In this document: one piece after another, positions 1-64,000 of the stretch
How positions within the stretch are numbered: the first letter of the stretch is position 1
How the letters are laid out: each line of letters begins with the position of its first letter
NCBI RefSeq assembly: GCF_008195825.1
Contig: NZ_CP043329.1
Location: 434,001-498,000 of the forward strand
DNA length: 64,000 nt
Source of the DNA: Pedobacter aquae
Lineage (GTDB): Bacteria > Bacteroidota > Bacteroidia > Sphingobacteriales > Sphingobacteriaceae
Direction: 5' to 3'
The notes under the pieces: model-generated
Databases searched by the model: none
What the model was told of the DNA's origin: nothing
What the model saw: only the letters and a program-made list of their open reading frames with translations
Translations under genes and position numbers: made by a program

Positions 1-1
1 T

Positions 2-514
2 CCGGATGACCCTGGCTTTTACGAGAAATTTTATTTTACTCCTGGAGATTTAGGTTACAAAGTTTTCAAAACCAAATTTGCTACTATTGGAGTTTTAATC
101 TGTTGGGATCAATGGTATCCAGAAGCGGCTAGGATTACCGCTTTAATGGGAGCAGAAATTTTATTTTACCCTACCGCAATTGGTTGGGCTAATACCCAAG
201 ACGAAGCAACTAATACCGAGCAATATAACGCTTGGCAAACCATACAACGTTCTCATGCTGTAGCTAATGGTGTACATGTGGTAAGTGTAAACAGGGTAGG
301 TGAAGAAGCTGGTTTAAGATTTTGGGGAGGTTCTTTTATCTCTAACCCTTTCGGGAGCTTAATTTATAAAGCTTCACATGATGATGAAGAAATTATTGTA
401 GAAGAATTAGATTTGGCAAAATCAGATAATTACAGAACACATTGGCCTTTCTTACGCGACAGAAGAATTGATTCTTACCAACCCATTGTGAAAAGGTATA
501 TTGATGAAGATTGA
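2..514 (+). CDS. aguB: N-carbamoylputrescine amidase, C-terminal part (cut by window edge)
   Basis: This nitrilase-superfamily enzyme hydrolyses N-carbamoylputrescine to putrescine, CO2 and ammonia, the last step of the agmatine route to putrescine. The frame is open from base 2 and encodes 170 residues. It contains the nucleophile motif ICWDQWYPE (Cys at about residue 40 of the visible part) followed by a typical EAAR helix. Family members are usually about 290-300 residues, so roughly 120 N-terminal residues, with the catalytic Glu and Lys, lie outside the window. The next pathway gene, agmatine deiminase, lies 400 bp downstream on the same strand, which supports this call over other carbon-nitrogen hydrolases. 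The two genes are separated by an inserted four-helix-bundle gene. Confidence 0.93.
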   Translation, partial: PDDPGFYEKFYFTPGDLGYKVFKTKFATIGVLICWDQWYPEAARITALMGAEILFYPTAIGWANTQDEATNTEQYNAWQTIQRSHAVANGVHVVSVNRVGEEAGLRFWGGSFISNPFGSLIYKASHDDEEIIVEELDLAKSDNYRTHWPFLRDRRIDSYQPIVKRYIDED

Positions 515-544
515 TAAGTCTGAAGTCTGATGACCGTTGACCGC
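515..544 (-). repeat. 30-bp degenerate repeat, left inverted copy (copy A)
   Basis: It begins with TAAGTC directly after the aguB stop codon. Its reverse complement matches bases 991-1020 at 21 of 30 positions and bases 63029-63058 at 23 of 30, counted by eye without gaps. The shared core reads GGTCAKCAGACT with a GACTTA end. With the copy at 991-1020 it brackets the four-helix-bundle gene in inverted orientation. Confidence 0.7.
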
Positions 545-560
545 AGTCTAAAATATTTTT

Positions 561-914
561 ATGGCATTTAAATTCGAAAGTCTTAAAGTTTGGCAAAAAG
601 CCATCGACTTGTCGGTAGCTATTGATTTACTTACAAAATCTTTTCCTAAAGAAGAATTGTATATCCTAACCTCACAAATGAAAAGAGCTTGTGATTCAAT
701 TTCTTTGAATATAGCCGAGGGAAGTACAAACCAATCTAATGCAGAGTTTGCAAGATTTTTATCATATGCTATTCGTTCAAATATAGAGGTTGTCAGTTGT
801 CTTCACTTAGCAATAAAAAGAGAGATTATGAATCAAGGTGATTTTGATTCTATTTATAAACAGTGTGAAGAGATTCATGCTATGCTTATTGCATTAAAGA
901 AATCATTAAAATGA
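561..914 (+). CDS. four-helix-bundle protein (S23 / IVP / Avd-type)
   Basis: This 117-residue, almost entirely helical protein has the hallmarks of the TIGR02436 four-helix-bundle family, known from 23S rRNA intervening sequences and related to the Avd accessory protein of diversity-generating retroelements. Visible hallmarks are the N-terminal F-x-x-L-K-V-W-Q-K-A segment, a central R-A-x-D-S-I-S-x-N-I-A-E-G stretch (about residues 43-54) and a following F-x-R-F-L-S-Y-A-x-R-S motif. Basic side chains on the bundle are consistent with nucleic-acid binding, but the cellular role is unknown. The gene sits between two genes of one pathway. Its stop overlaps the aguA start by 4 nt, and inverted repeat copies lie at 515-544 and 991-1020. 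No rRNA or reverse transcriptase is nearby. Confidence 0.9.
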   Translation: MAFKFESLKVWQKAIDLSVAIDLLTKSFPKEELYILTSQMKRACDSISLNIAEGSTNQSNAEFARFLSYAIRSNIEVVSCLHLAIKREIMNQGDFDSIYKQCEEIHAMLIALKKSLK

Positions 915-2047
915 AATATTCAGCAAGCCAGCAGACCGATAATAGCAAACTGTCGACTCAAGGTGACAATACAAGTGTCCCAACCAATCAGCGGACAGCG
1001 GACGGCAGACTTTCAACTCACTTGAAAGGCTACTCTTTCCCACCAGAGTGGGCGCCACATGAAGCAACATGGCTTTCTTGGCCGCATAAGGAAGCAAGTT
1101 GGCCGGGTAAAATAGATATGATTTATCCTAGATATGCGGAGTTTATCAAATATTTAGCGCTTTCTGAAAAAGTTAGAATAAATGTAAAAGACGAAGCAAT
1201 GAAAGCTTTTGCGTTAAAGCATATTGAGGCCGCTGGGGCTGATTTATCGCAAATAGAGTTTTATTTTAATCCTAGTAACGATGCTTGGTGCCGAGATCAT
1301 GGTCCGGCTTTCTTGATAAACCCAAATGCGGCTCAAAAGAAAGTTATTGTTGATTGGGGATTTAATGCTTGGGGTGGTAAATATCCTCCTTTTGATTTGG
1401 ATGATGTTATCCCAACTAAAATAGCCGAGCATTTTAATATTCCTGTTTATCATCCTGGTATCATTATGGAAGGTGGCTCAGTAGAATTTAATGGTGCTGG
1501 CACTATCTTAACTTCTAGAAGTTGCTTGTTAAATGAGAATAGAAATCCACATCTTAACCAAGAACAAATAGAACAATACCTAAAAGATTATTATGGTGCC
1601 CAGCAAATTTTATGGGTTAGCGATGGTATAGTTGGGGATGATACCGACGGACATATTGATGATACAGTAAGATTCGTGAATGAAAATACCGTTTTAACTG
1701 TTGTTGAGGATAATCCGGAAGATGAAAACTACGAACTCTTGCAAACCAATTTAAGAGAATTGAAAGAGATGCGTTTACTAAATGGAGATGCACTTAATAT
1801 CATAGAATTGCCTATGCCAGATGCTGTTATTTTTGAAGATACGCGTTTACCTGCCTCATATGCTAATTTTTATATCAGCAATGGCCATGTGATAGTACCA
1901 ACTTACCGTTGCGATAAAGATAAAATTGCTTTAGAAATTATAGCTAAATGCTTTCCTGATAGAGAAACTATTGGGATAGATTCAACAGATATCATTTGGG
2001 GGCTGGGAAGTTTCCATTGTTTAAGTCAGCAAGAGCCCTTGGTTTAA
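911..2047 (+). CDS. aguA: agmatine deiminase with repeat-derived N-terminus
   Basis: This peptidylarginine-deiminase-fold enzyme converts agmatine to N-carbamoylputrescine and ammonia, feeding the aguB product. It has 378 residues. The catalytic fold starts at about residue 40 (FPPEWAPHEATWLSWPH). The active-site elements are visible: WCRDHGP, MEGGSVEFNG, DGHIDD and the nucleophile Cys370 in FHCLSQQ. The usual family start lies just before the FPPEW segment. Here about 37 extra polar residues are encoded by repeat sequence (roughly 918-1021). No ATG occurs between 911 and the conserved core, so translation begins at ATG 911, overlapping the upstream stop, or at the in-frame TTG 1022. The catalytic domain looks intact. 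Confidence 0.93.
   Translation: MKYSASQQTDNSKLSTQGDNTSVPTNQRTADGRLSTHLKGYSFPPEWAPHEATWLSWPHKEASWPGKIDMIYPRYAEFIKYLALSEKVRINVKDEAMKAFALKHIEAAGADLSQIEFYFNPSNDAWCRDHGPAFLINPNAAQKKVIVDWGFNAWGGKYPPFDLDDVIPTKIAEHFNIPVYHPGIIMEGGSVEFNGAGTILTSRSCLLNENRNPHLNQEQIEQYLKDYYGAQQILWVSDGIVGDDTDGHIDDTVRFVNENTVLTVVEDNPEDENYELLQTNLRELKEMRLLNGDALNIIELPMPDAVIFEDTRLPASYANFYISNGHVIVPTYRCDKDKIALEIIAKCFPDRETIGIDSTDIIWGLGSFHCLSQQEPLV
991..1020 (+). repeat. 30-bp degenerate repeat, right copy inside aguA (copy B)
   Basis: This copy lies in the coding sequence for the atypical N-terminus of agmatine deiminase. It matches the valS copy at 63029-63058 at 21 of 30 positions and the reverse complement of 515-544 at 21 of 30. 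The surrounding 918-990 sequence is similar low-complexity text (cagcagacc, actcaaggtgac) and may be older, more degraded repeat units. Confidence 0.65.
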
Positions 2048-2060
2048 GATTAACTCACAA

Positions 2061-2193
2061 AAAAAAAGAGGCTGTCTCAAATTACCATTTTGTGTCAGGC
2101 TGAGCGGAGTCGAAGCCTTTTCTAAGCGTATCAGAGAACATTTCGACTCCGCTCAATGTGACAAATACTATTTTTGAGACAACCTCTTTTTTT
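2061..2193. terminator. large nested inverted repeat between convergent genes
   Basis: The outer arms are an A-run plus GAGGCTGTCTCAAA at 2061-2081 and TTTTTGAGACAACCTC plus a T-run at 2171-2193. The inner arms are TGTCAGGCTGAGCGGAGTCGAA (about 2092-2113) and TTCGACTCCGCTCAATGTGACA (about 2142-2163). The 133-bp structure separates aguA from the convergent M48 gene. It can act as a terminator in both directions because U-tracts follow on each strand. Confidence 0.8.
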
Positions 2194-2209
2194 ATAGTTA
2201 GGATATTCT

Positions 2210-3016
2210 TTACTTTCTGTAATAAGCTGCTGCTTCTGGCAGATATTTTTTAATATCATTAATACGGGTAGCATCACTTGGGTGGGTGCTTAAAAATTCA
2301 GGTGGTTTTTGACCATTACTTTTAGCAGCCATTCTTTGCCAAAAATCTATAGCGCTAGCAGGGTCATATCCGGCCATAGCCATAAAAGTTAAGCCCAATC
2401 TATCAGCTTCAGATTCTTGTCTTCTAGAGTTTGGTAATAAAACTCCGGCTTGTGCGCCAATACCAAAAACTTGTTGAAAAACACCGTATCCGGCTTCTGA
2501 TTTTGTTACGGCAGCACCTGCTAAGGTACCTAAGCCTTGCGCAATCATGGTTTGCGAGTAACGTTCGCTAGAATGTTTCGCAATAGCATGAGCAATTTCA
2601 TGCCCCATAACGGTAGCTAAACCAGCATCTGTTAAAGTAACAGGTAAAATGCCTGTGTAAACAGCTACTTTACCACCTGGCATACACCAAGCATTAATAT
2701 CAGGACTTTGAACTAGGTTAAATTCCCATTGAAAGCCAGCAATTTGGTTTCCATAACCATTATCATTCATGTATTTGGTTACGGCGGCTGCTATTTTATT
2801 CCCAATGTCTTTAACTTTTCTGCTTTCTGCGGTGTTGTTAATAACTCTGTTTTTTGGGTCAGATAGGAATTCGCGGTAGCCTTGTGCCGCCATTTGATTC
2901 ATTTCAGTATCGCTTACCAAATTTGCTTGTCTTCTTCCTGTTAAAGGAACTGTAGAACAAGCGGTAAAAAGCGCTGTTAATGCAGCTACAGATAAAATTT
3001 TGATGGTTTTGTTCAT
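2210..3016 (-). CDS. M48-family zinc metalloprotease lipoprotein
   Basis: This 268-residue protein has a lipoprotein signal peptide with lipobox LFTAC (lipidated Cys20), so it should be membrane-anchored on the periplasmic side. The zinc motif HEIAH (His139, Glu140, His143) and the downstream ESEAD glutamate (about residue 203) are those of the M48 family (BepA/LoiP/Oma1-like). No transmembrane helices follow, which separates it from HtpX. Related proteins degrade or help fold misassembled envelope proteins. The substrate here is not known. The gene converges on aguA across the large hairpin and lies 16 nt downstream of plsY on the same strand, so co-transcription is likely. Confidence 0.92.
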   Translation of the reverse strand: MNKTIKILSVAALTALFTACSTVPLTGRRQANLVSDTEMNQMAAQGYREFLSDPKNRVINNTAESRKVKDIGNKIAAAVTKYMNDNGYGNQIAGFQWEFNLVQSPDINAWCMPGGKVAVYTGILPVTLTDAGLATVMGHEIAHAIAKHSSERYSQTMIAQGLGTLAGAAVTKSEAGYGVFQQVFGIGAQAGVLLPNSRRQESEADRLGLTFMAMAGYDPASAIDFWQRMAAKSNGQKPPEFLSTHPSDATRINDIKKYLPEAAAYYRK

Positions 3017-3032
3017 AAATAATGAATAAAAA

Positions 3033-3674
3033 TTACTTTTTCTTGAACAGATTAACTTTGGATTCTCTGCCTCGTAATAGGCGTTCTATGTTTTTCTGAT
3101 GTGTAACCAGTATCAACACACAAATACACATCCCGTAAATAACAATGGCTTTAACAGATACCTGATATACGAAAATAACACTCAAAGGGAAGGTAAAACC
3201 TGCCGAAATAGAACTTAATGATACGTATTTACTCACTAAAAGTACAACTGTAAAAACCAGAACACAAAGCAATGCTGCTGGCAGGTGAACGGCTAAAATC
3301 ATACCAAAGAGGGTTGCAATACCTTTACCGCCTCTAAAACCTGCGAAAACAGGAAAAAGATGTCCCATTACAGCAACTATACCTAAAGCTAATTGGTAAT
3401 TAACATATTGTACAGAATGCTCTGGTCCGGTTACAGATAGTCCAATAAAAAAGGCAAGATTTGTGGCTGTCCAGCCTTTAAGTATATCGATAATCATGAC
3501 AGGAATACCTGCTTTTTTACCTAATACCCTAAAAGTATTGGTAGCGCCAGCATTACCACTGCCATATTCTCTAACGTCTATCCCATAAAAAGCCTGCCCT
3601 ATCCAAACTGCAGAGGGGATAGAACCAAAAAGATAAGCTAATAATATTGCTCCTATAGAGTATATTGATATCAT
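3033..3674 (-). CDS. plsY: acyl-phosphate:glycerol-3-phosphate acyltransferase PlsY
   Basis: This 213-residue integral membrane enzyme has several hydrophobic helices. It transfers an acyl group from acyl-phosphate to glycerol-3-phosphate, the first step of phospholipid synthesis. The family motifs are present: GSIPSAVWIG near residue 17, GSGNAGATN near residue 39 and F-x-G-G-K-G-I-A-T near residue 112. The length matches the family. The C-terminus is basic (KVNLFKKK), as expected for a cytoplasmic tail. The gene lies between nadC and the M48 protease on the minus strand, with gaps of 56 and 16 nt, and probably shares their transcript. Confidence 0.96.
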   Translation of the reverse strand: MISIYSIGAILLAYLFGSIPSAVWIGQAFYGIDVREYGSGNAGATNTFRVLGKKAGIPVMIIDILKGWTATNLAFFIGLSVTGPEHSVQYVNYQLALGIVAVMGHLFPVFAGFRGGKGIATLFGMILAVHLPAALLCVLVFTVVLLVSKYVSLSSISAGFTFPLSVIFVYQVSVKAIVIYGMCICVLILVTHQKNIERLLRGRESKVNLFKKK

Positions 3675-3730
3675 GTATATGCAATTATATTAAATAGCTT
3701 TTTCTTTCTTGTATAAAAATGAAAATCATT

Positions 3731-4585
3731 TTATGAAATTAAAGCTTTAAGACTCATATCCAAGCTTTTAACAGAATGTGTTAATGCTCCCATAGAGATG
3801 TAATCTACACCACATTTTGCATAATCTATGGCATTTTCTGGTGTAATACCTCCAGAGGCTTCTGTTAAAACACTTTTATTCACCAGCTTAACAGCAGCTT
3901 TTAAATCATCAAAGCCAAAATTATCTAATAAAATTCTGTCTATGCCGCCGCAAGCCAAAACTTCTTCTAGTTCTTTGATATTTCTTACCTCAACTTCAAT
4001 TTGTAATTTTTTTTGATGTTGTTTGATATAAGATTGCGCTGCTTGTATAGCATTTTTAATTCCACCGGCATAATCCACATGATTATCTTTAATTAAAATC
4101 ATATCGTAAAGACCAAAACGGTGGTTAACGCCTCCCCCAATTTTAACAGCAAGTTTTTCTAGGTAACGTAAATTAGGTGTAGTTTTTCTGGTATCTAAAA
4201 CTTTGGTTAAGCTACCTTTTAATTTTTCTACAATTTGGTTTGTGGTGGTAGCTATACCGCTCATTCTTTGCATGGTGTTTAAAACCAATCTTTCGGCCAC
4301 CAAAATAGAGCGTACATTTCCGCTTACAACTAAAACAATATCTCCATGTTTAACCTTTTCGCCATCTTTTATGAAAACTTCTACGGTTAAATCTGCATCA
4401 ACTTCTTTAAAAATTTCTAAGGCAACTTCAACACCAGCTACAACTCCTTCATCTTTAATTAAAAGCTTAGCTTTCCCTTGTGCATCTACCGGGATAGTTG
4501 ATAAAGAAGTATGGTCTCCGTCTCCAATATCCTCAAGTAAAGCTGCTTTTATAAATGTTCCGATAATTTCTTTATCCAATTCCAT
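3731..4585 (-). CDS. nadC: nicotinate-nucleotide pyrophosphorylase (carboxylating)
   Basis: This 284-residue quinolinate phosphoribosyltransferase makes nicotinate mononucleotide from quinolinate and PRPP in de novo NAD synthesis. Substrate-binding motifs are visible: DTRKTTPNLR (about residues 131-140), HRFGLYDMILIKDNH (about 156-170), then the barrel strands carrying the E-x-E-V segment and the SGGI loop. Length and start (MELDKEIIGTFIKAALLEDIGDGDHTS) are typical. A consensus -7 box lies 14 nt upstream of the ATG (4600-4607, minus strand). The neighbouring genes plsY and the M48 protease follow in the same direction. nadA and nadB are not in the window. Confidence 0.97.
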   Translation of the reverse strand: MELDKEIIGTFIKAALLEDIGDGDHTSLSTIPVDAQGKAKLLIKDEGVVAGVEVALEIFKEVDADLTVEVFIKDGEKVKHGDIVLVVSGNVRSILVAERLVLNTMQRMSGIATTTNQIVEKLKGSLTKVLDTRKTTPNLRYLEKLAVKIGGGVNHRFGLYDMILIKDNHVDYAGGIKNAIQAAQSYIKQHQKKLQIEVEVRNIKELEEVLACGGIDRILLDNFGFDDLKAAVKLVNKSVLTEASGGITPENAIDYAKCGVDYISMGALTHSVKSLDMSLKALIS

Positions 4586-4599
4586 AAATTTTGAAAGCG

Positions 4600-4607
4600 C
4601 AAAAGTA
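4600..4607 (-). promoter_or_regulatory. Bacteroidota -7 promoter box for nadC
   Basis: On the minus strand the sequence is TACTTTTG, a full match to TAnnTTTG. Its last G is 14 nt before the nadC ATG, giving a leader of only about ten bases. Confidence 0.6.
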
Positions 4608-4626
4608 TAAAAATTTAAAACTGTTG

Positions 4627-5013
4627 CTAAGCTTTATTTTCTTCTATCCTTATTTGGTTAATTAAGAATTTACCACCCATATTTTTAAGTTCATAACTTA
4701 CCCTAAAATTACCTTTAGAAGTTGTTAATACCAAGACCCCGAACTTATAATTTGCATTAGAAATTACTTTATGGATAATTTTGGTAGCAATAGGAGGGTG
4801 TTTTAAAAAGAAATCTTTTAAAATAATTTCAGCTTGTGAGCCAGAGTAAATTTCTTCTTCATTTAAAATACTTAATTCAATAGTAGAAGAGAAATATTTC
4901 GATAATTCTTTGCTATTGCCGGTTTTAAAAGCATTAGAAACTTCATCGATAACATCAAAAGAGAGCGCAGTTTTAAATAAAAAGAGGAATAAAATAGTGA
5001 ATGCTGGTTTCAT
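4627..5013 (-). CDS. DUF4783 family secreted protein
   Basis: This 128-residue protein has an N-terminal hydrophobic signal segment (ILFLFLFKTALS) followed by an SnoaL/NTF2-like alpha+beta pattern: an acidic first helix, then alternating strands ending in FLINQIRIEE. It corresponds to the DUF4783 family, which in Bacteroidota is usually found next to nadC, as here. The signal peptide implies export to the periplasm. No catalytic residues can be pointed to and the function is unknown. It lies 41 nt upstream of nadC, but nadC has its own -7 box, so transcription may be only partly shared. Confidence 0.85.
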   Translation of the reverse strand: MKPAFTILFLFLFKTALSFDVIDEVSNAFKTGNSKELSKYFSSTIELSILNEEEIYSGSQAEIILKDFFLKHPPIATKIIHKVISNANYKFGVLVLTTSKGNFRVSYELKNMGGKFLINQIRIEENKA

Positions 5014-5107
5014 AAATGTTTGATTAATGAGCTAAAACTACATAAAAGATGCCATAAAATATTCTTGAATATAGCAATTTAAGGCTTAACCACTTCCCTT
5101 AAAATTA

Positions 5108-5115
5108 TATATTTG
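5108..5115 (+). promoter_or_regulatory. -7 promoter box for gpmI
   Basis: TATATTTG matches TAnnTTTG exactly. The box ends only 4 nt before the GTG start of gpmI, so the transcript is predicted to be leaderless or nearly so. Confidence 0.6.
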
Positions 5116-5119
5116 TACT

Positions 5120-6640
5120 GTGAAAAATAAAAAAGTTGCACTTATTATTCTTGACGGCTGGGGATACGGTCGTAAAGATACCTCAAATGCCATTAATGTG
5201 GCTAACACTCCTTTTTTCGATTCTTGTCTTCAAAAATATCCAAACAGTACGTTAGAAGCTTCTGGTTTAGCCGTTGGTTTGCCAGAAGGCCAAATGGGTA
5301 ACTCAGAAGTTGGCCACATGAATCTTGGTGCTGGGCGTGTAGTTTATCAGGAATTAGGGCGTATTAATAAAGCAGTAACCGATAAAGAATTTACTTCTAA
5401 CCAGGCTATCAAAAATGCTTTTGAGTATGCTAAAAAAGAAAATAAGGATGTTCATTTTATTGGATTAGTTTCTGATGGAGGCGTACATTCACACATTAAC
5501 CACCTTAAAGGTTTATGTGATACAGCACAAGATTTTGGTTTAGAAAATGTGTTTATTCATGCCTTTTTAGATGGTAGAGATACAGACCCAAATTCTGGAT
5601 TAGGTTTTATAACCGAGCTGAATGATCATTTACAACATACATCAGCAAAATTAGCCTCTGCCATTGGTAGGTATTACGCCATGGATAGGGATAACCGTTG
5701 GGAGCGTGTGAAATTAGCTTATGATTTATTGGTTAAAGCAGAAGGTAAGAAAGTAGACGCCATTACTAATGGTATACAAGAATCTTACGAAGAAGGTGTA
5801 ACCGATGAATTTATAAAACCTTTGGTAGTTTGCAATCAAGATGGTAATCCTACAGCAACTATTAAAGACGGCGATGTGGTCATCTGTTTCAACTTTAGAA
5901 CAGACCGCGGACGGGAGATAACTTTAGCCTTATCGCAAAAAGCATTTCCAGAGTATGATATGAAGCCTTTGGATTTGTATTATGTTACCATGACTAGTTA
6001 TGATGAAACTTTTCAAAAAGTTAATGTAGCTTTTGGTAAGGATGATTTAGTGATGACCTTAGGCGAGGTTATAGAGCAAGCAGGTAAAAATCAAATCAGA
6101 ATTGCTGAAACAGAGAAATATCCGCATGTTACTTTCTTCTTCTCTGGCGGTAGAGAGAAAGAGTTTAAAAACGAAAAAAGGTTGTTAATTCCTTCTCCTA
6201 AAGTAGCTACTTATGATTTGCAACCGGAAATGAGCGCTCATGGAATTACCGAAGCTATTATTCCTGAATTGCTTGCAGAATGGCCAGATTTTATTTGCCT
6301 AAATTTTGCTAACCCAGATATGGTTGGGCATACAGGCGTATTTGATGCTGTTGTTAAGGCTGTAGAAACGGTAGACCATTGTGCAGAGCAAGTTGTTAAA
6401 GCTGGTTTAGAACACGGTTATTCTTTCATCATCATCGCAGACCACGGTAATGCAGATTTTATGGTGAATGAAGATGGTTCTGCCAATACTGCCCATAGCA
6501 CAAATTTGGTTCCTTGTATCTTAATTGATGAAGACTATAAACAAGTTAAAAATGGTAAACTTGGAGATATAGCACCAACCATACTTAAAATAATGAATAT
6601 TAGTATCCCAGCAGAAATGACTGGTGATATATTGGTATAA
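5120..6640 (+). CDS. gpmI: 2,3-bisphosphoglycerate-independent phosphoglycerate mutase
   Basis: This 506-residue alkaline-phosphatase-superfamily enzyme interconverts 3- and 2-phosphoglycerate in glycolysis and gluconeogenesis using two Mn ions. Metal and nucleophile motifs are visible: the first Asp in LDGWGYG (Asp12), the Ser62 nucleophile in GNSEVGHMN, the HAFLDGRDT and GRYYAMDRD loops, and the C-terminal metal ligands in NPDMVGHTG, ADHGN and AHST. The start codon is GTG at 5120. It fits the normal N-terminus and lies directly after a -7 box at 5108-5115. The next gene's ATG follows the stop codon without a gap, so the two are translationally linked. Confidence 0.97.
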   Translation: MKNKKVALIILDGWGYGRKDTSNAINVANTPFFDSCLQKYPNSTLEASGLAVGLPEGQMGNSEVGHMNLGAGRVVYQELGRINKAVTDKEFTSNQAIKNAFEYAKKENKDVHFIGLVSDGGVHSHINHLKGLCDTAQDFGLENVFIHAFLDGRDTDPNSGLGFITELNDHLQHTSAKLASAIGRYYAMDRDNRWERVKLAYDLLVKAEGKKVDAITNGIQESYEEGVTDEFIKPLVVCNQDGNPTATIKDGDVVICFNFRTDRGREITLALSQKAFPEYDMKPLDLYYVTMTSYDETFQKVNVAFGKDDLVMTLGEVIEQAGKNQIRIAETEKYPHVTFFFSGGREKEFKNEKRLLIPSPKVATYDLQPEMSAHGITEAIIPELLAEWPDFICLNFANPDMVGHTGVFDAVVKAVETVDHCAEQVVKAGLEHGYSFIIIADHGNADFMVNEDGSANTAHSTNLVPCILIDEDYKQVKNGKLGDIAPTILKIMNISIPAEMTGDILV

Positions 6641-7165
6641 ATGATTAGGATAATCTTTATCATATCCGCACTATGCTTAACAGCCTGTTCTTTCTCTAGC
6701 GAAAAAAAGGAACAGGCTGTTAATTATTACAATCTTCAAAAATACTTTTCTGAAGAAGCTGCAAGGTTAAATAAAATTAAACCAGGCATCAATAAAACAG
6801 TAAAGCATAATCATGATTCTGAAACGCAAAACATAAAAGTTGAAGATTGGATAAAAGAACTTGCTCTTTTTGTAGAATCAGATATTAATAAAGTTGCTTG
6901 GAAAAACAGCTATCAAAAAGATAGTACCAGCACCAGCATTACCTATACGGCTAAAGAAGAAAACCTAAGAACAAGAAAAATTATTATCCTACTTAAAGGA
7001 AATAAGCCATCAAAAATTAGCATCACTAACCAAACAAAAAACAACCTATATTATACCAAAGAAGAGCTTATTTATATTCCAGATTCTCTGTATCAGATAG
7101 AGAAATTTCAGGATGTAAAAGTTCTAGGTATTAATAATTATCAGGTAAAAGGTGTTTTTAATTAA
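6641..7165 (+). CDS. hypothetical lipoprotein
   Basis: This 174-residue protein has a signal peptide and lipobox (LTACS, Cys16), so it is probably anchored in the envelope. The mature part is polar and lysine-rich, alternating helix (about residues 28-75) and beta-strand stretches. I recognise no family. The ATG follows the gpmI stop immediately, indicating co-transcription and translational coupling. The stop overlaps the stop of the convergent TPR gene by 4 nt. A perfect 14-bp inverted repeat lies just downstream of the lipobox codons (6677-6723). Confidence 0.8.
   Translation: MIRIIFIISALCLTACSFSSEKKEQAVNYYNLQKYFSEEAARLNKIKPGINKTVKHNHDSETQNIKVEDWIKELALFVESDINKVAWKNSYQKDSTSTSITYTAKEENLRTRKIIILLKGNKPSKISITNQTKNNLYYTKEELIYIPDSLYQIEKFQDVKVLGINNYQVKGVFN
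6677..6723. repeat. perfect 14-bp inverted repeat inside a coding region
   Basis: The arm TTAACAGCCTGTTC (6677-6690) is exactly complementary to GAACAGGCTGTTAA (6710-6723), with a 19-nt loop. It starts 36 nt after the lipoprotein ATG. In mRNA it would form a strong stem over the codons joining signal peptide and mature protein. Confidence 0.75.
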
Positions 7166-7779
7166 TTTTTGATGTTGATAAGTAGTTGTTTCGATTTTTC
7201 TATCTGAGATACAATGTCTTTTCTAGCAGCATTTTCGGCTAACACTTTCTTTAAATCGGTTATAGATGAGTTAGCGGCAGAAATAGCAGCGTTTTTGTTA
7301 TAAATTTCATTCACTTTCTGACTTTTAAAAACGCTATACTCTTGATAAGCTAAACCTCTGTTCTGATAAAATTTCATATCGCTAGGCGTAAGCTCAATCC
7401 CACTAGAGAAATCTTTAATCGCACCAAGTAAAAGTTCTTCTTTCTCAGGATTTTTATAATCTTTTATTTGCCCGCTTAAAAGCATTTTGGCTTTGCCTCT
7501 GTAGTAATAAGCAATAGCTTCTGAGGGTTTATAAGCAACTAATTTATCAAAAGACTCTATAGATTTTTTATAATTTGAAGAATGATAATAAGCATAACCT
7601 AAAAGATAAAGTGCATTCATATTGCCATGATCTTGTTTAACGGCTTGTTCAAAAAAAGTGGCAGCAGAATTAAAATCGCCATTCATCATGGCTTTTTGTC
7701 CAAGGCGCTCAAACGGAGTTTGTGCAACTAGGGTAATGGGTAAAATAAGGGCTAAAACTGTTAAAATTTTAAATTTCAT
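7162..7779 (-). CDS. tetratricopeptide-repeat protein, secreted
   Basis: This 205-residue protein has a cleavable signal peptide (MKFKILTVLALILPITLVAQ) and at least three TPR motifs from about residue 34 to 140, with the A-x-x-F-x-x-A and A-L-Y-L-L-G-Y-A-Y-Y patterns. A C-terminal coiled-coil-like helix follows. It should act as a periplasmic or outer-membrane scaffold for protein contacts. No enzymatic motif is present and no specific partner can be inferred. It is transcribed convergently with the gpmI-lipoprotein pair (4-nt overlap of stop codons) and divergently from lon across a 261-bp intergenic region. Confidence 0.85.
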   Translation of the reverse strand: MKFKILTVLALILPITLVAQTPFERLGQKAMMNGDFNSAATFFEQAVKQDHGNMNALYLLGYAYYHSSNYKKSIESFDKLVAYKPSEAIAYYYRGKAKMLLSGQIKDYKNPEKEELLLGAIKDFSSGIELTPSDMKFYQNRGLAYQEYSVFKSQKVNEIYNKNAAISAANSSITDLKKVLAENAARKDIVSQIEKSKQLLINIKN

Positions 7780-7945
7780 GGATATAACTATTACCTTTAA
7801 AGATTGTAATTTGTGAAAATATAAACGATTTTAAAACTAAAATATTTCTTTTTCTGAACTTTAATTACCTGACTATTTTTCAGTTTATAAAAATGAGGAT
7901 ATAAGGAAATAGCCATATAAAGTAATTATTAACTTAAAATTACCA

Positions 7946-7961
7946 TTGGCATAACTGTTGA
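7946..7961 (+). promoter_or_regulatory. possible sigma-54-type promoter upstream of lon
   Basis: TTGGCA at 7946-7951 and TTG at 7958-7960 have the exact -24/-12 spacing (TGGCA, six bases, TTG). The -12 element is TTGA rather than TTGC. No TAnnTTTG box was seen in this region. A start site near 7973 would give a leader of about 68 nt. A 14-bp direct repeat (ATTCAAAAATAAGA) occurs at 7973-7986 and 8023-8036. Confidence 0.35.
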
Positions 7962-8040
7962 ACTTCTATGTAATTCAAAAATAAGAGGCAAATAGGTGAT
8001 TTTAATCTGCCAATTTGGCTTTATTCAAAAATAAGATGAT

Positions 8041-10518
8041 ATGAGCAAATTCGATCCGTTCGATTTTAACCAAGCAATGCCACTAATAAATGAAGATACC
8101 GAGTTTTTTCCTCTCATGTCTCAAGAAGACGAGGAAGAAATGAATAATGAACAAACACCAGAAATTCTTGCTGTTTTGCCTTTAAGAAACACAGTTTTAT
8201 TTCCCGGAGTTGTTATTCCTATTACTGTTGGTAGAGATAAATCTATCAAACTGATAAAAGACGCTTATAAAGGCGATAGGGTTATTGGTGTAGTAGCGCA
8301 GCTAGATGTGAGTGTAGAAGACCCAAAATTTGACGAGCTTAATAAAGTAGGTACAGTAGCTGTTATTGTTAAAATGCTACAAATGCCAGATGGCAACACA
8401 ACCGTAATTATACAAGGTAAAAACCGTTTCGAGCTGGTAGAGCAAGTACAATCAGAACCTTATATAAAAGCTACAGTAAAGAAATTTGAAGAGGTAAGAC
8501 CTAAGGTTGATAAAGAATTTAAAGCAATGGTTTCATCTGTTAAAGAGATGGCTATGCAAATTATTCAGTTTTCGCCTAATATACCTTCTGAAGCTGCTAT
8601 AGCCATTAAAAATATAGAAAGCGTACCTTTTTTAATCAACTTTATTTCTTCTAATATGAATGCTTCTGTTGCAGACAAACAGGGCATGTTAGAAGTTGCA
8701 AATTTGAGAGACAGGGCTCAAATGGTTTTAAGCCATTTAAGTACCGAGCTGCAATTATTAGAACTTAAAAATCAAATCCAAAACAAAGTAAAGGTTGATT
8801 TAGACAAGCAACAAAGAGATTACTTCTTAAATCAGCAACTTAAAACTATTCAGGAAGAATTAGGTGGTAATTCTCCAGACATGGAAATTGAAGATTTAAG
8901 AAAAAAAGGCAGTAAGAAGCAATGGTCTAAAGAAACAGCTAATCATTTCCACAAAGAGCTGGATAAATTAGCCAGAATGAATCCGGCTGCAGCCGATTAC
9001 TCTGTGCAAATTAACTATTTAGAAGTGTTGTTAGATTTGCCTTGGCAACAATTTACCAAAGATAATTTCGATTTAAAAAGAGCTCAAAAAATATTAGATA
9101 AAGACCATTACGGTTTAGATAAGGTTAAAAAGCGTATTGTAGAATATTTAGCTGTTTTAAAGCTAAAACATAATATGAAAGCACCTATTTTATGCTTGGT
9201 CGGCCCTCCGGGAGTTGGTAAAACTTCATTAGGGAAATCTGTAGCTAAGGCTTTAGGTAGAAAATATGTAAGAATGGCTTTAGGTGGTGTAAGAGATGAA
9301 GCCGAGATAAGAGGACATCGTAAAACTTACATCGGCGCTATGCCTGGGCGTATTATCCAATCTATTAAAAAGGCAGGAAGTTCAAATCCGGTTTTTGTTT
9401 TAGATGAGATTGATAAAGTAGGAAATGATTTTAGAGGCGACCCTTCATCGGCTTTATTAGAGGTTTTAGATCCAGAACAAAATAACGCTTTTAATGATCA
9501 TTTTGTAGAGTTAGATTATGATTTATCTAACGTGATGTTTATTGCAACAGCCAATTCTTTAAGTAGCATACAACCTGCTTTGTTAGACAGGATGGAAATT
9601 ATCGAAGTAAATGGCTATACGATTGAGGAAAAAATAGAAATCGCTAAAAAGCATCTTTTACCAAAACAGAAAGAGCAACACGGTTTAAAAACTAAAGATG
9701 TGAATTTAAAATCATCAGTAATAGAGAAAATTATTGAGGATTATACACGCGAATCTGGTGTTAGAGGTTTAGAGAAAAAAATAGGTTCTGTAGTACGTGG
9801 TGCCGCTACCAAGTTAGCCATGGAAGAAGCCTATAATGTTAATTTTACGGCTCATGATATAGAAGAAATTTTAGGAGCACCTATTTTTGATAAAGACTTT
9901 TATGAAGGTAATGAAGTTGCTGGCGTGGTAACAGGCTTAGCCTGGACACAAGTTGGCGGCGATATTTTGTTTATAGAAGCCAGTTTAAGCCCTGGGAAAG
10001 GCAGAATGACCTTAACCGGAAATTTAGGAGATGTAATGAAAGAATCTGCTACCATTGCCATGGCTTATATGAGAGCACATGCTGCAAGTTTTGGTATAGA
10101 ATATCGGGTTTTTGACCAATGGGATATTCATATTCACGTACCAGCCGGTGCAACACCAAAAGATGGCCCTTCTGCTGGTATAACCATGTTAACAGCTTTA
10201 ACATCTGCATTTACACAAAGAAAAGTTAAAGAACATTTAGCCATGACGGGCGAGATTACCCTACGTGGGAAAGTTTTGCCAGTAGGTGGTATTAAAGAAA
10301 AGATTTTAGCAGCTAAAAGAGCAAATATTAAGGATATCATTTTATCTAAAGCAAACAGAAAAGATATTTTGGAGATTAAAGAGTCTTACATTAAAGATTT
10401 GAGCTTCCATTACGTAACCGATATGACAGAAGTTATAAAACTAGCTTTGTTAGATAAGAAGGTGAAAAATGCCTTAGATATTGTTTATAAAGAGCCTATT
10501 AAGCAAAAACAAGACTAA
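8041..10518 (+). CDS. lon: ATP-dependent endopeptidase La (Lon)
   Basis: This 825-residue cytoplasmic AAA+ protease degrades misfolded and regulatory proteins. Order of domains: an acidic leader of about 40 residues, the LON substrate-binding domain (about 42-240), a helical region, the AAA+ module with Walker A GPPGVGKT (about residue 387) and Walker B VFVLDEIDK, and the C-terminal Ser-Lys protease domain with Ser711 in PKDGPSAGITM and Lys754 in GGIKEK. Residue spacing between the dyad (43) equals that of the E. coli enzyme. A rho-independent terminator follows immediately. The upstream region lacks the common -7 box but holds a sigma-54-like element. Confidence 0.98.
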   Translation: MSKFDPFDFNQAMPLINEDTEFFPLMSQEDEEEMNNEQTPEILAVLPLRNTVLFPGVVIPITVGRDKSIKLIKDAYKGDRVIGVVAQLDVSVEDPKFDELNKVGTVAVIVKMLQMPDGNTTVIIQGKNRFELVEQVQSEPYIKATVKKFEEVRPKVDKEFKAMVSSVKEMAMQIIQFSPNIPSEAAIAIKNIESVPFLINFISSNMNASVADKQGMLEVANLRDRAQMVLSHLSTELQLLELKNQIQNKVKVDLDKQQRDYFLNQQLKTIQEELGGNSPDMEIEDLRKKGSKKQWSKETANHFHKELDKLARMNPAAADYSVQINYLEVLLDLPWQQFTKDNFDLKRAQKILDKDHYGLDKVKKRIVEYLAVLKLKHNMKAPILCLVGPPGVGKTSLGKSVAKALGRKYVRMALGGVRDEAEIRGHRKTYIGAMPGRIIQSIKKAGSSNPVFVLDEIDKVGNDFRGDPSSALLEVLDPEQNNAFNDHFVELDYDLSNVMFIATANSLSSIQPALLDRMEIIEVNGYTIEEKIEIAKKHLLPKQKEQHGLKTKDVNLKSSVIEKIIEDYTRESGVRGLEKKIGSVVRGAATKLAMEEAYNVNFTAHDIEEILGAPIFDKDFYEGNEVAGVVTGLAWTQVGGDILFIEASLSPGKGRMTLTGNLGDVMKESATIAMAYMRAHAASFGIEYRVFDQWDIHIHVPAGATPKDGPSAGITMLTALTSAFTQRKVKEHLAMTGEITLRGKVLPVGGIKEKILAAKRANIKDIILSKANRKDILEIKESYIKDLSFHYVTDMTEVIKLALLDKKVKNALDIVYKEPIKQKQD

Positions 10519-10522
10519 TTTC

Positions 10523-10548
10523 AAAACCCGGTTTAAGCCGGGTTTTTT
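10523..10548 (+). terminator. rho-independent terminator after lon
   Basis: The stem AAAACCCGG (10523-10531) pairs with CCGGGTTTT (10538-10546) around a 6-nt loop, followed by a T-rich tract. It begins five bases after the lon stop codon. Confidence 0.85.
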
Positions 10549-10637
10549 GTTTTAGGTAAAATAAATGACTTCACTCATATTTTATTATATAATTAAAAGC
10601 TATTTTTACCTTATATAAGCCATTTATCAATTACACC

Positions 10638-11471
10638 ATGATTAAGATTCTTGTTACTACCGATTTTTCTGCCAATTCTAAAGCAGCTATAAGATTTGCA
10701 ATTAAATTTGCTACCCAATATCCAGAGGTTTCTTTAACATTTTTTCATTCTTACCATATTTTAAAACCTACTTCATACAGTGATGCTAAATTTGAAGCTT
10801 ATGAAAAAGCACAGAAAGAAAACATCAGTAAGAGGTTAGAAAAGTTTGTTAAAGATGTTTACCATGCAGCAGGTATAAAGCCATCGGAAATAAATTGTGT
10901 TTGTAGAGAATCTGTAGTGGCGCATAGTAATATCATGAATTATGCTGAACATGAAGGTTTTAATTTTATTGCCATAGGAACCAGAGGAGCAGGGAAAATA
11001 GAAAAGTTATTTGGTACACATACCTCTTATGTCATTAGCCAATCGTCTATTCCGGTAATTGCTGTGCCTAAAACCTATCGTTCAAGAGATATAGAAAGTG
11101 TTTTATATGCTTCAGATTTAATTAATTTAGATAAGGAGTTAGATCAGGTGATTGATTTTGCTAAGCCTATTGATGCTAAAATAGAGGTTGTACATTTTGG
11201 TTTTCCTTCTGATATAGCCAAGAAAGTAAAATTAGCAGAAGAAAAAGTTAAAAATCATTCTGATTATCCGGTAGAATTTCATGTTCAGCCAAGCGATTTT
11301 ATAAAATCTTTAGTTGATAATATAGAAACAGCAGTTAAAAGAAGTAAACCTTCTATGTTGGTAATGTTTACAGATCAAAAAGTTTCTTTTTTCAAAAAGA
11401 TGTTATTCTCTGGTAATACAGAAGAATTTGCTTTAAATACAAGAGTTCCTTTATTAGTTTATCCAAAATAA
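10638..11471 (+). CDS. universal stress protein, tandem UspA domains
   Basis: This 277-residue protein has two UspA folds. The first (about 1-150) begins KILVTTDFSANSKAAIRFA and carries the ATP-binding loop GTRGAGKIEKLFGTHTS, ending in the strand PVIAVP. The second (about 155-277) is more divergent and lacks a clear glycine-rich loop, ending in RVPLLVYPK. Tandem UspA proteins bind nucleotides and are linked to stress survival, but the specific role here is unknown. The next gene begins 1 nt after its stop codon, so the two are probably co-transcribed. Confidence 0.92.
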   Translation: MIKILVTTDFSANSKAAIRFAIKFATQYPEVSLTFFHSYHILKPTSYSDAKFEAYEKAQKENISKRLEKFVKDVYHAAGIKPSEINCVCRESVVAHSNIMNYAEHEGFNFIAIGTRGAGKIEKLFGTHTSYVISQSSIPVIAVPKTYRSRDIESVLYASDLINLDKELDQVIDFAKPIDAKIEVVHFGFPSDIAKKVKLAEEKVKNHSDYPVEFHVQPSDFIKSLVDNIETAVKRSKPSMLVMFTDQKVSFFKKMLFSGNTEEFALNTRVPLLVYPK

Positions 11472-11472
11472 A

Positions 11473-12438
11473 TTGAAGAGAATTTTTGTTTGTTTATTGT
11501 GTTTGATAGGTGTCAAAGCATCAATAGCTCAATCTCAAAAGTCTAATTATAAACATGAATTTGGTTTTAGAAGTGAAAATGATGCTTATTTAGCTACAGA
11601 CCAGGATAAGTATTATACCAATGGATTGTTTTTAACTTTTAGGTCGGCTGTAAATCCTTCACAAAAACAAGATACCAGTAAGCTAGTAAAGAAAATATGG
11701 GCTTTAAGTATAGCTCATAAAATGTATAATGCAAGTTCTGGAAGTGTTGTAAATATATCTAGAGTTGATAGACCGTTTGCAGCTTATGCTTATGCCTCAA
11801 CTTCTTTAAATTATTACTTTAAGAAGGAAACTGTTTTAGGTGCAGAACTACAAGGCGGTATTCTTGGCCCTTCAGCTAAGGGAGAGGAAGGACAGAAATT
11901 TTATCATGAGGTTTTTGGTTTTTATGATATTAATGGCTGGCAATTTCAGGTTAAAGATGAAATAGGGGTAAACCTTCTCCTCAATTACCAAAGTCTTTTA
12001 TATCGTAACCAAAAACGTACTTTAGATTTTAGTTTGCCCGTAGAAGCTAAAATTGGCAATACCTTTACAGGTTTAAAAGCCGGCTTGTTGTTTAGAACTG
12101 GAGCATTAAATCCGCTGTACCATAGCGTGGCAACAAATAGTTTTGTGTCTACTTATAAAGAAGCTCATGCTAAAGAAAAAGAGCTTTACTTTTTTTTAAA
12201 GCCATCTTTAGATGTTGTTATTTATGATGCTACCATTTCTGGAGGTTTATTTAGGGATGATAAAGGACTGGTAGTTTATGATACTAAGCCTTTAGTTTTT
12301 TCGCAAGAAATGGGTGTGGCTTTTGCGCAAAAAAGGTGGACTTTCAATTTCTCTTTAATCTTTAAATCAAAGGAATTAAAAAGTGTGGCAAATGCACATC
12401 AATATGGGATCATAGATTTGTATTACAGGTTTAACTAA
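11473..12438 (+). CDS. LpxR-family (DUF2219) outer-membrane protein
   Basis: This 321-residue protein has a signal peptide (MKRIFVCLLCLIGVKASIAQ) and the N-terminal pattern of the lipid A 3'-O-deacylase LpxR family: FRSENDAY, then DKYYTNGLFLTF. Beta-strand periodicity continues to a terminal aromatic strand (IDLYYRFN), typical of an outer-membrane barrel. LpxR removes the 3'-acyloxyacyl group of lipid A. Catalysis is not proven here, since only the Asn/Asp-rich segment can be checked by eye. Translation starts at TTG 11473, one base after the uspA stop. No in-frame ATG lies before the conserved segment. The stop overlaps the convergent arfB gene by 4 nt. Confidence 0.8.
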   Translation: MKRIFVCLLCLIGVKASIAQSQKSNYKHEFGFRSENDAYLATDQDKYYTNGLFLTFRSAVNPSQKQDTSKLVKKIWALSIAHKMYNASSGSVVNISRVDRPFAAYAYASTSLNYYFKKETVLGAELQGGILGPSAKGEEGQKFYHEVFGFYDINGWQFQVKDEIGVNLLLNYQSLLYRNQKRTLDFSLPVEAKIGNTFTGLKAGLLFRTGALNPLYHSVATNSFVSTYKEAHAKEKELYFFLKPSLDVVIYDATISGGLFRDDKGLVVYDTKPLVFSQEMGVAFAQKRWTFNFSLIFKSKELKSVANAHQYGIIDLYYRFN

Positions 12439-12848
12439 TCCCAATTCGTATTCCTATTGATTTTTTTAAGTGCCTGCTTCTTTTTACTTTCTAATCTTTT
12501 ATGAATGGCTGCTTTACTAGGTTTAGTAGGCTTCCTTGGTTTTTCTTCTATTAAACTTTCTTTAATCAACTTTAAAAGTCTTTTAATAGAAAGCTCTTTA
12601 TTTTTGTACTGGCTACGGTCGTCATCTGCAACCAAATGTAATAAGCCTTCTTTATCAATTCTGTTCCCCAGCTTTTTTATGATGCGTTGTTTTTGATCTT
12701 CATCGCATGCAGCTGTTTGGTTAATATCCCAAATCAATTCAACTTTAGAAGAAACTTTATTTACATGCTGCCCGCCTTTGCCACCGCTTCTAGAAGTCTT
12801 AAAGGCAAGTTCTTGAATAAGAATCTGAAAATCTGGTTTCTTTAGCAT
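12435..12848 (-). CDS. arfB: alternative ribosome-rescue factor ArfB (YaeJ)
   Basis: This 137-residue peptidyl-tRNA hydrolase frees ribosomes stalled on truncated mRNA. The catalytic GGQ motif lies at about residues 25-27 within SRSGGKGGQHVNKVSSKVEL. The C-terminal 35 residues are strongly basic (KPRKPTKPSK, KKKQALKKI), matching the ArfB tail that inserts into the empty mRNA channel. Length (about 135-140 residues) and lack of other release-factor domains separate it from PrfA and PrfB. The gene is single, convergent with the LpxR-like gene and divergent from porQ. Confidence 0.95.
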   Translation of the reverse strand: MLKKPDFQILIQELAFKTSRSGGKGGQHVNKVSSKVELIWDINQTAACDEDQKQRIIKKLGNRIDKEGLLHLVADDDRSQYKNKELSIKRLLKLIKESLIEEKPRKPTKPSKAAIHKRLESKKKQALKKINRNTNWD

Positions 12849-12907
12849 AACTAAATGTTTAAATCTCTTTCAAAGGTTTCGCAATTAATTTAATTTAGCA
12901 ATTATAA

Positions 12908-13948
12908 ATGCAGAATTTTAAAATATTACTGTTCTTTCTTTTTACCAGCGTACAGCTTTTTGCTCAAAACGGGGGTAATGGTGTGTTTCAGTTTCTTAAT
13001 TTACCAAACTCTTCAAGAACAGCAGCTTTGGGTATGGGCTATCAGGTTGCGCCTGTGCAAGACATCAGCGTAAGCTTTGTAAACCCTTCTTTATTATCAA
13101 CCAAACAAAAAAATACAGCTTTACTAAATTACAGCAATTATGTTTCTGATATTAATTTAGGCGCCTTGCAATATAATTTTGCAGTTCAAGATCTTCCTTT
13201 AGCGGCTACGCTTTTGTATGTTAACTACGGTAGTTTTAATGAAACTACTATTGCTGGCGAGCAAACAGGTAATACTTTTTCGGGTGGAGACTACCTTTTT
13301 AATATAGGAATTGGGCATAATTGGAATAAGCAAATTTACTATGGCTTAAACTTTAAGACTATTTACGGTGCCTATGATATCTACAGATCTTTGGCCTTAG
13401 CGGCTGATGCTTCTATAACGTATCAGGATACTTTAAATAATTTTTCGGGAGGTATTATTCTGAAAAATATGGGCTATCAGCTGAAGCCTTTCAATAACCA
13501 AAGAGAAAATTTACCTTTTGAGATAGCTTTAGCCATATCGCAAAAGCTAAAATATGCACCTATCAGGTATCATATCACATACAATAATCTACAACAATTT
13601 GACTTAACTTATCAGGATTTAGAAAATCCTGATAACCCAGCCGATTTAGTAACCGGAGAACCTCTGCCTATCCAATATTCTAAAACACAAATGTTAATGA
13701 GACATTTTGTTTTTGGCTTAGAATTCATGCTTTCAGACGCTTTTCAGATACAATCATCCTATAATGTGCGAAGAAATAAAGAATTAAGCATCATTAATAC
13801 TGGTGGAGCACCTGGGCTATCTTTCGGTTTCGCTTTGCAACTGAAAAAGTTAAGTTTCTCTTATGCACACTCCAGATTAAACGTTGCTGGTGGAAATAAT
13901 TTCTTTACCCTTCAACTAAAACCTTCAATTTTTAACGCTAAAAAATAA
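12908..13948 (+). CDS. porQ: type IX secretion system protein PorQ
   Basis: This 346-residue protein has a signal peptide (ILLFFLFTSVQLFAQ) and the PorQ N-terminal signature FQFLNLPNSSRTAALGM. It has an outer-membrane barrel-like strand pattern. PorQ is known to form an outer-membrane complex with the sortase PorU, PorV and PorZ that processes and attaches type IX cargo. The gene is followed by cmk, a conserved neighbour in Bacteroidota. Its presence suggests the host uses type IX secretion, though no other T9SS genes occur in this window. Confidence 0.92.
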   Translation: MQNFKILLFFLFTSVQLFAQNGGNGVFQFLNLPNSSRTAALGMGYQVAPVQDISVSFVNPSLLSTKQKNTALLNYSNYVSDINLGALQYNFAVQDLPLAATLLYVNYGSFNETTIAGEQTGNTFSGGDYLFNIGIGHNWNKQIYYGLNFKTIYGAYDIYRSLALAADASITYQDTLNNFSGGIILKNMGYQLKPFNNQRENLPFEIALAISQKLKYAPIRYHITYNNLQQFDLTYQDLENPDNPADLVTGEPLPIQYSKTQMLMRHFVFGLEFMLSDAFQIQSSYNVRRNKELSIINTGGAPGLSFGFALQLKKLSFSYAHSRLNVAGGNNFFTLQLKPSIFNAKK

Positions 13949-13970
13949 TGCTAATTCAAGGGCAATTATA

Positions 13971-13978
13971 TAGCTTTG
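13971..13978 (+). promoter_or_regulatory. -7 promoter box for cmk
   Basis: TAGCTTTG matches TAnnTTTG. It covers an in-frame TTG at 13976, which therefore cannot be the start. The ATG at 13988 lies 9 nt beyond the box. Confidence 0.6.
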
Positions 13979-13987
13979 CCCTTCGGG

Positions 13988-14662
13988 ATGAATAAGAATA
14001 TAATTGTAGCTATAGATGGCTATTCTTCTTGCGGAAAAAGTACTTTAGCTAAAGCTTTAGCAAAAAAACTCCATTTTATATATGTAGATAGCGGCGCTAT
14101 GTATAGGGCAGTTACTTTATATTTTCTACGTAACCAGACCGATTTAAGCAATCACGATTTAATTATTGATGCCTTAGAGCATATAGATTTAAATTTTCAT
14201 TCCAGAGATTATCAATCTCATATTCTTTTAAATGGTGAGGAGGTATCTGAAGAAATCAGACAGATGCCTGTTTCTGAAAATGTAAGTAAAATAGCAGCCA
14301 TAAAAGAGGTAAGGCAAGCTATGGTAAAGCAACAACAGAAAATGGCTAAATCAAAAAATATGGTGATGGACGGACGCGATATTGGTACCACTGTATTTCC
14401 TGACGCTCAGGTTAAACTATTTATGACAGCCGATCCAAAAATAAGAGCCGAACGTAGATATAAAGAGTTGCTCTCAAAAGGTGAAAAAGTAGCGCTAGAA
14501 GAAATATTCGAAAATCTTGCACATAGAGATTATCTAGACACCACACGTGAAGAGAGCCCACTAGTAAGAGCCGATGACGCTATTATCTTAGACAATACAG
14601 ATTTATCAGAAGAAGAACAATTAAACTTTGCTTTAGATAAAATTAAGCCTTTTCTTAATTGA
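13988..14662 (+). CDS. cmk: (d)CMP kinase
   Basis: This 224-residue P-loop kinase phosphorylates CMP and dCMP in pyrimidine nucleotide supply. The nucleotide-binding loop GYSSCGKST is near the N-terminus, followed by DSGAMYRAVTL, MDGRDIGTTVFPDA and the lid segment RAERRYKEL, with family-typical length. I place the start at ATG 13988 (MNKNIIVAIDG). The longer frame from TTG 13976 would begin inside a consensus -7 box. The gene follows porQ with a 39-nt gap but appears to have its own promoter. Confidence 0.96.
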   Translation: MNKNIIVAIDGYSSCGKSTLAKALAKKLHFIYVDSGAMYRAVTLYFLRNQTDLSNHDLIIDALEHIDLNFHSRDYQSHILLNGEEVSEEIRQMPVSENVSKIAAIKEVRQAMVKQQQKMAKSKNMVMDGRDIGTTVFPDAQVKLFMTADPKIRAERRYKELLSKGEKVALEEIFENLAHRDYLDTTREESPLVRADDAIILDNTDLSEEEQLNFALDKIKPFLN

Positions 14663-14668
14663 TACTGC

Positions 14669-14863
14669 TTATTTAGCAGACTTCTTTTCATATTGTTGCT
14701 CGTCAGAAGGTATATCTTGTATAGATTTAACGCCTTCACTATCTGAAGTGAAATCTTTCATAGAAGCCACTTTTTTAGAAGGCTGTTTTTCTTTTAAATC
14801 AATCTCTGCGGTGATTTCATCCTGATTCTCTTGTTTAATTTGAGTTTCTTTTTTGTTTTTCAT
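14669..14863 (-). CDS. small charged hypothetical protein
   Basis: This is a 64-residue, highly charged and probably disordered protein rich in Lys, Glu and Gln, with no hydrophobic segment or recognisable domain. It is oriented opposite to cmk and rpsA and ends 6 nt after the cmk stop. Codon use resembles its neighbours, and frames on the other strand here are poorer coding candidates. I infer it may be real, but composition is the only evidence beyond an open frame with ATG. Confidence 0.5.
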   Translation of the reverse strand: MKNKKETQIKQENQDEITAEIDLKEKQPSKKVASMKDFTSDSEGVKSIQDIPSDEQQYEKKSAK

Positions 14864-14972
14864 AACCTCATATTTAGATGTATGAGACTAAGCAAGTACT
14901 ATACCCAAAATGCAAATGCTTAAAAATCAATAAAAAAAGCTTTTTATTTCTTTTTCTGTAAGAATATATTCC

Positions 14973-14980
14973 TACCTTTG
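14973..14980 (+). promoter_or_regulatory. -7 promoter box for rpsA
   Basis: TACCTTTG matches TAnnTTTG. It precedes the rpsA ATG by 38 nt, and the leader contains AAGGAG (15001-15006), a clear Shine-Dalgarno site that is rare in this window. Confidence 0.65.
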
Positions 14981-15018
14981 CAGTCCCCAAAGCGGGAAAA
15001 AAGGAGATAAATTATTTA

Positions 15019-16965
15019 ATGGCAAAAAAACAAGTAGCAGAAAAGGAGTTAAAAGCAAAAGAAGCAGAACTTCAAGACACTGTAAAAAGAGAAAAAGAGG
15101 TATTTGAATCAGAAGCTGATTCATTATCTATTGAAGACATTAAATCTTCATCACTCGTAGCAGACCCTAACGATTTTGATTGGGATGCGGACGATAAAGT
15201 GTTTGGTAACTACAACCAAGCAGACAGAGAAAAAATGGAACAGATGTATGCTGGTACCTTCAACTCTGTAGAAAAAGGAGAAATTATTTCTGGTACTGTT
15301 GTAACTATCAACAGCAAAGATGTAGTTTTAAACATCGGTTTCAAATCTGATGGTTTAGTTCCTGTAAACGAATTCCGTGATACACCAGACCTTAAAGTTG
15401 GTGATTCTGTTGACGTATTTGTTGAACAAAGAGAAGATGCTAACGGACAGTTAGTTTTATCTCGTAAAAGAGCAAAAACTCAACGTTCATGGGAAATGAT
15501 TAATGAAGCGTTGGAAAACGATACTATCATCAATGGTTATGTGAAGAGCAGAACTAAAGGTGGTTTAATCGTAGATATAATGGGCGTAGAAGCCTTCTTA
15601 CCAGGTTCACAAATTGATATTAAACCAATTCGTGATTACGACATTTATGTTGGTAAGACCATGGAATTCAAAGTTGTTAAAATCAACCACGAATTCAAAA
15701 ACGTTGTTGTTTCTCACAAAGTTCTTATCGAAGACGATTTGGAAAGCCAAAAAGTTGAGATTGTTTCTAAATTGGAGAAAGGACAAGTTCTTGAAGGAAC
15801 TGTTAAAAACATTACAGATTTCGGTGTATTCATTGATTTGGGTGGTGTTGACGGTTTACTACACATTACTGATATCTCTTGGGGCCGTATCGAGCATCCA
15901 AAAGAGGTATTATCTTTAGATGAAAAAGTTAACGTTGTTGTTCTTGACTTTGATGACGAGAAAAAACGTATCGCTTTAGGTTTAAAACAATTAACTTCTC
16001 ACCCTTGGGAGTCTTTAAATACTGATTTAGCTATCGGTTCTAAAGTAAAAGGAAAAATCGTAACTGTTGCAGATTACGGTGCATTCTTAGAAATCATCCC
16101 TGGAGTAGAAGGTTTAATTCACGTTTCAGAAATGTCTTGGTCTCAAAACTTACGTAACCCACAAGAGTTTATGAAAGTAGGAGATGAGATTGAAGCAGTA
16201 GTTTTAACCTTAGATAGAGATGAGCGTAAAATGTCTTTAGGCATTAAACAATTAACTCCAGATCCTTGGGAAAAAGCGGCAGAAAGATATCCAATTGGAA
16301 GCAAGCACAAAGCAGCTGTTAAAAACATGACTAACTTTGGTGTGTTTGTTGAAATCGAAGAAGGTATCGATGGTTTAATCCATATTTCTGACTTATCATG
16401 GTCTAAAAAAGTTAATCACCCTAACGAATTCACTAAAACTGGTGAAGAATTAGATGTGGTAGTTTTAGAGCTTGATGTAGATAACCGTAAATTAAGCTTA
16501 GGACACAAACAATTAGAAGAAAACCCTTGGGATACTTTTGAAACTATCTTCACTTTAGATTCAATCCACGAAGGAACTGTAACTAAAGTAACTGATAAAG
16601 GCGCTTTAGTAGCATTACCTTACGGTGTTGAAGGTTTTGTACCAACAAAACACTTAAATAAAGAAGACGGTACAGTATTGAAAAATGATGAGACTTCAGA
16701 GTTCAAAATCATTGAGTTCAATAAAGATTCTAAGAGAATTGTTGTATCTCACGCCCGTATTTGGGAAGAGGTAAAAGCTGAAGCTGTTGCAGAAGAAAGA
16801 GCTAGCAAGAAAAAAGAAGCAAGCGCAGCAAGCAATGCAGTTAAAAAAGTTAAAGAATCTGTAGAGAAATCTACTTTAGGAGACCTTGACGTATTGGCAC
16901 AATTGAAAGATAAGATGGAAGGCGATGCCAAAAAAGCTGCTAAAAAGAAAGAAGAAGCTAAGTAA
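15019..16965 (+). CDS. rpsA: 30S ribosomal protein S1
   Basis: This 648-residue mRNA-binding ribosomal protein has an acidic N-terminal arm (about 1-85) and six S1/OB-fold repeats. The repeats show recurring patterns such as G-x-V-x-x-I-T-D-F-G-V-F-I-D-L-G and DGLLHITDISW. The last repeat (about 515-575) is more divergent, as is usual. A basic, alanine-rich coiled tail (about 590-648) is typical of Bacteroidota S1. It recruits and unfolds mRNA on the 30S subunit. The gene has its own -7 box, a strong AAGGAG ribosome-binding site and a terminator, so it is monocistronic. Codon use (frequent CGT, GGT, AAC) fits high expression. Confidence 0.98.
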   Translation: MAKKQVAEKELKAKEAELQDTVKREKEVFESEADSLSIEDIKSSSLVADPNDFDWDADDKVFGNYNQADREKMEQMYAGTFNSVEKGEIISGTVVTINSKDVVLNIGFKSDGLVPVNEFRDTPDLKVGDSVDVFVEQREDANGQLVLSRKRAKTQRSWEMINEALENDTIINGYVKSRTKGGLIVDIMGVEAFLPGSQIDIKPIRDYDIYVGKTMEFKVVKINHEFKNVVVSHKVLIEDDLESQKVEIVSKLEKGQVLEGTVKNITDFGVFIDLGGVDGLLHITDISWGRIEHPKEVLSLDEKVNVVVLDFDDEKKRIALGLKQLTSHPWESLNTDLAIGSKVKGKIVTVADYGAFLEIIPGVEGLIHVSEMSWSQNLRNPQEFMKVGDEIEAVVLTLDRDERKMSLGIKQLTPDPWEKAAERYPIGSKHKAAVKNMTNFGVFVEIEEGIDGLIHISDLSWSKKVNHPNEFTKTGEELDVVVLELDVDNRKLSLGHKQLEENPWDTFETIFTLDSIHEGTVTKVTDKGALVALPYGVEGFVPTKHLNKEDGTVLKNDETSEFKIIEFNKDSKRIVVSHARIWEEVKAEAVAEERASKKKEASAASNAVKKVKESVEKSTLGDLDVLAQLKDKMEGDAKKAAKKKEEAK

Positions 16966-16985
16966 TTAGCAATTCTATCATAAAC

Positions 16986-17017
16986 GAAGCCCCTTTGTGA
17001 AAACAGAGGGGCTTTTT
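16986..17017 (+). terminator. rho-independent terminator after rpsA
   Basis: AAGCCCCTTTGT pairs with ACAGAGGGGCTT (one G-T pair) around a short GAAA-type loop and is followed by a T-run. It starts about 20 nt after the rpsA stop. Confidence 0.88.
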
Positions 17018-17084
17018 TGTTGCGAATATGCATCGGTATAGAAAACGAAATTTAAAATTTTCATCTCTTTTATCTTATTTTTTC

Positions 17085-17092
17085 TATTTTTG
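17085..17092 (+). promoter_or_regulatory. -7 promoter box for pyrR-pyrB
   Basis: TATTTTTG matches TAnnTTTG. The pyrR ATG is 17 nt beyond it. The short leader leaves no room for the attenuator that PyrR controls in Bacillus. Confidence 0.55.
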
Positions 17093-17109
17093 ACCAAACC
17101 AAAAGACTG

Positions 17110-17658
17110 ATGCAAAATTTAACCCTTCTTGACGGTCAAAAATTTCAAATTACTTTAAAACGCCTTTGTCATCAGTTAATAGAAAATCATAATGATTTTT
17201 CTGATTCTGTTATCATTGGTATACAACCACGTGGTCCTTTCTTATCTAGTAGAATAGCTAGCGAGTTAAAGCAAATCATTCCTGATGCAACCATAAATCA
17301 TGGTAATTTGGATATTACATTTTATAGGGATGATTTTAGGAGAGGAGATTCGCCTTTACTACCCAATAGCACACACATAGATTTTATTATTGAAGGAAAG
17401 AAAGTGATTTTGGTAGATGATGTTTTATGGACAGGTAGAACCATAAGAGCTGCCATGGATGCGATGCTAGCTTTTGGCAGACCAGCAAAGGTAGAACTAC
17501 TGGTTTTAGTTGATAGAAGATATTCAAGACAATTACCCGTTGAGCCAGATTATATCGGTATACAAGTAGATTCCATATCATCACAAAAGGTGGTTGTAAG
17601 TTGGAAAGAAGCAGACGCAGAAGATAAAGTTATTTTGATTTCAGACAATAAAAAGTAA
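17110..17658 (+). CDS. pyrR: PyrR-type uracil phosphoribosyltransferase / regulator
   Basis: This 182-residue type I phosphoribosyltransferase has the PRPP loop VILVDDVLWTGRTIRAAMDA (about residues 98-117) and the PyrR-specific N-terminal region with IGIQPRGPFLSSRI. In Firmicutes PyrR binds pyr mRNA and also makes UMP from uracil. In Bacteroidota its regulatory role is less established. The gene directly precedes pyrB (1-nt gap), so it belongs to a pyrimidine operon. The 5' leader is only about ten bases, so classic PyrR attenuation upstream of this operon is unlikely. Confidence 0.92.
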   Translation: MQNLTLLDGQKFQITLKRLCHQLIENHNDFSDSVIIGIQPRGPFLSSRIASELKQIIPDATINHGNLDITFYRDDFRRGDSPLLPNSTHIDFIIEGKKVILVDDVLWTGRTIRAAMDAMLAFGRPAKVELLVLVDRRYSRQLPVEPDYIGIQVDSISSQKVVVSWKEADAEDKVILISDNKK

Positions 17659-17659
17659 A

Positions 17660-18598
17660 ATGCCAGAACAAGCACATAGATTAAGCAGTAAGCATCTTTT
17701 AGGAATTAAAGACCTTAATACAAAAGATATCGAACTGATTCTTGAAACTGCTGATACTTTTAAAGATGTCATTAACAGACCCATAAAAAAAGTACCATCT
17801 TTAAGAGATATCACCATAGCAAATATCTTCTTCGAAAACTCTACCAGAACAAAGCTTTCTTTTGAGCTGGCGCAAAAAAGGCTATCGGCAGATGTTATTA
17901 ATTTTGCAGCTTCAAGCTCGTCTGTTAGTAAAGGAGAAACTTTAATAGATACGGTGAACAATATCCTTTCCATGAAAGTGGATATGGTTGTGATGAGACA
18001 TCCTTACGCTGGTGCCGGTGTTTTTTTAAGTAAACATATCAATGCTCAAATTGTGAATGCCGGAGACGGGGCGCATGAACATCCCACTCAAGCTTTATTA
18101 GATGCCTTTTCTATCAGAGAAAAATATGGAGATGTAGCTGGCAAGAAAGTGGTTATTGTGGGTGATATTTTACACTCAAGAGTAGCTTTATCTAACATAT
18201 TGTGTCTACAAAAATTAGGAGCAGAGGTTAAGGTTTGCGGGCCAACAACTTTAATCCCTAAATACATCCATACACTAGGTGTAAAAGTAGAACACAATTT
18301 AAGAAAAGCCTTAAACTGGTGCGATGTTGCCAATATGTTGAGAATACAATTAGAAAGGCAAGACATTAAGTATTTTCCATCTTTAAGAGAATATTCCATG
18401 ATGTATGGCTTAAACAAGCAAATTTTGGATTCTTTAGATAAAGAAATCACCATTATGCACCCCGGGCCTATCAACAGAGGGGTAGAGATTACCAGCGATG
18501 TTGCAGATAGTAAGCAATCTATCATCTTAGACCAAGTAGAAAACGGAGTTGCGGTAAGAATGGCTGTTTTATATTTGTTAGCTAGTCAAAAGCAATAA
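17660..18598 (+). CDS. pyrB: aspartate carbamoyltransferase catalytic chain
   Basis: This 312-residue enzyme condenses carbamoyl phosphate with aspartate in UMP synthesis. The carbamoyl-phosphate site is visible as STRTKLSFE (about 55-63), with SSSVSKGE and HPTQALLD. The aspartate-domain motif MHPGPINRGVEI lies near residue 269. Length matches catalytic chains. No regulatory chain (pyrI) is present here. It forms an operon with pyrR, followed 4 nt later by a small membrane-protein gene. Confidence 0.97.
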   Translation: MPEQAHRLSSKHLLGIKDLNTKDIELILETADTFKDVINRPIKKVPSLRDITIANIFFENSTRTKLSFELAQKRLSADVINFAASSSSVSKGETLIDTVNNILSMKVDMVVMRHPYAGAGVFLSKHINAQIVNAGDGAHEHPTQALLDAFSIREKYGDVAGKKVVIVGDILHSRVALSNILCLQKLGAEVKVCGPTTLIPKYIHTLGVKVEHNLRKALNWCDVANMLRIQLERQDIKYFPSLREYSMMYGLNKQILDSLDKEITIMHPGPINRGVEITSDVADSKQSIILDQVENGVAVRMAVLYLLASQKQ

Positions 18599-18602
18599 AA
18601 TT

Positions 18603-18923
18603 ATGGATGCAGAAGAATTAGCTTTTTTACAAAATTGGGAAGTAAAAAGAAAGAAGTGGAGTTGGGGTAAAGTTTTCTTTAATACTGTTATTTATGTTGT
18701 TCTTCCGATAGTTATTACGGTAGATTTTATAAACTTTTTCATCATAGCTGATACTAATTTTGGTTTTTTCAGTTGGGAACACTTATGGGAGTTTATGAAG
18801 ACATTTTTTGTTTTTTCTTTAATCATTGGCTCGTCTTTTGGAGTGTTCTATTGGTATTCTAACGAGCTTAAATTCCAAAGACTTACCCAAAAGCAAGAAA
18901 AAGAGAAGAAAAACACACATTAA
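18603..18923 (+). CDS. small two-helix membrane protein, unknown
   Basis: This 106-residue protein has a charged N-terminus, two predicted transmembrane helices (about residues 27-48 and 66-86) and a basic, lysine-rich cytoplasmic tail (KQEKEKKNTH). No family is recognised. It begins 4 nt after pyrB and is probably translated from the same mRNA, although no functional link to pyrimidine synthesis can be seen. Confidence 0.75.
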   Translation: MDAEELAFLQNWEVKRKKWSWGKVFFNTVIYVVLPIVITVDFINFFIIADTNFGFFSWEHLWEFMKTFFVFSLIIGSSFGVFYWYSNELKFQRLTQKQEKEKKNTH

Positions 18924-19038
18924 AAATTAATGTTATTTTTTTATATTAAATGTCTGTTAAATTCGTTCAAACATTTAATAATTATTTTCTGGTGCGTTTG
19001 CTTTTATAGACAAATAACCTTTAGAATGTTAAATTACT

Positions 19039-22000
19039 ATGCTAAAAAAAATTACTGTATTAACATCATTCATATTTTTTGGTTTACAAACACAGGCACA
19101 AATTCCACTTCAATATGATTTAAATAATAAGTATAAAAAAGGTTTAGAGCTGTTAGAGCAGAAGAAGTATGTAGCCGCTTCCTCTATTTTTCAAGAAGTA
19201 GAAAAATTAAGACACACTACATCAACACAAGTTGATGCCAGATTAAATATCTCAGAAATAAAAATAAATGCGCAGTACTATAGGGCTTTGTGTGCATTAG
19301 AACTTAAAAACGAAGATGCCGAGGAACTATTTCTAAAATTTATCAGGCAACATCCAGAAAATGCTAAAACAAAACAGGCATATTTTCAAGTTGGTAAATC
19401 ATACTTTCAACAAGGTAAATATCAAGATGCTTTAAATTGGTTTACAAAAGTAAGCTCTATAGATTTGGTTGGTGAAGATGAAACCGAATATAAATTTAAA
19501 ACTGCATATGCATATTTTGAGACCAAAGATTACGCAAATGCCAAACCTTTATTTGGTTTAGTTAAAGATCGTCCGTCTGTTTATCAAGAGCAAGCCATTT
19601 ATTATTACGCTTACATTTCTTATCTAGATAAAGACTATAAAGTTGCTTTAACTCATTTTGAGAAGCTTAAAAATTCTAAAAATTACGAGTCTAGCTATCC
19701 TTATTATATCTCTGCTATTTATTTCTTAGACAAGCGTTATGATGATGTATTAGCCTATACCATCCCTATTTTAAATACAACAAAGCAACAATATGAAACA
19801 GAAATGTTCAGAATTGTAGCTGCTTCTTATTTTGCTAAAGAAAATTATAACGAAGCGCTTAAATATTATGAGCGTTTTATAGCTAATGATAAAGGTAAGA
19901 CACAAAATAACCAAGATTCTTACCAAATAGGTTATACCTATTACAAGCTTAAAAACTACAATAAATCTATAAATCAATTAATTAGGCTTAACAAAGACTT
20001 AAATAATTACAGTCAGTTTGGTTTATATACTTTAGGAGATTCTTACCTCAAAACAGAGAATAAACAAGGTGCAAGAAATGCTTTTTTAGAGAGCTCTAAA
20101 CTTAATTTCGACAAACAACTTAAGGAAGATGCGCTGCTGAATTTTTCTAAGCTTTCTTACGAACTTCAGTTTCACAACATCGCACTAGATGCTACTCAAG
20201 AGTATATTAAAACGTACCCACGTTCTGCTAAAATTAACGAGGCTAAAACGCTATTGGCAAATGTATTATTGAGTACCAAAAACTACCGTGATGCTATTGA
20301 TATTTTAGAAACCATCAACAACAAAAATGAAGATGCGCAAGAAGCTTATCAAAAGGTAACTTATTATAGAGGTTTAGAGCAGTATAATGAAAGAGCTTTT
20401 GAGAATGCCATTGGGATGTTTTTAAGGTCTAATAATTTTCCGTTAGATAAAGATATACATGCTTTGGCTACTTATTGGTGTGCAGAAGCGATGTATGAAG
20501 TGCGCAAATTTGGAGAATCTGTAGAGTATTTTGAGAACTTCTTGAAAATGCCAGCAGCAAGAAAAACAGATTTATTTAACTACGCAAATTACGCTTTAGG
20601 TTATGCTGCTTTAGAAGGTGAGAATTATCCTAAAGCAGTAACGCACTATAATAGATTTTTAAATGGAAGTGAGAAGGATAGTAAAACTATTAATGATGCT
20701 ACATTAAGATTAGCTGATGCTTATTTTGGAGCTAAAAATTACGGCAGTGCATTAAATTATTACAACAGAATTATAGCGCTTAATACCAGCAGTAAAGATT
20801 ATGCTTTATTTCAAAAAGGGATTATTGAAGGCTTACAAAATCAGCCTCAAGCAAAAATTGCAACTTTACAATCTCTGTTAAGTCAGTTTCCAAATTCTAA
20901 CTATGCTGATGATGCAGGTTTTGAAATTCCTTATACCTACTTTTTAATAGGTGAGGGAGAAAAAGCTAAAGCAGATTTAACCGTCTTTATAGCTAAATAT
21001 CCTAGAAGCGCTTATGTTTCTAGAGCGCTTATTACCATTGGTTTGGTGCAATATGACCAGAAGAATGATAATGAAGCTTTAGCGACTTTCAAAAAGGTAG
21101 TGAGCGATTATAAATCAACCGACGAAGCTCAGCAAGCTATCAAATTAATAGAGAGAATTTATGTTGATATGGGTAATGCATCAGCATTTATAGATTATGC
21201 CAATTCAACTTCTATAGGAAATTATACCTTAGCAGAACAAGATAATATCATGTTTCAGGCTGCTAATAATATGTATTTAAGAGGAGATTGGGCAGGCGCT
21301 GTAGAATCTGTAAATGCTTATTTTGATAAATTTCCTAAAGCCATCAAAGATAAACATGCAAAATTTATTAGGGCAGAGAGCTATAAAAACTTAGGTAAAT
21401 TTGCTCCAGCTATTATTGATTATGAATACATCCTTAACGATTGGACAAGCGAGTTTACAGAAAAAGCCTTAATCAGTATCTCAAATATCTATCTAAAAAA
21501 TAAGCAGTATAACGAGGCTATTGTACACCTTAAAAAGTTAGAAATTGCTTCTGAATACAAATCAACCTACCAATTTGCTATCAATAATTTAATGGTAGCT
21601 TATGAAGGCTTGGCCGTTCCAGATCAAACTTTAAAGTATGCTCAGATTATAAAAGAGTATGAAAAATCATCAGAACAAGATAAAAACCTAGCTACTTTAT
21701 ATGCTGGTAAAGCTTATTTGCTTACCGCTGATACCACAACGGCTGTGAAAGAGCTTACCTTCTTGTCTAAAAATGCCAAAACTATTCAAGCAGCAGAAGC
21801 AAAATATCTTTTAGGAAATATTCAATATCTTAAAAAGGATTATAAAGAATCTCAAAAAACATTATTTGATTTAATTAATAACCTGCCAAATTATGATTAT
21901 TGGGTAGCTAAAAGCTTTATTCTTTTAGCAGACAATTATCTTGCTTTAAAAGATGTTTTTCAAGCGAAAAGCACTTTACAGAGTATCATAGAGAATTATG

Positions 22001-22062
22001 AGGGAGATGACGATATCCTGCCAATAGCTAAAGAAAAACTTCAAGCCATTACCAGTAAATAA
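19039..22062 (+). CDS. large tetratricopeptide-repeat protein, secreted
   Basis: This 1007-residue protein has a signal peptide (ITVLTSFIFFGLQTQAQ) and TPR-like helical hairpins along nearly its full length. Repeating patterns include A-x-x-x-F-x-x-x-x-x-x-Y-P-x-S and G-x-x-Y-Y. Such proteins are known in Bacteroidota at the head of clusters encoding an outer-membrane barrel and Ton/Tol-like energy proteins, and this cluster follows here on the same strand. It is probably a periplasmic scaffold. The role is inferred from context alone. Confidence 0.9.
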   Translation: MLKKITVLTSFIFFGLQTQAQIPLQYDLNNKYKKGLELLEQKKYVAASSIFQEVEKLRHTTSTQVDARLNISEIKINAQYYRALCALELKNEDAEELFLKFIRQHPENAKTKQAYFQVGKSYFQQGKYQDALNWFTKVSSIDLVGEDETEYKFKTAYAYFETKDYANAKPLFGLVKDRPSVYQEQAIYYYAYISYLDKDYKVALTHFEKLKNSKNYESSYPYYISAIYFLDKRYDDVLAYTIPILNTTKQQYETEMFRIVAASYFAKENYNEALKYYERFIANDKGKTQNNQDSYQIGYTYYKLKNYNKSINQLIRLNKDLNNYSQFGLYTLGDSYLKTENKQGARNAFLESSKLNFDKQLKEDALLNFSKLSYELQFHNIALDATQEYIKTYPRSAKINEAKTLLANVLLSTKNYRDAIDILETINNKNEDAQEAYQKVTYYRGLEQYNERAFENAIGMFLRSNNFPLDKDIHALATYWCAEAMYEVRKFGESVEYFENFLKMPAARKTDLFNYANYALGYAALEGENYPKAVTHYNRFLNGSEKDSKTINDATLRLADAYFGAKNYGSALNYYNRIIALNTSSKDYALFQKGIIEGLQNQPQAKIATLQSLLSQFPNSNYADDAGFEIPYTYFLIGEGEKAKADLTVFIAKYPRSAYVSRALITIGLVQYDQKNDNEALATFKKVVSDYKSTDEAQQAIKLIERIYVDMGNASAFIDYANSTSIGNYTLAEQDNIMFQAANNMYLRGDWAGAVESVNAYFDKFPKAIKDKHAKFIRAESYKNLGKFAPAIIDYEYILNDWTSEFTEKALISISNIYLKNKQYNEAIVHLKKLEIASEYKSTYQFAINNLMVAYEGLAVPDQTLKYAQIIKEYEKSSEQDKNLATLYAGKAYLLTADTTTAVKELTFLSKNAKTIQAAEAKYLLGNIQYLKKDYKESQKTLFDLINNLPNYDYWVAKSFILLADNYLALKDVFQAKSTLQSIIENYEGDDDILPIAKEKLQAITSK

Positions 22063-22106
22063 AGAATTTATTTTATCAGCATTTCTATAATAAGAAGTAC
22101 AATTAG

Positions 22107-23843
22107 ATGATAAACATGATATTAAAATATAAGATAAAAGCATTTTTAAGTTTAGGATTGATAGTTTCTTTGCCTGTTTTTTTACAAGCACAGGTTAAAC
22201 CAGAAGAGCAGAAACCTAAAGCCACTCAGCAACCTACAGAGGAAGAAAGCAAAACATCTGTAACAGAGGAAATAGAGGTTGTTAGAGAATATAAGCCTAT
22301 ATTGGCCGATGCTGTTAAAATAAGACGTAACCCGGATTTAAACAGTAATAAAGCTTTTAACCCCAGAGTGCGTTATAATTTATTAGATAAAAGATTAGAA
22401 CTCAACTCAGAAATCAGGACTTTAGAGGCACAGCAATTAAAGCCCCTTAAAGACGAAGATTTAAAAAATAACTACGCAAAAGCAGGTTTAGGTAATTTGG
22501 GAACTACTTTGGGTAGTTTACATTTAGGCACTGGCAGAGACCAAGCGCTACAAGCTGGCTTTAACTTTGACCATTGGAGTATGAGTGGGAAGTTAAATCA
22601 GCAAAAAATGTCTGAACAAGATTTAGGTGTTTACGGCAGAAGTATAGGCGAGCAAATTGTATTAGATGGAAAGATTAATTACAACCGTAGAACCAATTAT
22701 TTTTATGGTTTAGACCCAGCTGCTTCTTTTACCAACCCCGATCCGGTTAAGCAAAGATTTAATTTTATTGAAGGTAAAGGCGAACTTTATAATCGTGTTG
22801 ATGCTTATGACGAAAATAAATTGGCTTATGCTGCTCAGTTATACGGTTATTTATTTAATAATATTTTTGAAGGGAAAGAAAATACCATTATTGTTTCTGG
22901 TGGTTTAAGTAAAAACATTAGTAAGTTTCAAATTGGTGCAAATGCCAATTTAGATTTTACCACAACTAGAGACAGAGCTTATGGTTCCTTAAATAATCAT
23001 ATTTTAAAATTAAATCCTTTTGTAAAGATAGATGGTGAGCAATTTGAAGTTGTTGCGGGTATCAATTACGTGAATGAATTTGGTGGTGATAACCAACGTA
23101 TGAACTTATTTCCTGCTGCCAGTATAGATTTTACACTTATTAAAAATTACCTGTCTGTATTTGGTGTTTTAGGTGGCGATGTTCATAAAACCCGTTTAAA
23201 AGATTTAAGCTATACCAATCCGTTTTTAAACGAGAATATCAACATCAGAAACCAAATAGAAAAATTTAGTATTGAGGGTGGTGTAAAAGGTACTTTATCT
23301 GCTAATATTGGTTATAAAGCATCTGTACATTATAAAACCATCGGAGATTTTAGTTACTTCGTAAACGATTCTACCAGATTACAAGCTTTCCAAGTTGAAT
23401 ATATCACAGAAAACAGCAATATTTTGGGTTTAACTGGCGAACTTAACGTTCAATTTTCTAAAGCCTTTAGGTTAGATGGTAAACTAGAGTTAAATCAATA
23501 CAACTTAAAGAACGAATTAAATGCATGGTATTATCCTGGTATTAGATTAAGTTCTACAGCATCATTCAACATCACAGAGAAGCTTAAAATAGATGCTGAT
23601 GTTTATTTACAAGGAGAAACTAAAGCGAAGTTATATACCACATCATCTGTAGATCCTAATGATTTCCAGGTAAGAACCATTAAAGCTTTCGCTGATTTAG
23701 GTGCTGGTGCGTCTTATCAAATAAATAAGAAGTTTGGTGCATTTTTAAGAGTTAATAACTTATTAGGTACTGCTTATGAGCGCTATTTGTTTTATCCAAA
23801 CTATGGATTTAACATACTTGGCGGTGTAAGCTATGGTTTTTAA
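22107..23843 (+). CDS. TonB-dependent-receptor-like outer-membrane beta-barrel
   Basis: This 578-residue protein has a signal peptide ending near LPVFLQAQ, a Gln/Glu/Lys-rich linker (about 30-55) and a V-T-E-E-I-E-V-V-R-E-Y-K-P segment. The long barrel part has alternating aromatic strands and the terminal Phe required for outer-membrane insertion (GGVSYGF). It lacks an obvious plug domain, so it is shorter than classical SusC-type receptors. It lies 44 nt after the large TPR gene and upstream of the exbB/exbD/tonB genes. I infer an energised outer-membrane channel or assembly factor. The ligand is unknown. An alternative start is ATG 22116. Confidence 0.8.
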   Translation: MINMILKYKIKAFLSLGLIVSLPVFLQAQVKPEEQKPKATQQPTEEESKTSVTEEIEVVREYKPILADAVKIRRNPDLNSNKAFNPRVRYNLLDKRLELNSEIRTLEAQQLKPLKDEDLKNNYAKAGLGNLGTTLGSLHLGTGRDQALQAGFNFDHWSMSGKLNQQKMSEQDLGVYGRSIGEQIVLDGKINYNRRTNYFYGLDPAASFTNPDPVKQRFNFIEGKGELYNRVDAYDENKLAYAAQLYGYLFNNIFEGKENTIIVSGGLSKNISKFQIGANANLDFTTTRDRAYGSLNNHILKLNPFVKIDGEQFEVVAGINYVNEFGGDNQRMNLFPAASIDFTLIKNYLSVFGVLGGDVHKTRLKDLSYTNPFLNENINIRNQIEKFSIEGGVKGTLSANIGYKASVHYKTIGDFSYFVNDSTRLQAFQVEYITENSNILGLTGELNVQFSKAFRLDGKLELNQYNLKNELNAWYYPGIRLSSTASFNITEKLKIDADVYLQGETKAKLYTTSSVDPNDFQVRTIKAFADLGAGASYQINKKFGAFLRVNNLLGTAYERYLFYPNYGFNILGGVSYGF

Positions 23844-23890
23844 GGGCAATATTTTTTGATAGGATAAAAAAGACTATTTTTACAACATCA

Positions 23891-24973
23891 ATGGATATTT
23901 CCTTCAATATAAAAGACATTTTAGAAAAGAATAATCTGGCAATATTTCCAGGTTTAGGTGTGTTTTACAAAAAAAGACAAGAGGGTTTTTTTGACGAAAA
24001 TCTACTCGTTTTTCATCCACCAAAAGAAATCATCCAATTTTCTACGGTAATTCCAGAAGAAGTAGAAAACCCTGTTCTAGATTATATTTGTCATACCCGT
24101 AAAGTTTCTACAGCCTCGGCAGACTATTTATTAAATCAGTTTGTAACGCAGTTAAAAGATATTTTAGCTCAGCAAAAAGAATTACCCTTAAATGGCTTAG
24201 GTAAATTGGTAGCGCATGATGGTGATTTGGTTTTTGAAGAAGAAAAGGCATTAGAAACTAACTTATCTTACTTTGGTTTACCACTGGTAAATATAAAACC
24301 AGATGCCATAGTAGAATCTAAAGTTATTTTAGAGGACTTAGAAGAAGAAAAAGAAGAGGAACAAGCATCTTTTTCTTTAGCTGAACAAGCCCTTAACGCT
24401 TCTTTATCTGGCTCAACAGAAGTTAAAGAGAAGAAGAAACCGAAGAAATGGTTATTTATTTTAATTCCTGTCATGTTAGTTTTAATTTCTGCGCTTGCTC
24501 TTTATTTCTTTAATCCTGATTTATATAACCAATATTTTAATCCAAATCTTAACAATCAAGATGTTAAGGTCGTAGTGCCAGTTAGGGTAACACAAGAGCA
24601 ACAAGATTCATCTCTGGCAGATTCTGTATATAACGAGATTGAGAAAAATGCCAAAGCTCAAGGTTTGGAGATAGAAAAAGTAAAAGATTCTACCAATGTA
24701 ACTGTTAGCAATAAAGCTGTACCAAACAAGGCAGGAATACGTTATGAGATTATTATTGCCGCATGGCAAACCAAAGCTAAAGCAGAACAGCATGTTAAAA
24801 AGCTAAAAGAAAACGGAATAAATGCTTTTATTGTTGAAGATGCTGATGGCCCCATGATTAAAATAAGCGCTGCTACTTTTTATAATAAAGCAGAAGCAGA
24901 AGCCGAGTTAAAAAGAGTTAGAGAAGAATTAAATCCAGAAGCTTTTATAAAGCCTATAAAACCTTTAAAATAA
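23891..24973 (+). CDS. HU-CCDC81 / SPOR domain membrane protein
   Basis: This 360-residue bitopic protein has an N-terminal HU-like (CCDC81-type) domain over about residues 1-140 (NNLAIFPGLGVFYKK). A Lys/Glu-rich linker follows, then one transmembrane helix at about 187-208 (WLFILIPVMLVLISALALYF). A C-terminal SPOR domain (about 280-355) should bind denuded peptidoglycan glycan strands. The HU-like part would be cytoplasmic and the SPOR part periplasmic, linking the nucleoid or cytoplasm to the cell wall. The gene lies in the cluster with exbB, exbD and tonB and ends 9 nt before exbB. Confidence 0.88.
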   Translation: MDISFNIKDILEKNNLAIFPGLGVFYKKRQEGFFDENLLVFHPPKEIIQFSTVIPEEVENPVLDYICHTRKVSTASADYLLNQFVTQLKDILAQQKELPLNGLGKLVAHDGDLVFEEEKALETNLSYFGLPLVNIKPDAIVESKVILEDLEEEKEEEQASFSLAEQALNASLSGSTEVKEKKKPKKWLFILIPVMLVLISALALYFFNPDLYNQYFNPNLNNQDVKVVVPVRVTQEQQDSSLADSVYNEIEKNAKAQGLEIEKVKDSTNVTVSNKAVPNKAGIRYEIIIAAWQTKAKAEQHVKKLKENGINAFIVEDADGPMIKISAATFYNKAEAEAELKRVREELNPEAFIKPIKPLK

Positions 24974-24982
24974 ATTATACAT

Positions 24983-25675
24983 ATGTTTTTACAAGATATC
25001 GGAGTAGATACTTTATCAAATACCATTCAGGCGATGCAGGCCCCACAGCAAGTAGAAGAATTAAGCTTGTTTAATTTATTAACCAAAGGTGGTTGGGTAA
25101 TGATACCACTTGCATTATTGGCATTTTTAGGTTTAATTATATTTTTTGAACGCTATTTTACCATCAGAAAAGCTGCAAAAGACGAGTCTCAGCTAACTAT
25201 GCAGGTTCGTTCTAGCATTAAAAGTGGTAATTTAGATTCTGCTATAGCCATTTGTAAAAGCAGCAATACGCCAATTGGTAGAATGCTGCAAAAAGGTTTG
25301 TTAAGAATAGGCAGACCTATCAAAGATATTGAAGGGGCTATAGAAAACGTAGGTAAGCTAGAAGTTTCTAAGCTTGAAAAAAATATAGGCATTTTAGGTA
25401 TCATCGCTGGTATTGCACCCATGTTAGGTTTCGTAGGAACAATTATTGGTGTAATTACGATTTTCCATGATGTATCTGTTAAAGGAATTATAGAAATTGG
25501 TACCATATCTGGAGGTTTATATGTAAAGATGATTTCATCTGCAACAGGTCTTATCATTGGTATTATTGCCTATATTTTCTATAATATCTTAAATATCATG
25601 GTAGATAAGGTGATCCTGAAAATGGAGACAGATTCAATAGAATTTATTGACTTGTTAGAAGAACCAGGAAGATGA
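24983..25675 (+). CDS. exbB: MotA/TolQ/ExbB proton channel subunit
   Basis: This 230-residue inner-membrane protein has three transmembrane helices. The first is near residues 37-57 (WVMIPLALLAFLGLIIFF). The conserved pair lies near 140-200 and includes IAGIAPMLGFVGTIIGVITIF and the GLYVKMISSATGLIIGI pore segment. It forms the pentameric proton channel of Ton/Tol-like motors. The exbD gene overlaps its end by 4 nt. TolQ and ExbB cannot be told apart by eye. The tonB-like gene downstream favours the Exb type. Confidence 0.93.
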   Translation: MFLQDIGVDTLSNTIQAMQAPQQVEELSLFNLLTKGGWVMIPLALLAFLGLIIFFERYFTIRKAAKDESQLTMQVRSSIKSGNLDSAIAICKSSNTPIGRMLQKGLLRIGRPIKDIEGAIENVGKLEVSKLEKNIGILGIIAGIAPMLGFVGTIIGVITIFHDVSVKGIIEIGTISGGLYVKMISSATGLIIGIIAYIFYNILNIMVDKVILKMETDSIEFIDLLEEPGR

Positions 25676-26070
25676 ATTTAAGAAAGCGAAAAAGACCACA
25701 TGTAGAAGTACATACGGCAGCGTTAAACGATATTATGTTTTTCCTGTTGTTGTTCTTTTTATTAGCTTCTGCGGTTGTAAATCCAAATGTGGTGAAGTTA
25801 TTTTTACCAAGATCTAGTTCTGGGCAGGCTGTTCCGCAAAAAACAATTAATGTTTCTATTACGAAAGAATTGGAATATTTTGTTGAAAAAGAGCAAGTAC
25901 CTTTTGAACTTCTAGAGCAGAAGATTTTACCCTATCAGCAAGCCAATCCAGATTTAACAATTATTTTATTTGCAGATAGAACCATTGCCATAGAAAATAT
26001 TGTGAATTTAACTGATATAGCCAACAAACTTAAAATAAAGCTTGTTTTAGCAACAGAAACTAAGAAATGA
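25672..26070 (+). CDS. exbD: ExbD/TolR-family biopolymer transport protein
   Basis: This 132-residue protein has a single N-terminal transmembrane helix containing the proton-carrying Asp (LNDIMFFLLLFFLLAS, Asp at about residue 20) and a periplasmic domain ending in a typical ExbD strand-helix pattern (IILFADRTIAIENIVNLTDIA). It partners with the exbB product to convert proton flow into force on TonB. It overlaps exbB and the tonB-like gene by 4 nt on each side, indicating tight translational coupling. Confidence 0.93.
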   Translation: MNLRKRKRPHVEVHTAALNDIMFFLLLFFLLASAVVNPNVVKLFLPRSSSGQAVPQKTINVSITKELEYFVEKEQVPFELLEQKILPYQQANPDLTIILFADRTIAIENIVNLTDIANKLKIKLVLATETKK

Positions 26071-26897
26071 TTGATCTCTTAAAATCAAATCCTGATAATA
26101 ATTACCCAAAGGCAATTGCTTGCTCTTTAGGGCTTCTTATTGGTTTTGTATTGTTAAGCATTTTTTATATCATCAATACGGCAGAGCCACCTGAAGAAGT
26201 TGGTGTAGGCGGAATTATTGTTAACTATGGTACTTCTGACGAAGGTATGGGTAGCGATTATATGAGTATTGAAGAGCCATCTGTAGATCCTAATGCTAAT
26301 TTAACAGCTCCTGATAAGATTATACCTGATGCTAATACAGCCGAGACGCCTACTACGCAAAATAATGCTAACGACATTATAACCCAAGATATGGAGGATG
26401 CGGTGGCTGTGAAAACCAAAACAAACGCTAGCAGTACAGCGCCTAGTCAGAATACAGATGTAAAAGAAACCAAACCAACCGTTAACCAAAACGCTTTATA
26501 CAAGGGGAATAAAAATAAAGGTTCTGGTGCTGGTGATGGTATTACAGGAACACCAGGAAACCAAGGTAAACCAACCGGAGACCCTTTAGCCAACAATTAT
26601 GATGGTACCGGTTCTGGTAATGGTGGTGTGGCATTGTCTCTAGCGAGTAGAAGATTTGTGAGTAGTCCTGCTATTAAAGATAATGGTCAAAAAGCAGGTA
26701 AAATAGTTGTAGAGATTAGGGTAGATAAAAATGGAGTTGTAACTAGCGCTAAAGCAGGAGCAAGAGGTACAACCTTAACAGATGCCGATTTATGGGATAA
26801 ATGCGAAGCCGCTGCAGTAGGCTCAAGATTTAACATCTTAGATTCTGCCCCAGAAACTCAAATAGGATATATCACTTTTAACTTCAAAGTGAAATAA
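26067..26897 (+). CDS. TonB-like energy transducer
   Basis: This 276-residue protein has an N-terminal transmembrane helix (about residues 18-40) and a long low-complexity periplasmic spacer rich in Asn, Thr, Pro and Gly (about 60-190). The C-terminal region (about 205-276) resembles the TonB/TolA C-terminal fold (GKIVVEIRVDKNGVVTSAKAG, then an Ala-rich helix and GYITFNFKVK). It should span the periplasm and transmit force from ExbB-ExbD to an outer-membrane partner, plausibly the barrel encoded at 22107-23843. It closes the exb gene set before folC. Confidence 0.85.
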   Translation: MIDLLKSNPDNNYPKAIACSLGLLIGFVLLSIFYIINTAEPPEEVGVGGIIVNYGTSDEGMGSDYMSIEEPSVDPNANLTAPDKIIPDANTAETPTTQNNANDIITQDMEDAVAVKTKTNASSTAPSQNTDVKETKPTVNQNALYKGNKNKGSGAGDGITGTPGNQGKPTGDPLANNYDGTGSGNGGVALSLASRRFVSSPAIKDNGQKAGKIVVEIRVDKNGVVTSAKAGARGTTLTDADLWDKCEAAAVGSRFNILDSAPETQIGYITFNFKVK

Positions 26898-26932
26898 AAT
26901 GAATTTTTAAAACAGCATATTAGCATCTCACA

Positions 26933-27002
26933 TCTCAATACTCATATCTAGTATAAACATTATACAAGTGTCTCAAATCTCATGTCTCCATACTCACATC
27001 TA
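26933..27002. repeat. degenerate TCTCA/ATCTCA repeat reaching into folC
   Basis: Two imperfect direct copies (26936-26950 and 26971-27002, built from words such as tctcacatctca, atactcatatcta) flank a small palindrome GTATAA-ACA-TTATAC (26951-26965). The right copy contains the folC ATG and its first codons. Confidence 0.65.
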
Positions 27003-28283
27003 AAAAATTATCAGCAAACGCTAGACTATTTATACGCTAAGCTGCCGATGTTTACTCGTATTGGGGCTGAGGCCATTAAAAAAGATTTAACCAATACATT
27101 AGCTTTTTGCGAGGTTTTAGGGAATCCTCATCAAAAAATAAAAACCATACATGTTGCAGGTACTAATGGAAAAGGTTCTGTATCGCATATGCTAGCGGCT
27201 ATTTTACAAGAATCTGGTTATAAAACCGGTCTATATACCTCGCCACATTTAAGAGATTTTAGAGAACGAATTAAGATAAACGGAGTAATGATGCCTGAGG
27301 ATGATGTTATTCAGTTCGTAAGGCTTCATCAACAAGTTATTGAGGATATCTCTCCTTCTTTCTTTGAGGTTACGGTTGCTATGGCTTTTGATTATTTTGC
27401 TCAACAAGAAGTAGATATAGCTATCATAGAAGTAGGTTTGGGTGGTCGATTAGATTCTACCAATATCATCACTCCAGAGCTTTCTGTTATCACCAATATT
27501 GGTTATGACCATATGAATATTTTGGGCGATACTTTAGCGCAGATAGCATCAGAAAAGGCAGGTATCATCAAGCAAAATATACCAGTTGTAGTGGGCGAGT
27601 ATTTAGAGGAAACTTTACCCATTTTTACTACAAAAGCAAAGCAGGAAAATGCAGCTATTCGTTTTGCTGCTGATGAGCTTGAAGTAAAAGTCATTAGCCA
27701 AACAGCTCAAAAGATGGAGCTTGAGGTGAAAAGCAAATTTATAAATGCTCAATTTAGCTTAGATTTAGCAGCAACCTATCAAATTAAAAACTTTAAGGCT
27801 GTTTTATTAGCTGTTGATGAACTTCAAAAAAAAGGTTATCAAATTAAAATCGATGAGTTAACAACTGCACTTTCTGCAGTAAAGCAAATAAGCGGTTTAA
27901 TGGGGCGTTGGCAAGTTTTACAGCAAAAGCCTTTAGTTATTTGTGATACCGGCCATAATGAAGATGGTATAAAAGAAGTTCTAAAAAATATAGCGCTTAC
28001 ATCTCATCAAAACCTCCATATGGTTATCGGTATGGTGAAAGATAAAGATATTACTAAAGTCTTAAGCTTATTACCGCTTGATGCTATTTATTATTTTTGT
28101 GCACCTCAATTAGAAAGAGCCAAACCAGCACAAGAACTTGCAAATGAGGCCATTTCTTTAGGCTTTAAAGGCGAAGTATTCCCTTCTGTTTTGGATGCCT
28201 TGGAAGCTGCTAAAAATGAAGCTAAAGAAGATGATTTGGTTTTTGTAGGAGGCAGTACTTTTGTAGTGGCAGAGGTGGTGTAA
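26982..28283 (+). CDS. folC: bifunctional folylpolyglutamate / dihydrofolate synthase
   Basis: This 433-residue Mur-ligase-family enzyme adds glutamate to dihydropteroate and to folates. Motifs are visible: the P-loop HVAGTNGKGSVSHML (about 57-71), the YTSPHLRDFRERI omega-loop region, the metal-binding EVGLGGRLDSTN and the C-terminal domain CDTGHNEDGI. The family core begins NYQQTLDYLY, and the seven or eight residues before it (MSPYSHLK) come from a short-word repeat. No later ATG precedes the conserved core, so ATG 26982 is the best start. A separate gene for dihydropteroate synthase is not in the window. Confidence 0.96.
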   Translation: MSPYSHLKNYQQTLDYLYAKLPMFTRIGAEAIKKDLTNTLAFCEVLGNPHQKIKTIHVAGTNGKGSVSHMLAAILQESGYKTGLYTSPHLRDFRERIKINGVMMPEDDVIQFVRLHQQVIEDISPSFFEVTVAMAFDYFAQQEVDIAIIEVGLGGRLDSTNIITPELSVITNIGYDHMNILGDTLAQIASEKAGIIKQNIPVVVGEYLEETLPIFTTKAKQENAAIRFAADELEVKVISQTAQKMELEVKSKFINAQFSLDLAATYQIKNFKAVLLAVDELQKKGYQIKIDELTTALSAVKQISGLMGRWQVLQQKPLVICDTGHNEDGIKEVLKNIALTSHQNLHMVIGMVKDKDITKVLSLLPLDAIYYFCAPQLERAKPAQELANEAISLGFKGEVFPSVLDALEAAKNEAKEDDLVFVGGSTFVVAEVV

Positions 28284-28484
28284 AAGTTTAGTGGTTATGT
28301 GTTATAGTTTTTCATATATTTAGTTGTTTTTATACTCCTCAATAAATTCGTTTAAATACAAATAGGAGTTACTTTTTTAGTGACTTGATAAATTCCTTAA
28401 TTTCTGATATGAGCTAATCTCGAACTTCGAGTTCTTTCTTTACTATTTAAATATTTTATTGAATTTTCAGACATTTTTTGATAT
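28284..28484 (-). pseudogene. decayed coding fragments downstream of the helicase island
   Basis: Read on the minus strand, this stretch has protein-like pieces broken by stops and frame changes. One is a start-like piece MSENSIKYLNSKE beginning near 28474. Another is LISEIKEFIKSLKK followed by a stop. A third, in a shifted frame, is SYLYLNEFIEEYKNN ending with TAA just after folC. Together they look like one small lost gene of unknown family. No intact frame above 30 codons is present. Confidence 0.4.
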
Positions 28485-28792
28485 TTATACTTTTTCCGTT
28501 TCTAAAATCATGTTCAAAAATGATGTCGGTTGAAGAAAGTAGTTTGGGTTTTCTTCCAGTTTTTCCTTTATTAGAATTAGTCCTCCGTTAGTGTAAGATT
28601 CCATTGTTTTAATCAACAATTTTACCACATCATCTTCATCCAAATCTCCTTTTTCAAGTGCTACTAAGTCAATGTCTGTTTTTGCTATAAGAGCAATAAA
28701 TATATGTTTTCTTGTAAGTTGGTGAAGTCTTTACGTGTTGAAACTGTTGTCTTACTACCCCAGTGTTGAATATGGCGGCTAAAATCTGTTGA
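28485..28792 (-). pseudogene. broken hypothetical gene following the helicase
   Basis: Directly after the stop at 28793-28795 the same minus-strand frame stays open for 35 codons (STDFSRHIQHWGSK, then RKDFTNLQEN). A two-base change in an AT run near 28698-28705 then moves the protein-like reading to another frame. That frame continues IFIALIAKTDIDLVALEKG to FLNMILETEKV and a TAA at 28485. There is no start codon for the first part. The product is not recognised. It may be a partner gene of the helicase or a lost C-terminal extension. At least one frameshift disables it. Confidence 0.55.
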
Positions 28793-31700
28793 TTAAATAG
28801 GTTTTTTTCCAAAAACTAATTCTGGCAAGATTATTTTCGTTTCTTGTTCGCTTTCTTCTTTTTTCCAATAAACAATGAAATTCACTTTCGCACTTTTTAA
28901 TACATAGTTTTTCTCTTTCATATTTTCAATTTGTACAACGAACTGCCTAGAAAATTTTAAAACAGATTTTTCTTTTTCGTCCAAACATTCATCGTCTTTC
29001 ACGGTCAACTGGTCTCCGCTTTTAGTTGAGAAACCAAGTGTTGTCGGGTTATGAAATAGTCTAGCCAAACGTCTTTTAATAACAAGTGCATTGCTAATTC
29101 GTTCGGTTGCAAATGTATTTCTTTGTTTTCAATTCGTTCTAAATTGTCTGCTGTGATGGTGTCAAATATGTTTGAATTGAGATGAATTGTCAAGTTTGTT
29201 TTTGTTCTTGTCACGGCAACATACAAAAGTCGTTTTGCTTCGTCTGTTGATTGATTGAAGTTTTCAAGTATTAGAAAAACATTATCAAATTCTTTTCCCT
29301 TTGCTTTATGAATAGTTGAAACAAAAATTGTCTCGCCATTTTCACTATAAAAATCTTCAAGTTTTGATTCACGAATGAAAACTTCTAAGTCTGACTTATA
29401 TTTCTTTTTTGGATTTGATGCTTCAAATTCTTTGATAATATTTCCTAAAATTTCCAATTTAGTGCTGTGTCGATATTTATTAACCACTTCACGTTTTGCG
29501 TTTAACCAAATTTCATCAGTTATTGTATATATATCATCAGCTAGATTTAACTGATTTAAGAAATAGCGGACTTCATTAAGGTTGTATAAACTGAAACCGT
29601 CATTTGACTGAATGAGTTTTGCCTGTACATTATTTTTTAAGAGTAACCCTGTGATTTGTAACGCTTCTTCATTTGTCTTTGTCAAAATACAAGTTGTTCC
29701 CTTAAGTCCTGTGGCAAGAATGTCTTGCACAAGTGGATTGATGAGGTTTTCACTTTGGTATTTCACAATCTTTATTTTTCCGTTGTTGTTTTGATGTGCA
29801 ATAATTGGCGTTTGTTTTAGTCGGTGTGAAATTCGCTTTACAAATTGATTTGAAAAGTCAACAAGATTGCTTTTACTACGGTAATTCTCGACTAATTCGT
29901 GTTTAACTGCATTGTTTTCTTGAATAAATTGTTCAAGATGTTTTGCGCTTGCTCCTCTAAATTCATAAATGTTTTGATCATCATCACCAACAGTAATCAC
30001 TCGCATTTCTTCGTTTTGCTCCATTAAAGTAGTTATGAGACTAAATTCATCCTTATCCATATCTTGTGCCTCGTCAATTACCAAAACGGTTTTTGTTATT
30101 CGACTTGCCTCAACTTCATTATTTTTGATTTTCTGAACTGTCTTTTTGATGATATCGTCTGATTTTTCTAGACTACCAACTTTGCCCAACAAATCAAAAC
30201 AGTAGGAATGGAATGTTTTTATTTCAATAAAGTTTGCTGCATTTCCAATGAGTTTAAGTAAACGCTTTTTAAATTCGGTTGCTGCTGCTCTAGAAAATGT
30301 AATCATAAGCAACTGCTCGTGTTTTACATCCTCCATTAAAAGCAGTGAAGCCAATTTATGAACCAAAACTCTTGTTTTTCCACTTCCGGGACCGGCTGCT
30401 ACAACAATGTGTTTTGTTTCGTTGTCGTTGATGATTTTTAATTGGGTAGGCGAAAGTTCTCCAAAAAGTTGTCTGAATTTTGCAGGCGTAATATTTCGTT
30501 TGATTTCATTTTGGCGACTTCCTGGAAAATATCTGTTTAGAAATGATGAATAGTTTAAGTGAAAGTAATCTTCTACGAACTGTAAAGCACTCTTGTAGTC
30601 CTCAATCATTTTTTTGGCATATTCGCCAACAATGTGAATTTGTTGAACTTTACTTTCGTAAAACTGATTTAGTTTTTGATAATCGTCTTTTGTGTATCGC
30701 TTTTTATTGTCTTGTTCTGTTCGTTCAATGGTCAAACGATTATACACAACCAAAAAACCGCCTTCAATTTTTATCGCTTCAATTCTTGACAAGTAAAATA
30801 GTGTATCTTCAATATCGTCAAGATTGATATTTACTTTAAATAAACTTGAACTTTTCTCGTAAGCGGTTTTTAATTCCTGTACGGAAAATTCAACTAATAC
30901 TTCTTCTTTTGTAGAATCTTTTTCTGTAGCGTATATATTATTTTTTTCATAGAGAAACTCAACAATGAATTTTGCCAAAGCGTGTCTTTTCTCTAATTTT
31001 TCATTCAATAATTCTTTTGGGTGTAGCGAAAGAATAGCAATGTGATTTTTGGATTCTAGCCCTTTACGTTTAATCCAGTTTTTAATTGCCCAAAAATTAA
31101 GTATCGTTTTAATCTTGTTGGTGCTGATGTCGTCAAGTCTTTTTTCTTCGGCTTGTTCGTTCAGTTCTTTGATGTGAAGTACTTTTTCTTTTTCTTCAAT
31201 AATTGGAAGCAAAAAGTTTTCAATTTTACTGAATGTGTCAACGATGTTAAATGAACGATTTTTATTTTCACCTTTTTTGATAAAAGCGGTCAGATCTTTT
31301 GCATCGGCTAAAATCTTTTCTTCTCGCAAAAGATTGACAATGTTTATCACTTCTTCTTTTACAATTCCTAAATGGTCGCTGATGTAATCAATTCTTGATT
31401 CCGCCGCCTCATCGCTTCCTTGTTTTCTACTTTTACTTGAAAAAAGTTTTTTTATAATTCGGACACCTTTTTCTTTTTGATTACCAACAAATTTTTCCGA
31501 GGCATTGATTTTGGCAATGGCTTCTTGTACGTTTTTTGAAAGAATACTGTTAGCAAAAACTCGTGGCATATTTTGTCCGCGTTTCAAATATCCTGCATCT
31601 TCCAACGCTGCAATGGCTGTTGTTACTCGTGTTTCAATTTCAACAACATTGTCATCCCAACCTGCTTTTCGAGCAATTTCCAAAGCGGAATTTGAAACCG

Positions 31701-33609
31701 TTGAACGAAGTCTTGTAATTTCTTTTATTGCTTTCCAAACTTGCTGTATTTCCTTAATGGAAAGTTTTGTTTGATTTAGAAGAATAAAGTGTTTACTCAA
31801 ATCTTCTTCGTTAAACAACACAAAACAATCTGCCGTAATGTTTTCGTCTCGCCCCGCTCGTCCTGCTTCTTGAATGTAGTTTTCAAGTGAATCGGAAATT
31901 TCATAATGGATGACCATTCCAACGTCTTTTTTGTCAACACCCATTCCAAAGGCAGAAGTAGCCACCATTATTTGAGTTTCTCCATTGATAAACGAATCTT
32001 GGTTTTCAGATTTTTCTTGTTTATCCATTTTGCCGTGATAGGGCTTTGCACTAAAACCATCTTCTTTTAATCGTTCTGCAAGCGTGTAGGCTTTTCGTGT
32101 TCTTGAAACATAAATAATAGTCGGACAATTTTTTTCTTCAATCAAATCTCTCGCTGCCTGGTATTTTTCTTCTTCATCGCCTTTTTCAAATACTTTGTAT
32201 TGAAGGTTTGTTCGTGATGCTATTGAAGTAAACAATTCAAGATTAAGTGAAAGTTTTTCTCTGAAATAATCCCGAATATCTTCAATTACTTTTTGCTTTG
32301 CTGTTGCTGTGAAGCAAGAAACAGGGATGCCGTCTTCAAGATTTTTCTTTTCCTGAATGGATTTGATAAAATCTCCGATGTATAAATAATCAACTCTAAA
32401 ATCTTGTCCCCACGAAGAAAAACAGTGAGCTTCGTCAATAACAAAACGAGCTATCTTTCTACCTAAAACTAATTTCTCAATCGTTTTTGAGCGTAGCGAT
32501 TCAGGTGATATGTAAAGAATGGAGGCCGAACCGTCTTCCACTCGTTCAAAAGATTTTGCTCTTTCAATCGGGTCAAGCAAACCGTTTATTGTAACCGCAT
32601 CTGTAATTCCGATTTTTTCTAGGTTGTCGACTTGGTCTTTCATTAGCGATTGCAAAGGCGAAATCACAATCGTCAGACCTTTTGAAGTTTCACCGCTCAT
32701 TAAAGCAGGAACTTGAAACGTGATTGATTTTCCGCCACCTGTCGGGAAAATTGCAAGTATAGATTTGTTGTCAATTGCGGCTTTAACCGCTTTTTCCTGT
32801 AACGGTTCGCCTCCGTAACTTCTGTAAGAATCAAAGCCGAAAAACTTTTTTAATCCTTTATGTACGTCTAAAACGCTGTTACAATATTCGCAACCACTCA
32901 CACAAGGTTTGTTTCTCAAACGAAACATTATCAGCTCAACTTCGGGGTAATTTTTTAAAACCCAAGGTGGTGTTATAGAATTTATTTTCTTGAATTGAAC
33001 GAAAGAATTTATCAGCGATAAACAGTAAGCAAGTTCAATTGGTTTTTCTGAAATTATTTTTTCTAAATCAACTTGTTCGCAAATTTCGTTTTTAAATTTT
33101 TTACGAATTAGTTTTTCAATATCAGTGCTTGTGCTGTTGTATGAGATGTAACGAAAAAAAGAGTGGAACTCTTTTTTGTCGATTAAAAGTAAATAAAAAA
33201 TTTGTTTGAGTGTGTCGTCAGTCTGTTTGAAAGTAGCGATTTCGTCATTCAACAAATCTTTTGCTTTTATTGAATCATTCAACGGATTATTTGTGTCTTC
33301 GGATTGTAGTTTGTCGTCTTTGAGTAACGAATGATAAGGCTTTGTAGGGAATAGCAAAGGCGATAGAAAAAGCGTATCAATGATGTTTGCCGAACTTATT
33401 CCTGCATCATTGAGTGCTTTCCCAATGTAATTGATGTCGTGATTTAAAATATTATGTCCACATACGAATTGCGTTCCATTGAGAAACTGTATAAACTCAG
33501 CTATCGAAGTTTTATGAAAAGAACTTCCATTATCCTTGATGCTTCCAATGTCAAGAATTTTTCCGCTCTTAGGTTCAACTTCTGTATCAATAAATGCAAT
33601 TGTATTCAT
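28793..33609 (-). CDS. exonuclease-RecQ-UvrD helicase fusion, frameshifted near the C-terminus
   Basis: The 1534-codon frame (29005-33609) has three parts. First is a DEDD-type 3'-5' exonuclease-like domain (FIDTE at 7-11, GHNILNHDINYIG near 51-63). Second is a RecQ-type superfamily 2 helicase (a C-x3-C-x2-C cluster near 236-243, Walker A TGGGKS near 290-295, DEAH 392-395). Third is a UvrD/Rep-type superfamily 1 helicase (GPGSGKT near 1070, VIDEAQDMD near 1175, VGDDDQNIYEFRG). Near residue 1530 the A-run at 29020-29023 appears one base short. Adding one base joins the protein to SGDQLTV and about 75 further residues ending at 28793. It is a DNA repair or defence helicase of unknown target. 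Alternatively, an independent short gene starts at ATG 29068. Confidence 0.88.
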
Positions 33610-33613
33610 TATA

Positions 33614-33796
33614 TCAATATTTCCGTTTACTAGGAATCACACCTCAAACACCGCCTCTTGGCTCTTCAGCATCTCCTTTATATTTTGGAATTAAGTAAAT
33701 ATGTACATGATTAACTGTTTGTCCTGCGTTTTTGCTAACATTAATTCTAACATTGAATATGTCAGGATTAAATGAATATACTATAAAGTAATCAAT
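33614..33796 (-). pseudogene. HIT-family protein remnant
   Basis: The minus-strand reading contains the C-terminal third of a histidine-triad protein: FNVRINVSKNAGQTVNHVHI, with the H-x-H of the triad, then YLIPKYKGDAEEPRGGV. An in-frame TGA (33644-33646) sits where family members usually have Arg, and the reading resumes with GVIPSKRKY before the final TGA at 33614. A TAA at 33797-33799 closes the frame upstream and no start codon exists. The N-terminal two thirds are gone. The fragment ends 5 bp before the helicase start, so the two were probably one operon. HIT proteins hydrolyse nucleotide conjugates. Confidence 0.75.
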
Positions 33797-34024
33797 TTAT
33801 AATCTTTTCAATCTAAAAAAAAATATCTCCATAATTAACCTATTATTTAACTTTGTTTTTTTGGAAAATATTATTTTTCATGATTAAAAATTATGATAAA
33901 GTAACTTCTAAATAATAAAATTTAATTTGTAAAGAAAAATTTTTATTAATGTGTGCGTAAAATTATTAGTTGCTTAGATTGTTAATTTCTGATTATTCGC
34001 TAGTTTTTCAACTATTTTTGTCTA
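33797..34024. other. AT-rich intergenic stretch
   Basis: No protein-like frame or RNA gene was seen between the HIT remnant and the end of pabB. The plus strand carries TAACTTTG at 33848-33855, but nothing transcribed from it can be identified. Confidence 0.5.
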
Positions 34025-35320
34025 TCATCTATTTTTCGTAGCAATTTCCACACTTCCATTAACACTTGCTAGCATAGCGCTAATTTTTAATAAGCATTCT
34101 TCATATTCATTTTCTGCATCAGCATAAAATGTGATGGCGCTACCAGCATGAAAAGATAAATATTTGGAGCTCTCATCATATAAAATACTTCTGATGACTA
34201 CATTAAAATCAAAATCTTGATTGGGTGTGATATAGCCTATAGCTCCAGAATAAATGCCTCTTTTACTTTTTTCATACTGCTCCATCAATTGCATGGCTTT
34301 AATTTTTGGTGCACCTGTCATACTTCCCATAGGGAAAGTATTTTTAATGATTTCTGTTATACTCAAATTTTCATCTACTTCACAAACAACGGTAGAAATC
34401 ATTTGATGAACTTGTTTAAAGCTGTAAATACCAAAAAGTTCCTCTACGGCAACTGTGCCTTTTTTAGCAGATTTAGTTAGGTCATTCCTCACCAAATCAA
34501 CAATCATGACGTTTTCTTGCTGTTCTTTTGGATGATTTGCCAGGGCTTCCTTAATGGCTTTATCTTCTTCCGGATTTTTTCCTCTTTTGGCAGTTCCTTT
34601 TATAGGTTGCGAAGTTATTTTATTCCCTCTTTTGGCTAAAAAACGTTCTGGACTAGCACATAAAACGTATTTGTCTTTCCATTTAAAAAAGCTAGAAAAT
34701 GGGGTAGGAGATAGTTGACTTAACCTTTCATAAACTTGTATAGGATTTAAGCTTGTATGTTCTTTATAAAACTCAATACAAAAATTAGTTTCATAAATAT
34801 TTCCTGCCGCTATTTCTTGCTGTATTTGTTTAATAGTTTCTATATATTCTTTTTTAGAGAATTTGCAGTTGATATTAACGAAAGGTATGGCTTGCTCTTC
34901 TTCTGTGATGATGGTATTAGAAATATTAGTTAAAACTTGTTCAGCATCAGAACTAATGATACTCAAATCATCACCTTTTATAAGGATAAGATGTTTGGGT
35001 ACGAAGAAAAATAGATCTGGGAAAGCTAATGAATCTTCGTTGTTAGAGATTAAATCTTCTAACTCATTTTTTAAATCGTAAGCAAAACCGCCAATTAACC
35101 AGTTTTGGTAAGTATTTTTAAAATCCTCTAGCTTAGAGAAAGCATCCCCGTAAGGACTTTCTAAGGTAGCTATGCTATCAACAGCTATTAATAAATCAAA
35201 AGTAGAATAGGGGTCTTGGTATTGGTGCGAATCAAAAACGGCACAGTATTCATGCTGGTTTGCCCACCTTAAAGCTTGTTGCTTAAATGCAAACTTATCC
35301 TCTATCTTTAACTGCATCAT
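34025..35320 (-). CDS. pabB: aminodeoxychorismate synthase component I
   Basis: This 431-residue chorismate-binding enzyme makes 4-amino-4-deoxychorismate for folate synthesis. It has the PIKGT motif (about residue 240, QPIKGTAKRG), whose Lys marks PabB rather than the PIAGT of TrpE. It also has the MIVDLVRNDL, GSMTGAPKIKAMQLM and FHAGSAITFYAD segments. The divergent N-terminal region is short. I place the start at ATG 35320 or the adjacent ATG 35317. The in-frame TTG at 35329 overlaps a consensus -7 box (35327-35334). No pabA is adjacent, so a glutamine amidotransferase encoded elsewhere must supply ammonia. Confidence 0.92.
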   Translation of the reverse strand: MMQLKIEDKFAFKQQALRWANQHEYCAVFDSHQYQDPYSTFDLLIAVDSIATLESPYGDAFSKLEDFKNTYQNWLIGGFAYDLKNELEDLISNNEDSLAFPDLFFFVPKHLILIKGDDLSIISSDAEQVLTNISNTIITEEEQAIPFVNINCKFSKKEYIETIKQIQQEIAAGNIYETNFCIEFYKEHTSLNPIQVYERLSQLSPTPFSSFFKWKDKYVLCASPERFLAKRGNKITSQPIKGTAKRGKNPEEDKAIKEALANHPKEQQENVMIVDLVRNDLTKSAKKGTVAVEELFGIYSFKQVHQMISTVVCEVDENLSITEIIKNTFPMGSMTGAPKIKAMQLMEQYEKSKRGIYSGAIGYITPNQDFDFNVVIRSILYDESSKYLSFHAGSAITFYADAENEYEECLLKISAMLASVNGSVEIATKNR

Positions 35321-35326
35321 TTGCTG

Positions 35327-35334
35327 CAAACTTA
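35327..35334 (-). promoter_or_regulatory. -7 promoter box for pabB
   Basis: On the minus strand the sequence is TAAGTTTG, matching TAnnTTTG. The ATG at 35320 starts 6 nt after the last base, so the mRNA is predicted to be leaderless. Confidence 0.55.
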
Positions 35335-35345
35335 GGCAAGAAAAT

Positions 35346-35378
35346 AAAAAATCCGAAGGCTTAGCTTCGGATTTTTTT
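35346..35378 (-). terminator. rho-independent terminator after purA
   Basis: AAAATCCGAAG (ending 35358) pairs with CTTCGGATTTT (from 35365) around a 6-nt loop, with A- and T-runs on both sides. It starts 3 nt after the purA stop, and pabB transcription starts just beyond it. Confidence 0.88.
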
Positions 35379-35380
35379 AT

Positions 35381-36655
35381 TTAACACATGGTTAGTGTTT
35401 GTACTCTGTCTGGTCCAACAGATAAATATTTAATAGGAACTTCCAAATGCTTTTCTAAGTAAGCAATGTAGTTTTTTAATCTTGTAGGCACCTCTTCTGG
35501 CGAGCGTATGCCTGTTAAATCCTCATTCCAACCTTCTAATTCTTCGTAAACAGGTTCTGGCTGTATACTGCAAATATCGTAAGGCATATAATCTATGGTT
35601 TCGCCATTGTAATTGTAATGGGTACAAGCGTATATTTTATCAAAACCGCTTAAAACATCAGCTTTAGTCATCACCAATTGGGTAACACCATTTAATAAAA
35701 TAGCGTATTTTAAAGCTGGTAAATCAATCCAACCGGTTCTTCTTGGCCTGCCAGTAGTAGCACCAAACTCGTTACCAATTTTTCTCAATTCTTCGCCCAT
35801 TTCATTGTCTAGCTCGGTAGGGAAGGGTCCACCACCAACACGTGTGCAGTAAGCTTTAAAAATACCAATCACATCGCCAATGTTTTTTGGTGCCACACCT
35901 AAACCAGTACAAGCACCTGCTGTTGTGGTGTTAGATGAAGTTACAAAAGGGTAAGAACCAAAATCAATATCTAACATGGTACCTTGTGCACCTTCTGCTA
36001 ATACGGTTTTTCCTTGTTTTAGGTAATCATTCACCAAATGCTCGCTATCCACGAAAGGGAATTTTTTAATCAATTCAATCGCTTCAAAAAAAGCAGCTTC
36101 TTTTTCAGAGAAATCTTCAACTTCTCCGTAATGTGCTAAAATGCTTTTGTGTTTTTCTACCAGTTTCTGGTAGCGTTCTTTAAAATCAGGTAAACTGATA
36201 TCGCCAATTCTTAAGCCATTTCTACCAGTTTTATCCATGTAGGTTGGTCCAATTCCTTTAAGAGTAGAACCAATTTTGCCATCGCCCATTTTCTTTTCAG
36301 ATGCAGCATCTAAAAGTTGGTGTGTAGGTAAAATTAAATGGGCTTTACGACCAATTAACAGATTTTTCTTTGCTAGCAAATCATGGCCAGCATCTTTTAA
36401 TTTATCTAATTCTCTTTTTAAGATGATAGGGTCTATAACCACACCATTACCTATAAGATTTAAAGTGTGTTTCTCGAAAATTCCAGAAGGGATAGTATTA
36501 AGAACGTATTTTTTGCCATCAAACTCTAAAGTGTGCCCGGCATTAGGGCCACCTTGGAAACGAGCGATAAGGTCGTATTGAGGTGCTAAAACATCAACAA
36601 TTTTCCCTTTACCTTCGTCGCCCCATTGAAGGCCTAATAAAACATCAACAGCCAT
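35381..36655 (-). CDS. purA: adenylosuccinate synthetase
   Basis: This 424-residue GTP-dependent enzyme joins IMP and aspartate to adenylosuccinate, the first committed step to AMP. It has the P-loop-like GLQWGDEGKGK (about 7-17), the IMP-binding QGGPNAGHT, GIGPTYMDK and the C-terminal GRPRRTGWIDL and YLSVGPDR segments. Length is typical. It is the last gene of a minus-strand set with rsh and fur (10-nt gap to fur) and ends in a strong terminator. Confidence 0.98.
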   Translation of the reverse strand: MAVDVLLGLQWGDEGKGKIVDVLAPQYDLIARFQGGPNAGHTLEFDGKKYVLNTIPSGIFEKHTLNLIGNGVVIDPIILKRELDKLKDAGHDLLAKKNLLIGRKAHLILPTHQLLDAASEKKMGDGKIGSTLKGIGPTYMDKTGRNGLRIGDISLPDFKERYQKLVEKHKSILAHYGEVEDFSEKEAAFFEAIELIKKFPFVDSEHLVNDYLKQGKTVLAEGAQGTMLDIDFGSYPFVTSSNTTTAGACTGLGVAPKNIGDVIGIFKAYCTRVGGGPFPTELDNEMGEELRKIGNEFGATTGRPRRTGWIDLPALKYAILLNGVTQLVMTKADVLSGFDKIYACTHYNYNGETIDYMPYDICSIQPEPVYEELEGWNEDLTGIRSPEEVPTRLKNYIAYLEKHLEVPIKYLSVGPDRVQTLTMC

Positions 36656-36665
36656 TATAAATTAA

Positions 36666-37142
36666 TTAGTTTTTATTGTTGTAAGATTCGCAGTAACCAC
36701 TACTTAGTTTGGTACAATTACCATAAAGATTTAAAGAGTGGTGCTGGATATTAAATTTAAGTAAATCGCCCATCATGGTTTGTATTTGTTGAACGCGAGG
36801 GTCGCAAAATTCAACTACTTTACCGCAATCCAAGCAAATAATATGGTCGTGTTGTTTGTAACCATAGGATTTTTCAAACTGAGCCATGTTTTTGCCAAAC
36901 TGGTGCTTGGTAACCAAATCACAAGATAACAAGAGTTCTAGCGTGTTATAAACAGTAGCCCTGCTTACACGGTATTTCTTATTTTTCATGTGGATGTAGA
37001 GAGATTCTACATCAAAATGATCTGTTCTGGAGTATATTTCTTCGAGTATGGCGAATCTTTCGGGAGTTTTTCTAAGATTCTTGTTCTCCAGATAAGATTC
37101 GAAAATTTTTTTTACCATCTCAATGGTTTCTTGTACAGCCAT
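36666..37142 (-). CDS. Fur-family transcriptional regulator
   Basis: This 158-residue metalloregulator has a winged-helix DNA-binding half (about 10-90, with [15 protein letters not shown] and [15 protein letters not shown]). The C-terminal dimer and metal-binding half contains [18 protein letters not shown] and a second Cys pair near the end (C-x6-C in [10 protein letters not shown]), matching the structural zinc sites of Fur/PerR. Whether it senses iron, zinc or peroxide cannot be decided by eye. It has its own -7 box (37159-37166) and is followed 10 nt later by purA. Confidence 0.93.
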
Positions 37143-37158
37143 GGCGATTCTTAGTTGT

Positions 37159-37166
37159 CAAAGTTA
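37159..37166 (-). promoter_or_regulatory. -7 promoter box for fur-type gene and purA
   Basis: On the minus strand the sequence is TAACTTTG, matching TAnnTTTG, 16 nt before the ATG. It lies in the 53-nt gap after rsh, allowing fur-purA transcription independent of rsh. Confidence 0.55.
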
Positions 37167-37195
37167 TCAAAATTTACAATATAGCTAAATGCTTT

Positions 37196-39427
37196 TTAGT
37201 TTTTTACTGATATTGTTTCCTCAGAAGAGTCAAAACGTAGTACATCCGTAATACCTTTCACCTCTTTTATCTTCTTAATTAGGTTTTCAAGGTGTTGAGT
37301 ATCATTAACATATATCATAATAGTGCCTTGGAAAATACCGTCTTCCGTATCCATCGTTATAGAACGCATATTCACCTTAAAATCATTAGAAATAACCTGT
37401 GTTAAGTTATTTATCAAGCCAACTTCATCAATACCTGTAATTCTTAAGCCGGTAAGAAAGGCTAATTGCTTTTGACTGTTCCATTTAGCCTTCACAATTC
37501 GGTAGCCAAAGCTCGACATTAATTTGGTTGCGTTAGGGCAATTGGTACGGTGTATTTTTATTCCGTCTGATACGGTTACGAAGCCAAAAACATCATCACC
37601 GGGGATAGGGTTACAACAATTAGATAACTTATAATCTATCTTTTGCATATCCTCGCCAATTAATAAAACATCACTATCGTTAGATTTAACCTGTTTAATG
37701 ATGTTTTGTATTTTCTCAGAATCTATATTTTGCTGTGGTTTTTGCTCTACTACTTTTTCTGATGCGGCAAATTCTTTCAGGTCTTTTAAATCAATAATAC
37801 CTTTAGCTACATTGTAGAATAAATCTTGTGTAGATTGTAGTTTAAAGAAATAGCTCAGTTTATAAATATTATCAGAATTGTAAGTGATTTTTAGAGATTT
37901 CAACTTACGTTCTAAAATCTCTTTACCATCTTCTGCTATTTTGCGTTTTTCTTCTTTTAAGGATGATTTAATTTTGGCTTTAGCTTTTGCGGTGACCACA
38001 AAATTTAGCCAATCTTCTTTTGGTGTTTGTTTACCTGAGGTGATGACCTCTACTTGGTCTCCGTTTTGGAGTTTATAAGACAAAGGAACCAATTTATGGT
38101 TTACCTTAGCGCCAATACAACGAGCACCAATATCAGAGTGAATTTCAAAAGCAAAATCTAAAGCAGTGGCTTCTATAGGGAGCTGAATTAAATCGCCTTT
38201 TGGGGTGAAGATGAAAATCTCATCAGAGAATAAATTCATCTTAAAATCATCTAAGAAATCTAAAGCATTGGCTTCCGGATTGCTTAAAAGCTCTCTTACT
38301 TTTTGTACCCATTGGTCTAAACCACTGTCTGATGATGATTCTTTATATTTCCAATGTGCGGCAAAACCTTTCTCCGCAATCTCATTCATACGTTGTGTTC
38401 TTATCTGCACTTCTACCCATTGCCCTTTTGGCCCCATCACAGTGGTATGTAAAGATTCATAACCATTTGCTTTAGGCGATGAAATCCAATCTCTTAAACG
38501 GTCTGGATTTGGGCGATATAAATCTGTTACAATAGAATAGGCTTTCCAACTGTCTGCTTTTTCGTTTTCAGGTTTGCTATCTAAAACAATACGGATAGCA
38601 AATAAATCATAAACTTCTTCAAAAGGAATACCTTTTTTCTTCATCTTGGTCCATATAGAATGGATAGATTTTGGTCTTCCTAAAACATTGGCATGTAGGT
38701 CTTGTTCGGCTAAAATTTTATTAATTGGACCTATAAACTCTTTTATAAATAACTCTCTTTCTGCCTTTTTTTCATTAAGCTTTTGAGCGATGAATTTATA
38801 AGTTTCTGGCTCCATGTATTTCATGGATAAATCTTCCAATTCAGATTTTATAGCGTATAAACCTAAACGGTGTGCCAGTGGAGCATATAAATAAACGGTT
38901 TCAGAACAAATTTTAAGCTGCTTGTCTCGCGGCATAAAATCCATGGTACGCATATTATGTAAACGGTCTGCTAGCTTAATTAAGATTACCCTAACATCAT
39001 CAGCTAAGGTTAAGAGCATCTTTCTGAAGTTTTCTGCTTGCATAGAGCTGTTAGCATCAAAAACTCCTGAAATTTTAGTTAAGCCATCAATAATTTTAGC
39101 ACATTTTTTACCAAATTCTCTTTCAATATCTTCTAAGGAGATATGAGTATCCTCAACAACATCGTGTAACAAAGCGCAAACAATAGAAGTTGTACCTAAG
39201 CCAATTTCTTCTGCGGCTATTTGTGCTACGGCAATAGGATGATAGATATAAGGCTCACCAGATTTACGGCGCATGTCTTTATGATTCTCCACAGCCATAT
39301 CAAATGCCTGTCTAATCATCTTCTTGTCGCCTTTCTTCATTGTTGGTTTACAGGCTCTTAGCAGGGCTCTGTAACGTTTCAATATCTCTGATTTCTCTGC
39401 TTCTAAATCTATTATGTAGTCTTTCAT
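37196..39427 (-). CDS. bifunctional (p)ppGpp synthetase/hydrolase (RelA/SpoT)
   Basis: This 743-residue stringent-response enzyme starts with an HD hydrolase domain (about 50-200, with YIHHP-type YIYHPIAVAQIA and HDVVEDTHIS). Next come the synthetase domain (about 240-360, with GRPKSIHSIWTKM and GYESLHTTV), a TGS domain (about 400-460, IFTPKGDLIQLP), a helical/zinc-finger-like region (NCCNPIPGDD) and a C-terminal ACT domain. The intact HD signature indicates both synthesis and breakdown of (p)ppGpp. As the single long Rsh of Bacteroidota, it links amino-acid starvation to purine supply. purA downstream makes an ATP precursor. Confidence 0.96.
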   Translation of the reverse strand: MKDYIIDLEAEKSEILKRYRALLRACKPTMKKGDKKMIRQAFDMAVENHKDMRRKSGEPYIYHPIAVAQIAAEEIGLGTTSIVCALLHDVVEDTHISLEDIEREFGKKCAKIIDGLTKISGVFDANSSMQAENFRKMLLTLADDVRVILIKLADRLHNMRTMDFMPRDKQLKICSETVYLYAPLAHRLGLYAIKSELEDLSMKYMEPETYKFIAQKLNEKKAERELFIKEFIGPINKILAEQDLHANVLGRPKSIHSIWTKMKKKGIPFEEVYDLFAIRIVLDSKPENEKADSWKAYSIVTDLYRPNPDRLRDWISSPKANGYESLHTTVMGPKGQWVEVQIRTQRMNEIAEKGFAAHWKYKESSSDSGLDQWVQKVRELLSNPEANALDFLDDFKMNLFSDEIFIFTPKGDLIQLPIEATALDFAFEIHSDIGARCIGAKVNHKLVPLSYKLQNGDQVEVITSGKQTPKEDWLNFVVTAKAKAKIKSSLKEEKRKIAEDGKEILERKLKSLKITYNSDNIYKLSYFFKLQSTQDLFYNVAKGIIDLKDLKEFAASEKVVEQKPQQNIDSEKIQNIIKQVKSNDSDVLLIGEDMQKIDYKLSNCCNPIPGDDVFGFVTVSDGIKIHRTNCPNATKLMSSFGYRIVKAKWNSQKQLAFLTGLRITGIDEVGLINNLTQVISNDFKVNMRSITMDTEDGIFQGTIMIYVNDTQHLENLIKKIKEVKGITDVLRFDSSEETISVKN

Positions 39428-39514
39428 CTAAAAATTATCTGTAGCACAAATGATTTTACTTTCTTCTAACAATTATTGGGTTACTTATTATGCAGAAAGG
39501 TAATTAATAAGTGA

Positions 39515-39522
39515 TAAATTTG
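39515..39522 (+). promoter_or_regulatory. -7 promoter box for the DUF4294-gpx-bshB1 genes
   Basis: TAAATTTG matches TAnnTTTG. It overlaps the region of an in-frame GTG (39511). The ATG at 39535 lies 12 nt beyond the box and is the likely start. Confidence 0.55.
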
Positions 39523-39534
39523 TATATTAAAATT

Positions 39535-40146
39535 ATGAAAATCAAAGGTTTTTTTCTAGGATTCATTTTCTCCTTAATGTCATTTTACGTAATGGCACAA
39601 AAACCTGTTTTACCTATAACTGGCAAAAACGACACTATTAAAGTGGCACTAGCAGATGTTGATGGCATCCTAGTCCCTTGGGTAGTTCTAAATGAAGTTT
39701 CTGTGGTAGACAGAAGGATATTTAGATCTCCAGAGGATTTAGCAAAATATAGACGATTAAAATATAATGTTCTAAAAGTTTTGCCCTACGCTCGTTTTGC
39801 AGGACAAAGATACAGACAACTAGAGAAAGATTTAGCGCTCACTTCTAATAAAAGAAAACAAAAAGAGTTAGTTAAAGGTTGTGAGAAAGAGATTAAAGAT
39901 TTGTTTAATCGTGAGATTAAAAATATGACCATCACACAAGGTGATATTTTAATTAAATTGATAGATAGAGAAACAGGCAATTCTAGCTTTGATCATTTAA
40001 AAGAAACGAAAGGAAGGGTTCCTGCATTCTTTTTACAATCTGTAGCAAAAATGTTTGGTCATGATTTAAAGGCCAAATATGACGTAGAGCAGGAAAGAGA
40101 CATTGAGGCTATCATATTAGCTTCAGGATATTACACTTATCAGTAA
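39535..40146 (+). CDS. DUF4294 family secreted protein
   Basis: This 203-residue protein has a signal peptide (MKIKGFFLGFIFSLMSFYVMAQ). The DUF4294 core contains the pattern VLNEVSVVDRRIF and a later YARFAGQRYRQLEKDL, and a C-terminal helix ends in SGYYTYQ. The family is almost confined to Bacteroidota and has no established function. Start chosen at ATG 39535 because the longer frame begins at or before the -7 box. Its stop shares one base with the start of the glutathione peroxidase gene (TAATG), so the two are coupled. Confidence 0.88.
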   Translation: MKIKGFFLGFIFSLMSFYVMAQKPVLPITGKNDTIKVALADVDGILVPWVVLNEVSVVDRRIFRSPEDLAKYRRLKYNVLKVLPYARFAGQRYRQLEKDLALTSNKRKQKELVKGCEKEIKDLFNREIKNMTITQGDILIKLIDRETGNSSFDHLKETKGRVPAFFLQSVAKMFGHDLKAKYDVEQERDIEAIILASGYYTYQ

Positions 40147-40649
40147 TGAGCGAAAAAACAGTTTATCAGTTCCGTGTAGAAAATAATAAAGGAACTGAAG
40201 TGAGTATGGATGCCTACAAAGGGAAAGTTTTATTGATTGTTAATACAGCATCTGAATGTGGTTTTACTCCTCAGCTAAAAGATTTAGAAGAGCTTAGGCA
40301 AACTTTTGAAGGCGAAAAATTTGAGATTTTAGCTTTTCCAAGTAATGATTTCGGTCAGCAAGAGCCCTTAGAAAACGATGCTATAAGTAAATTCTGTAGT
40401 ATTAATTATCACACCAAGTTTTCTATCTTCAAAAAGGTAAAAGTAAGAGGTCCATATGCACATCCCTTATTTAAATTCTTGTCTAATAAAGAATTAAATG
40501 GTAAAGTAGGATCTACACCAAGATGGAATTTTCATAAATTCTTAGTGAATTCTAAAGGTGAGGTGGTAGACTTTTTCTATCCCTTTACCAAGCCCAATAC
40601 CGCTCGTGTGAAAAAGAAAATCCAAAAGCTCTTAAGCGTTACCAAATAA
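40146..40649 (+). CDS. glutathione-peroxidase-family thiol peroxidase
   Basis: This 167-residue thioredoxin-fold peroxidase has the catalytic tetrad elements: Cys38 in NTASECGFTPQ (Cys form, not selenocysteine), Gln in FPSNDFGQQEP, and Trp/Asn in PRWNFHKFLV. Bacterial Cys-type enzymes of this family generally use thioredoxin rather than glutathione to reduce peroxides. The sequence lacks a signal peptide and should act in the cytoplasm. The bacillithiol gene bshB1 follows after 2 nt, which fits a shared oxidative-stress role. Confidence 0.94.
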   Translation: MSEKTVYQFRVENNKGTEVSMDAYKGKVLLIVNTASECGFTPQLKDLEELRQTFEGEKFEILAFPSNDFGQQEPLENDAISKFCSINYHTKFSIFKKVKVRGPYAHPLFKFLSNKELNGKVGSTPRWNFHKFLVNSKGEVVDFFYPFTKPNTARVKKKIQKLLSVTK

Positions 40650-40651
40650 GC

Positions 40652-41374
40652 ATGAAATTAGATTTATTATGTATTGCCGTTCATCCTGATGATGTTGAAT
40701 TAGGTGCCGCCGGAACTATTCTTAAGCATAAAGCTATGGGTAAAAAGGTTGGCGTAGTAGATTTAACTAGAGGTGAACTAGGCACAAGAGGCTCTGCAGA
40801 AACTAGAGATGAAGAAGCAGCAGAAGCAGCTGAAATTTTGGGTCTTGATATCCGTGAAAACCTACGCATGCGAGATGGTTTTTTCCAAAACGATGAACAG
40901 CATCAGCTTCAAATTATTGAAGTGATTAGAAAATATCAGCCAGAAATAATTGTCACTAACGCCCATTATGATAGGCATCCAGATCACGGAAAGGCTTTTC
41001 AGTTGGTTAATGATGCTTGTTTTTTAGCTGGCTTACCAAAAATTAAAACGACTTATCAAAGTGTATCGCAAGCTGCGCATCGCCCAAGATTATTGCTTTC
41101 CTTTATCCAAGATACTTATATAAAGCCAGATATTGTTATTGATATTACGCCTTACCATCAGCAAAAGCTTGAAGCTATAAGGGCTTATAAAACCCAATTT
41201 CATATACCAGGCCTTACACTTGATGAACCACAAACGTATATTTCAAATCCAGATTTCTTAGAAGTTATCATCGGCAGGAGCAGAGAAATGGGTAAATCTA
41301 TACAAGTACCTTTTGCAGAAGGTTTCCTTTCTAAAAAGATTTTAGGAGTAGATAACCTCTTCGATTTAAAATAA
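40652..41374 (+). CDS. bshB1: bacillithiol biosynthesis deacetylase BshB1
   Basis: This 240-residue LmbE-like zinc enzyme removes acetyl from GlcNAc-malate during bacillithiol synthesis. Zinc ligands are visible in AVHPDDVELGAAG (His12, Asp14, Asp15 region) and in HYDRHPDHGKAF (about 109-120). The motif TRGELGTRGSAETRDEEAAEAAEILG is typical of the BshB1 clade rather than mycothiol enzymes. The gene is immediately downstream of the thiol peroxidase, suggesting a redox operon. bshA and bshC are not in the window. Confidence 0.94.
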   Translation: MKLDLLCIAVHPDDVELGAAGTILKHKAMGKKVGVVDLTRGELGTRGSAETRDEEAAEAAEILGLDIRENLRMRDGFFQNDEQHQLQIIEVIRKYQPEIIVTNAHYDRHPDHGKAFQLVNDACFLAGLPKIKTTYQSVSQAAHRPRLLLSFIQDTYIKPDIVIDITPYHQQKLEAIRAYKTQFHIPGLTLDEPQTYISNPDFLEVIIGRSREMGKSIQVPFAEGFLSKKILGVDNLFDLK

Positions 41375-41452
41375 TTGTCATTTTATCATTCTTGGTTTTT
41401 AAAAATCTAGCTAAAGTGTATCTTGTTAATTAATTTATCAAATTATTAACAT

Positions 41453-42811
41453 ATGTCTAACGTTTTTTCAAAAGTCAAGAATATTTATCAGTTGTTTAAG
41501 TCTGTTGATTTCAAGCAATTGGAAGCGCTTTCCCAAAAAGTAGATTTAAAAGAAGTCATGACCCAATTTAGCAAGCTTGATGAAAAGCAGCTTGCAGGCT
41601 TGATGAAAATGGTTGGAGGTAATAAAAAAGTTAAAGAATTACCTCCTATAAATGGCGATTTTTATGAACTTTCTGATTCTTTATCTCCCGAAGATAGAGC
41701 CTTACAATTAAAAGTAAGAGCTTTTATGGAAACTGAGATTAAGCCTATTGTTAATAAATATTGGAACAGGGCCGAGTTTCCTCATGAGATTATACCTAAA
41801 ATGGCCGAGTTAAATATCTGCGGATTAACTTATGAGGGTTATGGCTGTCCTAATCGTTCTTTTTTAATGGAAGGTATTATAGCAACCGAAATAGGTAGGA
41901 TAGATGCTTCTATTGCTACATTCTTTGGCGTACAAAGTGGCTTGGCGATGGGTTCTATTTACATATGTGGTTCTGATGAGCAAAAGCAACGTTGGCTGCC
42001 TAAAATGCAAAAAATGGAATTGATAGGTTCTTTTGGATTAACCGAGCCAGAAATTGGTTCTGCGGCAGCAGGAGGTTTAACTACAACAGCCAAAAGAAAT
42101 GGTGATACATGGGTTTTAAATGGCCAGAAAAAATGGATTGGTAATGCCACTTTTGCAGATGTTAACATCGTTTGGGCTAGAGATTTAGACGATAATCAGG
42201 TAAAAGGATTTGTTATTGAAAAAGGTAATCCTGGCTTTTCTGTGGAGAAGATAGAAAATAAAATGGCTTTAAGGATTGTTCAAAATGGCCTTATCATTTT
42301 AACAGATTGTGTGGTAACAGAAGAAAACCGATTACAGAATTGTAATTCTTTTAAAGATGTTGCCAAAGTTTTACAAATGACTAGAGCAGGTGTTGCCTGG
42401 ATGGCTGTTGGGTGTGCAAGAGGTGCTTATGAAAGCGCTTTGAAATATACCAGAGAGCGTGTTCAGTTTGGTAAGCCAATAGCCTCTTTTCAATTGATAC
42501 AAAACCATTTGGTAGAAATGCTTTCTAATCTTACAGCTATGCAAACCCTAGTTTTTCAGCTTTCTAAGCTGCAAGACGAAGGTAAATTAACAGATGAACA
42601 TGCGTCCCTAGCAAAAGTATTTTGTACTATGCGTACCCGCGATGTGGTAAGTAGAGCAAGAGAAGTAATGGGTGGAAACGGGATTTTACTAGAATACGAT
42701 GTAGCTCGTTTTGTTGCAGATGCTGAGGCTATTTACTCTTACGAAGGCACTAAAGAGATAAATTCCTTAATTGTTGGTAGGGCAATTACAGGCTTTAGTG
42801 CTTTTGTTTAA
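41453..42811 (+). CDS. acyl-CoA dehydrogenase (glutaryl-CoA-dehydrogenase-like)
   Basis: This 452-residue FAD enzyme oxidises acyl-CoA thioesters. The acyl-CoA dehydrogenase fold begins near residue 75, with FGLTEPEIGS, NGQKKWIGNA, RVQFGKPIASFQLIQ and the C-terminal catalytic Glu in YEGTKEINSLIVGRAITGF. The last motif resembles glutaryl-CoA dehydrogenases, which place Glu in the same loop. An extra N-terminal segment of about 70 residues is helical and charged (KNIYQLFKSVDFKQLEALSQ). It has no signal features and no family I recognise. The gene is monocistronic, ending in a hairpin shared with the convergent oxidoreductase. The exact acyl substrate is undetermined. Confidence 0.9.
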   Translation: MSNVFSKVKNIYQLFKSVDFKQLEALSQKVDLKEVMTQFSKLDEKQLAGLMKMVGGNKKVKELPPINGDFYELSDSLSPEDRALQLKVRAFMETEIKPIVNKYWNRAEFPHEIIPKMAELNICGLTYEGYGCPNRSFLMEGIIATEIGRIDASIATFFGVQSGLAMGSIYICGSDEQKQRWLPKMQKMELIGSFGLTEPEIGSAAAGGLTTTAKRNGDTWVLNGQKKWIGNATFADVNIVWARDLDDNQVKGFVIEKGNPGFSVEKIENKMALRIVQNGLIILTDCVVTEENRLQNCNSFKDVAKVLQMTRAGVAWMAVGCARGAYESALKYTRERVQFGKPIASFQLIQNHLVEMLSNLTAMQTLVFQLSKLQDEGKLTDEHASLAKVFCTMRTRDVVSRAREVMGGNGILLEYDVARFVADAEAIYSYEGTKEINSLIVGRAITGFSAFV

Positions 42812-42820
42812 AGAAATGAT

Positions 42821-42864
42821 AAATTGAGATAGAAGAGCAAAATGCTACTCTATCTCAATTTTTT
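42821..42864. terminator. bidirectional terminator between convergent genes
   Basis: AAATTGAGATAG (42821-42832) is perfectly complementary to CTATCTCAATTT (42850-42861), followed by T-runs. The right arm overlaps the last codons of the convergent FAD/Rieske gene. Confidence 0.78.
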
Positions 42865-44392
42865 GAAGTTTTGTTTGTGGTGGGCCAGCCAAAACATGTC
42901 CGTCAATATCAAATCTTCCGCCATGGCAGGGGCAATCCCAGCTTTTTTCTTCTGCATTCCAGTTTACAATACAACCAGCATGGGTGCATGTAGCTTGTAA
43001 AGCATGTAAATTTCCTTGCTCATCTTTATAAACGGCAATTTTTTTACCATCATGTGTGATAAGGCTTGCTTGTCCATTTTCAATCTCCTCTAAAGAACTT
43101 AAATTTTTAGAAGATATACGGTCTTTAATAAATCGCCATGCTACATCGCTATTCTCTTTTACAAATTCTTTAAAACCAGCAATAGGTTTAATCCGCGAAG
43201 GATTAAATAAATCTTTAAACTTGTTTTGCTTTTCTAAAATAGCATCACTAATCATTAAACCAGCTAAAGTTCCAAATGTCATCCCGTTACCGCTATATCC
43301 GGTAGCAACATAACACCCTTCTTCTTGCCCAGTAAAATGCCCAATATAAGGTAGGCCATCTGCTGGTATATAATATTGTGAAGACCATTTATGCGTGATT
43401 TCCTTAATACGATAATAAGATGTTACGTAAGCAATCAAATCATTAAAAGATTCTTCTGGATCACCATGTCCGGTTTTATGGTCGGCGCCACCAACAATAA
43501 GGTACTTCTCGTCATTTTCTGTATGCGTTCTAAAATAATGATAAGGGTCTTGCATATCATAAACCAAAGCATCTGGATAGTTTTCATCCTCAAGTTTAAC
43601 GGCAATAGCATAACTTCTGTAAGGTGCACAAGTAAAGTTGAATAGATTTATACCTTGTGGGTAATGTGTAGCGTGTACAAGCTGATGAGCTAAAATTTTT
43701 ATATCTTCGGATTTAGCAAAGTGGAATCCTTCATCAAAACCTGTTTCATCAACAAAAGTATTTAGTTTGATGATGCCTCCTAAATCCTGAAAGGCTTTAG
43801 TTAAACCTGCTAAATATTTTACCGGATGAAATTGCGCTTGATGATGAAAGCATATAATATCCTTAAAAGGAATAGGTATATGGTTACTTTCTGCTCTTTC
43901 TACCACAACACCTGCTTTTTTAGATGATGCTAATATTTCATTTAACTCTTCACTTTGTTTTTCATCCTCCGCATACAAAAAACCATTTAGATAAGTAAAA
44001 TCGCAATCAATGGTATAACGGTCTATTAAATCATTAATGAGTTGTATGCTTTCTTTACCCGATTGCGCAACTAGTTTGGCAGCATCTTCACCAAAATCTT
44101 TTTCAATTTGAGGATAAGAAGTATCAAAATAGGTGTTGAGGTGCGCTGTTGTACCGCCACTAGTGCCAAATGCAGGAGCATGATGGTCTAAAATAATACA
44201 ATTTTTACCAGCTTCTTGTAATAAAATAGCTGTTGTTAAACCTGTAATACCAGCTCCAATAATGATAACATCATAATGCTTAGACGATGATGGATGCGTA
44301 TTGATTAAAGGAGATTCTACATGTTGCCAAAGACTTATATTTTTACCATCTCGCTTTATAGCGGATGCTTGGACTTCCTGTATGTTTTTCAT
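42845..44392 (-). CDS. FAD-dependent oxidoreductase with C-terminal Rieske domain
   Basis: This 515-residue fusion starts with a glycine/D-amino-acid-oxidase-type FAD domain (dinucleotide loop IIGAGITGLTTAILLQEAG near residue 45, and a second FAD signature CYVATGYSGNGMTFG near 360). It ends with a Rieske [2Fe-2S] domain: Cys469-x-His471 (CTHAGC) and Cys487-x2-His490 (CPCHGG). Such fusions probably pass electrons from an oxidised amine or amino acid to the iron-sulfur cluster. The substrate is unknown. The next genes upstream on the same strand act on amino acids (lysine 6-transaminase), so an amine substrate is an inference. Confidence 0.9.
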   Translation of the reverse strand: MKNIQEVQASAIKRDGKNISLWQHVESPLINTHPSSSKHYDVIIIGAGITGLTTAILLQEAGKNCIILDHHAPAFGTSGGTTAHLNTYFDTSYPQIEKDFGEDAAKLVAQSGKESIQLINDLIDRYTIDCDFTYLNGFLYAEDEKQSEELNEILASSKKAGVVVERAESNHIPIPFKDIICFHHQAQFHPVKYLAGLTKAFQDLGGIIKLNTFVDETGFDEGFHFAKSEDIKILAHQLVHATHYPQGINLFNFTCAPYRSYAIAVKLEDENYPDALVYDMQDPYHYFRTHTENDEKYLIVGGADHKTGHGDPEESFNDLIAYVTSYYRIKEITHKWSSQYYIPADGLPYIGHFTGQEEGCYVATGYSGNGMTFGTLAGLMISDAILEKQNKFKDLFNPSRIKPIAGFKEFVKENSDVAWRFIKDRISSKNLSSLEEIENGQASLITHDGKKIAVYKDEQGNLHALQATCTHAGCIVNWNAEEKSWDCPCHGGRFDIDGHVLAGPPQTKLQKIEIE

Positions 44393-44501
44393 AAGCTTGT
44401 TTTATAGATAGATATAGCTATACTATAAAAGTCTTGCCAATTATTTTCTGGAAGCCTTCATCTAAAAATGATGAATCAGGTGATAAATTTTAAAATTGGT
44501 T

Positions 44502-45833
44502 CTAAATTTCTTTTAATACTTTTCTCATCACCTCCATACCTTCATCTATATGGTGCTTTTGCATGATTAAAGCAGGTCTAAATCTGATGGTGCTATGGCC
44601 GCATCCTAAAAACATGACATGGTGTTCCATCCCTTTAGCTACAAAATGATTTCTTTGCTCTGGTGTATCAAAATCAAAAGAACATAATAAACCTTTTCCT
44701 CTTACATTTTTTATGCGTTCATCTTCTCCCGCTATTTGTTGAAGTTGCTCATAAAGATAATTTCCAACCTCAGCGGCATGCGCACAAAGCTGGTCTTCTT
44801 CAATAATTTCTAAAATTTTTGAAGCTCTTACCATATCTACCAAATTACCTCCCCAAGTAGAATTAATTCTGGAAGGCACTTTGAAAACATGATGTTCTAC
44901 TTCATCTAGTTTCTTGCTAGCTAAAATTCCGCAAACCTGCATTTTTTTTCCAAAGGCAATAATATCTGGTCGGGCATGTTCTCCAAAATGCTGGTGACAC
45001 CAAAATTTACCTGTTAAGCCTACACCAGTTTGTACCTCATCATAAATAAGTAGTGCTTCATGTTCATCGCAAAGTAGGCGTACTTGTTCTAAAAACTCTT
45101 TTCTGATATGGTTATCACCACCTTCTGCTTGTATAGGTTCGATGATGATAGCGCATATATCATCCTGATGATGTTTGAAGGCATCTTTAATTTCTTGGAT
45201 AGATTTAGCTTCTCGCTGAATTAAATCTTGTAGGTTTTCATCTGTTAAGGGATATTTTACTTTAGGGTTTGAAACCCGAGGCCAATCAAACTTTGCAAAC
45301 CATTTTGTTTTATTAGGTAAGGTATTGGTTAAACTAAGCGTATAGCCGGTTCTTCCATGAAAAGCTTGTTCAAAATGTAAAACTTTAAAGCCTTTTTCTT
45401 GCTGATAACCTTTGGTGAAATTCTTTTGTACTTTCCAATCCATAGCTGCTTTTAAAGCATTTTCTATAGCTAAACCACCACCAGCAATAAAAAAGGCATG
45501 AGGCAGATAATCTGGAATACCAACTCTAGAGAAGGTATCTACAAACTGTGCATATTGTGCTGTATAAATATCAGAATTTGAAGGGTTGGTTAACGCTGCA
45601 AGCATCAGGTTTTGTTTAAAACCTTCATCTGCTAACATTTTTGGATGGTTATAGCCTAAAGGGACAGATGCAAAACAAGTAAAAAAATCTAAAAGGGTTC
45701 TGTCATGCTTGCTGTCATAAATATGTACACCATTACTTCTTTCCATATCAAAAAGTAAATCGTAACCATCTGTCAATACATGTTTACTTAAAACTTTTTC
45801 TACTTCTTTTGGGACTATATCAATTTTATACAT
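44502..45833 (-). CDS. lat: L-lysine 6-transaminase
   Basis: This 443-residue class III PLP aminotransferase transfers the epsilon-amino group of lysine to 2-oxoglutarate, giving an aminoadipate semialdehyde that cyclises. The N-terminus (LSKHVLTDGYDLLFDMERSNG) and the stretch FFTCFASVPLGYNHPKM are those of the LAT family. The PLP region shows IIIEPIQAEGGD, IYDEVQTGVGLTGKFWCHQHF and the Schiff-base Lys in FGKKMQVCG. Length is typical. It probably starts a lysine degradation route whose next dehydrogenase is not in the window. Confidence 0.93.
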   Translation of the reverse strand: MYKIDIVPKEVEKVLSKHVLTDGYDLLFDMERSNGVHIYDSKHDRTLLDFFTCFASVPLGYNHPKMLADEGFKQNLMLAALTNPSNSDIYTAQYAQFVDTFSRVGIPDYLPHAFFIAGGGLAIENALKAAMDWKVQKNFTKGYQQEKGFKVLHFEQAFHGRTGYTLSLTNTLPNKTKWFAKFDWPRVSNPKVKYPLTDENLQDLIQREAKSIQEIKDAFKHHQDDICAIIIEPIQAEGGDNHIRKEFLEQVRLLCDEHEALLIYDEVQTGVGLTGKFWCHQHFGEHARPDIIAFGKKMQVCGILASKKLDEVEHHVFKVPSRINSTWGGNLVDMVRASKILEIIEEDQLCAHAAEVGNYLYEQLQQIAGEDERIKNVRGKGLLCSFDFDTPEQRNHFVAKGMEHHVMFLGCGHSTIRFRPALIMQKHHIDEGMEVMRKVLKEI

Positions 45834-45919
45834 AACTGTAGGATTTGGTTATAATATACGAAAAACACCCTGTAAAGCCAAAATGATTTAATGTAGATGA
45901 AGATGTTACTTTAAAAAAA

Positions 45920-46807
45920 CTAGAATTTATCTAACATACCTAATATCCCAAAAATACCTCCGGTATGTATCATCAATATTTTACTGTTAGCTTTAAAAAA
46001 GTCTTGTTGAGCTAAATCTTGTATAGCAAACATAGCTTTCCCGGTATAAACTGGATCTAACAAAATACCTGTTTTAGATGTGAAATCCTTTATAAATTGT
46101 ATCAGTTCTGAAGTAGTTTTAGCATATCCACCAAAGTGGTATTGGTCTAGTAAAAGATAATTGGGCTTATTTATCAGTAAAGGTTCAATATCATTTTTTA
46201 AGAAAGCGCCACCTTTTAATACAGGAACCATGGCAAATGTGCTATCTAATTTATTTAAGTCAATTGCGTTGATTATACCTGCAGCAGTTGTACCTGTACC
46301 AGCAGCGCAAAAAATATAATCGTAAGTTTGTTGGAGTTCTGTTACAATTTCTCTGCAACCTAATTCTGCTTCTTTACCAGCGCCACCTTCATCAATAAAA
46401 TATGCTTTTGGGTCATGAGCAAAATATTCATCAAAAAGGTGCTTTTTATTTTTATAGTTATCTCTGCTGGTAAAAATTAAATGCATGCCATGTATTTTAC
46501 ACAAATTGAGTAAGCTGTTATTTACCTCTTCGCCTCTTACAAAAGCAGTAGTTTTAAAACCAAATTTGGCCCCTGCGGCTGCGGTGGCTAATAAATGGTT
46601 AGAATAAGCTCCGCCAAATGTTACTAAATGGTTTTGTTGGTTTGCGGATGCTTTTAAGAGGTTATATTTTAATTTTCGCCATTTATTACCAGAAATAAAA
46701 GGGTGTATTAAATCGTCTCTTTTAACAAAGAGCCTGATATTTTTTTGCTTAAAGATGGGGTAGGATACTTCTTCCTCTGGACTGTCAAACTGTAAATTAA
46801 GCATCAT
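45920..46807 (-). CDS. ACC deaminase / D-cysteine desulfhydrase-like PLP enzyme
   Basis: This 295-residue fold-type II PLP enzyme has the PLP-Lys motif FISGNKWRKLKYNL (about 37-50), the TFGGAYSNHLLATAAAG phosphate and substrate region, and the glycine-rich AAGTGTTAAGI loop. The family contains 1-aminocyclopropane-1-carboxylate deaminases and D-cysteine desulfhydrases. The sequence alone does not separate them, and many Bacteroidota members are called only by family. An opposing tight hairpin lies directly upstream, so it is probably transcribed apart from the DUF6588 gene. Confidence 0.88.
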   Translation of the reverse strand: MMLNLQFDSPEEEVSYPIFKQKNIRLFVKRDDLIHPFISGNKWRKLKYNLLKASANQQNHLVTFGGAYSNHLLATAAAGAKFGFKTTAFVRGEEVNNSLLNLCKIHGMHLIFTSRDNYKNKKHLFDEYFAHDPKAYFIDEGGAGKEAELGCREIVTELQQTYDYIFCAAGTGTTAAGIINAIDLNKLDSTFAMVPVLKGGAFLKNDIEPLLINKPNYLLLDQYHFGGYAKTTSELIQFIKDFTSKTGILLDPVYTGKAMFAIQDLAQQDFFKANSKILMIHTGGIFGILGMLDKF

Positions 46808-46812
46808 GCAAA

Positions 46813-46846
46813 ATAAAAAAAGCCATCCTGATTAAAGAATGGCTTT
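46813..46846 (-). terminator. rho-independent terminator after the DUF6588 gene
   Basis: AAAGCCAT (46819-46826) pairs with ATGGCTTT (46839-46846) around a 12-nt loop. On the minus strand it is followed by a T-run. The next gene's start codon lies only 5 nt beyond it. Confidence 0.75.
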
Positions 46847-46864
46847 AAACTAATTTTAAAATCT

Positions 46865-47926
46865 TTATTTACCTATACCAAAACCTATACCTGCGGTTAC
46901 GGCATTATACTCTCCAATATTATAAGCACCATACAACCTAAAGATAGCTAGGTGTAAAGAAAAGCCTACACCTGCCCTCATTCCTGAAATACTTTTTTCA
47001 TTGATGACAACTGGGTCTTTAATAGTTTCTGTATCGTTTTGTCCGAGACCTGATTTGATAATATAATCTCCCAATATTCCTAATTCTGTTTTGGCGGTAT
47101 TATAACCTACACTAACAAAGGGTGTGAAAACAGCTAATTTTTTAGATAAAATTGCATCTACAGTAAAACCTGATAGTTTTGATTCTATTCTTTGATTTAA
47201 ATCTGCATTTGGATTAGGTCCTTCATTAATTTGGTCCTCGATAGCAAATTTATAATCTACATTAACTTGGTTATAGCCAAAAGCTAATGAAATGTCAACA
47301 GGGATAATTTTTTCTGATTTTCCGGGTAAAAAAGAGGTAATTTCTTTTTTGATACCAACACCCCATGAATTTATTTGACCACCATCTCCAAGTTTTGTTG
47401 ATGGAACAAACCTTACAGAAACGTCGGTATTTTTTATTAAACCTACGGTTAATTGTACTTGTGGAGATGGAGCAATATTGAATCCTGTGCCTTCAGGCAT
47501 TTGAAATTCTTCTATTGGAATACCATTATCATCTAATATTTGTAATATAGAACCTGCATTGTCATCACCAAATAAAGTTGGGGTTAGTTTGTTTTGTCCA
47601 GGTTTTAATCTCGTACTTGATGATAGGCCTAATTTAGTAACATCAAAACGCTGTTCTGCTGGAGGTACAAAAGCTCCGGTTGCTTGTATTCTTAAATCAA
47701 ATTTTCCTAGATTTTTGGTTTTGGCAGAGTTAAACCATCCACTATTCATTCCAAAACCGAAGCCTCTGAAAAATGGATTTAGATAAGCTTGAGCTAACTT
47801 GGTAGCGTCTCCTGTACCTGCTTTTACAATAGCCCCAATATCATCTTGAGCAAATGAGGCAGCCGAAACGCTTAAAATTGAAAGAGTTAAGGCTATTTTT
47901 TTAGAAAAATGAGCGATTTTTACCAT
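46865..47926 (-). CDS. DUF6588 family outer-membrane protein
   Basis: This 353-residue protein has a signal peptide (IALTLSILSVSAASFAQ) and an N-terminal segment with YLNPFFRGFGFGMNSGWFNSAK, characteristic of DUF6588. Its mostly beta pattern ends in YGAYNIGEYNAVTAGIGFGIGK, consistent with a barrel in the outer membrane. The function of the family is unknown. The gene is single, flanked by its own terminator and by a 160-bp region leading to the divergent rluD-type gene. Confidence 0.85.
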   Translation of the reverse strand: MVKIAHFSKKIALTLSILSVSAASFAQDDIGAIVKAGTGDATKLAQAYLNPFFRGFGFGMNSGWFNSAKTKNLGKFDLRIQATGAFVPPAEQRFDVTKLGLSSSTRLKPGQNKLTPTLFGDDNAGSILQILDDNGIPIEEFQMPEGTGFNIAPSPQVQLTVGLIKNTDVSVRFVPSTKLGDGGQINSWGVGIKKEITSFLPGKSEKIIPVDISLAFGYNQVNVDYKFAIEDQINEGPNPNADLNQRIESKLSGFTVDAILSKKLAVFTPFVSVGYNTAKTELGILGDYIIKSGLGQNDTETIKDPVVINEKSISGMRAGVGFSLHLAIFRLYGAYNIGEYNAVTAGIGFGIGK

Positions 47927-48112
47927 TTTAGGATTGATTTAGTTCAATTCCTAAAGTATATCTTTTTAATAAGAAATGGAAAAAAGTTAAGTACGAATAC
48001 GAATTTTTTAGTAAAGTCTTTCATAATTTGTTTTTCTAGTTTTCATAGTACGTGTGCGAGCTCAAATGTGATACCATTTTTTACTAATTGATTGAAAATT
48101 CTGCAAAAGGTT

Positions 48113-48120
48113 TAATTTTG
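48113..48120 (+). promoter_or_regulatory. -7 promoter box for the RluD-type gene
   Basis: TAATTTTG matches TAnnTTTG. The ATG at 48124 lies only 3 nt after it, predicting a leaderless mRNA. The upstream in-frame TTG (48088) would precede the promoter. Confidence 0.55.
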
Positions 48121-48123
48121 TCT

Positions 48124-49152
48124 ATGGATTTTAATGAAGAAGCATCAGATTTAGACGAGAGTGACTTATATGAGCACCTTAGAATTAAGGTAGATAAGGG
48201 TCAGTCTTTACTAAGAATAGATAAATTTTTGATGCATCGTGTAGAAAATGCTTCAAGAAATCGTATTCAAAATGCTATAGAAATGGCTAATGTATTGGTG
48301 AATGATAAACCAGTGAAAGCCAGCTATAAAGTAAAACCAGAGGATGATATCTCTATTGTTTTACCACATCCGCCAAGAGATAATACTGTTTACCCTGAAG
48401 ATATTCCTATAGAAATAGTTTATGAAGATGATGATGTACTTTTAGTTAATAAAAAAGCTGGGATGGTGGTTCACCCTGGTTTTGGTAACTGGAGCGGTAC
48501 TTTGGTAAATGCCTTGGTTTTTCATTTTACCCAACTGCCACAATTACCCGGAAATGATGGCAGGCCGGGTTTGGTTCATCGTATAGATAAAGATACTTCT
48601 GGCTTATTAATCATCAGTAAAAACGAAAGAGCGATGACTTTCTTGGCCAAGCAGTTTTTTGATCATAGCATTAGCAGAAGATACTTGGCTTTGGTTTGGG
48701 GCGATTTGGAAACCGATGGTACCATAAGTGGTTATATAGGCAGAAGTGCCAAAGACCGTAAAGTAATGGATGTTTACGATGATCCTGAAAAAGGAAAATG
48801 GTCTGTTACGCATTATAAAGTTTTGCAGCGTTTTAATTATGTTACCTTGGTAGCTTGTGAGCTTGAAACAGGCAGAACCCATCAGATTAGAGCGCACATG
48901 AAACATATTGGGCATCCTTTATTTAACGATGCTCCTTATGGTGGAGATAAAATAAGAAAAGGAACTTTGGTAGCCAGATACAAAGCTTTTGTAGAAAATT
49001 GCTTCCAGGTTATCCCTAGACAGGCGTTACATGCACAATCTTTAGGCTTTATACACCCAGTAAGTAAACAGTTTATACATTTTGAAACAGCATTACCTGA
49101 TGATTTTAAGCAGGTTATAGAAAAATGGACGAATTATATCCAACATCATTAA
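48124..49152 (+). CDS. RluA/RluD-family 23S rRNA pseudouridine synthase
   Basis: This 342-residue enzyme converts uridines in rRNA (probably 23S helix 69, as for RluD) to pseudouridine. It has an acidic leader, an S4 RNA-binding domain (about 25-80, QSLLRIDKFL and RIQNAIEMANVLVNDK) and the catalytic domain with Asp in GLVHRIDKDTSGLLI. The substrate loops ARYKAFVE and GRTHQIRAHMKHIGHPLFND are also visible. Start chosen as ATG 48124 because a -7 box ends 3 nt before it. The class IV aminotransferase gene follows and has its own -7 box. Confidence 0.93.
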   Translation: MDFNEEASDLDESDLYEHLRIKVDKGQSLLRIDKFLMHRVENASRNRIQNAIEMANVLVNDKPVKASYKVKPEDDISIVLPHPPRDNTVYPEDIPIEIVYEDDDVLLVNKKAGMVVHPGFGNWSGTLVNALVFHFTQLPQLPGNDGRPGLVHRIDKDTSGLLIISKNERAMTFLAKQFFDHSISRRYLALVWGDLETDGTISGYIGRSAKDRKVMDVYDDPEKGKWSVTHYKVLQRFNYVTLVACELETGRTHQIRAHMKHIGHPLFNDAPYGGDKIRKGTLVARYKAFVENCFQVIPRQALHAQSLGFIHPVSKQFIHFETALPDDFKQVIEKWTNYIQHH

Positions 49153-49182
49153 AATCTTATTAAAAAAGAAACGTTCAATTTC

Positions 49183-49190
49183 TAAATTTG
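49183..49190 (+). promoter_or_regulatory. -7 promoter box for the class IV aminotransferase
   Basis: TAAATTTG matches TAnnTTTG. The ATG at 49197 is 6 nt beyond it. An in-frame TTG (49188) overlaps the box and is not a plausible start. Confidence 0.55.
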
Positions 49191-49196
49191 CATGCT

Positions 49197-50039
49197 ATGG
49201 CCAAACGCTTTATCAATTTTAACGGAGAGATTTATCAGGAAGACGAAAAGCTACTGGCTATAGATAATAGAGGCTATAGGTACGGAGATGGTATTTTTGA
49301 GACCATGCGTATGGCAAAGGGAAAACTAAATTTTGCTGATTTACATGCCGATAGGTTGCAAAGTGGCATGAAAACTTTGAAAATTGAAGGCTATTCGCAA
49401 TTAGATGCTTACTTTTTAAAAGATAAAACAGAGGAGCTTTGCAAGCGTAATAAGATTACGCAAAATGCCAGATTTAGGTTAAACATTTATAGAAATGCTG
49501 GTGGCTTGTATACGCCAGATCAAAATAAAAGCGGTTATAGTTTAGAGGTTAGTCCTTTAGATTCTCCTTATTATGATATAAATGCTAAAGGTTTAATTTT
49601 AGATGTTTATGAGGATATTCCTAAGGCCGTAAACAGATTATCTAACCTTAAAACCTGTAATGCCTTAACTTATGTGATGGCGGGTTTGTATAAAAAGCAT
49701 CATAAATTAGATGAGGCTTTTATCTTAAACCAGCATGGTTTTTTATGCGAGGCTATTAGTGCAAATGTATTTATTGTTTACGAAGGTAATTTATATACAC
49801 CTGCTTTAAGCGAAGGTTGCGTAGGTGGCGTGATGCGTCAAGTAGTGATGCAACTGGCACAAAAAAATGATTTAAAAGTTGTTGAAGCACAAATAAACCC
49901 TGAAATACTAAATATGGCCGAAGAGGTATTCTTAACCAACGCTACCAAAGGTATACAATGGGTAATGGGCTTTAATAGAAAAAGGTATTTTAATGAAGTT
50001 TCAAGGTTTTTAGTAGAAAAACTTAACCAAGAAATTTAA
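49197..50039 (+). CDS. class IV PLP aminotransferase / aminodeoxychorismate-lyase-like
   Basis: This 280-residue enzyme of the fold-type IV PLP family has YRYGDGIFETMRM near the N-terminus, the PLP-Lys region RLSNLKTCNALTYVMAGL (about 150-168) and the cofactor-binding tail E-A-I-S-A-N-V-F with SEGCVGGVMRQ. Members include branched-chain aminotransferases, D-amino-acid aminotransferases and 4-amino-4-deoxychorismate lyase (PabC). pabB is elsewhere in this window with no lyase beside it, so PabC is one reasonable inference. Sequence alone does not settle the substrate. Confidence 0.86.
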   Translation: MAKRFINFNGEIYQEDEKLLAIDNRGYRYGDGIFETMRMAKGKLNFADLHADRLQSGMKTLKIEGYSQLDAYFLKDKTEELCKRNKITQNARFRLNIYRNAGGLYTPDQNKSGYSLEVSPLDSPYYDINAKGLILDVYEDIPKAVNRLSNLKTCNALTYVMAGLYKKHHKLDEAFILNQHGFLCEAISANVFIVYEGNLYTPALSEGCVGGVMRQVVMQLAQKNDLKVVEAQINPEILNMAEEVFLTNATKGIQWVMGFNRKRYFNEVSRFLVEKLNQEI

Positions 50040-50048
50040 ATAGCAAGC

Positions 50049-50161
50049 ACCTAACTCACGATAACTATCAGGCCATCCACCTAACAAACTAACCACCTAA
50101 CCAACTAATACCTAACCAACTAATACCTAACCACCTAACCAACTAACCACCCAATCACCTA
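50049..50161. repeat. degenerate CCTAACCAACTAA repeat up to the fmt stop codon
   Basis: The stretch consists of imperfect words such as cctaaccaactaa, taccta and aaccacc, tandemly repeated about eight times after a less regular start at 50049. The last word supplies the stop codon of fmt on the opposite strand (50159-50161). Confidence 0.7.
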
Positions 50162-51072
50162 AAACTTAACACCTCTTAAAAACTCCTCTATCTGCATTCT
50201 TTTTTTGCCTTCTAATTGAATTTCTTTTACAGATATAAAGCCATCTAAAGCGGCAAATTTTAAAAATGTTTTGCCGTCTGTAAGGTATTCGCCGGGTTGT
50301 ATATGAACAACGGCATTCTCTTTCTGAGCGGTGAAAATCTTGAAAGTTTTATCTAATAAATAAGTGAAAGCAGCGGGGTATGGACTTAATCCTCTAATGT
50401 GATTGTAAACTTTTTGTACGGGTTGGTTCCAGATGATTTTACAATCGTCTTTAAATATTTTTGGAGCATGTTTAAGTACAGCAATATCAAAATCATCTTG
50501 TGGTTTTTCTTTGTAATTACCTTCTTTAATAGCTGTAACGGTTTCTGTAAGTAATTTAGCACCTACAAACATCAATTCATCGTGTAATTGCCCAGCAGTC
50601 ATATCATCGGTAATATCAACTTTTTCAGAGAATAAGATATCACCGGTATCTATTTCGTGTTTTAAGAAAAAGGTAGTTACACCAGATTCTTTTTCTCCAT
50701 TTAAAATAGCCCAATTGATAGGTGCAGCCCCACGGTATTGTGGTAATAAAGATGCATGAAGGTTTATGGTTCCTAATTTTGGCATATTCCAAACGGTTTC
50801 TGGCAACATTCTAAAAGCTACAACAACCTGTAAATCGGCTTCTAAGGCTTTTAGTTCTTTTAAAAATTCTGGAGCTTTTAATTTTTCTGGTTGTAAAATG
50901 TATAGATGATGCTCTAAAGCATATTTTTTTACTGCAGATTCTTGTATTTTTGTCCTCTTCCGGCAGGCTTATCAGGTGCTGTGATAACGCCAACTATATC
51001 AAAACCAGCTTTTACCAAGGCATCTAAAGATGCTACAGCGAAATCTGGTGTACCCATAAATACTATTCTCAT
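50159..51072 (-). CDS. fmt: methionyl-tRNA formyltransferase, split by a -1 frameshift
   Basis: The enzyme formylates initiator Met-tRNA. The first 42 codons from ATG 51072 read [19 protein letters not shown] to [11 protein letters not shown], a perfect family N-terminus. That frame soon ends in a stop. The rest (from about 50946 down to 50159) is in the next frame and holds the [18 protein letters not shown] formyl-folate region and a normal C-terminal domain. Shifting at the A-run (plus-strand T-run 50947-50951, five bases where six are needed) restores one 304-residue protein of typical length. So it is either recently broken, an assembly error, or read by slippage. The def partner is not in the window. 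Confidence 0.88.
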
Positions 51073-51092
51073 GCTGATATTCTCAATTTTAA

Positions 51093-52301
51093 TTAATTGT
51101 ATAATAAATATTTTTTTCTGCTTGCTTTATAGGTTTCAAGTCCGTTTGCCCAGCTTGCCCTAATTTCTGCTTCTGTTTTGCCATCTTTAATTTGCTGCAT
51201 CAGTTTAGCATTGCCAGCTAGTTTATGAAAGAAGGGAGTGAAGAATTTTTCTTTTTCAGGGAAATCCTGATAAAGCTTTAATAAGACACCTATATGGAGT
51301 TGTTTTTGATTTTGAATATCCTTTAAAGCAGTACTTCTAAAATCAATACCATAACAAACCTGATTCTCTAGAGGAGGGTTTTTACTCATCCCAACAATAC
51401 TTATAGGGGTAAAATTAAATTCATACTTTCCTTTCAATGCCGGGTGACCTAAAACTTGGAAAGGGTAAAGTGTTCCTCTACCTTGGCTTATAGCTGTACC
51501 CTCAAACATGCATAAACTTGGGTACAGATAAATAGATAAAGCATTAGGTAGGTTAGGAGATGGCTTAACAGGTAAAGTGTAAACCATATCATGACTGTAA
51601 TTTTTAACCTTAATAATTTTCAATTTGCATTGGACACCATTGCTAAGCCATTTTTCTCCGTTCACCATCTGGGCAAATTCTGCCGGTGTTAAACCATGGC
51701 CAATAGGTATTTTGTGCATCCCTACTCCAGATTTAAACTCTGGTTCTAAAATAGGGCCGTCTATCAATTGTCCGTTAGGGTTTGGTCGGTCTAAAATAAG
51801 TAACGGTATTTGATTATCGGCGCAAGCCTGCATCACATAAGCTAGCGTAATGGTATAGGTGTAAAATCTAACGCCAACATCCTGAATATCATAAATTAAA
51901 ACATCAATATTTGCTAAATCTTCTTTTGAAGGAGCGTGTTTCTTCCCATATAAAGAAATAACAGGGAGGCCGGTTTTTTTATCGGTATAATTTCCAACTT
52001 TTTCGCCAGCATCGGCATCACCTCTAAAACCATGCTCTGGTCCAAATATGGCTTTAATATTAACGCCTAAACTTTTTAAAGTATCTACTAATGAAACTTT
52101 GTTAATTTCTGCAGTTTGATTAATCACTAAACCTACTTTTTTACCTTTTAAATAGGGCAAATAAGCCTCTGTTTGTTGTGCGCCAGTAAGTATAGTTTTT
52201 TCTGGTTGAGCTTCTTTAACTGTGCTAGAGGTTTGTTTATTACCTGCCATACAACCATAAGAAGATAGAAAGAAAGCTAAAATGATGCTGATTTTATACA
52301 T
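51093..52301 (-). CDS. DUF1343 protein (NamZ-like exo-beta-N-acetylmuramidase)
   Basis: This 402-residue protein has an N-terminal signal segment whose Cys17 may be a lipidation site (SSYGC). The DUF1343 core includes [40 protein letters not shown] and LDRPNPNGQ. Characterised members remove non-reducing-end N-acetylmuramate from peptidoglycan fragments, pointing to cell-wall recycling in the periplasm. The closeness to fmt (20-nt gap) is a positional link only. The convergent FtsX-like gene begins 72 nt beyond its start. Confidence 0.88.
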
Positions 52302-52373
52302 AGATACTAATTAACGTGTTTTTTTGCGTAAATGGTCGCATATTTGTGGCTTACAAATAAACAAAAAGAATTT

Positions 52374-53591
52374 TTGAATCTTGCATTTTTTATAGCCAAA
52401 AGGCTTTCCTTTAAAGCAGAGCGTACATTTTCTAAACTAATTGTGCGCATAGCCATCTTAGGCATAACGCTTGGTTTATGCGTAATGTTATTGGCTATCG
52501 CTATTATGAAGGGCTTTAAAACCGAAATAAGAGAAAAAATAAGAGGTTTTAATGGCGATATTCAAATACTTAAGTACGATTTAAATTCTTCTTACGAGAA
52601 CTCATCTTTTAACCTTGAAACACAAAATCTAAATAAAATTAAACAGCTTCCTAATGTAGCTGTGGTAGATGCTTTTGCTACCAAACCAGGTATTATAAAA
52701 GCTAATGATGAAGTAGAAGGTGTTGTTTTTAAGGGTGTTGATAGCGCCTACCATTGGGATAATTTCAAAAAAGTTTTAATAGCAGGGCAGGTTATAGATT
52801 TTACCAAACCTGGTCATCAACAGCAAATTCTGATTTCTGAATTGGTTGCTAAAAAATTGAATTTAAAGGTTGGCGATAACTTTTTGATGTACTTTATTCA
52901 AGAATCTTTACGTAAACGTAAGTTTGAAATTGTAGGCATTTACCGTACCGGAGTAGAAGAGGTAGACAAGGTTTTTGTTATTGGAGATATGGATTTGGTA
53001 AGGAGGTTAAACAAGTGGGAAGACAACCAAGTTGGAGGTTACGAGTTAAGAATTAAAGATTTTAACCAGCTTGATGCAAGCAGTTATGATGTTGGAGATG
53101 AATTGCCTGCCCAGCTTAAAGCAGTTTCCGTAACCACCAATTTTCCTAGTATTTTCGAGTGGCTTTCTTTATTAGATATTAACGCTCAAGTGGTTTTGGT
53201 TTTGATGTTGATGGTAGCCATCATCAACATGATTTCTGCTTTGCTCATTATCATTTTAGAGCGTACACATATGATAGGTTTGCTGAAAGCATTGGGCGAA
53301 TCTAATTGGGGAATTAGAAAAATTTTTCTTTACAATGCCGTTTATTTAGTTGGTTTTGGGATGCTGATGGGAAATATTTTTGGACTAGGTTTAGGCTATC
53401 TTCAACAACAAACACATTTCTTTAAGCTAGATGAAGCTTCTTATTACATGAGCTTTATTCCTATCCAATTTGAATGGTTAGATATTGTACTCATCAATAT
53501 AGGAACCTTGGTAATTTGCTTAGCCGTTTTAATCATTCCTTCTATGCTGGTAAGTAAAATATCTCCGGTTAAGGCGCTATCATTTAAATAA
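52374..53591 (+). CDS. FtsX/LolE-type ABC transporter permease
   Basis: This inner-membrane protein has an N-terminal helix (about residues 20-45, LIVRIAILGITLGLCVMLLAIAI), a large periplasmic domain (about 50-270) and three C-terminal helices with the FtsX-type ILERTHMIGLLKALGESNWGIRKIF motif. It resembles LolC/LolE lipoprotein-release permeases. No ATPase gene is adjacent. I prefer the TTG at 52374 (MNLAFFIAKRLSF), which matches the family N-terminus. The frame is open to an ATG at 52332 whose extra 14 residues look unusual and lie before a near-consensus CATATTTG at 52338-52345. The 3' end overlaps the convergent gene by 12 nt. Confidence 0.85.
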   Translation: MNLAFFIAKRLSFKAERTFSKLIVRIAILGITLGLCVMLLAIAIMKGFKTEIREKIRGFNGDIQILKYDLNSSYENSSFNLETQNLNKIKQLPNVAVVDAFATKPGIIKANDEVEGVVFKGVDSAYHWDNFKKVLIAGQVIDFTKPGHQQQILISELVAKKLNLKVGDNFLMYFIQESLRKRKFEIVGIYRTGVEEVDKVFVIGDMDLVRRLNKWEDNQVGGYELRIKDFNQLDASSYDVGDELPAQLKAVSVTTNFPSIFEWLSLLDINAQVVLVLMLMVAIINMISALLIIILERTHMIGLLKALGESNWGIRKIFLYNAVYLVGFGMLMGNIFGLGLGYLQQQTHFFKLDEASYYMSFIPIQFEWLDIVLINIGTLVICLAVLIIPSMLVSKISPVKALSFK

Positions 53592-54920
53592 AGAATTGTT
53601 TAAGTTTAACCTAAAACTTATACCTCCAGAGCCAATTTCTAATCTTTCATTACCCACAGTTCTTATTGGATATTTAATGAAAGGCTCTATAGCTAAAGAA
53701 GTTACATTTTTAACTGGGATATTAACTCCAACAGAAAAGTTTAAAGTACGAGCCAATTGTAGGTTAGAAAATAAGTTGTTATTATTCTCTTCTTTTAAAA
53801 CTATATTATTGGTTTCTACACCAGCAAAACCATAATTTACTACAGAAATATTGTTTAAATAGCGCTCATTTAACAAAGTGTAAGAGCTAAAACCACTGGT
53901 TACAAACCAATTGATTTTTTTAGCGCTGGAGGTATATTTTACCTGCAAAGGAATATCAATACCAACTAACCTGGCATTAGAAAAATTCTGAGTAACTACC
54001 GTAGCCATAGCGTTAGCGAAAGCTTTTTCTGAAGCAGCATTATTTTGCTGAGGGTTACTGCTAATAAAAGCAGCGGTTTGCTTATTGATGTTAAAACCAG
54101 AGCTTAAACTAAATTTATTAGAGAGTTTATACTCAGAAATTATACCTATAGCTAGGTTTATATCCTCACTTACGCCTTCCCGAGTAAAATTCATAAAGGT
54201 AGAAGCATCTAAACCTAATTTTAATTTCTTTAAAGTTTTAAAAGGCTTAACCACAGATTTTTTGATATCTCCAGAATATGCACTCTGTGGCGTAGAAGCT
54301 AAAGCTAATACAGGAGATGAGTTGCCAAGAGACTTATTATTGGTTTTATTTGCTGCTATAATTTCACTGGTTGATGGAGCAAAATCTACCGAAGCAATAT
54401 GATGCTGTGTAAGTTGCGTAATGATGCTTTTGGGGCTAATTTCTAATGGAGAAGCTAAAGTATCATTCAGAAAAAAATAATCATCAACAACAAAATTACT
54501 TGCTAAAGTTGTAGGATTTTGCCTTTTAGCTTTCTGATTTTTGATAAAAGCTTCTTCTTGCTTTATTACATTTTCTGAGCTTTCATTAGTTTGTTTACCT
54601 AAGGTAATTTCAATGTCTTTAGGCTTGGGTTCATCTTCAGAATTTATAGTTGCTGATGGTTTTTGTATGATATTTTTACTGATTTTAATTGGTGTTAATT
54701 CTTCTTGAGTTTCTGTTTGAACCGTCATGTTTAATAACCACAATATAGCTAGTGCTGCTGCCATGCCACTTGGTACACTCCATAACAAAAAGGCTCTTAA
54801 TTTTTTGCGCTGTACTTTTTGCTGATATTTTTTCCAGCCGTCATCAGCCATTTGATCGTTGTAAATATCAAATGTATCTTTTATATGATCTCTCAGCTCC
54901 TTATCAAATTGCTCGTTCAT
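53580..54920 (-). CDS. membrane-anchored barrel protein, probable anti-sigma partner
   Basis: This 446-residue protein has a charged cytoplasmic N-terminus (about 1-40, with WKKYQQKVQRKKLRAF) and one transmembrane helix at about 46-66. A long Ser/Asn/Lys-rich linker follows (about 70-230), then a C-terminal domain with outer-membrane beta-barrel-like strands ending in GGISFRLNLNNSLF. It overlaps the preceding sigma-factor gene by 17 nt, typical of sigma/anti-sigma pairs, so I infer that the N-terminus binds the sigma factor. Having an inner-membrane helix together with a barrel-like domain is unusual. The function is otherwise unknown. Confidence 0.78.
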   Translation of the reverse strand: MNEQFDKELRDHIKDTFDIYNDQMADDGWKKYQQKVQRKKLRAFLLWSVPSGMAAALAILWLLNMTVQTETQEELTPIKISKNIIQKPSATINSEDEPKPKDIEITLGKQTNESSENVIKQEEAFIKNQKAKRQNPTTLASNFVVDDYFFLNDTLASPLEISPKSIITQLTQHHIASVDFAPSTSEIIAANKTNNKSLGNSSPVLALASTPQSAYSGDIKKSVVKPFKTLKKLKLGLDASTFMNFTREGVSEDINLAIGIISEYKLSNKFSLSSGFNINKQTAAFISSNPQQNNAASEKAFANAMATVVTQNFSNARLVGIDIPLQVKYTSSAKKINWFVTSGFSSYTLLNERYLNNISVVNYGFAGVETNNIVLKEENNNNLFSNLQLARTLNFSVGVNIPVKNVTSLAIEPFIKYPIRTVGNERLEIGSGGISFRLNLNNSLFK

Positions 54921-55473
54921 AGTTCAGATAAAAGTGGTTATTTACTAATTTTCTTAATTTATCTTTTGCTCTGGATAAATATACTCTAGAGCTGCTAGAA
55001 GGGATGTCTAATATATCCGCAATCTCTTCATGAGAGTAGCCATCAATCTCATAAAGGTTAAAGATTAAACGATGTATTTCTGGCAATTCATCTAATAATT
55101 TTAAGATATCTTGGGCATTTATTTTAGAGATAATTTGATTATTTGCGGGTTTTTCTTCGGCATATTCTATATCTAAAACAGTAGAATGTTTAAGGTTTTT
55201 TCTTCTGCTGTCTATGGCAGAGTTTACCACAATTTGCCTAAACCACGGCTTTATCAATCTTTCGTTCTCAAAAGTTTTAATGGTTTTAAAGAGCTTCATA
55301 AAAGCATCATTAACCGTTTCTAAAGCATCATCGCGGTTAATGCAATAACGTAAAGAAATTCCCATAGCATAAGCATAAAAGCGCTTGTAAAGCATTTCTT
55401 GTGCTTTTACATCGTCTTTTCTACATTTTATGATAAGCTCTTGGTCGCTTAAACTGCTATAAGGATGCTTCAT
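54904..55473 (-). CDS. ECF-type RNA polymerase sigma factor
   Basis: This 189-residue sigma-70-family factor has region 2 (about 20-90, with LYKRFYAYAMGISLRYC and DAFMKLFKTI) and region 4 (about 120-175, with LPEIHRLIFNLYEIDGYSHEEIADIL and SSRVYLSRAKDKLR). There is no region 1.1 or 3. It should direct transcription in response to a signal, probably from the envelope through the downstream membrane protein. A lipoprotein gene lies 2 nt upstream, and the three genes appear to be one unit. Confidence 0.94.
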   Translation of the reverse strand: MKHPYSSLSDQELIIKCRKDDVKAQEMLYKRFYAYAMGISLRYCINRDDALETVNDAFMKLFKTIKTFENERLIKPWFRQIVVNSAIDSRRKNLKHSTVLDIEYAEEKPANNQIISKINAQDILKLLDELPEIHRLIFNLYEIDGYSHEEIADILDIPSSSSRVYLSRAKDKLRKLVNNHFYLNYERAI

Positions 55474-55475
55474 TG

Positions 55476-55886
55476 TTATTTTTCCAGTTTATAAATGTAA
55501 CTGGAATTTCCATTTAATCTTGTGAGTATTAAATATTTATCCTGATTGGTGATTTCAAAAGTACCATTGAAAATAAAACTCCAATCAAAATCTGCCGTCC
55601 AAAAATTCTCATCTCTAAAAATAGCTTGATTACCTTCTACAGTAAAAGAACCGCTGCCACCTCTCATGGGCGAGTTTAAACCAGGTACAAAAGTATATTT
55701 ACCATTTTTTACTTGGAGCACAAAAGGACTTGGCTCATAGCTATAAGAGCTATTTTGAATATAAAAAACACCTTTATAATCTTTTTCCAGTAGTTCTACC
55801 CGGCTGCTTTTCTCACAGGCGGCAAATCCTATAAAAAGAATGAGAATAAGACTGAAAACAGTTGATTGCAGATTATTCAAATACAT
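55476..55886 (-). CDS. hypothetical lipoprotein of the sigma-factor operon
   Basis: This 136-residue protein has a signal peptide with lipobox FAACE (Cys24) and a small beta-rich mature domain, with SGSFTVEGNQAIFRDENFW and a final strand YLILTRLNGNSSYIYKLEK. That is compatible with a lipocalin-like or META-like fold, though no family is assigned. It lies 2 nt upstream of the sigma-factor gene and probably shares its mRNA. A role as sensor or target of the sigma system is only inferred from position. Confidence 0.78.
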   Translation of the reverse strand: MYLNNLQSTVFSLILILFIGFAACEKSSRVELLEKDYKGVFYIQNSSYSYEPSPFVLQVKNGKYTFVPGLNSPMRGGSGSFTVEGNQAIFRDENFWTADFDWSFIFNGTFEITNQDKYLILTRLNGNSSYIYKLEK

Positions 55887-55943
55887 AGAGAGTTGTTTTA
55901 TAACACTACTTACGTATGCTTTATTCTTATTGATACACAGCCC

Positions 55944-56764
55944 CTAAAGTTTTTTTGCTTCGTTCCAAAATACATCCATTTCTGCTAAAGACATATCTTT
56001 TAACGATTTACCCATTTCTACAGCTTTATGCTCTAAATACTGAAATCTTTTAATGAATTTTTATTGGTTTTCTCTAAGGCATCTTCTGGGTTAATGTCTA
56101 AAAATCGGGCATAATTGATGAGTGAAAACATCAAATCGCCAAATTCACTTTCTGCTTTATCTTTATCTATTTCTTTGTTATCTGCAATGTTAAATTCGTT
56201 TTTAAACTCTTGAAGTTCTTCTTCAACTTTTTCCCAAACTTGGGTTTTATCATCCCAATCAAAACCTACGCCACGAGCCTTTTCTTGAATTCTGGATGCT
56301 TTAATTAATGCAGGTAAAGATGAAGGTACACCACCTAGAACAGATTTATTGCCTTCTTTAAGTTTAATTTTTTCCCAATTTTGCTTTACTTCTTCTTCGG
56401 TTTCTGCTTTGGTATCGCTGTAAATATGTGGATGTCTGTTGATAAGCTTATCGCATATACCGTTTAAAACATCAGTAATGTTAAAATCATTTGTTTCTGA
56501 ACCTATTTTGGCATAAAAAACTAAATGTAACATCAAATCGCCCAGTTCTTTTCTAATTTCCTGCATGTCTCCTTCTAAAATAGCATCAGAAAGTTCGTAG
56601 GTTTCCTCAATAGTTAAATGCCTTAAGGTCTCCATGGTTTGCTTTTTATCCCAAGGGCATTGAGATCTTAAATCATCCATAATAGCTAATAACCTTTCAA
56701 AAGAAGTTGCAGGACTGTGCTGGGTATCAAATACATTCATGGGTTTAAAAATAGTTATTATCAT
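55944..56764 (-). CDS. mazG: nucleoside triphosphate pyrophosphohydrolase MazG, frameshifted near the C-terminus
   Basis: MazG hydrolyses (d)NTPs to monophosphates and helps limit misincorporation and (p)ppGpp levels. Two MazG domains are visible: the N-terminal with CPWDKKQTMETLRHLTIEETYE and a repeated E-E-x-x-D-x-x-x-D pattern, and a second near residues 170-230 (VEEELQEFKNEF, ESEFGDLMFSLINYARF). The uninterrupted frame ends early at 56033 (243 residues). Adding one base to the five-base T-run at 56058-56062 restores KFIKRFQYLEHKAVEMG and a normal C-terminus ending NEAKKL at 55944, about 273 residues in all. The disruption is outside the catalytic core. Internal ATG 56740 is an alternative start. 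Confidence 0.87.
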
Positions 56765-56824
56765 GGCATTCTTAAATAAATATTACGGTATAACCTTTGA
56801 TAGTTATGTATATATCCACAATTT

Positions 56825-57064
56825 ATGAGAGACATGAACCAAGAACCCATTCATCTAATAATAAAATTAGATGGTGAAGAAACTCAGCTGAATGCTAAAA
56901 AAGAGGAAACTACCGATGGCATCAGCTTTTTTAAAATAGAACAAGAAGGTAAACTCATTACGCAAGTAAGAAAAATAGATAGCAAATGGGAACAGCTTTG
57001 GGGCGATTTACATCAACAACAAATTGATGAAATAGGGGCAGCATTAGATAGGGAAGAAGATTAG
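56825..57064 (+). CDS. small hypothetical protein
   Basis: This is a 79-residue acidic cytoplasmic protein with no signal or membrane segment. It shows a beta-hairpin-like start (IHLIIKLDGEETQLNAKKEE) and a helical end (DLHQQQIDEIGAALDREED). No family is recognised. It is divergent from mazG and followed by a strong hairpin. An alternative start is ATG 56834. Composition and spacing support a real gene. Confidence 0.7.
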   Translation: MRDMNQEPIHLIIKLDGEETQLNAKKEETTDGISFFKIEQEGKLITQVRKIDSKWEQLWGDLHQQQIDEIGAALDREED

Positions 57065-57118
57065 CAGCTTTTAGTACAATAAGTTTGAGGCTTTGAAAAA
57101 GAATTTCCACCAAAAAAT

Positions 57119-57154
57119 AAACCTCTGTGGCTCACCTAATAGCCACAGAGGTTT
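57119..57154. terminator. perfect 14-bp hairpin terminator
   Basis: AAACCTCTGTGGCT (57119-57132) is exactly complementary to AGCCACAGAGGTTT (57141-57154) around an 8-nt loop. It separates the small plus-strand gene from the convergent aldo/keto reductase and can serve both. Confidence 0.88.
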
Positions 57155-57182
57155 ATTTATTTAGATACGATTTATAAAAGCT

Positions 57183-58136
57183 CTAGCCCCAAGTAGGAAA
57201 TTGCGTTTTATTTAAATCTAAAGCAGCAATGGTTGCCATATCAGCTTTACTTAGTTTAAAATCAAAGATGTTGAAGTTCTCAATGATATGTTCTTTTTTA
57301 GAACTTCTAGGGATAGCAACAACACCTCTTTGGTAATGCCACCTTAAACTTACTTGTGCATTTGTCTTATTATATTTTTTGCCAATTTCTGCTAAAACAG
57401 GGTTGGTAAAGAGCCCGTTTCTGCCTTGTGCAAAAGGTGTATAGGCTTCCATTTGAACCTTATTTTCTTTTGAATCTTTATAAGTATCTATCTGGTGAAA
57501 ATAAGCATGTGATTCTACTTGGTTTACTGTAGGGATAATTTTAGCTTCTTTCATAAAATCAGCATATTGGTCTGGGGTGAAATTACTAAGGCCAATAGCT
57601 CTTATTCTACCTTCTTTATACAGCTCTTCCATCATCTTCCATGAGCCTTTAAAATCTCCTCTAGGGCGATGTATAAGGTATAAATCCAGATAATCTGTAC
57701 CTAGTTTTTTCAATGAAGTTTCAAAAGCAATTTTAGATTTTTCGTAGCCAGAATCAGTTACCCATACTTTCGAAGTGATGAAAAGTTCTTCTCTTTTTAT
57801 ACCACTGTCTTTAATGCCGGCCCCTACAAATTCTTCATTTTTATAAAGTGTTGCTGTATCTATAAGTCTGTAACCTACCGAAATAGCATCTGCTACGCTT
57901 TGCTGGCAAACCGATTCTCTTAACTGAAAAGTTCCAAAACCTAGAACAGGCATGAGGACGCCGTTGTTAAGCTTTACATTTGGCACCAACTTACTTTTTT
58001 GCGGAGGGTTTACAAAGCCGTATGTATCTTCACTTAAAAAAGGTAATATTAAAGTAGAAGCAGCAAACAATGCACTTTTCTGAATAAAAGCTCTACGTTG
58101 TATATGATTTTCTTGTTCTTCTTTCATCTTGTTCAT
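57183..58136 (-). CDS. aldo/keto reductase with a twin-arginine-type leader
   Basis: This 317-residue NADPH-dependent oxidoreductase has the TIM-barrel motifs of the family: GFGTFQL, DTATLYKNEEFVGAGI (Asp and Tyr of the tetrad), the Lys in TSKVWV, LIHRPRG and the cofactor segment AIPRSSKKEHIIENF. The first 40 residues contain RRAFIQKSALFAASTLILPF, a likely Tat export signal, so the enzyme may fold in the cytoplasm and be secreted. That is unusual for a cofactor-dependent reductase. No partner genes are adjacent. Confidence 0.9.
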   Translation of the reverse strand: MNKMKEEQENHIQRRAFIQKSALFAASTLILPFLSEDTYGFVNPPQKSKLVPNVKLNNGVLMPVLGFGTFQLRESVCQQSVADAISVGYRLIDTATLYKNEEFVGAGIKDSGIKREELFITSKVWVTDSGYEKSKIAFETSLKKLGTDYLDLYLIHRPRGDFKGSWKMMEELYKEGRIRAIGLSNFTPDQYADFMKEAKIIPTVNQVESHAYFHQIDTYKDSKENKVQMEAYTPFAQGRNGLFTNPVLAEIGKKYNKTNAQVSLRWHYQRGVVAIPRSSKKEHIIENFNIFDFKLSKADMATIAALDLNKTQFPTWG

Positions 58137-58278
58137 GATATTGGTTTAATAAAATGATGAATTGCTTTAGGAGATGAGAAATAACCTATAAAACAAATCT
58201 GAAAAGCAATTTAGAGCAATTATACATCAATAGATTATACTTGATGAGCAATAACATAAGATAGATTGGCATATTTTT

Positions 58279-58670
58279 ATCAGTTGCCAGTATTCAGTTT
58301 CCTGTTACCAGTTGAATATCATTTTGGACATTCCTAAAGGTTTTTGAATTTTGATTTTTTCCTTTTGAATTTAAATCAGTTGCCAGTTCTGAGTTGCCAG
58401 TTCTAGATGAAAATTTTAGACGTTCTTTAAGGTTTTTTTAATTTTTAATTTTTCCTTTTGAATTTTAAATCAGTTACCAGTTCTGAGTTTCCTGTTTTCA
58501 GTTCTGGATGTCTATTTTGGGCGTTATTAAAGGTTTTTGAATTTTTAATTTTTCCTTTTGAATTTAAATCAGTTACCAGTTCTGAGTTTCCTGTTTCCAG
58601 TTCTAGATGAAAATTTTAGACGTTCTTAAGGGTTTTTTAATTTTTAATTTTTCCTTTTTAATTTTTAATT
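58279..58670. repeat. four tandem degenerate units of about 94-103 bp
   Basis: Units start at 58279, 58375, 58469 and 58568. Each begins ATCAGTTRCCAGT, continues with CTGAGTTtCCtGTT-type words, a gAtgaaaATTTTagaCgTT block and ends in a T/A-rich tract TTTTTCCTTTTgAATTT. The array fills most of the 536-bp gap between the aldo/keto reductase and mnmD and stops at the mnmD stop codon. I see no open frame or RNA signal in the rest of the gap (58137-58278). Confidence 0.8.
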
Positions 58671-58672
58671 CT

Positions 58673-59356
58673 TCAGCCTTTCACAGCTCTAAGCATTTCG
58701 CGTTTTCCAGCTGCTCCTGGAGCTTTTTCTATCTTCATGTTCAAAGATTTCATGATGCGTTTTAAATCGCCAGTAATGGCATATGTAACAAAAACACCAC
58801 CTGGTTTTAAGAAAGAAATGGTTTTAGTGATAGCTTCTTTGGTCCACATTTCTGGTTGATTAGAAGAGGCAAAAGCATCAAAATAAATAACATCAAAAAG
58901 CTGTGGGCTAGAGAAATTTTCTAGGGTAGTAGGGGCAATATGCAATTGGCAAAATTCATTTAAAGTAACGCTCTTTTGTAAGGCTTCGTCATACAGTTTG
59001 GTAAACATCCCCCATGTATTGGCAGAAACAATTTCTTGGTAAGCTGTTTCTTCAATCAAACCTAAATTTAACGGATACGCTTCTATACCTACATATTGGA
59101 GTTGTATTTCTTTGCCTTTACAAAAATCGGCAGTTAGCAAAAAGTTTAAGCCTGTACCAAAGCCGATTTCTAATACAGCAACCTCAGTATGTTGTTTATC
59201 TGCTAAGTAATAACGTAAGCCAGAATTTAAGAATACATGGTTGCTTTCTTGTAAAGCACCATTTCTGCTATGGTAATTTTCTTTGATAATAGGGTGATAG
59301 ATGGTTTTAGATCCATCTGCTGTGGTAACAACCGTTAGCCTGTCAGGCTCTAACAT
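58673..59356 (-). CDS. mnmD: tRNA 5-methylaminomethyl-2-thiouridine methyltransferase MnmD
   Basis: This 227-residue SAM-dependent methyltransferase completes the mnm5s2U34 modification of tRNA anticodons. It corresponds to the methyltransferase half of MnmC, without the oxidase half. The SAM-binding strand-loop is VAVLEIGFGTGLNFLL (about 62-77). The DUF752-type motif FDVIYFDAFASSNQPEMWT (about 140-158) and the ending EKAPGAAGKREMLRA are typical. Length fits stand-alone MnmD of Bacteroidota. Confidence 0.92.
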   Translation of the reverse strand: MLEPDRLTVVTTADGSKTIYHPIIKENYHSRNGALQESNHVFLNSGLRYYLADKQHTEVAVLEIGFGTGLNFLLTADFCKGKEIQLQYVGIEAYPLNLGLIEETAYQEIVSANTWGMFTKLYDEALQKSVTLNEFCQLHIAPTTLENFSSPQLFDVIYFDAFASSNQPEMWTKEAITKTISFLKPGGVFVTYAITGDLKRIMKSLNMKIEKAPGAAGKREMLRAVKG

Positions 59357-59373
59357 ATAACAACAATATTAAA

Positions 59374-59871
59374 TTAAAAAACTTTTGTACCTCTTGATAC
59401 CCATCTAGACCACTTTTTATTATACGTATGTACTTCAGAAGTTTGCACCCCGTCTGTTTTGTATACCGGATAACCGTGGTTTACCCATTCAAATATACTT
59501 CCATAAAGGTTAAAAACATTTTTGTAGCCCGCTTTCATGATTTTTTCTCCTATTTTCTCACTTCTATAGCCTACGGAGCAATACACCACAATGGTAGCAT
59601 CTTTAGGGATGTCATAAATATCTCGCATATCAAACCAGATATAGCCTACATTACGAGCATGTTTTAAGTGGCTAACGTTAAATTCTTCTTTCTCTCTGGT
59701 ATCTAGCAAATAAACATTCTTAAGTTCTTTTAAAGAATCAACCGTAATTAAAGGTACACTATGATGGTAAATGCTATCAAGCATATCTTTAAATTCTGGA
59801 TTTTTTATTTGTGCAAATAAAGATTGGGGTAAAACTAGAAGGAGTAAATAATAAAACTTTTTTAACATCAT
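59374..59871 (-). CDS. secreted rhodanese-like domain protein
   Basis: This 165-residue protein has a signal peptide (FYYLLLLVLPQSLFAQ) and one rhodanese domain with the catalytic Cys in VVYCSVGYRSEKIGEKI (about residue 108) and the DTREKEEFNVSHLKHARNVGY entry motif. The loop carries the Cys-x5-Arg pattern, so sulfur transfer is possible. The substrate is unknown. It lies 17 nt upstream of mnmD on the same strand. Export argues against a direct role in tRNA thiolation. Confidence 0.9.
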   Translation of the reverse strand: MMLKKFYYLLLLVLPQSLFAQIKNPEFKDMLDSIYHHSVPLITVDSLKELKNVYLLDTREKEEFNVSHLKHARNVGYIWFDMRDIYDIPKDATIVVYCSVGYRSEKIGEKIMKAGYKNVFNLYGSIFEWVNHGYPVYKTDGVQTSEVHTYNKKWSRWVSRGTKVF

Positions 59872-59969
59872 GAATGAACGCTATGTCTAATACTTGCGTA
59901 TAAATATACGTAAGCAAATAGATTTTTGTTTGCTCTATGTTGCGTGTTTTTTACTTTTTGCAAAAATGG

Positions 59970-60012
59970 AAAAGCCGTTTTCAAAATATAAAGATATTTC
60001 AAAAACGGCTTT
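59970..60012 (-). terminator. hairpin after the M13 peptidase gene
   Basis: AAAGCCGTTTT (about 59971-59981) pairs with AAAACGGCTTT (about 60002-60012), with further weak pairing in the loop. It lies 17 nt beyond the stop of the M13 gene. Confidence 0.65.
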
Positions 60013-60028
60013 AAAAATAAGCTATTGA

Positions 60029-62089
60029 TTACCAGATTTTTATTCTGTTTTCTGGTGCTTTGTAAAGTTTGTCTCCAGGTTTTACATCAAATGCAGTGTA
60101 CCAAGCATCCATATTGACTACAGGACCTATGGTTCTGAATTCATTTGGCGAGTGTGTATCGACAATAATTAATTGAGCAGCTGTTTCTGGTAAAGAGCTG
60201 CCTCTCCAAACTTGTGCCCATGATAAGAAAAATCTTTGATCTGGGGTAAAGCCATCAATTTTTGTATTTGATTTTCCTTGCTCGGTCATTTTAAACGCTT
60301 CGTAAGCAATGTTTAATCCGCCAAGGTCACCAATGTTTTCACCTAAGGTTAATTTACCGTTTACCGGGATGGTATCAAGCACTTTGTAATTGTTGTATTG
60401 CTGTACCAAATCGGCAGATTTTGCTTTAAATCTTGCCAAATCATCTGCTGTCCACCAGTTACGTAAAGCTCCATCTTTATCATATTGGCTACCAGAGTCA
60501 TCAAAACCATGAGACATCTCATGTCCGATTACAGAACCAATACCGCCATAATTTACAGCATCATCCGCATTAGGATCAAAGAAAGGGAATTGTAAAATAC
60601 CAGCAGGGAAAACAATTTCATTCATCACCGGACTGTAATAAGCATTTACCGTTGGTGGCGTCATTCCCCATTGTGTCTTATCTACTGGTTTCCCTAATCT
60701 ACTTATCATTTTTTGATAAGCCCATTCCCCAGAATTTCTAACATTTTGGAAGTGCATATTAGGTTTAATCACTAAGCCATCATAAGTTTCCCATTTATCG
60801 GTATAACCAATTTTAGGTGTAAAAGCATGTAATTTATCAAGCGCTTTTACTTTGGTTTCTTCACTCATCCAGTCTAAAGTTTTAATTCTCTTCTCAAAAG
60901 CAATAGAAAGGTTGTTTACCAATTCTTTCATTCTTGCTTTAGCTTCTGGCTTAAAGTGTTGTTGTACATATAATTGTCCTAACAAATCACCAATGGTACC
61001 ATCAGTTAAAGAAGACATTCTTTGCCAACGTGGGGTTTGTACTTTTTGGCCACTTAAAACTCTTGAATATTCAAAATTTGCTTTCACAAACTCTGAGCTC
61101 AGGTGCGAAGCAGCATTTTTAATGACATTCCATTTTAAATAAGTCTTTAAATCGGCAACAGCTGTATTGGTTAATAAGCTATCAGCAAATTTGAAAAATT
61201 TAGGGTGACTCACTAAGATGGTATCCTCTCCTTGGACTTTCATTTTAGCCATTAAAGCCGTCCAATTTAGGTGTGGCGTAGTTTTAGAAAAATCTGCAAC
61301 CGCAAACTTATTGTAAGTTTTATAAGGGTCTCTCATTTCTAAACGGCTCATTTGTGCCGCAGCGAATGATTTCTCTAGACTAAAAACAGTAGCAGCATGT
61401 TTTTTAGCTTCTTCTGCTGTAGAACCTGTTAGCGTAAATAGTTTTTGAACATATTGGCTATAAGCGTCTCTTATTTTTGCGCTTCTAGCATCATCTTTCA
61501 AATAATAATCTCTATCTGGTAGGGTAGTGCCGCCTTGGCTTAATTGGGCCACCATTAATTGCGGGTTCTTCCTGTCTTGACCAATATAAAAGCCAAAAAC
61601 TGGCGAAGCTATACCTTGTGTACGTAAAGTAGCAATGGCATTAATAATGTCGCTAGTACTTTTTAAAGCGTCTATTTTAGCTAAATCTGCTTTTATAGGT
61701 GTGTAACCCAATTTTTCAATGGTTACGCTATCCATAGCGGCTTTATAAAAATCTCCAACTCTTCTTTCGGGTGAACCAGCCGGGGCGCCTGTTTTAGCAG
61801 CAGCAGTATTTAAAATGGTTTTTACGGCATTGATATTGAAATCTCTAAGCTCGTAAAAACTACCCCATCTTGTCTCTTTTGCTGGAATAGGATTGTTTTT
61901 AACCCAGATACCGTTAGCATATTGTGCAAAATCATTGCCTGGCTTTACACTAAAATCCATATTGGCAGGGTCAATAAATTTTTTTGCTTCTTTCTTGTTC
62001 TTATCATCAGAGGTTTTAGGCTCTGTGGCAAACAACTGGAATGTAGCCATACTTAAACCAATGGCCATAGCGGTAATGCTCAATTTCAT
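60029..62089 (-). CDS. M13-family metallopeptidase (neprilysin/PepO-like)
   Basis: This 686-residue zinc endopeptidase has a signal peptide (ITAMAIGLSMATFQLFA) and the M13 N-terminal domain (FSVKPGNDFAQYANGIWVKNN). The catalytic part carries the zinc motif HEMSH near residue 520 (VIGHEMSHGFDDSGSQYD), the third ligand in ENIGDLGG and NAYYSPVMNEIVFPAGILQ. It ends in the family signature PENRIKIW. Enzymes of this kind cleave short peptides in the periplasm or outside the cell. The gene is single, with a hairpin after the stop. Confidence 0.95.
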   Translation of the reverse strand: MKLSITAMAIGLSMATFQLFATEPKTSDDKNKKEAKKFIDPANMDFSVKPGNDFAQYANGIWVKNNPIPAKETRWGSFYELRDFNINAVKTILNTAAAKTGAPAGSPERRVGDFYKAAMDSVTIEKLGYTPIKADLAKIDALKSTSDIINAIATLRTQGIASPVFGFYIGQDRKNPQLMVAQLSQGGTTLPDRDYYLKDDARSAKIRDAYSQYVQKLFTLTGSTAEEAKKHAATVFSLEKSFAAAQMSRLEMRDPYKTYNKFAVADFSKTTPHLNWTALMAKMKVQGEDTILVSHPKFFKFADSLLTNTAVADLKTYLKWNVIKNAASHLSSEFVKANFEYSRVLSGQKVQTPRWQRMSSLTDGTIGDLLGQLYVQQHFKPEAKARMKELVNNLSIAFEKRIKTLDWMSEETKVKALDKLHAFTPKIGYTDKWETYDGLVIKPNMHFQNVRNSGEWAYQKMISRLGKPVDKTQWGMTPPTVNAYYSPVMNEIVFPAGILQFPFFDPNADDAVNYGGIGSVIGHEMSHGFDDSGSQYDKDGALRNWWTADDLARFKAKSADLVQQYNNYKVLDTIPVNGKLTLGENIGDLGGLNIAYEAFKMTEQGKSNTKIDGFTPDQRFFLSWAQVWRGSSLPETAAQLIIVDTHSPNEFRTIGPVVNMDAWYTAFDVKPGDKLYKAPENRIKIW

Positions 62090-62368
62090 ACTCTGTTAGT
62101 TAATTAGTTATTTAAATTTACTTTACAAAAGATGAAATGTTTAAACATCTATAATTTTGTTACTAACGATTAAACCAGTTGTAAATAAATTTTATCCCTG
62201 TCTTGGCTAAAATACTGTCAAGAATGTGGGTGTGCATCCTTATTTTCATGTTTTCAGGAGTTAATACATACATAACTCTAAATCCATAAAAATATTGTTA
62301 CAGATAGGTTAATAGAGATAAAATTTTAGTGAAGCTTAGGCCGATGATATAAATCTCATAAGAAACCT
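62090..62368. other. intergenic region between the M13 peptidase and valS
   Basis: This divergent promoter region holds no frame or RNA gene that I can support. A valS promoter box follows at 62369. No T-box-like leader is apparent, since the predicted leader of valS is short. Confidence 0.5.
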
Positions 62369-62376
62369 TATTTTTG
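62369..62376 (+). promoter_or_regulatory. -7 promoter box for valS
   Basis: TATTTTTG matches TAnnTTTG, 28 nt before the valS ATG. Confidence 0.6.
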
Positions 62377-62404
62377 CGGTTTATAAAGATTTCCGTTAAC
62401 ATAT

Positions 62405-64000
62405 ATGAGCATTTCTAAAACCTATAACCCCAAAGAGGCAGAGGCAAAGTGGTACCAATATTGGCTAGATCATAAATTCTTTAAATCTGTTCCGGATGAA
62501 AGAGAGCCTTACACCATTGTTATTCCTCCGCCAAATGTTACAGGGGTATTACACATGGGGCACATGCTTAACAATACTATCCAAGATGTATTGATTCGTA
62601 GAGCCAGAATGAAAGGTAAGAATGCTTGTTGGGTACCTGGTACAGACCATGCCTCTATTGCTACCGAGGCCAAAGTTGTTGCCATGCTTAAAGAAAAGGG
62701 CATCAACAAAAAAGATATTTCTAGAGAAGAATTTTTGAAATATGCTTACGAGTGGAAAGACAAATACGGAGGTATCATCCTAGAGCAATTAAAAAAACTA
62801 GGTGCTTCTTGCGATTGGGATAGAACAGCTTTTACCATGGATCCTGCTTTGTCTGAAGCCGTGATAGATACTTTTATCCATCTACATAAAAAAGGACTTA
62901 TTTATCGTGGTGTAAGAATGGTAAACTGGGACCCTAAAGGTTTAACAGCCGTTTCTGATGAGGAAGTCATCCGTAAAGAGGTAAACCAAAAGTTGTATTA
63001 TATTAGGTATTTCTTAAGTCCACAGTCAGCAGACGGCGGTCAGCAGACTACTGACTTACAATACTTAATAATAGCTACCACCCGTCCAGAAACTATCATG
63101 GCTGATGCCGCCATTTGTATCAACCCAAATGATGAACGTTACAGCCATTTAAAAGGTAAAAAAGTCTTTATTCCATTAATCAATAAAGAGATTTCGGTTA
63201 TAGCCGATGAATATGTGGATATGGAGTTTGGTACCGGATGTTTAAAAGTAACGCCAGCACATGATTTAAACGATTATGAATTGGGTATTAAACATCATTT
63301 AGAAGTTATTGATATTTTAAATGATGATGGTACTTTAAACGAAAAAGCACAAATTTTAGTAGGCGAGGATAGGTTTATCGCTCGTAAGAAAATAGCTATA
63401 TTACTAGAAGAAGCGGGGCATTTAGAAAAAGTTGAGGATTATAAATCTCAAATAGGTTTTTCTGAACGTACCGATGCCGCCATAGAACCTAAACTTTCTA
63501 TGCAGTGGTTCTGTAAAATGGCAGAAATGGCTGGCCCGGCCTTAGATTATGTAAATAATGGTGATGTTAAACTGATACCAGATAAATTCATTAATACCTA
63601 CCGCCATTGGATGGAGCATGTGAAAGATTGGTGTATTTCTCGTCAATTGTGGTGGGGACAGCAAATACCGGCTTGGTATGCGCCTAATGGAGAAGTTGTA
63701 GTTGCTAAAACAGCCGAAGAGGCTCTAGATCAGTTTAAAAATCTAAAATCTGAATTCGCAAATCTAAAATCGAGCGATTTACGCCAAGACGAAGACGTTG
63801 TAGATACTTGGTTTTCTTCATGGTTGTGGCCGATATCGGTTTTTGATCCAACGGTTTGTGGTCATCCAGAAGCTAAAGGAAATGCCGACGTAAATTATTA
63901 TTACCCAACTAATGATTTGGTGACTGCACCAGAAATTTTATTTTTCTGGGTAGCCCGTATGATTATGGCTGGTCACGAGTTTAGAGGCGAAGTACCTTTC
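62405..64000 (+). CDS. valS: valyl-tRNA synthetase, N-terminal part (cut by window edge)
   Basis: The frame is open from ATG 62405 to the window end (532 residues; family members have about 870-950). It encodes a class I synthetase with the HIGH-type motif [10 protein letters not shown] (about 43-52), YEWKDKYGG, the start of the editing domain with [12 protein letters not shown] (about 223) and the ARMIMAG segment at the end of the visible part. The KMSKS loop is beyond the window. Residues about 204-219 ([15 protein letters not shown]) do not resemble a normal synthetase loop and coincide exactly with a short repeat (63015-63058). The frame stays open through it. Confidence 0.96.
63015..63058 (+). 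repeat. 44-bp repeat copy inside valS (copy C)
   Basis: The copy has inverted ends TAAGTC (63015-63020) and GACTTA (63053-63058). Its inner 30 bases (63029-63058) match the copy in aguA at 21 of 30 and the reverse complement of the copy after aguB at 23 of 30. It adds an in-frame loop to the valS product. Confidence 0.7.

What the first reader, a model, noticed from the sequence alone, without database searches (positions are those of the whole stretch)
515..1020. Four-helix-bundle gene bracketed by inverted repeats: a possible undescribed mobile cassette
A roughly 506-bp unit interrupts aguB and aguA, which encode consecutive pathway steps. It carries one gene, an S23/Avd-type four-helix-bundle protein (561-914). 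A 30-bp repeat lies at each end in inverted orientation (515-544 and 991-1020; 21 of 30 matches by eye) with related TAAGTC/GACTTA-like ends. A solo copy of the same repeat is 62 kb away in valS. This is the layout expected of a tiny mobile element or of a repeat system maintained by the bundle protein. No transposase, reverse transcriptase or rRNA is involved. The family is known for riding in 23S rRNA insertions and for assisting diversity-generating retroelements, so a role with this repeat is a reasonable but unproven inference.
Basis: partly seen in the sequence, partly recalled or inferred. Interest (0 to 1): 0.8.

Follow-up and report, generated by a model that had tools for sequence, protein, structure and literature searches.

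The report
Four-helix gene with inverted heptad arms
A tiny gene slipped between two genes of an operon sits between mirror-image arrays of seven-letter repeats; the same layout recurs around relatives of this gene in many bacterial phyla and in two ribosomal RNA genes, so two old puzzles (heptamer repeats and rRNA intervening sequences) may be one kind of element.

Summary
The window element (four-helix-bundle gene 561-914; arms 515-544, 989-1020) is one of 8 such genes in this genome; each is bracketed by its own degenerate repeat, period mostly 7, inverted on the far side (z 3.2 or more in all 8). Across phyla the inverted match reaches z>=4 in 71 of 117 genes against 4 of 200 control genes, and in 24 of 27 loci not tested before. 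In eight genomes the left flank's best right flank is its own in 48 of 57 genes. At three orthologous sites left-right pairing also beats shuffled pairing. Similar proteins at unrelated sites tend to share heptads. Two of these genes lie inside 23S rRNA, with heptad arms. Gene-less inserts exist, e.g. in valS. Best reading: an IVS-like mobile element whose arms close a stem around the gene in the host transcript and whose heptads are probably read by the encoded protein. Architecture and arm pairing are shown; excision, binding and transposition are inferred. My text searches found no paper linking the family to heptamer arrays.

The parts
1..514 (+). 3' part of aguB; host gene upstream of the element
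515..544 (+). left arm: degenerate heptads AGTCTGA AGTCTGA TGACCGT TGACCGC, directly after the aguB stop
561..914 (+). four-helix-bundle (S23/IVP, TIGR02436) gene, 117 aa
   Evidence: solved relatives 2gsc and 2rld, 5 chains each
989..1020 (-). right arm: reverse complement of the same heptad family (minus strand AGTCTGC CGTCCGC TGTCCGC)
911..2047 (+). aguA (agmatine deiminase family); the codons before the homologous part include the right arm
63014..63058 (+). gene-less heptad insert, in frame inside valS; a heptad insert is at this place in 8 of 11 genomes of the genus compared (own included), absent in 3

Best explanation
The 515-1020 unit is a small autonomous element of a widespread kind: a four-helix-bundle (S23/IVP) gene between two inverted arrays of about 5 oriented heptads. 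It sits in transcribed spacers, mostly between co-directional operon genes, sometimes in 23S rRNA. In the host transcript the two arrays pair and close a stem around the gene, as the arms of 23S rRNA intervening sequences do; RNase III-type cleavage then would free it, so that an insertion in an operon costs the host little. The encoded oligomer most likely recognises the heptads and takes part in the spread of the element; gene-less inserts such as the one in valS would be non-autonomous derivatives. Shown: architecture, specificity of left-right pairing, presence and absence of the insert, two rRNA cases; supported: joint turnover of the arms, arms travelling with the gene. Inferred: protein binding, cleavage, transposition route.
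For: Inverted match z>=4 in 71 of 117 family genes vs 4 of 200 control ORFs; 24 of 27 loci not tested before, and 14 of 19 in two further genomes; 7 of 12 alphaproteobacterial-class loci with a weaker shuffle. Period 7 (lags 7, 14, 21), minor 8: best lag 7 in 90 and 8 in 19 of 233 flanks vs 12 and 0 of 346 controls. Left flank's best right flank is its own in 48 of 57 genes of 8 genomes, p 5e-5 to 0.04. Pairing at orthologous sites p 0.0007, 0.008, 0.0001. Different-site pairs with similar proteins share heptads (102 pairs vs the rest, p 0.0005). Both neighbours co-directional in 91 of 110 loci vs 62 of 101 control ORFs. Predicted RNA: >=12 arm-arm pairs in 137 of 166 vs 75 of 166 with a foreign right arm. 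23S rRNA cases L236 and L287. Empty aguB|aguA sites.
Against: 46 of 117 genes miss z>=4. Direct-orientation arrays are also enriched: 14 of 117 vs 4 of 200, 10 of 34; L221/L092 has only direct ones. Mismatches between arms do not favour G.U pairs in the sense RNA (104 wobble-compatible vs 148 non-pairing transitions, p 0.007 the wrong way), so selection for the RNA stem is not shown. Shuffling the heptads of the left arm lowers the match significantly in only 19 of 71: pairing is mostly at consensus level. At orthologous sites the own right arm is the single best in only 3 of 9, 2 of 9 and 5 of 9. Most of the closest different-site pairs share one element, L023. The heptads look oriented (AG in 58 of 84 consensus units, CT in 7), which a plain stem does not need. 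No near-identical copies at two sites were seen; the two Calothrix plasmid copies share a 3.6-kb block. Most matches to the window's heptad pattern are not at a family gene.
Confidence: 0.55

Rival explanations
1. DNA-level mobile element: the heptad arrays are transposon ends bound by the four-helix-bundle oligomer as double- or single-stranded DNA (REP/RAYT-like logic), and the RNA stem is a by-product of the inverted ends.
For: Heptads look oriented inward with an AG core (partly a matter of G-rich composition); no wobble preference; solo arrays dispersed in the genome; arms tend to travel with the gene; presence/absence at sites.
Against: The element encodes no recognisable transposase or RT; preference for co-directional transcribed spacers and two rRNA cases point to the transcript; 7 bp does not match the DNA helical repeat (general knowledge).
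Confidence: 0.25
2. Domesticated regulator: the protein binds heptads in the operon mRNA (TRAP-like, one heptad per subunit) and sets expression of the host genes; site conservation reflects host benefit.
For: Orthologous genes stay at aguB|aguA in five genera and at two other operon sites; solved relatives have 5 chains per entry and arms are a median 32 nt, 4.6 heptads.
Against: Patchy presence: 19 of 28 aguB|aguA junctions lack it; many unrelated host operons, a CRISPR operon and rRNA; the right array is inverted, which a single-strand binder would not need.
Confidence: 0.12
3. Passive simple repeats: heptamer arrays arise by slippage in these genomes, and the gene merely lies among them.
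For: PMC4679880 reports that heptanucleotides were the most abundant category of 5-11 nt repeats in most genomes (passage); solo arrays are frequent here.
Against: Control gene flanks show the inverted match in 4 of 200; inside one genome most genes match best their own right flank (48 of 57).
Confidence: 0.04

Closest known systems
23S rRNA intervening sequences (IVS) with an S23/IVP reading frame (Leptospira, Coxiella; PMC4990558, passages seen)
   Same: Same protein family, similar size (428 nt in Coxiella, about 506 here), inverted ends that pair around the reading frame, transcribed with the host RNA
   Different: The window element is between operon genes, not in rRNA; its arms are heptad arrays; RNase III cleavage is reported for IVSs but untested here
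Heptamer tandem repeats: STRRs of cyanobacteria (recalled), TAACTGA arrays (PMC4679880: abstract, section 10 and passages), GGGAATC arrays of Xanthomonas and Nostoc (PMC4692102: passages)
   Same: 7-bp units, mostly intergenic, taxonomically scattered; in one cyanobacterial genome the 6 family genes displayed (of 8 hits) have heptad arrays nearby, inverted z>=4 in 4 of 5 tested
   Different: Those two papers contain neither 'S23' nor 'four helix' in the main text and describe mainly direct repeats
RAYT transposase genes flanked by inverted REP sequences (recalled)
   Same: Gene bracketed by inverted copies of a repeat that also occurs alone elsewhere
   Different: No Y1 transposase; the repeat is a heptad array, not a REP palindrome
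Avd of diversity-generating retroelements
   Same: Distant homologue (phage Avd hit at 25% identity; PMC10053308 passages, note the resemblance to PF05635)
   Different: No RT beside it; the one phage Avd gene checked has no significant inverted arms (score 11, z 2.2)

Membership tests
23S rRNA IVS element | lies inside a 23S rRNA gene | tested here: not met
   no Rfam match in window 1-12000; met by relatives L236 and L287
23S rRNA IVS element | inverted terminal sequences able to pair around the insert | tested here: met
   arms 515-544/989-1020; 32 arm-arm pairs in the predicted structure of L005, the window element
23S rRNA IVS element | encodes an S23/IVP four-helix-bundle protein | tested here: met
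   PF05635 and TIGR02436 above cut-off
23S rRNA IVS element | excised from the RNA by RNase III | not testable with these tools
   no RNA data
RAYT/REP system | HUH (Y1) transposase gene between the repeats | tested here: not met
   the gene between the arms matches only PF05635 in Pfam
Diversity-generating retroelement | reverse transcriptase near the Avd-like gene | tested here: not met
   the one RVT_1 hit of the genome is about 467 kb away; two genomes rich in family genes have none. Template/variable repeats were not searched for
Insertion sequence / MITE | terminal inverted repeats with target-site duplication | tested here: inconclusive
   inverted ends present; empty sites too diverged to see a duplication

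The most novel reading that the evidence does not exclude
The heptad arrays are actively written: the four-helix-bundle system copies or re-sets both arms together, so that a protein-specific seven-letter code spreads through genomes with and without the gene, and this one process is behind the heptamer repeats of cyanobacteria, Bacteroidota and other phyla as well as the arms of rRNA intervening sequences.
Probability: 0.2. Interest if true: 0.95.

Novelty: new variant of a known kind. Interest (0 to 1): 0.85.

Why it matters
As far as I could find, the S23/IVP family has solved structures but no established function, rRNA intervening sequences have an unclear origin (PMC4990558, passages), and the two heptamer-array papers I looked into name no four-helix partner. 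The data tie the three together and give each a direct test. If right, one of the smallest gene-carrying elements sits inside housekeeping operons of many phyla, and heptad sequence should predict protein specificity.

Tried and rejected
The repeat finder and a strict period-7 scan of the window did not report the arms: too degenerate. RNA wobble test: negative. Heptad-shuffle test for exact complementarity: significant in 19 of 71. RT as partner: not needed, none at E<=1e-3 in G140 and G026. Defence system: no PADLOC match. Recent transposition: the Calothrix plasmid pair is one shared block. The pattern count has no valid control (the reversed pattern is nearly the same pattern), so it only lists places; a few of its matches are of another heptad type (GTTGTCA-like) and one lies inside an ORF. 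The first Mantel test (r 0.195, p 0.0005) mixes in same-site pairs and was replaced by the different-site test. In one search the L-vs-L and R-vs-R means include coding sequence and are not used; the windows of 130 nt there cut off some distant arms. Left out before counting: L065 (contig end); the fragmentary hits and L207 (no ORF found), so 11 of 17 and 9 of 14 hits were used; fragmentary or unfetched hits, and in its pairing test loci under 2500 bases.

Full report
The locus. Between aguB (stop at 514) and aguA lies one 117-residue ORF (561-914) of the S23/IVP four-helix-bundle family, with solved relatives 2gsc and 2rld, five chains in each entry. The left arm 515-544 reads as heptads AGTCTGA AGTCTGA TGACCGT TGACCGC; the right arm 989-1020, on the minus strand, AGTCTGC CGTCCGC TGTCCGC. 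On its own the inverted match is moderate (z 3.2; missed).

The genome. The unnamed 3.85-Mb genome has 8 family genes. Their flanks show a different short repeat at each one, with the reverse complement on the other side. All 8 have z of 3.2 or more and 5 of 8 z of 4 or more. In 6 of 8 the best right flank for the left flank is the own one (p 0.0001).

Generality. I took 30 more loci from relatives (the best-scoring, one per genome) and 80 from named records of many phyla (the best 80 of 587 confirmed, a capped list; one record is an archaeon). Of these 118 loci (8 + 30 + 80) 117 were testable. The inverted match reached z>=4 in 71 of 117 and the direct match in 14 of 117; for 200 control ORFs from the same loci 4 and 4 (L017 nearly repeats L015, L109 repeats L095). 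Split: 26 of 38 for L001-L038, 45 of 79 for the others. Replication: in 34 loci of six genomes reached through those records plus a cyanobacterium, 26 reached inverted z>=4 and 10 direct z>=4. Seven of the 34 had been tested (2 of these 7 pass), leaving 24 of 27. Two further genomes gave 14 of 19 inverted, 1 of 19 direct. In the class of a record titled Alphaproteobacteria 10 of 190 genomes carry the family, and 7 of 12 new loci reach z>=4 under a mononucleotide shuffle. Of 7 plasmid loci (two near-duplicate pairs) 6 have z of 8 or more under that shuffle, L234 has 1.7.

Shape. The period is 7 with harmonics 14 and 21, less often 8. Within 120 arms the best lag is 7 in 84 and 8 in 28, the median arm 32 nt; 58 of 84 period-7 consensus units contain AG and 7 contain CT, partly because arms are G-rich. 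Among the 71 loci with z>=4 the upstream arm has more G than C in 60 and less in 9.

Specificity. In eight genomes the left flank's best right flank is its own in 48 of 57 genes (own 6/8, G140 9/11, G026 8/9; G159 6/7, G156 6/7, G158 4/4, G154 6/6, G151 3/5); p runs from 5e-5 to 0.04. These are the genes whose loci I held whole, not every hit. At orthologous sites the true left-right pairing beats shuffled pairing: aguB|aguA p 0.00065, argC|argD p 0.008, fadB-like|thiolase p 0.0001, each with 9 loci; a set of four gave p 0.08. The effect is graded: the own right arm is the single best in 3, 2 and 5 of 9. I read this as both arms changing together while gene and place persist. Pairs of elements at unrelated sites have more similar arms when their proteins are similar: 102 such pairs against the rest, p 0.0005 (the smallest value 2000 permutations allow); at protein similarity 0.65-0.80 6 of 9 pairs pass the arm cut, against about 2% of distant pairs, but most of those involve one element, L023. 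One pair spans phyla: L222 (cyanobacterium) and L200 (family of the window's genome) share TTGACAA-type arms. Of 468 pairs of similar proteins 325 have no matching neighbour (duplicates and loci lacking a neighbour are included), so the genes change place over evolutionary time.

Empty and gene-less sites. AguA matched in 47 of 61 genomes; I looked at the 30 best. aguB was found in 28: 9 hold an orthologous family gene with arms on both sides (by reading; five genera), 19 do not, including one of the same genus with 48 nt between the aguB stop and the aligned part of AguA. In valS an in-frame heptad insert sits at the same place in 8 of the 11 genomes of the genus that could be compared, own included, and is absent in 3; in L272 and L275 its two halves read as inverted, without any gene (a twelfth genome had only a partial match).

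The rRNA link. A plasmid-borne rRNA operon of Azospirillum lipoferum (L236) has a family gene inside 23S rRNA (Rfam LSU 1283-4481), with arms CAGAGGA CGGATGA CAGAGGA CGGAGGA CAG and their inverse. L287, from the class searched, is also inside LSU rRNA, with arms CAGAGGG CAGAAAC CAGAGGT CAGAGAT CAGAAAT CAGATAT CAG and their inverse (z 18.7), ending before the same rRNA sequence GGTAGCGGAGCGTTC. These are the two rRNA cases among the 32 loci given to Rfam (20, 12); the other loci were not scanned. The placing in helix 45 is recalled.

Mechanism. The setting, with the gene in the sense of its neighbours (both co-directional in 91 of 110, against 62 of 101 control ORFs, under slightly different ORF rules), and predicted arm pairing (137 of 166 against 75 of 166 with a foreign right arm) favour an RNA-level intervening sequence. 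PMC4990558 reports RNase III cleavage for rRNA IVSs (passages). Against it stand the wobble result, the mostly consensus-level pairing and the apparent orientation of heptads, which suggest that the protein reads the heptads; whether as RNA or DNA is open. Five chains in each solved entry and about five heptads per arm invite, but do not show, one heptad per subunit.

Literature. PMC4679880 (abstract, section 10, passages) describes TAACTGA arrays, proposes S1, Csp or CsrA as binders and finds no mechanism of transfer evident; PMC4692102 (passages) describes GGGAATC-type arrays; the terms S23 and four helix occur in neither. The listings of searches showed no paper that links the family with heptamer arrays; two searches listed 20 of 73 and 20 of 304 papers, and the library lacks most subscription journals and all bioRxiv holdings, so this is not proof of novelty.

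Noticed in passing
own genome C1:1075812-1076217 (L157) and 93369-95611 (L149): Large heptad arrays, in L157 with a higher-order unit of about 42 bp just after a stop codon on the coding strand, without a family gene.
   Followed up: partly
L235:2492-2851 (Pseudanabaena galeata plasmid): Family gene with AAAGCTA arms between cas6 and cas4 of a type I-D CRISPR operon.
   Followed up: no
G026:C25:25239-28637 (L193, L195, L201): Three family genes in what read as neighbouring spacers of one arginine operon (before argC, argC|argD, argD|argF); L201 shows no clear right arm.
   Followed up: partly
L091:4026-4071 and 4599-4644: Two Acido-Lenti-1 RNA matches (RF01687) within about 1.3 kb of a family gene.
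   Followed up: no
L187 and L189, aguB|aguA spacer: Other small inserts with inverted halves and no gene.
   Followed up: no
window 58434-58676: Two AT-rich period-7 stretches about 200 bp apart in the same orientation.
   Followed up: no
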